33,719 nt of DNA from Streptomycetaceae bacterium MP113-05. GTDB taxonomy: Bacteria > Actinomycetota > Actinomycetes > Streptomycetales > Streptomycetaceae. The notes under the pieces were generated by a model. That model saw only the letters and a program-made list of their open reading frames with translations, did not search any database and was not told the DNA's origin. Numbering within the stretch: position 1 is the stretch's first letter; the number at the start of each line of letters is the position of its first letter. The DNA lies in contig KI547048.1 in NCBI GenBank assembly GCA_000497405.1, positions 24,709 through 58,427 on the forward strand, given 5' to 3'. Positions 1 through 33,719 of the stretch are shown here, piece after piece. The position numbers were made by a program, and so were the translations under genes.

Positions 1-702
1 CAACCGTGCCGGGGCCTTGATGCCCGCCGCCGCCAGCCCGGCCGGTCCGGTCTCTGTCAGCGGCACGCCGAAGCGGGCGAGGCGGAGCGGCATCATCGCC
101 TCCACGGGAGCCTTGCGGCGCCACCCGCGGCCGAAGCGGGCGTGCAGCCGGGCCTCATACACGAGCCGGTCCTGCTCCATGGCGATCACCTGCTCGTACG
201 AGCGCAGTTCCCACAGTTTCATCCGCCGCCACAGTCTGAACGTCGACGGGAACGCCAGCAGCCAGCGGGAGAGACGTACACCCTCCATGTGCTTGTCGGC
301 CGTGATGTCGGCGATCCGCCCGATCGCGTGCCGGGCCGCCTCCACCGCGACCACGAACAGGATCGGGATGACGGCGTGCATGCCGACACCCAGCGGGTCC
401 GGCCACGCCGCCGCTCCGTTGAACGCGATGGTCGCCGCCGTCAGCAGCCACGCGGTCTGGCGCAGCAGCGGGAACGGAATCCGGATCCAGGTGAGCAGCA
501 GGTCGAGCGCGAGCAGCACCACGATGCCCGCGTCGATGCCGATCGGGAAGAACGGCGCGAAGGCGCCGAACCCCTTCTTCTCGGCGAGGTCGCGCACGGC
601 GGCGTACGACCCGGCGAAGCCGATGGCGGCGATGACGACCGCGCCGGCGACGACGACGCCGACAAGTATCCGGTGTGTGCGGTTGAGTTCGACGGACTGC
701 AC
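1..702 (-). CDS. DUF2637 membrane protein (3' end cut by window)
   Basis: The reading frame is open from a GTG at 702 to the window edge (234 codons visible, no stop). A GGTGGGG ribosome site lies about 8 nt upstream. The protein has a hydrophobic N-terminus (ILVGVVVAGAVVIAAIGFAG), further segments rich in L/V/I around residues 45-70 and 80-120, a conserved FFPIGIDAGI stretch near residue 50, and a basic, charged tail. This layout matches the actinobacterial DUF2637 family, whose members are often found near transfer or regulatory genes; no biochemical role is known to me. It lies 64 bp downstream of a DUF3558 lipoprotein gene on the same strand and may share its transcript. DUF2637 proteins also occur on integrative elements, but no integrase or replication gene is visible here. 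Confidence 0.82.
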   Translation of the reverse strand, partial: MQSVELNRTHRILVGVVVAGAVVIAAIGFAGSYAAVRDLAEKKGFGAFAPFFPIGIDAGIVVLLALDLLLTWIRIPFPLLRQTAWLLTAATIAFNGAAAWPDPLGVGMHAVIPILFVVAVEAARHAIGRIADITADKHMEGVRLSRWLLAFPSTFRLWRRMKLWELRSYEQVIAMEQDRLVYEARLHARFGRGWRRKAPVEAMMPLRLARFGVPLTETGPAGLAAAGIKAPARL

Positions 703-766
703 TGGTGTGGACCCCACCCTCGGGAAGCTGGCGGCGCTCAGCCTTGCACACCTGTGCGGTTCCGTG

Positions 767-1459
767 TCACTCGATGCTGCCAGTGGCCTCCTTCGCCACC
801 TTTTCTGCGTTCTTGCGCACCTCGTCGCGGCTGGGCGGATCCGCGTCCTCGAATCCGGTGCCTTCGTAGTCGACCGTGACGACCACGTTCTCGTCACGGA
901 CGACGACGCGGGTGGCGCGGTAGGTGTTGTCCTTCTTGACGGTCTCGTAGGTCACGGCGACGGCGTTCTGCCCGGTCCCGGAGACCTTGGTCTCCTCCGG
1001 CTTCTTGTGCGCCTCGTCGCTGCTGACCGCCTTCAGTTCCTGCTCGTAGAAGCGGGAGGCCTGCTCCGTGCCGGATCCGAGCGAGGAATCGGACTCGTAC
1101 CGCTTCAAGGAGACCGTCAGCGCGCGGTACTCGGCGTCGATGTCGCCGCTGCCGCCGCTCCAGAAGCACGCGCCGTAGCTGCCGGTGTCCGAGGAGGCCA
1201 GATTCTTGCCGGACTTGTCGTCCGTGCCGGGCACCATGTCCTCGACGCTCTTCCCGGACAGCGTCTTGCAGGGGTCCGGCAGGTCCTTGTGGCCGGCGGA
1301 GTCCTGCTTCTGCTCCGGGGCGCTCGCCGACGCGGAGGTCGGGGAGCCGGACGGCTCCTTTCCGTCCGAGTCCGAGGAGCATCCGGCCACCAGCAGCACG
1401 GGCACGGCCACGGCGGCGCAGGCGGCCCTGCGGGCCAGGCGCGGGGTGATTCGGTGCAT
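767..1459 (-). CDS. DUF3558-family lipoprotein
   Basis: A 230-aa secreted lipoprotein. The N-terminus has an Arg-rich n-region, a hydrophobic stretch and a lipobox VAGC with the lipidated cysteine at residue 27, followed by a Ser/Lys/Glu-rich linker. The mature part begins with a DPCKTL motif, contains a second cysteine in YGACFWSG and ends in a charged helix. A paired DPC and CxW arrangement is typical of the actinobacterial DUF3558 family. The role is unknown; it is expected on the outer face of the membrane. A second DUF3558 gene lies 99 bp upstream on the same strand, so the pair probably arose by duplication and may be co-transcribed. Confidence 0.85.
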   Translation of the reverse strand: MHRITPRLARRAACAAVAVPVLLVAGCSSDSDGKEPSGSPTSASASAPEQKQDSAGHKDLPDPCKTLSGKSVEDMVPGTDDKSGKNLASSDTGSYGACFWSGGSGDIDAEYRALTVSLKRYESDSSLGSGTEQASRFYEQELKAVSSDEAHKKPEETKVSGTGQNAVAVTYETVKKDNTYRATRVVVRDENVVVTVDYEGTGFEDADPPSRDEVRKNAEKVAKEATGSIE

Positions 1460-1558
1460 GGTTCCTTCGCTTCCGGGTCTCTTCGGTTCGGGCGGGGGAT
1501 CGACCTGTGATCCGGGCCCCGGTGACGCACTTTCGGGGCCGGACGGGGCGCCGGCTTC

Positions 1559-2476
1559 TCAGCCGTCGGTGATCTGGTCGGCGAGCTGCCGTGCCAGGTT
1601 CTGCGCGTACTTCTGGAGTTCGGCGCTGTCCGGGGTGTGGCGCGCATCGGCGATGGACTGGCCGTACTCGACGGTGACCAGCACGTTCGACGTACGGAAG
1701 ACGAGCGTGACGTCCCGGTGTGAGCCGCGCCCGTCGGCCGCTGCCTCCAGCCGGTCGCCGATGAACGCGGTGTCGCCGATGTCCTCGAGCCTACGGGGCG
1801 GCAGCGACGGTTTCGGCGAGGGTGAGCCGAGTTCCGGCCCGTCCTCGGCGTTGGCTTCGTCGTCCGGTGTGACGGAAGAGGCGTCGGCTTGCGTCTCGAC
1901 GCCGCCTCCCTCGCCGTCGCTCCCGTTCCCGTCCGCGGCTTCCGTGGGGTCGCCGGTCCCGGTGTCCGGCCCGGGAGACGGCCGGTCCTCACCGGTCTCC
2001 ACACCGGCATCCTCGGCGCGCTCGCCGTAGACGAGTTCGGCCTGCTCGTTGTCACTGACCTCGGGGTCGTAGGAGACGACGCGTTCGAAGTCGACCGTGA
2101 GCCGCCGGCTGCCGAGGCTGGTGGTGCTCTGCCAGTTGCAGCCCACCCGCCGGTCGGTGTCGTAGGTCAGTGCGGCCTCGCCGTCCAGCGGGGTCCGGGT
2201 GCCGACGGCGTCGTCGTCCGCCTTCTCCTCGGCCTTCTCGGCGCGGGCCGCCGCGCCGGGCAGCATCTGTTTCAGCGTCTCGCGGTCCACCGCGCCGCAC
2301 GGCTCGGGGAGGGTGCGGAACCTGCCCGGTTTCGCGGATTCCGCGGCTGCGGTGGCGTCACCCGGTTTGGTGTCGCCCTCGTCGCTGCCGGAGCCCCCGG
2401 TACAGGCCGTGAGGCCGCCGACGGCGGCGAGTGCCACCGCGGCACCCGCCAGACGCGTTCTCGCCCTCCGCTGCAC
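1559..2476 (-). CDS. DUF3558-family lipoprotein with long acidic linker
   Basis: A 305-aa lipoprotein. The frame is open further upstream, but a GTG at 2476 has a GGGAGG ribosome site 5 nt before it and places the signal peptide correctly: Arg-rich start, hydrophobic core, lipobox LTAC with cysteine 25. The mature part has LPEPCGAVD and VGCNWQS, the same pair of conserved cysteine motifs as the downstream paralogue. Unlike the paralogue it carries an insertion of about 70 residues (roughly residues 160-230) rich in Asp, Glu, Gly, Pro and Ser, probably disordered, splitting the domain. It is transcribed divergently from the rtcB gene across about 190 bp. Function unknown. Confidence 0.8.
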   Translation of the reverse strand: MQRRARTRLAGAAVALAAVGGLTACTGGSGSDEGDTKPGDATAAAESAKPGRFRTLPEPCGAVDRETLKQMLPGAAARAEKAEEKADDDAVGTRTPLDGEAALTYDTDRRVGCNWQSTTSLGSRRLTVDFERVVSYDPEVSDNEQAELVYGERAEDAGVETGEDRPSPGPDTGTGDPTEAADGNGSDGEGGGVETQADASSVTPDDEANAEDGPELGSPSPKPSLPPRRLEDIGDTAFIGDRLEAAADGRGSHRDVTLVFRTSNVLVTVEYGQSIADARHTPDSAELQKYAQNLARQLADQITDG

Positions 2477-2669
2477 CGGTGCCTCCCGCACTCGAAAACG
2501 TGTTGCCGCCGTCGTGGGCCGACGGCACACAATGTCTACCGCACGCACTGCACGGTCGTCCGGTCGCGTGGCGCCTATGCGACTGAAGTCCGGCTTGTTC
2601 CTTTCCGGTCGCTCGGCGTCCCGGCCGACCACCTGGTGCTTCTTGGAGTCTTCCCGGGGGGCGAGTGAG

Positions 2670-3863
2670 ATGGCGTACACGGAGTTGCCCGGCGCAAGGG
2701 TGCCGATCCGGATGTGGGCGGACCCGGCGTCGGTGGAGGACGGCGCGCTGCGTCAGCTGGAGAACGTGACGACGCTGCCCTGGATCCGGGGCTTGGCGGT
2801 GATGCCCGACGTGCATTACGGCAAGGGCGCGACGGTCGGATCCGTCATCGCGATGGAGGGCGCCGTGTGTCCGGCGGCGGTCGGCGTAGACATCGGTTGC
2901 GGCATGTCCGCCGTGCGCACCTCGCTCACGCAGAACGACCTGCCGGGCGACCTGTCGCGGCTGCGTTCGCGGATCGAGCAGGCCGTTCCGGTCGGCCGGG
3001 GCATGCACGACGCGCCGGTGACCCCCGGCCGGCTGCACGGATTTCCGACGGCCGGCTGGGGCGACTTCTGGACCCGCTTCGACGGAGTGGCGGAAGCGGT
3101 CCGCTTCCGTCGGGGACGTGCCGAGAAGCAGCTGGGAACGCTCGGCGGAGGAAATCATTTCATCGAGGTGTGCCTCGACTCCGAGGGCGCCGTGTGGCTG
3201 ATGCTGCACTCCGGCTCGCGCAACATCGGCAAGGAGCTCGCCGAGTTCCACATCGGCCAGGCACAGCGACTGCCGCACAACCGGGGACTGGTCGACCGCG
3301 ACCTGGCGGTGTTCGTCGCGGACACCCCGCAGATGGCCGCCTACCGCAACGACCTGTTCTGGGCGCAGGAGTACGCCACGTTCAACCGTGCCTTGATGAT
3401 GGGGCTGCTCCAGGACGTCGTGCGCCGCGAGTTCCGCAAGGCGAAGCCGAAGTTCGACCGCGTCGTCTCCTGTCACCACAACTACGTGGCGGAGGAGAGG
3501 TACGAGGGTCTGGACATGCTGGTGACCCGTAAGGGCGCCATCCGGGCGGGCGGCGGCGAGTACGGGATCATCCCCGGCTCGATGGGCACCGGCTCGTACA
3601 TCGTGAAGGGCCTGGGCAATCTCGCGTCGTTCCAGTCCGCCTCGCACGGCGCGGGTCGCCGGATGAGCCGGAGCGCGGCGAAGCGGCGTTTCTCCGAGCG
3701 GGACCTCGTGGACCAGACCCGGGGCGTCGAGTGCCGCAAGGACTCCGGCGTCGTGGACGAGATCCCGAGCGCGTACAAGCCGATCGAGCAGGTGATCGAT
3801 CAGCAGCGGGACCTGGTGGAGGTCGTCGCGAAGCTCAGGCAGGTCGTCTGCGTGAAGGGCTGA
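2670..3863 (+). CDS. rtcB: RtcB-family RNA-splicing ligase
   Basis: A 397-aa protein with full-length RtcB features. The family joins RNA 2',3'-cyclic phosphate or 3'-phosphate ends to 5'-OH ends using GTP and Mn2+, in RNA repair or tRNA splicing. Visible motifs: DIGCG with metal-ligand Cys77, GGGNHF with Asn162 and His163, HSGSRNIG, a CHHNYV metal site, and SHGAGR with the His326 that accepts GMP. The frame is open upstream, but the ATG at 2670 after GGGGGGCGAG begins MAYTELPGARVPI, the normal N-terminus of the family. No archease or RtcA/RtcR partner lies next to it. It is a single-gene unit divergent from the lipoprotein gene. Confidence 0.95.
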   Translation: MAYTELPGARVPIRMWADPASVEDGALRQLENVTTLPWIRGLAVMPDVHYGKGATVGSVIAMEGAVCPAAVGVDIGCGMSAVRTSLTQNDLPGDLSRLRSRIEQAVPVGRGMHDAPVTPGRLHGFPTAGWGDFWTRFDGVAEAVRFRRGRAEKQLGTLGGGNHFIEVCLDSEGAVWLMLHSGSRNIGKELAEFHIGQAQRLPHNRGLVDRDLAVFVADTPQMAAYRNDLFWAQEYATFNRALMMGLLQDVVRREFRKAKPKFDRVVSCHHNYVAEERYEGLDMLVTRKGAIRAGGGEYGIIPGSMGTGSYIVKGLGNLASFQSASHGAGRRMSRSAAKRRFSERDLVDQTRGVECRKDSGVVDEIPSAYKPIEQVIDQQRDLVEVVAKLRQVVCVKG

Positions 3864-4017
3864 CCCTGCCGGAGCGGTCTTCGGTCGCCCGGCTGCGCTG
3901 CGCCGACGCCTTCCGGGGCACCGGAGCGTCCCAATGGATGGCGAAACCTGTTCGACCCCGAGGGCCGGCGTGGATGCGCAGAGCGCTGCTCAGGGCGCCA
4001 CTGGGGTTTACCTGCTG

Positions 4018-4039
4018 CGATAATCGGGACAGATTATCG
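4018..4039. promoter_or_regulatory. 8-6-8 inverted repeat, probable operator
   Basis: CGATAATC and GATTATCG are perfect reverse complements separated by six bases. The site is AT-rich in a GC-rich setting and includes GATAAT, which resembles a -10 hexamer. Position about 140 bp upstream of the BCCT gene suggests a dimeric repressor site over the promoter. No regulator gene is adjacent, so the cognate factor is unknown. Confidence 0.5.
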
Positions 4040-4061
4040 AAAAGCACCTGAAACGTGAAGT

Positions 4062-4093
4062 CCCCCGCGGTGTACCCATGGGTGCGGCGGGGG
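4062..4093 (+). terminator. Hairpin in the BCCT leader (terminator or attenuator)
   Basis: CCCCCGC at 4062-4068 pairs with GCGGGGG at 4087-4093, with an inner ACCC/GGGT stem. There is no T tract. It could end rtcB transcription or, lying after the putative promoter, act in the leader of the BCCT mRNA. Confidence 0.35.
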
Positions 4094-4180
4094 TGTGGTG
4101 TGGCTGCGTGGGGACGGCTGGGCCGCGTTCGGCTCCGAGGACCCCGAGCACCGCAGAGGCGCGAGTGAAAGGTCGGGAAC

Positions 4181-5974
4181 GTGCAGAAACGGGAGGACGA
4201 GGAACCAGGGAAGGACGTCCGGGGGGCCGGGCCGGGAGCCGATCATTCCCCCCGCGGGCCGCGTACGGACAAGGTGGTCTTCGGCGTCAGCGCGGCCCTG
4301 ACTCTGGCGTTCGTGCTGTGGGGCGGCCTCTCCAGAGACACGCTCGCCGACGTGTCGAGCACCCTGCTCGACATCGTCATCCACAACGGCGGCTGGGCCT
4401 TCGTGCTGGCCGCCTCCGGTTTTGTCGTCTTCGCGCTGTGGCTGGCGTTCAGCCGCTACGGAAGGATCACTCTCGGCAAGGAAGGGGAGGAGCCGGAATT
4501 CCGTACCGTCTCCTGGATCGCGATGATGTTCAGCGCCGGCATGGGCATCGGCCTGATGTTCTACGGCGTGAACGAGCCCCTGACGCACTTCGTCGACCCG
4601 CCGCCCGGCAACGATCCGGCGGACGCCGGGGCGGCCATGGCCGACGCCATGGCGACCACGCTGTTCCACTGGACCCTGCACCCCTGGGCGATCTACGCGG
4701 TGGTCGGCCTGGCCATCGCCTACAGCGCGTTCCGCCGCGACCGCCGCCAGACCATCAGCGCCACCTTCACACCGCTCATCGGGGAGAAGGCGGCGAACGG
4801 GGCCCCCGGCCGGGTCATCGACATCCTGGCGATCATCGCCACCCTCTTCGGGTCCGCCGCTTCGCTGGGCCTGGGCGCCCTGCAGATCGGCAGCGGCGTG
4901 CAGGAACTGAACTGGATGACCACCGTGGGGACCGGCGTCCTGGTCGCGATCATCGCGTTCCTGACCCTGTGCTTCGTGGTCTCCGCCGTCTCCGGAGTGG
5001 AGAAGGGCATCCAGTGGTTGTCCAACACCAACATGGTGCTGGCCGCCCTGCTGGTGCTGTTCGTCTTCGTGGCCGGACCGACGGTGCTCCAGCTGGACCT
5101 CATCCCGACGTCGATCGGCGCCTACTTCGCGGACCTGCCGGAGATGGCGGCCCGCACGGAGGCCAGTGCCGGTCAGGACGTCGCCCCCTGGTTGTCGAGC
5201 TGGACGGTCTTCTACTGGGCCTGGTGGATCTCCTGGACGCCGTTCGTCGGCATGTTCATCGCCCGTATCAGCCGGGGGCGGACCATCCGCCAGTTCATCG
5301 GTGGCGTGATTCTCGTGCCCAGCGTGGTCAGCCTGCTGTGGTTCGCCATCCTGGGCGGCACCGGCATGCGGCTCCAGGAGAACGGGGCCGGCATCGCCGG
5401 CGAGTCGACACCCGAGGGGCAGCTCTTCGCCGTACTGGGGGAGTTCCCGATCGTCGGTGCGACCAGCCTCGTGGTCATGATTCTCGTCGGCATCTTCTTC
5501 GTGTCGGGTGCGGACGCGGCGTCCATCGTCATGGGCACGCTCTCGCAGCAGGGCACGCTGGAGCCGAACCGGGCCGTCGTCATCTTCTGGGGCACCCTGA
5601 CCGGTGCCGTCGCGGCGATCATGCTGTTGATCGGAGAGGGGGGTACGACCGCTCTGGACGGTCTGCAGAACCTGACGATCCTCGCCGCTGTGCCGTTCAC
5701 CGTGGTGATGATCGGATTGTGCTGCGCCCTGACGAAGGACCTGCGCAGCGACGCCTTGATCCGGCGCAGCGAACGGGGTGAGGAAGCTGTCGAGCTCGCG
5801 GTCATCACGGGTGCCGAGCAGTACGACGGTGATTTCGAGCTGCGCATCGGCCCTGCCGAGGACGTCGACATGGACGAGGTGCGGCGCCGGGCGGACAGCA
5901 GCCATCTGGCCGATGTCGAGGCGGAACACCGTGACCGGGGCGCTGCGCAGGAGAACCTGCCGACCCGGGAGTGA
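4181..5974 (+). CDS. BCCT-family betaine/choline/carnitine transporter
   Basis: A 597-aa integral membrane protein starting at GTG 4181. The BCCT family imports quaternary ammonium solutes such as glycine betaine, driven by Na+ or H+. Visible signatures: FSAGMGIGLMFYGVNEPL in the unwound transport helix, HWTLHPWAIY, and the diagnostic WWISWTPFVGMFIARISRGR near residue 350. About twelve hydrophobic segments can be counted. The N-terminal 30 residues are charged and polar. The C-terminal 80 residues form an acidic and Arg-rich cytoplasmic tail, the kind of region that senses osmotic stress in some BCCT members. A homologous transporter follows after 155 bp. Substrate cannot be fixed from sequence; osmoprotectant uptake is the likely role. 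The start has only a weak AAAGGTCGG site. Confidence 0.92.
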   Translation: MQKREDEEPGKDVRGAGPGADHSPRGPRTDKVVFGVSAALTLAFVLWGGLSRDTLADVSSTLLDIVIHNGGWAFVLAASGFVVFALWLAFSRYGRITLGKEGEEPEFRTVSWIAMMFSAGMGIGLMFYGVNEPLTHFVDPPPGNDPADAGAAMADAMATTLFHWTLHPWAIYAVVGLAIAYSAFRRDRRQTISATFTPLIGEKAANGAPGRVIDILAIIATLFGSAASLGLGALQIGSGVQELNWMTTVGTGVLVAIIAFLTLCFVVSAVSGVEKGIQWLSNTNMVLAALLVLFVFVAGPTVLQLDLIPTSIGAYFADLPEMAARTEASAGQDVAPWLSSWTVFYWAWWISWTPFVGMFIARISRGRTIRQFIGGVILVPSVVSLLWFAILGGTGMRLQENGAGIAGESTPEGQLFAVLGEFPIVGATSLVVMILVGIFFVSGADAASIVMGTLSQQGTLEPNRAVVIFWGTLTGAVAAIMLLIGEGGTTALDGLQNLTILAAVPFTVVMIGLCCALTKDLRSDALIRRSERGEEAVELAVITGAEQYDGDFELRIGPAEDVDMDEVRRRADSSHLADVEAEHRDRGAAQENLPTRE

Positions 5975-6062
5975 TGAGGCGGAGCCGGTCCTTCCGCGGC
6001 ACGCGTCGTGATGTTCGATATGTTTTCGTGACGTGTGTTTCCGGTCGTTCTGGGGAGGTGAT

Positions 6063-6099
6063 CCGCCCGCAGGCCGACGTCGTCCCGGCCTGCGGGCGG
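6063..6099 (+). terminator. Strong hairpin between the BCCT genes
   Basis: A perfect 13-bp inverted repeat (CCGCCCGCAGGCC and its complement) surrounds an 11-nt loop and is followed by TTT. It lies 88 bp after the first BCCT stop and 30 bp before the second BCCT start. It is probably a factor-independent terminator for the first gene, or an attenuator for the second if the promoter lies upstream of it. Confidence 0.6.
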
Positions 6100-6129
6100 T
6101 TTCTGACCCGACGACCGAAGGATGAGCGC

Positions 6130-7854
6130 GTGTCTTCGCATACGACAGAGAAAGTACCGAAAAGAGAAGACGGTCCGGAAGTAGGAAAACCCAAGCCGGC
6201 TGGGAACGCGGCGTCCATAGCCCCGAAGGTCTTCTGGCCGTCAGCCGCGGTGATTCTCGGATTCGTCCTCTTCGCCGTCATCGGCCAGAAGACGGCCGCG
6301 GACGCGGTGGCCACGGTGCAGAGCGAGGTCATCGGCGGCCTGAGCTGGTTCTACATGGCTCTGGTGTCGCTGTTCGTGATCTTCTGCCTGTGGGTCGGCA
6401 TCGGCCGCTACGGTGACATCAAGCTCGGCAAGGACGGGGAGCGGCCCGAATTCTCCCTGGTCTCGTGGCTGGCGATGCTCTTCGCCGCCGGCATGGGCAT
6501 CGGCCTGGTGTTCTGGGGTGTCGCCGAGCCGCTGAACTTCTTCGACGCCCCGCGGCCCGGAACCGGTTCGTCCGACGCCGCCAAGTCCGAGTTCGCGATG
6601 GTGCAGACGTTCCTGCACTGGGGCATCCACCCCTGGGCGATCTACGTGGTCGTCGGCCTCGCCGTCGCCTACTCGGTGCACCGCAAGGGCCGCCCGGTGT
6701 CCATCCGCTGGGCACTGGAGCCGGTGTTCGGTGACCGGATCAAGGGCGCCTGGGGCGACGTGATCGACTCGGTGGCCGTCATCGGCACGCTCTTCGGCGT
6801 GGCGACCTCGCTCGGCTTCGGTGTGATGCAGGTCGCCAGCGGCATGGACTTCCTGGGCTGGGTGGACGACGGGAGCAGCAAGGGCCTGCTGGTCGTCCTG
6901 ATCGTCTGCATCACCGGTATCGCGACGCTGTCCGTGGTGACGGGCATCGGCAAGGGCATCAAGTGGCTCTCCAACGCCAACATGGGCCTCGCCGCCCTGA
7001 TCATGCTGTTCGTGCTGATCGCCGGCCCGACCCTGTACCTCGCCAACAGCCTCGTGCAGGACACCGGCGGCTACCTCCAGAACGTCCTGTCGCTCAGCTT
7101 CGACACCGGGGCGTCCTACGGCGAGGAGGGCACCAGCTGGGTCAACGCTTGGACCGTCTTCTACTGGGGCTGGTGGATCTCCTGGGCGCCGTTCGTCGGC
7201 ATCTTCATCGCCCGCATCTCCCGCGGCCGTACCGTCCGCGAGTTCGTCTGCGGCGTACTCCTGGTCCCGACACTGCTGACCTTCGTGTGGTTCTCCATCT
7301 TCGGTGGCACCGCGGTGTTCCAGCAGGCGAACGGCAAGCACGACTACATCGGCGAAGCGGGTGTGAGCACCAACAACGCCCTGTTCGAGATGCTGGACAC
7401 GCTGCCGGGCGGCACCTTCGTCGCCGGAGTGGCGATCCTGCTGATCGTGCTGTTCTTCGTCACCTCGTCCGACTCCGGTTCGTACGTGGTGGACATGCTG
7501 GCATCCGGCGGTGACCCCAACCCGCCGGTCTGGAGCCGGGTGTTCTGGGCCCTGACCGAGGGCGCCGTGGCCATCGCGCTGCTGCTGGCCTCCGGCAGCG
7601 GCGGAACGGCCTCGCTGGACACGCTGAAGACGGTGGCGATCCTCGTCGCACTGCCCTTCAGCTTCGTGATGATCGGTATGTGCTGGGCGACGCTGCGGTC
7701 GTTCCGCCAGGAGCGGGAGGCCTACCTGGCCGCCAAGCTCCAGCGCCAGCAGGACAGGATGGTCGACGAGGCGGTGGCCGCTCTCGAGGAGAGCCTCGAG
7801 AACGGCACGCTCAACTCCGACGGCACCACGAACGTGTCCACGACGAAGCGCTGA
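6130..7854 (+). CDS. BCCT-family betaine/choline/carnitine transporter
   Basis: A 574-aa transporter of the same family as its upstream neighbour. The GTG at 6130 has a GAAGGA site 7 nt upstream; the frame extends further 5' but through the hairpin region. Motifs include FAAGMGIGLVFWGVAEPL, HWGIHPWAIYVVVG and WWISWAPFVGIFIARISRGR. The N-terminal 40 residues are Lys/Glu-rich and hydrophilic. The C-terminal 60 residues contain a long charged helix (QEREAYLAAKLQRQQDRM) different from the tail of the first transporter, so the two paralogues may respond to different signals. The two genes lie in the same direction, but the hairpin between them argues for separate transcription. Substrate specificity is not determined. 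Confidence 0.93.
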   Translation: MSSHTTEKVPKREDGPEVGKPKPAGNAASIAPKVFWPSAAVILGFVLFAVIGQKTAADAVATVQSEVIGGLSWFYMALVSLFVIFCLWVGIGRYGDIKLGKDGERPEFSLVSWLAMLFAAGMGIGLVFWGVAEPLNFFDAPRPGTGSSDAAKSEFAMVQTFLHWGIHPWAIYVVVGLAVAYSVHRKGRPVSIRWALEPVFGDRIKGAWGDVIDSVAVIGTLFGVATSLGFGVMQVASGMDFLGWVDDGSSKGLLVVLIVCITGIATLSVVTGIGKGIKWLSNANMGLAALIMLFVLIAGPTLYLANSLVQDTGGYLQNVLSLSFDTGASYGEEGTSWVNAWTVFYWGWWISWAPFVGIFIARISRGRTVREFVCGVLLVPTLLTFVWFSIFGGTAVFQQANGKHDYIGEAGVSTNNALFEMLDTLPGGTFVAGVAILLIVLFFVTSSDSGSYVVDMLASGGDPNPPVWSRVFWALTEGAVAIALLLASGSGGTASLDTLKTVAILVALPFSFVMIGMCWATLRSFRQEREAYLAAKLQRQQDRMVDEAVAALEESLENGTLNSDGTTNVSTTKR

Positions 7855-7879
7855 CGACGGCGTCCGATCCGCTCGTCAC

Positions 7880-7930
7880 CCCGCGGGCTCCGCACCGGTT
7901 ACGGACGATGACCGGGGTGGGGCCCGCGGG
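7880..7930 (+). terminator. Long hairpin after second BCCT gene
   Basis: A 20-base arm at 7880-7899 pairs with 7911-7930 with one mismatch and two G-U pairs, closing an 11-nt loop. It starts 25 bp after the stop codon. There is no U tract, as is common for streptomycete terminators. It probably insulates the converging gene at 7978-8412. Confidence 0.55.
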
Positions 7931-7977
7931 CGCGCGTGGGCCGGCCACCCGGGCCGTCCGGCTCCGGCGTACGCCGG

Positions 7978-8412
7978 TCAGGGCCAGACGAGACAGTACG
8001 GCTGGTGGCCAGCCGTGTGGAGGCGTTCGGAGAAGTCCTGCCACTCGTGCAGCAGACGGTAGACGTTGAATGCGTCCTGCGGCCCGCTGCGGTCGGGGAC
8101 GGTGGACCAGATGAACGCTGCGGCGCCCACCGACTCCTCGCCGATGCCGCGGAGCGGGTCGACGACGGTCATCGGGAGCTTCACCACGGCGTAGTCCGGG
8201 TGCAGGACGACGAGTTCGAGCGGGGGGACGCGGTGCAGGGGCATGCCCTCGATGCCCGTGAGGACCATCGCCGCCATGGTCTCCGGCTTGATCTTGGTGA
8301 ACATGCCCTGGCCGAGTTCGTCCCCGCCGAGCTCTTCCGGGCGCATGGAGATCGGCACGCGGGCGGCCGTCGTACCGTCCGGCGCGCCGAAGTACTTGTA
8401 GGTCACCCCCAC
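7978..8412 (-). CDS. Conserved-looking protein of unknown function
   Basis: A 144-aa soluble protein that I do not recognise. I chose the GTG at 8412 because AGGGGTGG lies 7 nt upstream; the next codon but one (8406) is also GTG. The sequence begins [19 protein letters not shown] and is well structured: alternating hydrophobic strands ([20 protein letters not shown]), a central [16 protein letters not shown] helix, a Trp-containing helix ([14 protein letters not shown]) and a YCLVWP C-terminus. There is no signal peptide or membrane segment. It converges with the BCCT gene and is divergent from hemL. Its coding character (G/C-rich third positions) supports a real gene. Confidence 0.72.
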
Positions 8413-8653
8413 TCGGCCGCCACCCCTGCTGCTCTCTGTCCTCGCCGCTTCACGTCGGTGGCGTCCGCGAGCCTGCTCCGGCTCGAGCCCCCCGGTACCC
8501 TCGCCCAGTCCGCCACCGCGCTGCATGTCACCACCCGACCACTCGCGGACGCCGCCGCGCAACCAGATCATCGTGTCAAAGACCTCCCCGCGCAGGCGTG
8601 TGCGAAACGCCCCGAGGGCCTACCCGATCCGGAAGGTCTGCCACCATGGCTCC

Positions 8654-9973
8654 GTGACTCACTCGTTCGACGCCCCAGTATCGCAGTCGCTCTTCGAGCG
8701 CGCCGCCGCCGTGACTCCCGGAGGCGTGAACTCGCCGGTCCGTGCCTTCGGCGCGGTGGGCGGCACGCCCCGGTTCATGGTGTCCGGTACCGGCCCCTAC
8801 CTGACGGACGCGGACGGCCGCGAGTACGTCGACCTGGTCTGCTCGTGGGGGCCGATGATCCTCGGCCACTCGCACCCCGAGGTGATGTCGGCGGTGCAGG
8901 CGGCCGTCGCGCGCGGCACGTCGTTCGGCACTCCGGGGGAGGGCGAGGTCGAGCTCGCCGAGGAGATCACCGGGCGGGTGGCGCCCGTGGAGCGGGTGCG
9001 GCTTGTCTCCAGCGGTACCGAGGCGACCATGTCGGCCATCCGCCTGGCCCGTGGCTTCACCGGGCGGCCCAAGGTGATCAAGTTCGCCGGCTGTTACCAC
9101 GGCCACGTGGACGCGTTGCTGGCCGCTGCCGGCTCGGGGGTCGCCACGTTCGCGCTGCCGGACACCCCCGGTGTCACCGGGGCGCAGGCCGGCGACACGA
9201 TCGTGCTGCCGTACAACGACCTCGCCGCCGTCACCGAGGCGTTCGCCGCCCACCCCGGCCAGATCGCCTGCGTGATCACGGAGGCGTCGCCGGGGAACAT
9301 GGGCGTGGTCCCGCCGCGTGAGGGCTTCAACCGGGCGCTGAGCGACCTGTGCCGCACACACGGCGCGCTCTACGTCTCCGACGAGGTCATGACCGGGTTC
9401 CGGGTGAGCCGGGCCGGCTGGTACGGGCTGGACGGTGTCGAGCCGGACCTGATGACCTTCGGCAAGGTGATGGGCGGCGGCTTCCCGGCGGCGGCTTTCG
9501 GCGGCCGGAAGGACGTCATGGACCACCTCGCCCCTGCCGGCCCGGTCTACCAGGCCGGCACGCTCTCCGGGAACCCGGTGGCGACCGCCGCCGGGGTGGC
9601 TCAGCTGCGGCTGCTCGACGACGCGGCGTACGCGACCGTCGACGCGGTCTCCGGCCGGCTGCGCGGCCTGGTCACCGAGGCGCTGGCGAAGGAGGGGGTG
9701 GCGCACCGGCTGCAGACCGCCGGGAACATGTTCTCCGTCTTCTTCACCGACGCACCGGTAACGGACTATGGGGGGGCCCGGGCGCAGGAGGCGTTCCGCT
9801 TCACCGCGTTCTTCCACTCGATGCTGGAGCAGGGCGTGTACCTGCCGCCGTCCGCGTTCGAGTCGTGGTTCGTCTCCACGGCGCACGACGACCGGGCGGT
9901 GGAACGTGTCGCCGCCGCGCTGCCGCTCGCCGCACGGGCCGCCGCGCAGGCGAAGCAGGAGGACGCCGCATGA
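8654..9973 (+). CDS. hemL: Glutamate-1-semialdehyde 2,1-aminomutase
   Basis: A 439-aa PLP enzyme that converts glutamate-1-semialdehyde to 5-aminolevulinate, the C5-pathway entry to haem and other tetrapyrroles. Motifs: [12 protein letters not shown] at the start, [36 protein letters not shown], and the PLP-binding lysine 271 in FGKVMGGG. An ATG 8 nt upstream runs into a stop after three codons, so the GTG at 8654 giving [11 protein letters not shown] is the likely start, although its ribosome site (GGAAGG) is distant. The stop overlaps the next gene by 4 bp. Placement directly before a cytochrome c maturation operon fits a supply of haem. Confidence 0.95.
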
Positions 9974-10641
9974 GCCCCGTGGTGACGGTGGTGCACGTCG
10001 TCCGGCACGGCGAGGTGCACAACCCGGAGGGAATCCTGTACGGCCGGCTGCCCGGTTACCACCTGTCCGACCTCGGCCGCCGGATGGCCGAGCGGGTCGC
10101 CGAGCACCTCGCCGACCGGGACGTCGTCCACGCCGTCGCCTCCCCGCTGGAGCGTGCGCAGGAGACGGTCGCGCCGGTCGCGAAGGCGCACGGCCTGGAC
10201 CCGGCGACCGACGAGCGGCTGATCGAGGCGGGCAACCTCTTCCAGGGCCAGAGGTTCGGTGTCGGCGACGGCGCGTTGCGCAGCCCGGCGAACTGGCGGC
10301 ACCTGCGCAATCCCTTCCGCCCGTCGTGGGGTGAGCCGTACATCGACCAGGTGGTGCGGATGACCGGCGCGGTGGAGGCGGCGAAGAACGCGGCGCAGGG
10401 CCACGAAGCGGTGTGCGTGAGCCACCAGCTGCCGATCTGGACGCTGCGTTCCTACGTCGAGAAGCGCCGGCTGTGGCACGACCCGCGCAGCCGTCAGTGC
10501 ACGCTCGCCTCGCTGACCTCGTACACCTACCTGGACGACAGGATCGTCTCGGTGGCGTACAGCGAACCGGCCCTGGACCTCGTCCCGCCGCACCTGCGGG
10601 CGGGCGGCTCGCGGGGCAACCGGCCCTCCGCGGGTGCTTGA
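9970..10641 (+). CDS. Histidine phosphatase (phosphoglycerate mutase-like)
   Basis: A 223-aa protein of the histidine phosphatase superfamily. The catalytic RHG is at residues 12-14 ([10 protein letters not shown]), with [10 protein letters not shown] and the second catalytic histidine probably in [11 protein letters not shown]. Starts at ATG 9970 in an ATGA overlap with hemL, so the two are translationally coupled. The substrate is unknown; the superfamily covers sugar phosphates, nucleotides and cofactor precursors, and true glycolytic mutase activity is unlikely for this short subgroup. Its constant position between hemL and the ccs genes suggests a linked, non-glycolytic role. Confidence 0.9.
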
Positions 10642-10730
10642 GGGATGCCCCTAATGCGCCGTGAACTGCGAATCCGCCTCCTATCGGGGGGTGCGGGAGC
10701 CGCCCTGCGCGTGCATGGGAAACTTTTCAC

Positions 10731-11339
10731 ATGAGTCCGATCCGCGTCTTCCGTTCCCGCACGTCCGTGCCGGCCGCCGCGGCCGTCGCCGTGGCGGGCA
10801 CGCTGCTCCTGACCGGGTGCAGCGGCGAACCGAAGGCCGCCGCAGGGGAGGACAAGGGGTTCGTCCAGGGCACCGGGCAGATCACGAAGGTGCCGGCCGG
10901 TGAGCGCAAGGCCGCGCCGGACATCGGTGGCGAAACGGTGAGTGACGGGAAGGTCCGGCTCTCCGACTACCGCGGCGAGGTCGTGGTGGTCAACGTGTGG
11001 GGTTCCTGGTGCCCGCCGTGCCGGGCGGAGGCGTCCCACTTCGCGGAAGTGGCGAGAGACATGAAGGGCCGGGGCGTCCGCTTTCTCGGCATCAACACCC
11101 GCGACCTGGACAAGGCTCCGGCCAAGGCGTTCGAGCGCAGCTACGACCTGCCGTACCCGAACCTCTACGATCCCGACGGTCGGCAGATGCTCAAGTTCCC
11201 CAAAGGGACGCTGTCCCTCCAGACGATCCCCTCCACGCTGGTCATCGACCGGAAGGGGAGGATCGCGGTGCAGGTCCTCGACGAGCTCGGCGAGGACGAG
11301 CTGCGTTCGCTGATCACACCGGTGCTCGCGGAGAAGTGA
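10731..11339 (+). CDS. resA: TlpA/ResA-like thiol-disulfide lipoprotein
   Basis: A 202-aa lipoprotein with lipobox LTGC (Cys30) and a thioredoxin fold bearing the redox motif WCPPC (Cys94 and Cys97). The family keeps the apocytochrome c CxxCH cysteines reduced outside the membrane before haem attachment. DYRGEVVVVNVWGSWCP and the TIPSTLVIDRKGRIA cis-proline region are typical. The gene starts 89 bp after the phosphatase gene and 5 bp before ccdA, forming the first gene of a system II maturation set (resA, ccdA, resB, resC). Confidence 0.92.
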   Translation: MSPIRVFRSRTSVPAAAAVAVAGTLLLTGCSGEPKAAAGEDKGFVQGTGQITKVPAGERKAAPDIGGETVSDGKVRLSDYRGEVVVVNVWGSWCPPCRAEASHFAEVARDMKGRGVRFLGINTRDLDKAPAKAFERSYDLPYPNLYDPDGRQMLKFPKGTLSLQTIPSTLVIDRKGRIAVQVLDELGEDELRSLITPVLAEK

Positions 11340-11343
11340 CGGC

Positions 11344-12150
11344 GTGATGAGCGACCCCACCGCCACCTTCGCGCTGTCCGCGCTCGCCGCGTCGCCGAAG
11401 GAGACCGTCCTTGGCGGCGCGCTGATCCTGGCTCTCCCCGTGGCCCTGCTCGCCGGGCTCGTGTCCTTCTTCTCACCGTGCGTACTGCCGCTGGTGCCGG
11501 GCTACCTGTCCTACGTCACCGGCGTGAGCGGCACCGACCTCGCGGACGCCCGCCGGGGCCGGGTGCTCAGCGGCGCGGCGCTGTTCGTCCTCGGCTTCAC
11601 CGCGGTGTTCGTCTCCGGCGGGGCCCTGTTCGGCTATTTCGGCTCCACGCTCCAGGAGAACCGCGAGATCATCTCCAGGGTGCTGGGCGGACTGACGATC
11701 CTGCTGGGCCTGTCCTTCATGAGTTCCGGCGCCGGGCTGCTGAACCGTCTCACCTCCCGCGAGTTCCGCTTCCACCGCAGACCAGCCGTCGGCCTGGCCG
11801 GGGCGCCGGTGCTGGGCGTGCTGTTCGGTATCGGCTGGACGCCGTGCGTCGGCCCGACCCTGTCGGCGGTGACCACACTCGCCCTCAACGAGGCCAGCGC
11901 AGGCCGCGGCGCGATGCTGACCGCCGCCTACTGCCTGGGCCTCGGCCTGCCCTTCCTGGTCGCCGCGGTGCTGTTCCGCCGCACCCTGGGGGCGTTCGAC
12001 TGGGTCAAGCGGCACTATGTCTGGGTGATGCGCATCGGCGGCGGCCTGCTGGTCGCCGTCGGAGTGCTGCTCGTCACGGGGGCCTGGGACCGACTCGTCT
12101 ACGAACTGCAGGTGTGGTCCGGTGCGGCCGGCTTCACGGTGGGGATCTGA
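11344..12150 (+). CDS. ccdA: CcdA-like cytochrome c biogenesis protein
   Basis: A 268-aa, roughly six-helix membrane protein that passes electrons from cytoplasmic thioredoxin to ResA-type proteins. The two redox cysteines sit in FFSPCVLPLVPGYLSY (Cys46) and GWTPCVGPTLSAV (Cys168), the classic CcdA/DsbD pattern. GTG at 11344 and ATG at 11347 are adjacent possible starts; GGAG lies 10-13 nt upstream. The gene is 4 bp after resA and 5 bp before resB, clearly one operon. Confidence 0.93.
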   Translation: MMSDPTATFALSALAASPKETVLGGALILALPVALLAGLVSFFSPCVLPLVPGYLSYVTGVSGTDLADARRGRVLSGAALFVLGFTAVFVSGGALFGYFGSTLQENREIISRVLGGLTILLGLSFMSSGAGLLNRLTSREFRFHRRPAVGLAGAPVLGVLFGIGWTPCVGPTLSAVTTLALNEASAGRGAMLTAAYCLGLGLPFLVAAVLFRRTLGAFDWVKRHYVWVMRIGGGLLVAVGVLLVTGAWDRLVYELQVWSGAAGFTVGI

Positions 12151-12155
12151 GCTGG

Positions 12156-13979
12156 ATGACCGACGACACCACGACCGGGCAGAAGCCCGCCTCCGGCCCG
12201 GAGGGCGCTCTCGCCACCGACGAGCCGGAGCTTGGCGCCGCCATGGCGCAGCTCTCCACGGCCCCGGTGGAGGACCGCGGGCAGGCCGTGCAGGGCTCGT
12301 TCGGCGGCGTTCGCGCGCCGGGAGTGAAGGGCGGCGCCGCCTGGACCGGCCGCGAGGTGCTCGGCTGGGCGCGCTGGTTCTGGCGGCAGCTCACCTCGAT
12401 GCGGGTCGCGCTGATCCTGCTCTTCCTGCTCTCCCTCGCCGCCATCCCGGGCTCGGTCATCCCGCAGTCCGGCGTCGACCCGACCGCGGTGCAGGACCTC
12501 CGCGCGCAGAACCCGACGCTCGGGGAGGTCTATGACGCCCTCCAGCTCTTCGACGTCTACAGCTCGGTGTGGTTCTCCGCGATCTACATCCTGCTGTTCG
12601 TCTCGCTCATCGGCTGCATCGTGCCCCGCACCTGGCAGTTCACCGGACAGCTCCGTGCCCGCCCGCCGCGCGCCCCGCGCCGCCTGGACCGCATGCCCGC
12701 CTTCACCACCTGGCGTACCGACGCCTCTCCCGAGGACGTACGGGACGCCGCACGGAAACTGATGCGCGGAAAGCGGTACCGGGTGGCGACGGACGACGGC
12801 GCGGTGCCTGCGGTCGCCTCCGAGAAGGGCTACCTGCGGGAAGCGGGAAATCTGCTCTTCCACATCGCGCTGATCGTGTTGCTGGTCGCGTTCGCCGCGG
12901 GCCAGCTGTTCCGCGCCGAGGGCGGCACGCTCGTCACCGTCGGAGGCAGCTTCTCCAACACCCTCTCGCAGTACGACGACTTCTCCCCCGGTTCCCTCTT
13001 CACCCCGGACGACCTGGAGGACTTCAGCTTCCGGTTGAAGGACTTCGAGTCCTCCTACGAGGAGAGCGGCCCGAACCGGGGCAGCGTCCGCACCGCCCGC
13101 GCCGAGGTCGCCTACCGGACGGCTCCGGGAGGCGTCGAACAGCAGACGACGATCGAGGTCAACGAGCCGCTGGAGATCGGGAACACCAAGGTCTACCTCC
13201 TCGCCAACGGATACGCGCCGGTCGTGTCGTTCACCGACGCGAGCGGTAACGTCGCCTACCGCGGCCCGGTCCCGTTCCTGCCGCAGGACACCAACCTCAC
13301 CTCCAGCGGGGTGGTCAAGGTGCCCGACGCGCTGAACGAGAAGGGCGAGCGGGAGCAGTTCGGCTTCCAGGGCTTCTTCGTCCCCACCTTCGGCGGCGCC
13401 GATTCGGGCAGCATGTTCTCCCGGTGGCCCGAGCCGAGGTACCCGGTGATGTTCCTCACCGGCTACCACGGTGACCTGGGCGTCGACGCCGGCATCGCGC
13501 AGAACGTCTACCAGCTCGACACCGACAACATGAAGCAGTTCAAGGACGAGGACGGCAGTCCCTTCGCAAAGAAGCTGCTGCCCGGCGAGTCCATGGAACT
13601 CCCGGACGGGAACGGCACGCTGAAGTTCGAGGGCGTCAAGCGGTGGGCGAACTTCCAGGTCGCCCATCAGGTCGGGAGCGGCTGGGCGCTCGCCGGTGCA
13701 CTCGCCGCCATCGCCGGTCTGGCCGGGTCGCTGTTCATCCAGCGCCGCCGCATGTGGGTGCGGGCGGTGGCCGGTCCGGACGGCACCACGACCGTGGAGA
13801 TGGCCGGGCTGGGCCGCAGCGAGTCGCCCCGGCTCCCCGAAGAACTGGGCGAGCTCGCCTACGCCCTGCAGAGCAAGGCACCGCCGTCGGCCCCGGCCGA
13901 CGCACCTACCGAATCCGGGGCGGAAGCCGGCGGAGCACCAGAGACACCCTCCCGAGGAGACCGCCCGTGGACCCGATGA
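12156..13979 (+). CDS. resB: ResB-like cytochrome c biogenesis protein
   Basis: A 607-aa membrane protein. ResB partners ResC to carry haem across the membrane and attach it to apocytochrome c. After a polar N-terminal 80 residues come hydrophobic segments at MRVALILLFLLSLAAIPG and VWFSAIYILLFVSLIGCI, a third near LLFHIALIVLLVAFAAG, a large extracytoplasmic domain of roughly 350 residues, and a last helix before a charged C-terminus. The SVIPQ and LREAGNLLFHIA motifs are typical of ResB. I chose ATG 12156, just after ccdA. Its stop overlaps the resC start by 13 bp. Confidence 0.92.
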   Translation: MTDDTTTGQKPASGPEGALATDEPELGAAMAQLSTAPVEDRGQAVQGSFGGVRAPGVKGGAAWTGREVLGWARWFWRQLTSMRVALILLFLLSLAAIPGSVIPQSGVDPTAVQDLRAQNPTLGEVYDALQLFDVYSSVWFSAIYILLFVSLIGCIVPRTWQFTGQLRARPPRAPRRLDRMPAFTTWRTDASPEDVRDAARKLMRGKRYRVATDDGAVPAVASEKGYLREAGNLLFHIALIVLLVAFAAGQLFRAEGGTLVTVGGSFSNTLSQYDDFSPGSLFTPDDLEDFSFRLKDFESSYEESGPNRGSVRTARAEVAYRTAPGGVEQQTTIEVNEPLEIGNTKVYLLANGYAPVVSFTDASGNVAYRGPVPFLPQDTNLTSSGVVKVPDALNEKGEREQFGFQGFFVPTFGGADSGSMFSRWPEPRYPVMFLTGYHGDLGVDAGIAQNVYQLDTDNMKQFKDEDGSPFAKKLLPGESMELPDGNGTLKFEGVKRWANFQVAHQVGSGWALAGALAAIAGLAGSLFIQRRRMWVRAVAGPDGTTTVEMAGLGRSESPRLPEELGELAYALQSKAPPSAPADAPTESGAEAGGAPETPSRGDRPWTR

Positions 13980-15076
13980 ACATCGCCGCCGCTACCGACG
14001 AGTCGCTCGCCGAGATCAGCAACTACCTGGTCTATTCGGCGATGGCGGTCTACGTCCTCGCGTTCTGCGCACACATCGCCGAGTGGGTGCTCGGCGGCCG
14101 CAGCAAGGTGGCCCGAACGGCCGCCGCGCTGACCCCCGGAGCGAAGCAGGAGCGCCCGTCCGACGCCTCCGCCGCGCCCCCGGTCGCCGTCCGGCAGGGC
14201 GGGTCCACCGGTGTGCTGGAACGCCCCCACGTCGTCACCCGGTCCAGCGCGGGCCGGCGCGGAGACCTGCCCGACGGCCCGGGCGCCGCGGGCGGCGACG
14301 AGAAGGGCGACCTCTACGGGCGGATGGCGATCTCGCTCACCGTCCTCGCCTTCGCTCTGCACGCCGGAGGGGTGCTGACCCGGGCGCTGTCCGTCGGCCG
14401 GGCTCCGTGGGCGAACATGTACGAGTTCTCCACCACCTTCTCCATGGTGATCGTCGGCGCCTACCTGGGCTTCCTGCTGGCCAAGAAGGACATCCGCTGG
14501 ATCGGGCTGCCGCTGGTCACCACTGTGCTGCTGGACCTCGGCCTGGCCACTACCTGGCTCTACACCGAGAGCGACCAGCTGGTCCCGGCGCTGCACTCCT
14601 ACTGGCTGTGGATCCACGTCTCGCTGGCCATCGTCTGCGGCGCGCTGTTCTACCTCGGCTTCGTCGCCTCGGCGCTGTACCTCTTCCGCGACCGGTACGA
14701 GACGAAGCTGCTCGGCGGCGGCGAACCGGGCGCGTTCGCCACCTCCGTACTGGAGCGGCTGCCCTCGTCATCCTCCCTGGACAAGTTCGCCTACCGGGTC
14801 AACGCCGCCGTCTTCCCGTTCTGGACCTTCACCATCGTCGCGGGCGCGATCTGGGCGGGGGACGCCTGGGGGCGCTACTGGGGCTGGGACCCCAAGGAGG
14901 TCTGGTCGTTCATCACCTGGGTCGCGTACGCCTGCTACCTGCACGCCCGCGCCACCGCCGGGTGGAAGGGCCGTAAGGCCGCCTACCTGGCGCTCTTCGC
15001 CTTCGCCTGCTTCCTGTTCAACTACTACGGCGTCAACGTCTTCTTCAGCGGCAAGCACAGCTACGCCGGCCTCTGA
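13967..15076 (+). CDS. ccsB: ResC/CcsB-like haem-handling protein
   Basis: A 369-aa polytopic membrane protein, the second half of the system II cytochrome c synthase. The haem-handling motif WGRYWGWDPKE is at residues 301-311, and conserved histidines are visible in ALHSYWLWIH and SGKHSY. GTG 13967 has GAGGAG 7 nt upstream and overlaps resB by 13 bp; an in-frame ATG lies three codons later. Between the first helix (residues 20-42) and the rest is an insertion of about 75 polar, Ala/Gly/Pro-rich residues (45-118), probably a disordered loop. Confidence 0.93.
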   Translation: MDPMNIAAATDESLAEISNYLVYSAMAVYVLAFCAHIAEWVLGGRSKVARTAAALTPGAKQERPSDASAAPPVAVRQGGSTGVLERPHVVTRSSAGRRGDLPDGPGAAGGDEKGDLYGRMAISLTVLAFALHAGGVLTRALSVGRAPWANMYEFSTTFSMVIVGAYLGFLLAKKDIRWIGLPLVTTVLLDLGLATTWLYTESDQLVPALHSYWLWIHVSLAIVCGALFYLGFVASALYLFRDRYETKLLGGGEPGAFATSVLERLPSSSSLDKFAYRVNAAVFPFWTFTIVAGAIWAGDAWGRYWGWDPKEVWSFITWVAYACYLHARATAGWKGRKAAYLALFAFACFLFNYYGVNVFFSGKHSYAGL

Positions 15077-15223
15077 CGGCCCGCACGTCAACGGGACTTT
15101 CAGGAGTCTGTGTGGGAGGGCGGAATCGGCTGGTCCGTGACCGGTGGTCTGCTGGGGGACGACCAGACCGTCCACACGCTCGTGAACAGGCTCGTAGCGC
15201 TTCCCTCCACCTGACACGTGGCG

Positions 15224-15254
15224 TATCGTTTATCGATAGCATCGAAAAACGATA
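15224..15254. promoter_or_regulatory. TATCG-type palindromic site upstream of DUF2975-XRE pair
   Basis: TATCGTTT (15224-15231) and AAACGATA (15247-15254) are perfect reverse complements 15 bases apart, with two further ATCGA half-sites (15232-15236 and 15241-15245) between them. This AT-rich cluster ends 27 bp before the DUF2975 start and is a likely operator and promoter, possibly autoregulated by the XRE protein encoded downstream. Confidence 0.5.
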
Positions 15255-15281
15255 TGCACGTTGGCGTGGGCAGGGGAAGTC

Positions 15282-15902
15282 ATGGGTGCCAAGTCCTGGT
15301 GGAGCCGAACAGACAGCTGGCTGCTGGAGGCAGCTCTCGGCCTGGCTGTAGTGCTGGTCGGCGTTTTCGGGGTACTGCTTCCGGCCCTCGGCGTGGTCGG
15401 ACTGATGGCGCCAACGGATACCCGCGAGGTTGAGCCCGAGACGGCGGCCCGGGTGCCGAATACCGTGACCGACGCGGTGACGAACCACGGTATGACCCTC
15501 ACGGGCACCCAGCAGGCGGACCTCGTCTTCGCCGAACCCGACCCGGGTCAGCGCCTACTGCTTGCCCTGCCGGAGATCGTCGGTAGTCTGCTCCTGCTCC
15601 TCATCTTGGTTCTGCTTGTCCAGACGGCCCGGACCCTGCGCTGCGGCGACGTCTTCGTTCCGGTCAACGCCCGACGCCTGAATGTCATAGGACTCACGGT
15701 GCTGGTGCAGGCCTTCCTTGTCCCGGTACTGCCGTCGCTCACCACACAAATACTGGTAAGTGGTACTCCCATGGCCGAGCAGGTCCCGTTCTCGGTCACC
15801 TTGACCGGCGATTATGTGCTGCTGGCCTTCTTCATCCTGGCCTTGGGAGAGGTTTTCAGGCGCGGAACGAAGCTACGCGCCGATACCGAGGGGTTGGTCT
15901 GA
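15282..15902 (+). CDS. DUF2975-family membrane protein
   Basis: A 206-aa membrane protein with about four hydrophobic segments: residues 15-38, 92-112, 130-150 and near 175-195. The first pair is separated by an extracytoplasmic loop of about 50 polar residues. The segment TLRCGDVFVPVNARRLNVIGL between helices is typical of DUF2975. ATG 15282 follows AGGGGAAG. It is translationally coupled to an XRE regulator, a pairing often seen for this family (as in Bacillus YoaS-YozG). Function is unknown; a membrane sensor or target of the regulator is plausible. Base composition looks somewhat less GC-rich than the neighbours. Confidence 0.82.
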   Translation: MGAKSWWSRTDSWLLEAALGLAVVLVGVFGVLLPALGVVGLMAPTDTREVEPETAARVPNTVTDAVTNHGMTLTGTQQADLVFAEPDPGQRLLLALPEIVGSLLLLLILVLLVQTARTLRCGDVFVPVNARRLNVIGLTVLVQAFLVPVLPSLTTQILVSGTPMAEQVPFSVTLTGDYVLLAFFILALGEVFRRGTKLRADTEGLV

Positions 15903-16126
15903 TGCCACCAGAAGAGGAGCACCGGGTCAGGGCCCACCTGGACCGACTGCTGGCTGAGCGCGGCATGACCCTGTCCGAATTGGCGGCCAGGGTCGGGGTG
16001 ACAGTGGTCAACCTCTCCATCCTCAAGAACGACCGGGCGAAGGCGATCCGCTTCTCCACCCTCACAGCGATCTGTCGCGAACTGAACTGCCAGCCCGGCG
16101 ACCTGCTCAGCGTCCGAAAAGACTGA
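15902..16126 (+). CDS. Small XRE-family HTH regulator
   Basis: A 74-aa DNA-binding protein consisting of little more than a Cro/C1-type helix-turn-helix: MTLSELAARVGVTVVNLSIL (helices 2 and 3, residues 22-41), followed by IRFSTLTAICRELNCQPGDLL. The last section matches the YozG-like subgroup. The start ATG overlaps the DUF2975 stop (TGATG), so translation is coupled. It is the best candidate to bind the palindromic site at 15224-15254. Confidence 0.9.
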   Translation: MPPEEEHRVRAHLDRLLAERGMTLSELAARVGVTVVNLSILKNDRAKAIRFSTLTAICRELNCQPGDLLSVRKD

Positions 16127-16239
16127 CTCACTTCAGGAAGCCCTGGTCAGCTAGATATTGTGCCGTTGTTCGCACGAGTAGGGGCCGAGTCCCTCACGCC
16201 TGCCCCGCGACCAGCAACTCCAGAATGATCCGGGGGGCC

Positions 16240-16575
16240 CTAGGCGCCTGCGGGCGGCGGCGTGTCCTCGTCGCCGCCGCCGGTGTCGCGACGCCGCTTC
16301 TCTTCGTCGCCCAGCGACTTCAGGAAGTCCGGATTGTCGTCCGGAGCGACCCAGCGCCGCTCCTGCGGGCGCTGGGCGCCGTACGGCGCGTTGCGCCGTG
16401 GCCGGCCGGCCACGAACCAGGCCACGGGACCGATCAGCACCTGCCCGAAGAGCAGCACGATGAAGACCCACGCCAGCTTGGGCAGCTTGCGCACCTCGTT
16501 CTCGGGCGTGTTCAGGCAGTCGATGAATGCGAAGATCCAGACCGCGAGGATCAGCAGGATCGGCAGATACCTCAT
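16240..16575 (-). CDS. PLDc_N-domain membrane protein
   Basis: A 111-aa protein with an N-terminal helix (LPILLILAVWIFAFIDCL), a short loop with KLPKLAWV, and a second helix (WVFIVLLFGQVLIGPVAWFV) followed by GRPRR and a long charged tail. This two-helix layout with PKLAWVFIVLLF is the PLDc_N (phospholipase D-nuclease N-terminal) family, small membrane proteins without a catalytic domain. ATG 16575 has AGGGGG 10 nt upstream; the long upstream extension of the frame is antisense to mqnL and is rejected. Divergent from mqnL by 78 bp. Confidence 0.87.
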   Translation of the reverse strand: MRYLPILLILAVWIFAFIDCLNTPENEVRKLPKLAWVFIVLLFGQVLIGPVAWFVAGRPRRNAPYGAQRPQERRWVAPDDNPDFLKSLGDEEKRRRDTGGGDEDTPPPAGA

Positions 16576-16641
16576 GCAGGGTGCCCCCTGGGTGCGGTGA
16601 AAGTAAGGACACCAGCGTAACGGCGGCGGGACCGCATGCTC

Positions 16642-16647
16642 GATACT
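16642..16647 (+). promoter_or_regulatory. Possible -10 element for leaderless mqnL
   Basis: GATACT lies six bases before the ATG at 16654, and no convincing ribosome site is present. This spacing is what a leaderless transcript would show. No clear -35 hexamer is seen. Confidence 0.3.
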
Positions 16648-16653
16648 GAGTCC

Positions 16654-18105
16654 ATGGCTTACGACGATCTCCGCTCGCTGCTGCGGGCGCTGGAACGTGA
16701 AGGCGACCTCGTACGTGTCAAAGCGGAGGTCGATCCGTACCTGGAGGTCGGTGAGATCGTCGACCGGGTGCAGAAGTCCGGCGGCCCCGCACTGCTCTTC
16801 GAGAAGGTCAAGGGCTCCTCGATGCCGTTGGCGATGAACGTGTACGGCACCGACCGGCGGCTGCTCAAGGCGCTCGGTCTGGCGTCCTACACGGAGATCA
16901 GCGAGAAGATCGGCGGTCTGCTGAAGCCGGAGCTGCCGCAGGGCTTCGTCGGGATGCGGGAGGCGTTCGGCAAGCTCGGTGCGATGGCGCACGTGCCGCC
17001 GAAGAAGGTGCGCGGCGGTCCCGTCCGGGACGTGGTGCTGCGCGGTGACGACGTGGACCTCGATGCGCTCCCCGCGCTGTTCACCTGGCCGGAGGACGGG
17101 GGGTCGTTCTTCAACCTCGGCCTCACCCATACGAAGGACCCCGGGACCGGCGTACGCAACCTCGGTCTCTACCGGCTCCAGCGGCACGACAAGCGCACCA
17201 TCGGCATGCACTGGCAGATCCACAAGGACAGCCGCAACCACTACCAGGTCGCCGCCCGGCGCGGCGAGCGGCTGCCCGTCGCCATCGCCTTCGGGTGCCC
17301 GCCCGCCGTCACCTACGCCTCCACCGCGCCGCTGCCCGCCGACATCGACGAGTACCTCTTCGCCGGCTTCGTACAGGGCAAGAGGGTCGAGATGGTCGAC
17401 TGCGAGACGGTGCCCCTCCAGGTCCCGGCCGACGCGGAGGTCGTCATCGAGGGGTGGCTGGAACCGGGCGAGACGCTGCCGGAGGGCCCGTTCGGCGACC
17501 ACACCGGCTTCTACACGCCGCAGGAGCCCTTCCCGGCGCTCACGATCGACTGTGTGACGATGCGCAAGAAGCCCGTCCTGCAGTCGATCGTGGTCGGCCG
17601 GCCGCCGACCGAGGACGGGCCGCTGGGCCGGGCCACGGAGCGGTTCTTCCTGCCACTGCTGAAGGTGATCGTCCCGGACATCGTCGACTACCACCTCCCC
17701 GAGGCGGGCGGCTTCCACAACTGCGCCATCGTCTCCATCGACAAGCGCTACCCCAAGCACGCGCAGAAGGTGATGTCGGCGATCTGGGGCGCCCACATGA
17801 TGTCGCTGACCAAGCTGATCGTGGTCGTCGACTCCGACTGTGACGTGCACGATCTGCACGAGGTCGCCTGGCGTGCCCTGGGCAACACCGACTACGCCCG
17901 TGACCTCAGTGTCGTCGACGGCCCCGTCGACCACCTCGACCACGCCTCCTACCAGCAGTTCTGGGGCGGCAAGGCAGGCATCGACGCCACCGCCAAATGG
18001 CCCGAGGAGGGCTACACCAGGGACGGCGGCTGGCCGCACATGGTGGTCTCCGACCCCGGGACGGCCTTGCTGGTCGACCGCCGCTGGAAGGAGTACGGGC
18101 TGTGA
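16654..18105 (+). CDS. mqnL: UbiD-family decarboxylase of menaquinone synthesis
   Basis: A 483-aa UbiD-family (de)carboxylase, which uses prenylated FMN made by UbiX. Motifs include GMHWQIHKDSRNHY, the ExPFGDHTGFYT segment (residues 275-288) and VVDSDCDVHD. In Streptomyces coelicolor the linked UbiD, UbiA and UbiX homologues (SCO4490-4492, from memory) act late in the futalosine pathway: prenylation and decarboxylation of the 1,4-dihydroxy-6-naphthoate skeleton. ATG 16654 gives MAYDDLRSLL, the normal N-terminus; a further ATG lies 18 bp upstream. It overlaps the prenyltransferase gene by 4 bp. Confidence 0.93.
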   Translation: MAYDDLRSLLRALEREGDLVRVKAEVDPYLEVGEIVDRVQKSGGPALLFEKVKGSSMPLAMNVYGTDRRLLKALGLASYTEISEKIGGLLKPELPQGFVGMREAFGKLGAMAHVPPKKVRGGPVRDVVLRGDDVDLDALPALFTWPEDGGSFFNLGLTHTKDPGTGVRNLGLYRLQRHDKRTIGMHWQIHKDSRNHYQVAARRGERLPVAIAFGCPPAVTYASTAPLPADIDEYLFAGFVQGKRVEMVDCETVPLQVPADAEVVIEGWLEPGETLPEGPFGDHTGFYTPQEPFPALTIDCVTMRKKPVLQSIVVGRPPTEDGPLGRATERFFLPLLKVIVPDIVDYHLPEAGGFHNCAIVSIDKRYPKHAQKVMSAIWGAHMMSLTKLIVVVDSDCDVHDLHEVAWRALGNTDYARDLSVVDGPVDHLDHASYQQFWGGKAGIDATAKWPEEGYTRDGGWPHMVVSDPGTALLVDRRWKEYGL

Positions 18106-19001
18106 GTACGGCCGCGGACGCTCCGGAGAACCCGGTACGGGCGTTCCTGCGGCTGGTGATGATCGAACACTCGGTGTTCGCACTCCCGTTCGCGTACATC
18201 GCCGCCCTGACCGCGATGTACCTGGACGACGGGCGGGTGCACTGGCCGGAGCTGCTCCTCATCACCGTCGCCATGGTGGGGCTGCGCACCTTCGCGATGG
18301 CCGCCAACCGCATCATCGACCGGGAGATCGACGCGCGGAACCCGCGCACCGCCGGGCGTGAACTCGTCACCGGCGCGGTGTCGGTGCGTACGGCACAGGT
18401 GGGCGCCGCGGTGTCGCTGGTCGTCTTCCTGGGCTCGGCCGCCCTCCTCAACCCGCTGTGTCTCGCCCTGGCTCCGGTCGCGGTGGTGCCGATGGTCGTC
18501 TATCCGTACGGCAAACGGTTCACCGACGTCCCGCACGCCATCCTCGGCCTCGCCCAGGCGATCGGCCCGATCGGCGCCTGGATCGCCGTGACGGGCGCCT
18601 GGTCCGGGGACGCGGTGCTGCTGGGGCTCGCCGTGGGCATCTGGATCGGTGGCTTCGACCTGATCTTCGGTTGCCAGGACGTCGCCGCGGACCGCGCCGA
18701 GGGCGTGCGGTCGGTGCCGGCCCGGTACGGCATCGCGGTCGCGCTGTACGCGGCGCGCGGTGCCCACGGGGTGACCGTGGTGCTGCTGGCGTGGTTCGGC
18801 CTGGCGACCGGTGCGGGCGCGCCCTGGTGGATCGGCCTCGCGATCGTGGCGCTCGCGTTCGTCTACGAGCACTCGATCGTGCGGCCGGCGGATCTGAGCC
18901 GCCTCAACCGTGCGTTCTTCACGGTGAACGGCTTCATCGGCATGGCGCTGTTCGCCTGTGCGCTGGCCGACCTCGCCCTGCGCGGACTGACCGCGGGGTG
19001 A
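18102..19001 (+). CDS. mqnP: UbiA-type prenyltransferase of menaquinone synthesis
   Basis: A 299-aa membrane prenyltransferase with about eight hydrophobic segments. The two Asp-rich substrate sites of the UbiA superfamily are visible: NRIIDREID at residues 69-77 and DVAADRAEG at 193-201. The N-terminal FLRLVMIEHSVFALPFAY is characteristic. GTG 18102 has AAGGAG 8 nt upstream and overlaps the mqnL stop (GTGA). It should attach the polyprenyl chain in the futalosine menaquinone pathway. The IS element starts 33 bp after its stop codon, leaving the gene intact. Confidence 0.94.
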   Translation: MSTAADAPENPVRAFLRLVMIEHSVFALPFAYIAALTAMYLDDGRVHWPELLLITVAMVGLRTFAMAANRIIDREIDARNPRTAGRELVTGAVSVRTAQVGAAVSLVVFLGSAALLNPLCLALAPVAVVPMVVYPYGKRFTDVPHAILGLAQAIGPIGAWIAVTGAWSGDAVLLGLAVGIWIGGFDLIFGCQDVAADRAEGVRSVPARYGIAVALYAARGAHGVTVVLLAWFGLATGAGAPWWIGLAIVALAFVYEHSIVRPADLSRLNRAFFTVNGFIGMALFACALADLALRGLTAG

Positions 19002-19026
19002 CCTTCGGGGCAGCGCGCGCCGGCGG

Positions 19027-19034
19027 CTCTAGTG
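19027..19034. repeat. Left target-site duplication of the IS
   Basis: CTCTAGTG directly flanks the left inverted repeat and recurs at 20567-20574. If the element ends are placed one or two bases further in, the duplication reads as 10 or 12 bp, because GGC and GCC border the site. Confidence 0.85.
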
Positions 19035-19050
19035 CCAAGGCCGTGAAGTT
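19035..19050. repeat. Left terminal inverted repeat of the IS
   Basis: CCAAGGCCGTGAAGTT, perfectly matching the reverse complement of the right end. Similarity fades beyond base 16. Confidence 0.9.
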
Positions 19051-19170
19051 ATGGCTCGGGTGGGGTTGTCCAGGGGCCTTGATGTGCGGTTTCGTCGGAC
19101 ATGAGGAGCGGAGCCCCGGTAGAACTGGCAGTCGACGAAGATAAGCCGTTCACGAAATCCGGAGGCTCCG

Positions 19171-20532
19171 CTGTCCGAACAGTGTGCCATCACGCGTACC
19201 GTCACGGTGGCCGGAGGCCGGTTTGCGCCCGGTCATCTCGGTGAACTCACTCAGCTGGTGCCGTTCGAGATGGTTGATGCGGCGTTGAGTGCGACCAGGG
19301 CCGTGCAGTCGCGGCTGCGGGATCTGCCATCCCGGGTCGTGGTGTACCTGGTCCTGGCCGGGTGCTTGTTCCCGGAGACGGGCTACCTCGGTGTGTGGCG
19401 CAAGCTCACCGGGGCGCTGGCCGGTCTGCCGGTGGTATCGCCGTCGGCGAGTGCGCTGGCTCAGGCCCGCCGCCGTGTCGGCGGCAAGCCGCTGCGGTGG
19501 CTGTTCGACCTGCTGCGGGGCCCGGCCGCGACCGGGCACGGGCAGGGGGTCCGCTGGCACGGTCTGCTGGTGGCCGCGCTGGACGGCACCATCCTGACGG
19601 TCCCCGACACCCCCGCCGTCATGACCCGGTTCACCAAGCAGGCCGGCAACCACGGCGGGACCGGATACCCGCAGGTCCGTCTGCTCGCCCTGGTCGCCTG
19701 CGGCACCCGCACCGTCATCGACGCGGTGTTCGGCCCCGCCACCTCAGGCGAGACCACCTACGCCCCGCGTCTGCTGCCCAGCCTGCGGCCCGGGATGATC
19801 CTGCTGGCCGACCGCAACTTCGGCGCTCAAAACCTCGTGTCCGGCATCGCGGCCACCGGAGCCGAGGTCCTGGTCCGGCTCAAGAACGGCCGCCGCCTGC
19901 CCGTCCTGGCCCGCTACCGGGACGGCTCCTATCTCTCGGCGCTGGGCGGCCTGCGGGTCCGCGTCATCGACTGCGAGATCACCGTCACCACCACCGCCGG
20001 GAAACACACCGGCCTCTACCGGCTGGCCACCACTCTGCTCGACCACCACCGTCACCCGGCGGCCGAACTGACCACGCTGTATCACCAGCGCTGGGAGATC
20101 GAAACGGCCTACCTGGAACTGAAGTCGACCATCCTGGGCGGCCGGGTCCTGCGGGCCCGCACTCCCGAAGGCATCGACCAGGAGATCTACGCCCTGCTGA
20201 TCGTCTACCAACTGCTACGGACCGCCATGACGGACGCCACCAGCACCCTATGCGGCACTGGTCACGACCGCGCCAGCTTCAGCATCGCGTGGCAGACCGC
20301 CCGCGACCAGGTCATCCAGGCCGCGGGCGTCATCGCCGACACCGTCATCGATCTCGTTGGCACCATCGGCCGGCACGTCCTGGCCGACCTGCTGCCCCAG
20401 CGGCGGCTACGCGTCAGCCCCCGCATCGTCAAACGCGCCATCTCCAAGTACCAAGCCCGCGGCCCCCGCATCGACCGGGCCAGCTACAAGGCCACCACCA
20501 GCATCAACATCGTCACAGCTGCAGGCCCTTGA
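19171..20532 (+). CDS. IS4-family transposase
   Basis: A DDE transposase of 453 aa if started at CTG 19171, or 441 aa from GTG 19207. I prefer CTG because a perfect GGAGG lies 5 nt upstream and none precedes the GTG; the extra residues are LSEQCAITRTVT. Catalytic residues, numbered from the CTG: Asp138 in AALDGTIL, Asp214 in LLADRNFG, and Glu311 within the IS4 signature Y-x2-R-x3-E-x6-K (YHQRWEIETAYLELK). The N-terminal region HLGELTQLVPFEMVDAAL is typical of streptomycete IS4 transposases. No frameshift is seen, so it is probably active. Confidence 0.93.
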   Translation: MSEQCAITRTVTVAGGRFAPGHLGELTQLVPFEMVDAALSATRAVQSRLRDLPSRVVVYLVLAGCLFPETGYLGVWRKLTGALAGLPVVSPSASALAQARRRVGGKPLRWLFDLLRGPAATGHGQGVRWHGLLVAALDGTILTVPDTPAVMTRFTKQAGNHGGTGYPQVRLLALVACGTRTVIDAVFGPATSGETTYAPRLLPSLRPGMILLADRNFGAQNLVSGIAATGAEVLVRLKNGRRLPVLARYRDGSYLSALGGLRVRVIDCEITVTTTAGKHTGLYRLATTLLDHHRHPAAELTTLYHQRWEIETAYLELKSTILGGRVLRARTPEGIDQEIYALLIVYQLLRTAMTDATSTLCGTGHDRASFSIAWQTARDQVIQAAGVIADTVIDLVGTIGRHVLADLLPQRRLRVSPRIVKRAISKYQARGPRIDRASYKATTSINIVTAAGP

Positions 20533-20550
20533 CGACGCGCCCCAACCGCA

Positions 20551-20566
20551 AACTTCACGGCCTTGG
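20551..20566. repeat. Right terminal inverted repeat of the IS
   Basis: AACTTCACGGCCTTGG, the exact complement of the left end, 18 bp after the transposase stop. Confidence 0.9.
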
Positions 20567-20574
20567 CTCTAGTG
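20567..20574. repeat. Right target-site duplication of the IS
   Basis: CTCTAGTG, the second copy of the target site. It contains CTA at 20569-20571, which is the TAG stop codon of the rhomboid gene on the minus strand. Confidence 0.85.
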
Positions 20575-21162
20575 CCAGGTCGGCTTCGGTTCGCCCTTGG
20601 CGCGGGCGTGGGACGTCATGAACGCCGCCATCACCCCGCCGATCAGGCCGAACAGGTGGCCTTGCCACGACACGCCCGGCGTCGTAGGCAGCACGCCCCA
20701 CAGGATCGACCCGTACAGCACGACCACCACGCCGCCCAGCGCCACGTCGGCGATGCGCCGGTCCACGAAGCCGCGCACGACCAGGTAGCCGAACAGTCCG
20801 AAGATCAGCCCCGACGCCCCCGCTGTGTTGCTCGGCACCGGAGCGGTGATCCACACGCCGAGCCCGCTGACCACGATGGTGATCAGCGCGACCACCAGGA
20901 ACGTGCCGACGCCGCGCAGGGCGGCCATGAAGCCCAGGACGAGCAGCGGCACGGTGTTCGCCATCAGATGGTCCCAGCCGAAGTGCAGGAATGCCGCCGG
21001 CACGATGTCCAGCAGCTCGTCCGCCTGCCGGGGGGCGATGCCGAACGGGTCCAGCGCGTGGCCTGTCGCGTAGTCGACCGCCTCCAGCACCCACAGCAGG
21101 CCCACCCAGACCAGGATGAGCTTCAGTGCGGACGTGGTCCGGTAGGCCGTCTCGCTTGTCAT
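20569..21162 (-). CDS. Rhomboid-family intramembrane serine protease
   Basis: A 197-aa membrane protein with six or more hydrophobic segments. Rhomboid signatures: HFGWDHLMANT with His65 and Asn69, GASG with catalytic Ser117, and WQGHLFGLIGG with catalytic His169. The family cleaves substrates within transmembrane helices; the substrate here is unknown. ATG 21162 has GGGGAGG 6-7 nt upstream. Its stop codon lies inside the IS target duplication: the last sense codons are unchanged but everything downstream is now IS sequence, so its natural terminator has been displaced. Confidence 0.93.
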   Translation of the reverse strand: MTSETAYRTTSALKLILVWVGLLWVLEAVDYATGHALDPFGIAPRQADELLDIVPAAFLHFGWDHLMANTVPLLVLGFMAALRGVGTFLVVALITIVVSGLGVWITAPVPSNTAGASGLIFGLFGYLVVRGFVDRRIADVALGGVVVVLYGSILWGVLPTTPGVSWQGHLFGLIGGVMAAFMTSHARAKGEPKPTWH

Positions 21163-21265
21163 CGCGTGCCTCCCCTCCCCCTGGAGAGCCGGTGTGCTCG
21201 TTCTGGTCAACGCTACCGGGATCGCGGAGGTTCCCCCCGAGGGGTTCCGGCCGTCCGGCGCGCGG

Positions 21266-22342
21266 TCACGACCGCCGTGCGCCGAAGAGCGCGGCGGCGA
21301 GCAGGTCCTGCGGCTCCAGCTCCACGGCGTTCCGGGGGGCCTTCGGCGAGTAGATGTCGCCGGGGGAGAACCGCAGCCGGAGCGGCACCCGGACCGAGCC
21401 GTCGCCGATCAGCGAGCCCAGGTCCAGGCGCGCCTCGGCCAGCGAGCCGCGGCGGATGATCACGGTCGCTGGTACCCGGCCCTCTGCTACCTCGGCCGGG
21501 TCGAATCCGGTGCCCAAGGGCTGCAGCAGCGGCGCGAGCACCTTCGCCGTACGCCGGGCGGGCAACTCGGCCCGCAGCCGTTCGACGCCGTCGTCCTCAC
21601 CGACGACCCGGTACGCCGTGTGCCGGCCCAGCAGGTTCTCCAGGCCGGTCAGCGCGGTGCGCAGCTCCTCGCCGTCCAGCAGACCGGCGGCGCCGCGCGA
21701 CTGCTCGCGGTGCACGGTCCGGCCGGTCAACTCCTCGAGCGCCCAGCCGTAGTCCTGGAACGCCTCCGGTTTCAGGCTGACCCAGCCGCCGGTCAGCAGC
21801 CGCCTGGTGGCCTCGAGCGAGCCCGGCAGCTCATCGGCGAGACCCACGATCTCCTCCACCCGGTCGTGCTGTGCCGGGGTGAGGGCGCCGTGGTCGAGTA
21901 GTTCCTTCGGCAGGAGCCGGAGGTAGACCCTGCCGTCCACCGACTTGTACGACACCACGTCGCGATCGCCCAGGCAGAGGCCCACCACCAGCCGGGTCCC
22001 GGGGCCGTACGTCTCCAGCTCGTTCAGTGGACGATCGGCTTCCAGCGCCATCGCGACCTCCGTCGCGGCCAGCCGTCGGGCCTGTTCCCTCCCCGCGTCC
22101 CGGCCGAGCTCCGACAGCAGCGCCCGCACCTCGCCGACCGGTGCGTCCAGGTCGGCGACGACGGTCGCCGACTCCTGGGCGGTGGTCCGGTCGAGGGCGG
22201 TGCGCACCCTCTCCGCCGGCGGGCCGGCCGCCTCGGCGGGGCCGCAGGCGACGGCTCCGGCCAGCAGCAGGCAGACGGTTCCGGCGACGGCCGAGCGGCG
22301 GCGGAGCGAACGGGATGCGTGCATCCCCCGAGCCAACCCCAT
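21266..22342 (-). CDS. Lipoprotein of unknown function
   Basis: A 358-aa secreted lipoprotein. The signal has an Arg-rich n-region (SRSLRRRSAVAG), a hydrophobic core and lipobox AVAC with Cys33. The mature part is soluble, with mixed helices and strands such as TRLVVGLCLGDRDVVSYKSVDGRVYLRLLP; the run of lipid-like binding strands recalls LppX/LprG-type proteins, but this is a weak impression. ATG 22342 has AAGGGGG 7 nt upstream; a second ATG six codons later has no spacing from its GGGGG. Divergent from the UbiX gene by 44 bp. Confidence 0.78.
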   Translation of the reverse strand: MGLARGMHASRSLRRRSAVAGTVCLLLAGAVACGPAEAAGPPAERVRTALDRTTAQESATVVADLDAPVGEVRALLSELGRDAGREQARRLAATEVAMALEADRPLNELETYGPGTRLVVGLCLGDRDVVSYKSVDGRVYLRLLPKELLDHGALTPAQHDRVEEIVGLADELPGSLEATRRLLTGGWVSLKPEAFQDYGWALEELTGRTVHREQSRGAAGLLDGEELRTALTGLENLLGRHTAYRVVGEDDGVERLRAELPARRTAKVLAPLLQPLGTGFDPAEVAEGRVPATVIIRRGSLAEARLDLGSLIGDGSVRVPLRLRFSPGDIYSPKAPRNAVELEPQDLLAAALFGARRS

Positions 22343-22374
22343 GACCGGCCCCCTTGGCCAGCCGGGGCACGCCG

Positions 22375-22380
22375 TAGGCT
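22375..22380 (+). promoter_or_regulatory. Probable -10 element for leaderless mqnM
   Basis: TAGGCT (TANNNT) ends exactly six bases before the GTG at 22387, and no ribosome site is visible, as expected for a leaderless mRNA. The spacing equals that of the element before mqnL. Confidence 0.4.
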
Positions 22381-22386
22381 CGGGAC

Positions 22387-23109
22387 GTGACTTCCAGCCA
22401 GCGCCGGCCCTGGGTCGTCGGCGTCTCCGGGGCCTCCGGCACTCCGTACGCGGCGGCGGTGCTGCGCGCCCTGCTGCAGGCGGGGGAGCCGGTGGACCTG
22501 GTGGTGAGCCGGGCGGCCCGGCTCACCGTTCTGGACGAGACGGGGCACCCGTTCCGTGACGCGCACGCCGAGGAGGACCTGCGTCGCTGGCTCGCCCGGG
22601 GCGCGGACGGCACCCCGGACGCGTACGACGTGGACGTGGGCGGCACGCGCCACTGGGCGGCCGGGGACCTGGCCGCCGGGCCGTCCTCCGGCTCGTACCC
22701 GACCCGCGGCATGCTCATCGTGCCGGCCAGCACCGCCTGCGTGGCCGGGGTGGCACTGGGGCTGTCGAAGGATCTGCTCCAGCGCACCGCCTCGGTGACG
22801 CTGAAGGAGCGGAGACCACTGGTGGTGACCGTCCGGGAGACTCCGCTGACCGGTCAGACCCTGCGCCACCTGGTCACCCTCGACGACGCCGGCGCCGTCG
22901 TGTTGCCCGCCTCCCCCGCGTTCTACGCCGGTGTGCGGGAGGCGCAGGACCTGGTGGACTTCGTCGCCGGACGGGTGCTGGACGCCGCCGGGGTCCCGCA
23001 CACGCTGTACCGCCGCTGGCGCGGCGAGCTCGGCGGTGGCAGGGATGACCCCGGCTCTCCGGGCGGGAACCGCGGACCGACCGCAGGAGATGACGCGGTC
23101 ATGCCTTAG
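22387..23109 (+). CDS. mqnM: UbiX-family flavin prenyltransferase
   Basis: A 240-aa UbiX-type enzyme. The family prenylates FMN to make the prFMN cofactor used by UbiD decarboxylases, here presumably the MqnL encoded 4 kb upstream. Motifs: VGVSGASGTPYAA (FMN phosphate site), SYPTRGMLIVPAST, and KDLLQRTASVTLKERRPLV. Insertions around residues 50-100 and a polar C-terminal tail of about 25 residues make it longer than typical UbiX (about 190-210 aa). The GTG start is immediately downstream of a -10-like element. Confidence 0.93.
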   Translation: MTSSQRRPWVVGVSGASGTPYAAAVLRALLQAGEPVDLVVSRAARLTVLDETGHPFRDAHAEEDLRRWLARGADGTPDAYDVDVGGTRHWAAGDLAAGPSSGSYPTRGMLIVPASTACVAGVALGLSKDLLQRTASVTLKERRPLVVTVRETPLTGQTLRHLVTLDDAGAVVLPASPAFYAGVREAQDLVDFVAGRVLDAAGVPHTLYRRWRGELGGGRDDPGSPGGNRGPTAGDDAVMP

Positions 23110-23170
23110 ATTCGTATCCGAAGGGTCGGGAAATCTGCGAATCTCAGGAAGACGGAAGGCGTAGAGACGC

Positions 23171-23626
23171 ATGGACGCGGTGGACAGGCAGCTCATCCAG
23201 GCACTGCGCGAGAACGGCAGAGCCTCGTACGCCGAGCTCGGGCGGCTCGTCGGCCTCTCGGGGCCCAGTGTCACCGATCGCATCAACCGGCTGGAGGCGG
23301 CCGGCGTCATCACCGGCTACCGGGCCACCGTGGACGCGCCCTCGCTGGGCCTCGGCGTCACCGCGCTGGTGGGTATCCAGCTCTCCGACGCCGTCGACCA
23401 CGAGGAGGTCGCGGTCCGCATGCGCAACCTCGCCGAGATCGAGGACTGCTGGTTCATCGCCGGCGACGACTCGTACATGCTCAAGGTCCGCGCCACCGAC
23501 GTGGACGGGCTGGAACGCACCATCCGCCGGCTGTCCGGTACCAAGGGCGTCTCCCGTACCCGCACCACCATCGTCCTCTCCACCAAGTGGGAGAACAGGG
23601 TCGGCGAACTGCCCGAAGAGGTCTAG
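23171..23626 (+). CDS. Lrp/AsnC-family transcriptional regulator
   Basis: A 151-aa regulator: N-terminal HTH (DRQLIQALRENGRASYAELG and LSGPSVTDRINRLEAAGVI, residues 5-45) followed by an Lrp-type ligand-binding (RAM) domain with GDDSYMLKVRATDVDGLE. It sits between mqnM and mqnE, so it may control the menaquinone genes or respond to amino acids; this is inference from position. The ATG at 23171 has GGAAGGCG upstream at a rather long distance. Confidence 0.92.
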   Translation: MDAVDRQLIQALRENGRASYAELGRLVGLSGPSVTDRINRLEAAGVITGYRATVDAPSLGLGVTALVGIQLSDAVDHEEVAVRMRNLAEIEDCWFIAGDDSYMLKVRATDVDGLERTIRRLSGTKGVSRTRTTIVLSTKWENRVGELPEEV

Positions 23627-23693
23627 GTCTAGTCTCGAACAGGGCGCCGGTACGCAAAGCGCCCGGAAACATCGGCCGAGGAGGCGCGTGCGC

Positions 23694-24860
23694 ATGGACG
23701 CTGGGCTCAAGCGCGAGCTGGAGGAAAAGGTCCGGTCGGGTGAGCGACTCACCCGCGAGGACGGCATCGCGCTGTACGACAGCGACGATCTCGCGTGGCT
23801 GGGCGGGCTCGCCCACGAGGTGCGGACGCGGAAGAACGGCGAGGTCGTCCACTTCAACGTCAACCGCCACCTCAACATGACCAACGTGTGCACCGCGTCC
23901 TGCGCGTACTGCTCCTTCCAGCGCAAGCCGGGGGAGAAGGACGCGTACACCATGCGCATCGAGGAGGCCGTCAAGCTCGCCAAGGCGATGGAGGGCGACA
24001 ACCTCACCGAGCTGCACATCGTCAACGGCCTGCACCCCACGCTGCCCTGGCGCTACTACCCGCGATCGCTCAGCGCCCTCAAGGAGGCGCTGCCGGACAC
24101 CGTCGCGCTGAAGGCGTTCACCGCCACCGAGATCCACCACTTCGAGACCATCTCCGGCCTCAGCGCGAGCGAGATCCTCGACGAACTCATCGACGCCGGC
24201 CTGGAGTCGCTGACCGGCGGTGGCGCCGAGATCTTCGACTGGGACGTGCGGCAGCACATCGTCGACCACGACACCCACTGGGAGGACTGGTCGCGTATCC
24301 ACCGCCTCGCGCACGAAAAGGGCATCAAGACCCCGTGCACCATGCTGTACGGGCACATCGAGGAGCCCCGGCACCGGGTGGACCACGTACTGCGCCTGCG
24401 CGAGCTCCAGGACGAGACCGGCGGGTTCCAGGTCTTCATCCCGCTGCGCTACCAGCACGACTTCGTCGACCTGCAGGACGGCAAGGTGCGCAACAAGCTC
24501 CAGGCACGGACGACGATGGCCACGGGCGCCGAGGCGCTGCGCACCTTCGCGGTCTCCCGGCTGCTGTTCGACAACGTGCCGCACGTGAAGGTCTTCTGGG
24601 TGATGCACGGCGTCCAGACCGCGCAGCTCGCCCTCCAGCACGGCGCGGACGACATGGACGGATCGGTCGTCGAATACAAGATCACGCACGACGCGGACGA
24701 CTTCGGCACGCCCGACAAACTCACTCGCGAGGACCTGCTGGACCTCATCCGCGACGCCGGCTTCCGCCCGGTCGAGCGGAACACGCGCTACGAGACCATC
24801 CGCGAGTACGAGGGCCCGGACGCGGCCCGCCGCGAAACCCCCCAGCCGATGAAGCTCTGA
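23694..24860 (+). CDS. mqnE: Aminofutalosine synthase
   Basis: A 388-aa radical SAM enzyme. MqnE joins SAM-derived adenosyl to 3-[(1-carboxyvinyl)oxy]benzoate to give aminofutalosine, the second step of the futalosine menaquinone pathway. The CxxxCxxC cluster motif is CTASCAYC (Cys66, Cys70, Cys73). HFNVNRHLNMTN just before it and FNVPHVKVFWVM-like sequence near the C-terminus are typical of the MqnE/MqnC group. ATG 23694 has GAGGAGG 9 nt upstream; a GTG two codons earlier is too close to it. Confidence 0.95.
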   Translation: MDAGLKRELEEKVRSGERLTREDGIALYDSDDLAWLGGLAHEVRTRKNGEVVHFNVNRHLNMTNVCTASCAYCSFQRKPGEKDAYTMRIEEAVKLAKAMEGDNLTELHIVNGLHPTLPWRYYPRSLSALKEALPDTVALKAFTATEIHHFETISGLSASEILDELIDAGLESLTGGGAEIFDWDVRQHIVDHDTHWEDWSRIHRLAHEKGIKTPCTMLYGHIEEPRHRVDHVLRLRELQDETGGFQVFIPLRYQHDFVDLQDGKVRNKLQARTTMATGAEALRTFAVSRLLFDNVPHVKVFWVMHGVQTAQLALQHGADDMDGSVVEYKITHDADDFGTPDKLTREDLLDLIRDAGFRPVERNTRYETIREYEGPDAARRETPQPMKL

Positions 24861-24873
24861 ACGGCCCGGCGGC

Positions 24874-25398
24874 ATGTCCCTGACGTTCGAGCTCGACCCC
24901 GAGGTCACCCCCGCGCGGCGCGACCAGCTGCTGCGGCTCTGGGCGGAGGTTTCGAACGCCGGCGGTTCCGTCGGCTTCGTGCCCCCGGTCACCGAGGAGG
25001 ACGTGCGCCCCGAGTTGCTGCGTCACCTCGCGCAGATGGCCGAGGGGCGTACCCGCCTGCTGGCCGGGCTCGACGAGCAGGGCCGCGTCTCGGCCGCCGC
25101 GTTCCTCGTGCCGAACCGGCACCGGCTGATGCGACACTGGATCTGGCTGTACACCGTGATGGTGCATCCCGCTCGCCAGGGCGAGGGTGCCGGACGTGCG
25201 CTGATGGACGCCGTGGCGCAGGCCGCGGCCGGCCTCGCGGGAGTCCGCGGTATTCGTCTGACCCTCCGCGGAGGGACGGGACTGGAACGCTTCTACGGCG
25301 CGTGCGGCTACAAGGAGGTCGGCCGCGTCCCGGATGCGATCCGGGTCGCGGACGACGACCTCCGCGACGACGTCACCATGTGGCTGACCCTTTCCTGA
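24874..25398 (+). CDS. GNAT-family N-acetyltransferase
   Basis: A 174-aa GNAT enzyme. The acetyl-CoA binding motif is seen at VMVHPARQGEGAGRAL (residues 95-110; QGEGAG loop), followed by LTLRGGTGLERFYGACGYKEVGR, the usual C-terminal motif B. Substrate unknown. It starts 13 bp after mqnE and is probably in the same transcript. Confidence 0.9.
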   Translation: MSLTFELDPEVTPARRDQLLRLWAEVSNAGGSVGFVPPVTEEDVRPELLRHLAQMAEGRTRLLAGLDEQGRVSAAAFLVPNRHRLMRHWIWLYTVMVHPARQGEGAGRALMDAVAQAAAGLAGVRGIRLTLRGGTGLERFYGACGYKEVGRVPDAIRVADDDLRDDVTMWLTLS

Positions 25399-25421
25399 CC
25401 GGCGAAAAGAGAGAAGGCACC

Positions 25422-25715
25422 GTGAGTAGCAGCACCGCGCACGCCACGCTCCGTTACACCACCCTGCGGCTGGGCGTCTTCCTCGGCTGTCTCCTGCTCG
25501 TCGCCGTACTGGCGTACGCCGGGGTGCTGCCCGAGGGCATCGGCAGGTCCAACCCGCTGTGGATCCTCCTGCTGGGCATGGTGCTCTCCGCGCCGCTGAG
25601 CTATGTGCTGCTGCGCAGGCAGCGTGACGCGATGTCGGAGCAGCTGGCCGGCGGCGTCGACCGCGCCCAGGCGAAACTCTCCGCCAACCGCTCCATGGAG
25701 GACGACGCGGCCTGA
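25422..25715 (+). CDS. DUF4229-family small membrane protein
   Basis: A 97-aa protein with two transmembrane segments (LGVFLGCLLLVAVLAYAGVL and LWILLLGMVLSAPLSYVLL) and a charged C-terminal helix containing RRQRDAMSEQLAGG. This matches actinobacterial DUF4229, of unknown function. GTG 25422 has GAGAAGG upstream. Only 23 bp after the GNAT gene, followed by a strong terminator, so it closes this operon. Confidence 0.88.
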   Translation: MSSSTAHATLRYTTLRLGVFLGCLLLVAVLAYAGVLPEGIGRSNPLWILLLGMVLSAPLSYVLLRRQRDAMSEQLAGGVDRAQAKLSANRSMEDDAA

Positions 25716-25756
25716 CCGCCCCTACGACGCCCGTCAGGTTCGTCACACCGCTGCGT

Positions 25757-25793
25757 ACGCCCCGCCGGGAATCACCAGCTCCCGGCGGGGCGT
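25757..25793 (+). terminator. Terminator after DUF4229 gene
   Basis: A perfect 14-bp inverted repeat (ACGCCCCGCCGGGA and complement) with a 9-nt loop, followed by a short TG-rich tail. Confidence 0.75.
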
Positions 25794-25829
25794 TGTGCTC
25801 GGCGTGAGCGTCGAAACAGAAGGTGAGCT

Positions 25830-25859
25830 TTGGGGCCGTATAAGGAACGGTGTTAGCGT
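25830..25859 (+). promoter_or_regulatory. Probable promoter of leader peptide and symporter
   Basis: TTGGGG (25830-25835) and TAGCGT (25854-25859) are 18 bp apart and resemble -35 and -10 elements. The -10 ends seven bases before the leader ATG, suggesting a leaderless or nearly leaderless mRNA. Confidence 0.4.
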
Positions 25860-25866
25860 GCGGACC

Positions 25867-25971
25867 ATGACGACGGCGGCCCTCTTCGCGAACGCGACCA
25901 CGACGATGCTGGTCGCACGGCTGCACGTCGACCTCTGCCGCTGCCTCTCCGCGAACTGTCGCAGGGCCTGA
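25867..25971 (+). CDS. Cysteine-rich regulatory leader peptide
   Basis: A 34-codon frame encoding MTTAALF...VARLHVDLCRCLSANCRRA. The RLHVDLCR...S-A-x-C core is the pattern of the putative leader peptides that precede sulfur and cysteine genes in actinobacteria. Three Cys codons (24, 26 and 31) lie in the last eleven codons. The stop is 7 nt before a small hairpin (GCCGGA-cctc-TCCGGC, 25979-25994) whose 3' arm (CTCCGG, 25988-25993) is also exactly complementary to CCGGAG (26073-26078), the ribosome site of the symporter gene. The two pairings exclude each other. Ribosome position on the leader could therefore decide symporter translation according to cysteine supply. Confidence 0.75.
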   Translation: MTTAALFANATTTMLVARLHVDLCRCLSANCRRA

Positions 25972-26085
25972 AGCGGCGGCCGGACCTCTCCGGCACCCCG
26001 TCCCCCCTGGCGCTCCTCCGCGCCCGGCGCGAGCCTGTCTCAGCGCCCTTCCGCCTCCCCCTTCTTTCCTCCCCGGAGTGTGTCC

Positions 26086-27414
26086 GTGTCCTCTGACGTG
26101 CAGTCGACCGAACCGAAGCAGTGGCGAGCCCGCATACCCCACGTGCCGTTCTGGGCGCAGATCCTCGCCGGCCTGGTGTGCGGCGTCCTGCTCGGCTGGC
26201 TCGCCCGGAGCGGCGACGTGTCCTGGCTCGGTACGGGTCTCGCCAAGATCGGCGAAACGTTTGTGCAGCTGTTGAAGCTGGCCGTTGCCCCCCTGGTGTT
26301 CTTCGCGATCGTGATCTCCATCACCAATCTGCGGAAGGTCTCCAACGCGGCCCGGCTGGCCAGCCGCACCCTGTTGTGGTTCATGATCACCTCGTTGATC
26401 GCGGTGGCCATCGGCCTCACCATCGCCCTGCTGACGAATCCCGGCGCCGGCACCGGCCTGACCGCGAACGACGGTGCGGAGCCGGAGTCCGCCGGCTCCT
26501 GGCTCGACTTCCTCACCGGGATCGTCCCGACCGACGTCGTCACACCGTTCACCGAACTCAACGTCCTCCAGATCGTCTTCATGGCCGCCGTCGTCGGCGT
26601 CGCGGCGCTGAAGCTCGGCCCGAAGGCCGAACCACTCCTCGAGATCGGCGAGTCGGTGCTGTCCCTACTGCAGAAGGCGCTCTGGTGGGTCATCCGGCTG
26701 GCCCCGATCGGCTCCCTCGGCCTCATCGGCACTGCCATCAAGGACTACGGCTGGGACCTCATCGGCCAGTACGCCACGTTCACCGCCGACGTGTACGTCG
26801 GCTGCGCGCTCGTGATCTTCGGCGTCTACCCGATGCTGCTGGCCTTCGCCGCCAAGGTGAACCCGGTGCAGTTCTTCCGCGGCGCCTGGCCCGCGATCCA
26901 GCTGGCCTTCGTGTCCCGCTCCTCGGTCGGCACCATGCCGCTGACCCAGAAGGTCACCGAGCGGCTGGGCGTGCCGAAGGAGTACACCTCGTTCGCGGTG
27001 CCCTTCGGCGCCACCACCAAGATGGACGGCTGCGCCTCGATCTATCCTGCGATCGCGGCCGTCTTCGTGGCGCAGATCTTCGGCATGGACCTGGGTGTCG
27101 GCGACTACCTGCTCATCGTGTTCGTCTCGGTCGTCGGCTCCGCTGCGACGGCCGGACTGACCGGGGCCACCGTCATGCTGACCCTCACCCTGTCCACGCT
27201 GGGTCTGCCGCTTGCCGGGGTGGGCCTGCTGCTGGCCGTCGACCCGATCCTCGACATGATGCGCACGGCCACCAACGTGGCGGGTCAGTCGGCGGCCACG
27301 GTGATCGTCGCCGCCCGGGAGGGCATTCTGGACCGCGACGCGTACGACCGTGCGGTGAGCGTGGACCTGGAGGCCTTCGACCTGGAGCCAGACGCCGTGC
27401 GGACGGCTGCCTGA
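26086..27414 (+). CDS. DAACS-family (dicarboxylate/amino acid:cation) symporter
   Basis: A 442-aa symporter of the glutamate/dicarboxylate/cystine family. Signatures: the serine-rich hairpin segment AFVSRSSVGTMPLT, the TKMDGCASIYPA motif in place of the NMDGT of glutamate transporters, and the substrate helix VDPILDMMRTATNVAGQ. The GC-A-x-IYPA part resembles, from memory, that of TcyP-type cystine symporters. GTG 26086 has CGGAG 7 nt upstream; a GTG two codons earlier is too close. The leader peptide before it suggests control by cysteine, so a sulfur amino acid is the favoured substrate, though glutamate or dicarboxylate is not excluded. Confidence 0.9.
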   Translation: MSSDVQSTEPKQWRARIPHVPFWAQILAGLVCGVLLGWLARSGDVSWLGTGLAKIGETFVQLLKLAVAPLVFFAIVISITNLRKVSNAARLASRTLLWFMITSLIAVAIGLTIALLTNPGAGTGLTANDGAEPESAGSWLDFLTGIVPTDVVTPFTELNVLQIVFMAAVVGVAALKLGPKAEPLLEIGESVLSLLQKALWWVIRLAPIGSLGLIGTAIKDYGWDLIGQYATFTADVYVGCALVIFGVYPMLLAFAAKVNPVQFFRGAWPAIQLAFVSRSSVGTMPLTQKVTERLGVPKEYTSFAVPFGATTKMDGCASIYPAIAAVFVAQIFGMDLGVGDYLLIVFVSVVGSAATAGLTGATVMLTLTLSTLGLPLAGVGLLLAVDPILDMMRTATNVAGQSAATVIVAAREGILDRDAYDRAVSVDLEAFDLEPDAVRTAA

Positions 27415-27425
27415 AGGCCCCGGCA

Positions 27426-27467
27426 CGCCGAAGGCGCCGGTCCCGCACGGGACCGGCGCCTGCGGCG
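27426..27467. terminator. Bidirectional terminator between converging genes
   Basis: GGCGCCGGTCCC (27433-27444) and its exact complement (27449-27460) close a 4-nt loop; an outer CGCCG/CGGCG stem extends it. It sits between the symporter and the last gene of the minus-strand operon. Confidence 0.8.
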
Positions 27468-27487
27468 TGGTGCGACGGGTGGCCGGA

Positions 27488-29026
27488 TCAGACCCCGAGG
27501 CGCTTCTTGACCTCGGCGAAGAACGGGATGTGCCGGTAGTCGCCGGCCTCGTCGTCGTAGTCGGTGTACCCGTTGGTGAAGGCGAGCAGCCCGGCCCGGA
27601 CGTCGGCGACGGGCTCGTCGTGGATGCGCCGCTCCACGGCCTGGATCTCTCCGAGGAACTGTGTCAGCACGCCCGGCAGTTCCGGGCGAAGGCTGATCCT
27701 TCCGTCGCTCAGCGTGATGCCGCCGTGCCGGGAGAGATAGTTGAACAGGAGCTGGGAGGCGACGGCGTCGTAGTTGGGGCGTGGTATGCCCTCGACGGCG
27801 TAGCGCAGCAGCCTCTCCGCGAGGATGTACTCGTATGCGGCACGGGCCTCGTCGGCAGGCAGTTCCCCGTCGTTGAGGCAGACCAGCATGGAGGAGACGT
27901 CCACCCGGAGCTCCTCCAGCCCGGCCAGCGGCTTGAGTTTCTTGGCGTGCAGGAAGTCGGGTATCGGCATGTCCCCCTGGCGGTGGTGGAACTCGTGCAG
28001 CCGTACCCACCAGGAGGAGGCGCCCTCGATGGTGTCGTCGTCCGCGCCCTGGATGAGCGGGAAGCTGCCCGGAGCCATCACCTCGTCGATCATCGTGCGG
28101 GTGATGCGGTTGTGGCGTTCGACGAACTTGTCGACGAAGTAGAAGATCAGGTCGTCGGGGTCCTGACGGCCGTCCAGGTGGTTCTCCGGGAAGAGCGCCA
28201 CGACGACCCGGGAGCGGAACCCCTCGGAACAGGCCGTGATGTTCACCGGCATGGTGTTGCTGGCGTACCGCTCGGCGAGGTGCGGATTGGTCGGGAGCGT
28301 GGAGTAGGACAGGAAGTCCAGCGAAAGCCGGGGGAAGTAGGAGGCGTCGAAGAGGGAGAACAGGTTCTGGTCCCGCCGGGTGTTGATGTGCTCCTTCGTC
28401 CGGAGCAGGCGGTGGTCGTCCTGGTAGTCCCGCAGGTCGGCGATGAGCGCCCGGGCCGCCGGTTCGTGCCGGACGTGCTCGGATCTCTCGAGCTTGTCCA
28501 GCAGGTCGGCCAGGAACTCCGGGCTGCGGGGATCCGCCTTCTTCTCGAGCGTCGCGCGGATCTCGTTGACCTCGTCGATGACGTTCTTGATGCCGGCGGA
28601 CATGCCTTCATCCCCTGTTCGAGTGGTCGGATGGTTCTGCCGCTTCCAGTACTCGAGCCCCCCGATCATCTCCTTGACCCGGAGCCCGGCCGCCGCGAGG
28701 GCCGCGGCGGCGCTGGTACCCGCGTTGCAGCCGGGTCCCCAGCCGAAGGTGACGTACAGCGGTTCCGGATCGAGTCCGGCGCAGACCGCGGCGGTCAGGG
28801 CGTCATGCGGCAGGCTCAGGGCGCCGGGGAGGGTCTCCTCCCGGTGATCCGGCTCCTTGCGGGCATCGGCCAGGACGATGCCGGAGACGCCGGCGGACAT
28901 GTCGTGGTACACGTCGTACGGGTCGGTCTCGCACGCCAGCCGGATTCCGTGGAAGTAGTCGTGCGCGGCCCGGGGACCGGCAGCCGGAACGGCGAGCACC
29001 CGGGAGGGGCCGGAGCTCGCCGTCAC
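27488..29026 (-). CDS. Rhodanese-DUF6421 fusion, possible metallohydrolase
   Basis: One frame of 512 codons. Residues 20-130 form a rhodanese-like domain with the loop FGWGPGCNAGTSAA (Cys100) and KEMIGGLEYWKRQ. After a short linker, Met142 begins a 371-residue domain resembling DUF6421. It contains HEFHH (HExxH, residues 344-348) and, 23 residues after the last histidine, EELRVD (371-376). HExxH with a later EExRxD is a zinc-site pattern of gluzincins, notably the DPP III (M49) family; a peptidase-like role is inference. GTG 29026 overlaps the Nudix stop (GTGA). The internal ATG 28603, with GGGG 8 nt upstream, could start a separate DUF6421 protein. It is the last gene of the operon. Confidence 0.8.
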   Translation of the reverse strand: MTASSGPSRVLAVPAAGPRAAHDYFHGIRLACETDPYDVYHDMSAGVSGIVLADARKEPDHREETLPGALSLPHDALTAAVCAGLDPEPLYVTFGWGPGCNAGTSAAAALAAAGLRVKEMIGGLEYWKRQNHPTTRTGDEGMSAGIKNVIDEVNEIRATLEKKADPRSPEFLADLLDKLERSEHVRHEPAARALIADLRDYQDDHRLLRTKEHINTRRDQNLFSLFDASYFPRLSLDFLSYSTLPTNPHLAERYASNTMPVNITACSEGFRSRVVVALFPENHLDGRQDPDDLIFYFVDKFVERHNRITRTMIDEVMAPGSFPLIQGADDDTIEGASSWWVRLHEFHHRQGDMPIPDFLHAKKLKPLAGLEELRVDVSSMLVCLNDGELPADEARAAYEYILAERLLRYAVEGIPRPNYDAVASQLLFNYLSRHGGITLSDGRISLRPELPGVLTQFLGEIQAVERRIHDEPVADVRAGLLAFTNGYTDYDDEAGDYRHIPFFAEVKKRLGV

Positions 29027-29922
29027 GGGGTGTTCTCCGCGATCCAGCTCTCGATGAGGAGCTTGCCGATGGAGTCCTGGCGGTACCCGTGCCCGGCTTC
29101 GATGTGGGACCGGAGTCCGGCCGCGGTGAACCAGCGCGCCTCCTTGAGCTCCACGCCGTCGACCGCCGTCTCGCGGGACGACGCCCTCGCCCGGAAGCCG
29201 ACCATCAGACCGGCCGGGAACGGCCACGCCTGCGAGCCCTGGTAGACGACCTCGTCGGCGCGGACCCCGGCCTCCTCCATCACCTCGCGGCGGACGGCGT
29301 CCTCCAGGTTCTCCCCGACCTCCACGAACCCCGCGAGAGTGCTGAAGGCGCCCGCTCCGGCTCCGGCGTGCCGGGCCAGCAGGCAGCGGGCGGGGTCCCC
29401 GGGGTGCTCCACGAGCACGATGACGGCCGGCTCGATCCTGGGGAACAGCAGCTTTCCGCAGCCGCCGCACGTCCGCAGGTGCCCGCCGTCGCGTTGGACG
29501 GCCGCCTCCCCGCAGGCCCCGCAGTAACGCTGGTTGCGGTGCCAGTGCAGCAGCCCCCGGGCGTACGCCAGCAGGCTCGCCCCCTCGACCGTCAGGGAGG
29601 GCACCAGCCGTCGTACGTCCTCCATGGCGTCGCCGGCCGCCGTGGCCAGGGCTTCGGCCTCGGTGAGGGGGGACAGGTCGGCGGTGAAGACGGCACGGCC
29701 GTCCTCGAGCCCGAGGAGTACGGGTTCGCCCTCGACGGAGTCCAGCACGCTGCGGGCCGGGACGTCCGCCTGGTGGCCGACCACCTTTCCGTCACGCAGC
29801 AGGCACTTGTCGCGCCACAGCGGGATCACCCTGCTGTCGGGCCGTGCCTCGAGTTCGGCGATCCAGCCGGCGTCGGTGCGGCGGTCGGCCGCGCGGTCCA
29901 GGTGGAGTCCTGTGTAGTGCAT
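29023..29922 (-). CDS. NudC-like Nudix hydrolase (NAD diphosphatase type)
   Basis: A 299-aa protein with the three-part NudC layout: an N-terminal domain (1-125), a zinc ribbon with Cys134, Cys137, Cys152 and Cys155, and a Nudix domain with a complete Nudix box at 198-220 (GFVEVGENLEDAVRREVMEE). The SQPWPFPxS-type motif that marks NAD(H) diphosphatases is present as SQAWPFPAGLM (230-240). The family splits NAD(H) into NMN(H) and AMP, and some members remove NAD caps from RNA. ATG 29922 has AAGAGG upstream; 11 bp separate it from the preceding gene and 4 bp overlap the next. Its place in a ligase operon suggests a dedicated substrate. Confidence 0.93.
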   Translation of the reverse strand: MHYTGLHLDRAADRRTDAGWIAELEARPDSRVIPLWRDKCLLRDGKVVGHQADVPARSVLDSVEGEPVLLGLEDGRAVFTADLSPLTEAEALATAAGDAMEDVRRLVPSLTVEGASLLAYARGLLHWHRNQRYCGACGEAAVQRDGGHLRTCGGCGKLLFPRIEPAVIVLVEHPGDPARCLLARHAGAGAGAFSTLAGFVEVGENLEDAVRREVMEEAGVRADEVVYQGSQAWPFPAGLMVGFRARASSRETAVDGVELKEARWFTAAGLRSHIEAGHGYRQDSIGKLLIESWIAENTP

Positions 29923-29933
29923 GGCGTTTCCTC

Positions 29934-30248
29934 TTACTTTTCGGCGCGTGGGGAGAGCGCGGTTCCGAGAGAGGCGTACGCGGTCGCCATGTCGGCCGGG
30001 CAGTCCTCGAGGGAGTCCGCGACGGAATCCCACACCACTCGAGCCGCCCGGACGAGCATGCGGTCCTTCGGCGGCGTCAGGTAGTACTGGAACACGAGCA
30101 TTTCGAGGGGCGCCGCAACAGCGTGGAGCACGTGGTCCGGCATCTCGAGCAGCCAGTCGTCGTAGCGCGGAGACTCGGCGATGCTCCGTACGGCGCGGCG
30201 TACGGCTGCCACGTCGACGTCGTCCCGCCGGTTGGTGACGCTCCTCAC
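29934..30248 (-). CDS. Small protein of unknown function in the ATP-grasp operon
   Basis: A 104-aa protein that I do not recognise. GTG 30248 overlaps the stop of the ATP-grasp gene (GTGA). It looks all-helical and soluble: VDVAAVRRAVRSIAES, YDDWLLEMPDHVLHAVAAPL, MLVFQYYLTPPKDRMLVRAA and VVWDSVADSLEDCPADMATA. There are no metal-binding clusters, signal peptide or membrane helix. It could be an accessory or carrier-like partner, but it lacks a clear phosphopantetheine DSL site and a precursor-peptide layout. Tight coupling suggests it acts with the second ATP-grasp enzyme. Confidence 0.75.
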   Translation of the reverse strand: MRSVTNRRDDVDVAAVRRAVRSIAESPRYDDWLLEMPDHVLHAVAAPLEMLVFQYYLTPPKDRMLVRAARVVWDSVADSLEDCPADMATAYASLGTALSPRAEK

Positions 30249-31501
30249 CCTTCGTCCGTGTAGCGAATCGGCCGGTAGCCCGCGAGGCGTTCGAAGTCAC
30301 GGTACAGAACCTCGTAGTCCCGGTTGCGCACCAGGAACGTGCCGCCGTTGTCGATGAGCGAGGCGCCCTGCGCGATCTCTTCGCCGTCGTGCACCTTCCA
30401 CTTCATCTCGACTTCGCTTTCCACGTCCGGGGCGACGAGTTCGGCGACGATGCCGGGGCGCTTGGGTATCACGCCGTCGAAGCAGTACACCTGTTCGCCG
30501 TCCCACGGACGGCTCTCCAGGCCCGCCTCGATGTCGAAGGCGAGGTTGAGCAGCGCGACGGAGTAGTTCTCCTGCATCGCGGCGAGTCCGGCCAGCCCCT
30601 TGAACCGGGCGCCGACTTCGAGGAACACCAGTTCGTCGTCCTTGGTGTGGAACAACTCCAGGTGGCTGGCACCGTCCAGAGTGCCGAGGGCATCGAGTGC
30701 GGTCTCGGCGAATTCGATCATCCGCGGCACACGGGGGTCGGAGTCGATGAGGTTGATGTCGGCGTTCACCTTGCCCTGCTGCACCTCCGTCGAGTTGACG
30801 AGGTATTCGGTGACGCCGCCGAACACGGTCTTCCCGTCCCGGGTGACCAGGTTGACGCTGAACATCGTGCCTTCGATGTGCTCTTCGTACTCGTAGTCGC
30901 GGCCGAGGTCGCCGGGCAGGGCGTGGAAGTCGTCCTCGGAGAAGACCTTGTACACGCCGTCGGCCGAGGCCGCGTCCACCGGCTTGAGAACGAAGGGCAG
31001 GCCCACGGCGGCGACGATGCCCTTCAGCACGTCCGCACGGTCCGCGGAGAACGCCGCCCGGTCGAAGCGGCCGAACTTCGGCACCCGCAGCCGGCTGCCC
31101 ACGAGTTCCTTCATCAGGCACTTGTCGCGGTACGGCAGCACCTGGGCCTGCGTGGGACCGGGCAGGCCGAACTCCTCGCGCAGTGCGGCGGTCAGCAGCA
31201 GGTTCCGCTCGTCGAAGCTGTGCAGGGTGAGCGTGTCACCTTCGGCCGTCGCGTTCGCCAGGTCCCGTACGACCGCCCGGGCGGCCTCCGGGTCGACGAT
31301 CGAGGACTCCGTGTAGGAGGGGTCGGTCAGCCCGCAGGGAACGGTGTGGACGGCGTGGAAGTAGTTCCGCTCGGCGTCCGAGACGTTCGCGCTGTCCTGC
31401 TCGGAGAAGATGCCCACGAACCGCACCTCGTCCGGCGCGGTCAGCAGGTCGTGCCGGAACACCCCGAAACCCCGCGTCGAAACGACGACGACTGTCTTCA
31501 C
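30245..31501 (-). CDS. ATP-grasp ligase
   Basis: A 418-aa ATP-grasp enzyme. Such enzymes activate a carboxylate as acyl phosphate and join it to an amine or thiol. Visible: an N-terminal preATP-grasp Rossmann-like part (VVVVSTRGFGVF), the phosphate-binding lysine in LPFVLKPVDAASADGVYKV (near residue 175), YEEHIEGTMFSVNLV, and the metal-binding segment LVFLEVGARFKGLAG (residues 305-319). The usual Asn of E-x-N-x-R is replaced, as in several amino acid ligase-like members. GTG 31501 overlaps the MFS stop by 4 bp. The specific substrates are unknown; dipeptide or amide formation is the general expectation. Confidence 0.9.
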   Translation of the reverse strand: MKTVVVVSTRGFGVFRHDLLTAPDEVRFVGIFSEQDSANVSDAERNYFHAVHTVPCGLTDPSYTESSIVDPEAARAVVRDLANATAEGDTLTLHSFDERNLLLTAALREEFGLPGPTQAQVLPYRDKCLMKELVGSRLRVPKFGRFDRAAFSADRADVLKGIVAAVGLPFVLKPVDAASADGVYKVFSEDDFHALPGDLGRDYEYEEHIEGTMFSVNLVTRDGKTVFGGVTEYLVNSTEVQQGKVNADINLIDSDPRVPRMIEFAETALDALGTLDGASHLELFHTKDDELVFLEVGARFKGLAGLAAMQENYSVALLNLAFDIEAGLESRPWDGEQVYCFDGVIPKRPGIVAELVAPDVESEVEMKWKVHDGEEIAQGASLIDNGGTFLVRNRDYEVLYRDFERLAGYRPIRYTDEG

Positions 31502-32898
31502 GCTTCTGCTCCGTTCTTCGTCATTGCCTTCGGTATGGCTTTCGTGCGGCGCTCCAGTGCCGCCAGCAGCGGCAGCGCGAGCAGGCTCATCCCCATGAGG
31601 AAGAGCATGGGCAGCAGGTCGTTCAGGGCGAGCAGCAGCGTCAGCAGGGCCGGGGCGGCGACCTCGCCCACGGTCCAGGACAACTGGTAGGTGGCCAGGT
31701 AGCGGCCACGGATATGGCTCGGCGCCATCGAGACGCTGAGGGTGTCGGCAGCGGGGAAGGCCAGTACCTCGCCGAACGTGAAGATCACCATGGCCGTGAA
31801 GAGCCCGACGTAGGTGAGCGCGTCGGGCGCCGGGTACAGCGCGATGAAGAGAGCGAACGCGGCGGCGTTGAGCAACGCTCCGAGCATCAGCACGCGGGTC
31901 ATCCGGCTGCGCTCGGCCCGCTTCGCGACCAGGGTCTGGGTGAGCGAGACCTGCACCGCGTTGACGACGATGAGGGTGCCCGCGATCCAGGCGGGCATGT
32001 GGAGCGCTTCGACGATGTAGATCGCCAGCAGCACCTTGATGAGCATCTGCGCGAAGACCATCGTCGCGTTGACGCCGATCAGGAGGACGTAGGGACCGTC
32101 CCTGAGCACCGCGCCGTACCCGGTGCCGGACTTCGTGGCGGTTGCGGCCCCGGCGGCCTCGGCGGATGCGACCGCTTCGACCCCGGCGGGCTCAGCGGGG
32201 GCGGGGCCCTCCTTCTGCGCCGTGGTGCCGGGCCCGTCGGCCTGCTCGGCCTGCCGTTCCGGATGCTGAGCCGGGCGCCAGGTGTACAGCAGGAAGGCGG
32301 CCAGTACGTAGCTGGCGGCGTTCCCGATCACGATCAGGTGCAGGGCGTTTCCCTCACCGAGCGCGAACGCGAACGCGGCGAGTGCGCCGCCGACACCCAT
32401 CGCCGTGTTGCGCAGGGCCATCTTGAAGCCGAACCAGGTGGTGCGGCGATCCTCGGTGGATGCCAGCACCACCAGACCACTGCTGGACGTCCAGTAGGTG
32501 GTGTGGCCGACCTGGACGAGGAAGACCACCACCCCGATCGTCCACACGGAGTCCGCGAGGAGGAATCCGAGGTACCCCACGACGGAGACCAGGTTGCCCC
32601 AGGCCGCCGTCCGTCGGGCGGTGAAGCGGTCGATGAGCGGACCGACGACCATGGACGTGGGCAGCGCGCACAGCCGGGCGGCGGTCATCGCGGCGCCGAT
32701 GGCGGCCAGCGACACCGGGGTCGTCCTGGCGAAGTACACGACGGTGAACGCCAGGATCAGCCCGGTGCCCAGGCTGTCGATGGAACTGGCAGCGACGAAC
32801 TTGCCGTTCCCTTTCAGCGGTGGGATGCCGAGCCGCTGCCAGAGCGGCTCTCGGAGGGTGGTGGTGGTCACTGCTTCGACTCTCTTCGTCGTCGTCAC
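31498..32898 (-). CDS. MFS transporter
   Basis: A 466-aa transporter with about twelve transmembrane segments in two halves, divided by a central loop of roughly 50 residues rich in Glu, Ala and Pro (residues 208-260). The motif LPTSMVVGPLIDRFTARR between helices 2 and 3 corresponds to the MFS motif A (GxLaDRxGRR). Placed between two ATP-grasp genes and overlapping the second, it most likely exports the product of the cluster or provides self-resistance. GTG 32898 or GTG 32871 may be the start; the second has AAGAGAG at a good distance. It begins 38 bp after the first ATP-grasp gene. Confidence 0.9.
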   Translation of the reverse strand: MTTTKRVEAVTTTTLREPLWQRLGIPPLKGNGKFVAASSIDSLGTGLILAFTVVYFARTTPVSLAAIGAAMTAARLCALPTSMVVGPLIDRFTARRTAAWGNLVSVVGYLGFLLADSVWTIGVVVFLVQVGHTTYWTSSSGLVVLASTEDRRTTWFGFKMALRNTAMGVGGALAAFAFALGEGNALHLIVIGNAASYVLAAFLLYTWRPAQHPERQAEQADGPGTTAQKEGPAPAEPAGVEAVASAEAAGAATATKSGTGYGAVLRDGPYVLLIGVNATMVFAQMLIKVLLAIYIVEALHMPAWIAGTLIVVNAVQVSLTQTLVAKRAERSRMTRVLMLGALLNAAAFALFIALYPAPDALTYVGLFTAMVIFTFGEVLAFPAADTLSVSMAPSHIRGRYLATYQLSWTVGEVAAPALLTLLLALNDLLPMLFLMGMSLLALPLLAALERRTKAIPKAMTKNGAEA

Positions 32899-32936
32899 AT
32901 CTTCGTCCCGTGTGCCGTCATCGCGCGTCGTCCGGA

Positions 32937-33719
32937 TCAGGGCGCGGCCGGGCGGGTGACGATGCCGATACGGCCGACGAGTTCGTCGCAGCGCACCTCC
33001 GCCGTCTTGGTGTCCTCCGCGGTGACCAGCACCTGGATGTGACGACCGAAGTTGTCGTCCATCGCGCCGACCACGTCGCCGGGTGCCAGGTGCACCTCGA
33101 CGGCCATCACGTCAGGCTCGGCGCGCACCTCCTCGACGCCTTCGATGCGCTCCACCACTCCCGGGGAGGCGTTCACCCACTTGGTGACGGCGCCCGCCAG
33201 GACCGGAGGCCGTTCGGTCAGTGCCGGGACCTTGCGGCAGGGCCACCCCGAGGCGTACTGCTCCAGATCGACCCCGTGGGTCGTCACCATGATGTCCAGC
33301 AGGCGGTCTCCGGGAGCGCGGTCGTGGCTCTCGATGATCCGTGGCCCCTTGGAGGAGAGCTTGAGTTCGGTGTGACCGATGCCGTCCCGCAGGCCCATCG
33401 CTGTCAGGAAGCCGACGACGTGGTCGACGATGGTGCGCTCCACGTCCTCGGGCAGATCCGCCGGCAGCTTGTGTCCGGTCTCGACGCACCCGACGTGGTA
33501 CTTGTCGGTGATGGAGACCACGATGTGCCGGCCGGCGAAGGAGAAGCTCTCGACGCTGTACTCGGTGCCGTCGATGTACTCCTCGGCGATGTAGGAACCG
33601 ACCGGGTAGAACGTTGCCATCGGCAGGTCCGGCCGGTTCCGCAGGCCTGCCAGACGCTCCCACTCGGAGTCGGCCTCCTCGGGGCGTTCGATGACGGCGA
33701 CGCCCCGGCTGCCGGTACC
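32937..33719 (-). CDS. ATP-grasp ligase (5' end beyond the window)
   Basis: The last 260 residues of an ATP-grasp protein; the frame runs off the right edge. The visible part begins GTGSRGVAVIERPEE, the glycine-rich ATP loop, followed by EEYIDGTEYSVESFSF, and IGHTELKLSSKGPRIIES. The metal site is ESHDRAPGDRLLDIM, a variant of the E-x-N-R-x-GGD motif of L-amino acid ligase-like enzymes. A C-terminal domain of about 90 residues (from ERPPVLAGAV to IVTRPAAP) matches the LAL-type C-terminal region. It is a different subgroup from the second ATP-grasp enzyme of the operon. Substrate unknown. Confidence 0.9.
   Translation of the reverse strand, partial: GTGSRGVAVIERPEEADSEWERLAGLRNRPDLPMATFYPVGSYIAEEYIDGTEYSVESFSFAGRHIVVSITDKYHVGCVETGHKLPADLPEDVERTIVDHVVGFLTAMGLRDGIGHTELKLSSKGPRIIESHDRAPGDRLLDIMVTTHGVDLEQYASGWPCRKVPALTERPPVLAGAVTKWVNASPGVVERIEGVEEVRAEPDVMAVEVHLAPGDVVGAMDDNFGRHIQVLVTAEDTKTAEVRCDELVGRIGIVTRPAAP

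Follow-up and report, generated by a model that had tools for sequence, protein, structure and literature searches.

Six minus-strand open reading frames between positions 27488 and 33719 were all confirmed in the window (the whole stretch of 33,719 nucleotides analysed here). From left to right, they encode a fusion of a rhodanese with a DUF6421 domain, predicted to be of the PolE type (27488-29026), a NudC-like Nudix hydrolase (29023-29922), the 104-aa protein u104 (29934-30248), the ATP-grasp ligase AGc (30245-31501), an MFS transporter presumed to be an exporter (31498-32898), and the C-terminal part of AGb, an ATP-grasp ligase with a LAL_C2 domain (32937-33719). Pfam agrees with the ATP-grasp, MFS and DUF6421 assignments in this part of the operon, and with that of the NudC-like Nudix protein through three domains. 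The genes overlap by 4 bp (GTGA) at the MFS/ATP-grasp, ATP-grasp/104-aa and Nudix/fusion junctions and are separated by 38 and 11 bp at the other two, in agreement with the preliminary description. On the left, a 12-bp perfect inverted repeat with a 4-nt loop (27433-27460, no strand assigned) lies between the operon and a convergent SDF transporter gene (26080-27414, plus strand) and is likely the left boundary or terminator of the operon.

The right edge of the window coincides with a 10-N scaffold gap inside AGb (full gene L004:7646-8911, gap at L004:8429-8438), and the window thus ends inside the operon. Past the gap, the operon continues, as had been anticipated, with five more minus-strand genes, which encode another ATP-grasp ligase (AGa), a PurD-like protein, a desaturase-like protein, a HalD-family protein and a methyltransferase. 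The two ATP-grasp ligases and six genes described at first are therefore present in the window but form only part of a longer operon, whose 11 genes include four for ATP-grasp ligases (one PurD-like). Among its 10 junctions, six are 4-bp overlaps and four are gaps of 11-61 bp, and its reading frames are open except for the 10-N gap.

Three of the four ligases (AGa, AGb and AGc) exceed the ATP-grasp cut-off of PF13535, and the PurD-like protein exceeds that of GARS_A; their scores are far too low for the equivalogs of BacD (at most 57.9 bits, cut-off 850) and DdaF (at most 21.2 bits, cut-off 840). The PurD-like protein is homologous to housekeeping PurD (GAR synthetase) over its whole length and passes the TIGR00877 cut-off (313 vs 288 bits), but it is a second copy, because a canonical PurD (457.8 bits) is encoded elsewhere in the genome. 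The N-terminal motifs GNGGREHA and GPEAPL of solved PurD read DSTGRGHA and SHIDGL in the cluster copy, whose site for phosphoribosylamine has therefore probably changed. The genome also encodes, outside the cluster, a canonical DUF6421 protein and a second NudC-like protein (at C8, 39% identical to the cluster copy), so that the cluster copies of all three are paralogues. The cluster Nudix protein carries a zinc ribbon, a Nudix box and the motif SQAWPFP, and passes the NudC equivalog (NAD+ diphosphatase, NAD(H) pyrophosphatase) cut-off with 196 vs 158 bits. For u104, a five-helix all-alpha fold is predicted (pLDDT 86.5), and neither a Pfam or NCBIfam match nor a PDB fold match at E 0.001 was obtained; its orthologues occur in 5 of 18 other loci.

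The HalD-family protein matches PF23169 with 326 bits (cut-off 26), reaches 184 of the 450 bits required for the BesD equivalog and has Halogenase B as its closest solved relative (E 2e-54). All 19 HalD sequences of the cluster family bear HxD (HWD) instead of the halogenase HxG, whereas HWG is found in five aligned chains, all named halogenases. This replacement points to a predicted hydroxylase-type Fe/2OG enzyme, and halogenation was rejected on the same ground. Positions of BesD that we take to be contacts with the lysine ammonium group are kept in the cluster HalD. In the desaturase-like diiron protein, the three His boxes are kept as in its best NCBIfam match, GntB, the guanitoxin L-arginine gamma-hydroxylase of the FA_desaturase superfamily; however, its score of 34.5 bits (cut-off 380) does not make it a member of that family, and no PDB relative was detected by sequence at E 0.1.

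The fusion protein comprises a rhodanese (residues 1 to about 138) and a DUF6421 domain (residues about 141-512). The two lie in a single reading frame, as proposed earlier, but DUF6421 itself is now a described Fe/pterin oxidase family (PMC12614342), and the sister enzyme is present in the PDB. Among the 19 loci the fusion occurs only in the window genome; in L035 and L036 two neighbouring genes encode its parts. The rhodanese part scores 20.8 bits against Pfam when the full protein is used, just short of the cut-off of 22.2, and its orthologues in L035, L018 and L017 exceed it with 31.8, 40.8 and 37.7 bits; it also matches the solved BH2092 proteins 3o3w/3nhv (E 4e-22), and its Cys (in GWGPGCNAGT in the window) is kept in 17 of 17 aligned sequences. 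The full fusion protein scores 49.1 bits for DUF6421 (cut-off 25). PMC12614342 presents DUF6421 as the PolE family, an Fe/BH4-dependent Ile 3,4-desaturase with the metal motif HE/DxxHX(21-23)E; the window domain bears HEFHH-X22-E, which is kept in L035 and L036. A reading of DUF6421 as a DPP III-like peptidase (HExxH + EExRxD) was set aside because that paper shows PolE to be an oxidase. The window domain matches SmPolE (9j3g) over its residues 20-391 with E 1e-198. Because 9j3g differs from the L035 protein by no mismatch other than one tag residue, we regard SmPolE as encoded by this sister cluster, and the domain here is predicted to be a PolE-type Fe/pterin amino-acid oxidase. A structure prediction of the domain from a 3-row alignment had a low pLDDT of 39.5. 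No paper on SmPolE or SnPolE came up in a search of the open-licence literature; one that reports the structures could well have been published elsewhere.

As the preliminary description proposed, we compared gene neighbourhoods, with about 10 kb of flank per locus. Eighteen further loci were found, giving 19 with that of the window; L016 was left out of the count (same genome as L041), and L019 and L020, whose contigs are equal in length to those of L051 and L052, respectively, are duplicates of these. Named hosts, available for 16 of the 18, are Streptomyces, Wenjunlia, Micromonosporaceae and Actinomadura. The HalD, desaturase and PurD-like genes are common to all 19 loci, and AGa, AGc and the rhodanese are present in nearly all; L039 is without AGa and L046 and L047 without the rhodanese, and such absences may be boundary effects of the flank length. 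In a search of genome contigs, loci with an AGc of at least 55% identity carry HalD, desaturase, PurD-like and the aminotransferase AT3 in 16 of 16 cases, AGa in 15 and the rhodanese in 14, whereas HalD, desaturase, PurD-like and AT3 occur in none of the 4 loci with an AGc at 51-52% and in none of the 19 at 36% or less (3 of which are shorter than 15 kb). HalD orthologues of at least 67% identity are found in exactly the 4 of 297 family genomes that have an AGc of at least 60%, the window genome included, and among 394 genomes of the class only the window genome gives a HalD match above 60%. Fusions tie the parts together (AGc-rhodanese, AGa-HalD and PurD-like-AT3), and AGc is fused C-terminally to the rhodanese in 9 of 18 other loci. 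In two other strains, gene content and order match those of the window cluster except for an AT3 gene between AGa and AGb, and the proteins are 64-81% identical. The HalD, desaturase and PurD-like genes are thus in all 19 loci and the core is in 0 of the 23 with more distant AGc relatives, which makes this a rare, coherent gene-cluster family. The gene set is co-conserved, contrary to the first refuting condition of the preliminary description, and the operon is more than chance.

Outside this core, 11 of 19 loci have both AGb and the Nudix gene, but the tree shows no more than 2 changes, not enough to test the link statistically; AGb-like matches at 26-30% in L017, L042 and L043 were not counted and are taken as cross-matches to another ATP-grasp protein. 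Among the 11 AGb loci, a PolE-type gene is present in 3, an alanine racemase in 4 and an AsnA-like gene in 2, never two together, and none of the three occurs in the 8 loci without AGb. DUF6421, placed within the pathway by the preliminary description, is thus in the operon of the window but is an accessory, found in 3 of 19 loci. L044 and L047 bear AGb and none of the three exchangeable genes; the uncharacterised genes scanned there revealed no amino-acid-supply enzyme, their matches being to AAA and SseB domains, to an MFS protein and, weakly, to one more ATP-grasp. AT3 is absent from the window-genome cluster and from L018. The one AT3 that was scanned, from L035, passes the diaminobutyrate transaminase subfamily PRK09264 (579 vs 438 bits) but, at 541.5 bits, stays under the 552.2 set for the more narrowly defined EctB equivalog.

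The probable reading of these results is that the operon directs the synthesis of a small peptide of oxidised amino acids, which would be assembled without NRPS and then exported. No adenylation, condensation or carrier domain was matched by Pfam in the 11 cluster proteins, and the neighbourhood evidence favours the earlier suggestion that the ATP-grasp ligases would build a putative small, amide-linked metabolite without NRPS or RiPP logic, for export by the MFS protein. By sequence, the co-conserved core consists of HalD, the desaturase-like protein, PurD-like, AGa, AGc and the rhodanese, usually with AT3 and MFS, and the extension consists of AGb and Nudix, usually with one of the three exchangeable amino-acid genes. 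AT3, or perhaps EctB of ectoine synthesis in this strain, whose cluster is without AT3, would provide L-2,4-diaminobutyrate. HalD and the desaturase-like enzyme would oxidise diaminobutyrate or another short basic amino acid, PurD-like, AGa and AGc would link it to others via acyl phosphates, and AGb would add a variable residue. This residue may be unsaturated and Ile/Val-like here, from the PolE-type domain, and elsewhere D-Ala (racemase clusters) or of the Asn type (AsnA-like clusters). The methyltransferase would cap the product and the MFS protein export it. Roles for the rhodanese, Nudix and 104-aa proteins are inferred: the rhodanese would most likely exchange sulfur or an acyl thioester with the active site of AGc, and the NudC-like protein may serve in tailoring or in self-protection against a nucleotide adduct. 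On the best reading, the product core would be oxidised and perhaps diaminobutyrate-derived, and the peptide would carry a variable residue. A speculative possibility is that the acyl phosphate of an ATP-grasp ligase is captured by the rhodanese thiol or persulfide, giving a thiocarboxylate (and a sulfur-containing peptide) or a carrier-like thioester for the next ligase. The PurD paralogue would then be one more amide-forming ligase, and the gene in a modular slot, whether of the PolE type, an alanine racemase or AsnA-like, would set the variable residue.

Other products were considered. The diaminobutyrate-type aminotransferase, the predicted hydroxylated amino acids, the MFS proteins and an OCD-family (ornithine-cyclodeaminase-like) protein in L018 would also suit a metallophore, such as a siderophore-like opine or peptide. 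However, the OCD protein occurs in 1 of 19 loci only, and a receptor, an ABC importer, an iron reductase and the NIS synthetase family are absent among the cluster proteins scanned, which makes a metallophore unlikely. A role of the PurD-like, NudC-like and rhodanese proteins in making or modifying a cofactor or a purine-like small molecule, instead of a peptide, is less likely still. Such a role would fit the scores of the PurD-like and Nudix proteins over their PurD and NAD+ diphosphatase cut-offs, but the genome has its canonical PurD, no more than 11 of 19 loci have the Nudix gene, AGc at 60% or more and HalD above 60% turn up sporadically (in 4 of 297 genomes of the family and 1 of 394 of the class, respectively), and amino-acid-type oxygenases and a transporter go with the gene set.

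The assembly gap in AGb, the missing AT3 and the unusual rhodanese-DUF6421 fusion might be read as signs of a chance run of genes or a degenerate island with no pathway. This is very improbable, since the frames are open apart from the gap, motifs are kept across loci, and gene content and order recur in the two other strains; co-conservation contradicts it. An anti-phage or other defence system would account for the rare, scattered distribution, but the gene content is metabolic and PADLOC-DB gave no match at E 0.001 for any of the 10 proteins scanned (all 11 but the methyltransferase); this reading was rejected and has a negligible probability. The polyoxin pathway itself (polyoximic acid, azetidine) was likewise rejected because the operon is without the DUF6202 partner (PolF), which has no match among the 11 cluster proteins; a pairing with DUF6202 was found at another locus, L118, and by similarity also at L119.

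If the peptide reading is right, the clusters would make related peptides that have their core in common and differ in an exchangeable residue. The enzyme families involved are already known; their combination, for which the preliminary description knew of no pathway, has no description among the open-licence matches listed. Iron enzymes that likely act on amino acids come together in this family: one of the Fe/2OG type, a second that is predicted to be a diiron enzyme of the membrane and, in one branch, a third of the Fe/pterin type. The cluster gives a pathway context to the solved SmPolE. Because the ligases of the family number three or four and NRPS domains are missing, gene-cluster finders that look for such domains may overlook it.

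Several known systems resemble parts of this cluster. The window domain shares the HExxH-X22-E motif with the PolE of the polyoxin pathway (SmPolE/SnPolE, 9j3g and 9j2e), whereas here the domain is fused to a rhodanese and set among ATP-grasp ligases without PolF. The cluster HalD belongs to the family profile of the BesD/HalD radical amino-acid halogenases (6nie, 7u6i and 7jsd) but departs from the HxG motif of their halide site. The beta-ethynylserine (bes), bacilysin and dapdiamide pathways are NRPS-independent ATP-grasp dipeptide pathways; the bes cluster also has a PLP-enzyme and a haem-oxygenase-like domain, neither of which is among the 11 cluster proteins. As in these pathways, ATP-grasp ligases here would link free amino acids after their enzymatic modification, and there is a presumed exporter; unlike them, the present cluster has as many as four ligases, one of which is a PurD paralogue, together with a rhodanese that is often ligase-fused and predicted oxygenases of three iron classes.

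We consider it fairly probable that the locus is an 11-gene operon for a small, exported, NRPS-independent peptide of oxidised amino acids; the detailed order of the pathway steps is much less likely to be correct than this general statement. The window (G000:C12:24709-58427, from a 5.96-Mb genome) ends within the operon, and the genes are given in L004 (C12:50000-69999; L004 position = window position - 25291). With start codons as chosen by the gene caller, the minus-strand genes from the 5' end encode a methyltransferase (13678-14508), a BesD/HalD-family Fe/2OG oxygenase (HalD, 12825-13616), a desaturase-like protein (11666-12775), a PurD-like protein (10281-11669), the ligases AGa (8908-10284) and AGb (7646-8911), an MFS protein (6207-7607), the ligase AGc (4954-6210), a 104-aa protein (u104, 4643-4957), a Nudix protein (3732-4631) and finally a rhodanese-DUF6421 protein (2197-3735). 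Six of the ten junctions are 4-bp overlaps and four are gaps of 11, 38, 49 and 61 bp. A divergent TetR-type regulator gene starts ~980 bp upstream (L004:15488), and a convergent SDF transporter gene faces the left end of the operon, with a 12-bp perfect inverted repeat in between. A 10-N assembly gap lies inside AGb (L004:8429-8438), just beyond window position 33719, where the window stops; at the gap this AGb is five residues longer than ten relatives, which points to a probable assembly artefact. The G+C content of the cluster (69.5%) is like that of window 1-26000 (69.7%), a region that also holds genes for a BCCT transporter (5971-7854), a UbiD-like protein (16636-18105) and an IS4-type transposase (19207-20532).

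A non-exhaustive search of the genome_contigs collection with an AGc profile built from 6 rows, dependent on two short peptide patterns, gave 39 loci. Sixteen of them (L035-L049 and L054), from Streptomyces, Wenjunlia, Catellatospora, Actinoplanes, Actinomadura and one Micromonosporaceae MAG, have AGc of at least 55% identity. HalD, the desaturase, the PurD-like protein and a diaminobutyrate-type aminotransferase (AT3) each occur in all 16, AGa in 15 and the rhodanese in 14; the first four are absent from every locus of lower AGc identity, 4 at 51-52% and 19 at no more than 36%, five of these 23 loci being shorter than 20 kb. One lower-identity locus (L072) has a 38% rhodanese match ~9 kb away. 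Together with the window genome and two clusters of other genomes that the profile search did not return (L017 and L018), the set comprises 19 loci, and HalD, desaturase and PurD-like genes are present in every one, AGa in 18, the rhodanese in 17, AT3 in 17 (absent from the clusters of the window genome and L018) and, by similarity, an MFS protein in 17, to which Pfam adds L047; the remaining locus is L049. Exactly four of 297 family genomes, the window genome included, carry AGc at 60% or above, and the same four carry HalD at 67% or above; HalD-family proteins of at most 41% occur in nine further ones. Among 394 genomes of the class, a sample overlapping that of the family, a HalD match above 60% is confined to the window genome, and AGc reaches E 1e-60 or better in two, the second being 53% identical. 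Because the core genes co-occur with close AGc homologs and few genomes of the family or class carry them, the cluster is a rare but coherent gene set. Its nearest relatives are the sister clusters of Streptomyces sp. ms191 (L035) and NK15101 (L036), with proteins 64-81% identical and the same gene order except for an AT3 gene between AGa and AGb.

AGa, AGb and AGc are all ATP-grasp proteins, and AGc is remotely similar to solved L-amino-acid ligases. The PurD-like protein is a second copy beside a canonical PurD in the window genome, and its N-terminal motifs are unlike those of solved PurDs. The C-terminus of AGc is fused to the rhodanese in nine loci (L017, L037-L043 and L054), HalD to AGa in L041 and L045, and the PurD-like protein to AT3 in L037 and L044; the rhodanese Cys is retained in 17 of 17. 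Rhodanese and DUF6421 are separate adjoining genes in both sister clusters and share one open frame in the window genome, with the Met at the DUF6421 start retained; this fusion, seen in one genome, may be biological or a sequencing effect. The Nudix protein is NudC-like, and another NudC-like protein, 39% identical to it, is encoded at C8 of the window genome. The u104 model has five helices, for which the fold search found no match, and its orthologues occur in six loci including the window genome, all on one side of a well-supported tree branch. In L050-L053 AGc adjoins a class II aminoacyl-tRNA-synthetase-like protein that carries an editing domain, and the HalD core is absent; AGa accompanies AGc in L051 (same genome as L019) and L052 (same genome as L020). 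These loci would represent a second, different pathway type.

The DUF6421 domain belongs to the PolE family of Fe/pterin amino-acid oxidases (PMC12614342), and its metal motif in the window protein is HEFHH-X22-E. Against the PDB this protein matches SmPolE (9j3g, E 1e-198) and SnPolE (1e-167). SmPolE is taken to be the enzyme of sister cluster L035, since the L035 protein, in an alignment judged by eye, has no mismatch with 9j3g save one tag residue. A canonical DUF6421 protein (738.7 bits) is encoded elsewhere in the window genome, and, of the 296 other family genomes, 8 have relatives at 64-71%, with other genes of this cluster near 0 of the 8 (E 1e-6, ~9 kb each side). The neighbours, readable in 7 of 8, include DUF6202 (PolF), ornithine N-oxygenase with 2OG genes, or PKS with halogenase-like genes. 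DUF6421 is hence accessory and passes from one pathway to another. In L115:2-11441 (scanned) and L117:2-11064 (assigned by similarity), the PolE-type gene adjoins genes for a fused ornithine N-oxygenase/FMN-binding protein, a WelO5-like 2OG enzyme and a PhyH-family protein. Very large genes and a tryptophan-halogenase-like gene surround it in L113 (scanned, with PKS domains) and in L114 and L116 (by similarity). In L118:9073-12022 (scanned) and L119:7182-10377 (by similarity), PolF and GNAT-like genes directly adjoin it, and these two are candidate azetidine amino acid loci.

Eleven of the 19 loci have AGb (at least 47% identity), and the Nudix protein occurs in exactly these; because the tree of four core proteins explains this pattern by 2 changes only, their association is no more than suggestive. 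Among the 11 AGb loci, DUF6421 is present in 3, an alanine racemase in 4, an AsnA-like enzyme in 2 and none of the three in 2. Within 10-kb flanks, which limit such absences, no locus has two of the three, and 0 of the 8 loci without AGb have any. The racemase genes are split between two parts of the tree, as are the AsnA-like genes, of which that of L049 passes an asparagine synthetase A cut-off and that of L048 is 74% identical to it. We read AGb as serving an exchangeable amino-acid slot, putatively filled by DUF6421, racemase or AsnA-like enzyme.

HalD belongs to the Pfam HalD family and bears the HWD motif in all 19 loci, which predicts a hydroxylase-type enzyme; it retains the residues that form the lysine-ammonium contacts of BesD. 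The desaturase-like protein is an FA_desaturase with three His boxes; GntB is its closest named family, at a score far under the cut-off. The AT3 of L035, the only one scanned, falls in the diaminobutyrate transaminase subfamily (579 vs 438 bits) and slightly below the EctB equivalog cut-off (541.5 vs 552.2). A 52% relative adjoins ectoine synthase at C5:277845 of the window genome, whose cluster itself lacks AT3. Nine of the 19 loci encode a GPP34 (Golgi phosphoprotein 3-like) protein close to their end, identified by Pfam in L017:5659-6201, L038:11954-12550, L039:11841-12407, L042:11705-12286, L043:11650-12273 and L054:11650-12219, and by similarity at L035:14278, L036:14149 and L048:2-505. 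The ferredoxin encoded beside it in L017, L038 and L039 might supply the desaturase-like enzyme with electrons.

Beyond the gene content, co-conservation, fusions and motifs observed for the cluster, we infer the substrates and ligation order, a product core that would derive from diaminobutyrate, the roles of the rhodanese, Nudix, methyltransferase and u104 proteins, and export of the product. In an open-licence literature library we found no description of the gene combination, the conserved PurD paralogue or the recurrent ATP-grasp-rhodanese fusion, which is weak evidence of absence because most subscription journals fall outside that scope. Every enzyme family of the cluster is already known, and NRPS-independent ATP-grasp peptide pathways are represented by bacilysin, dapdiamide and bes.
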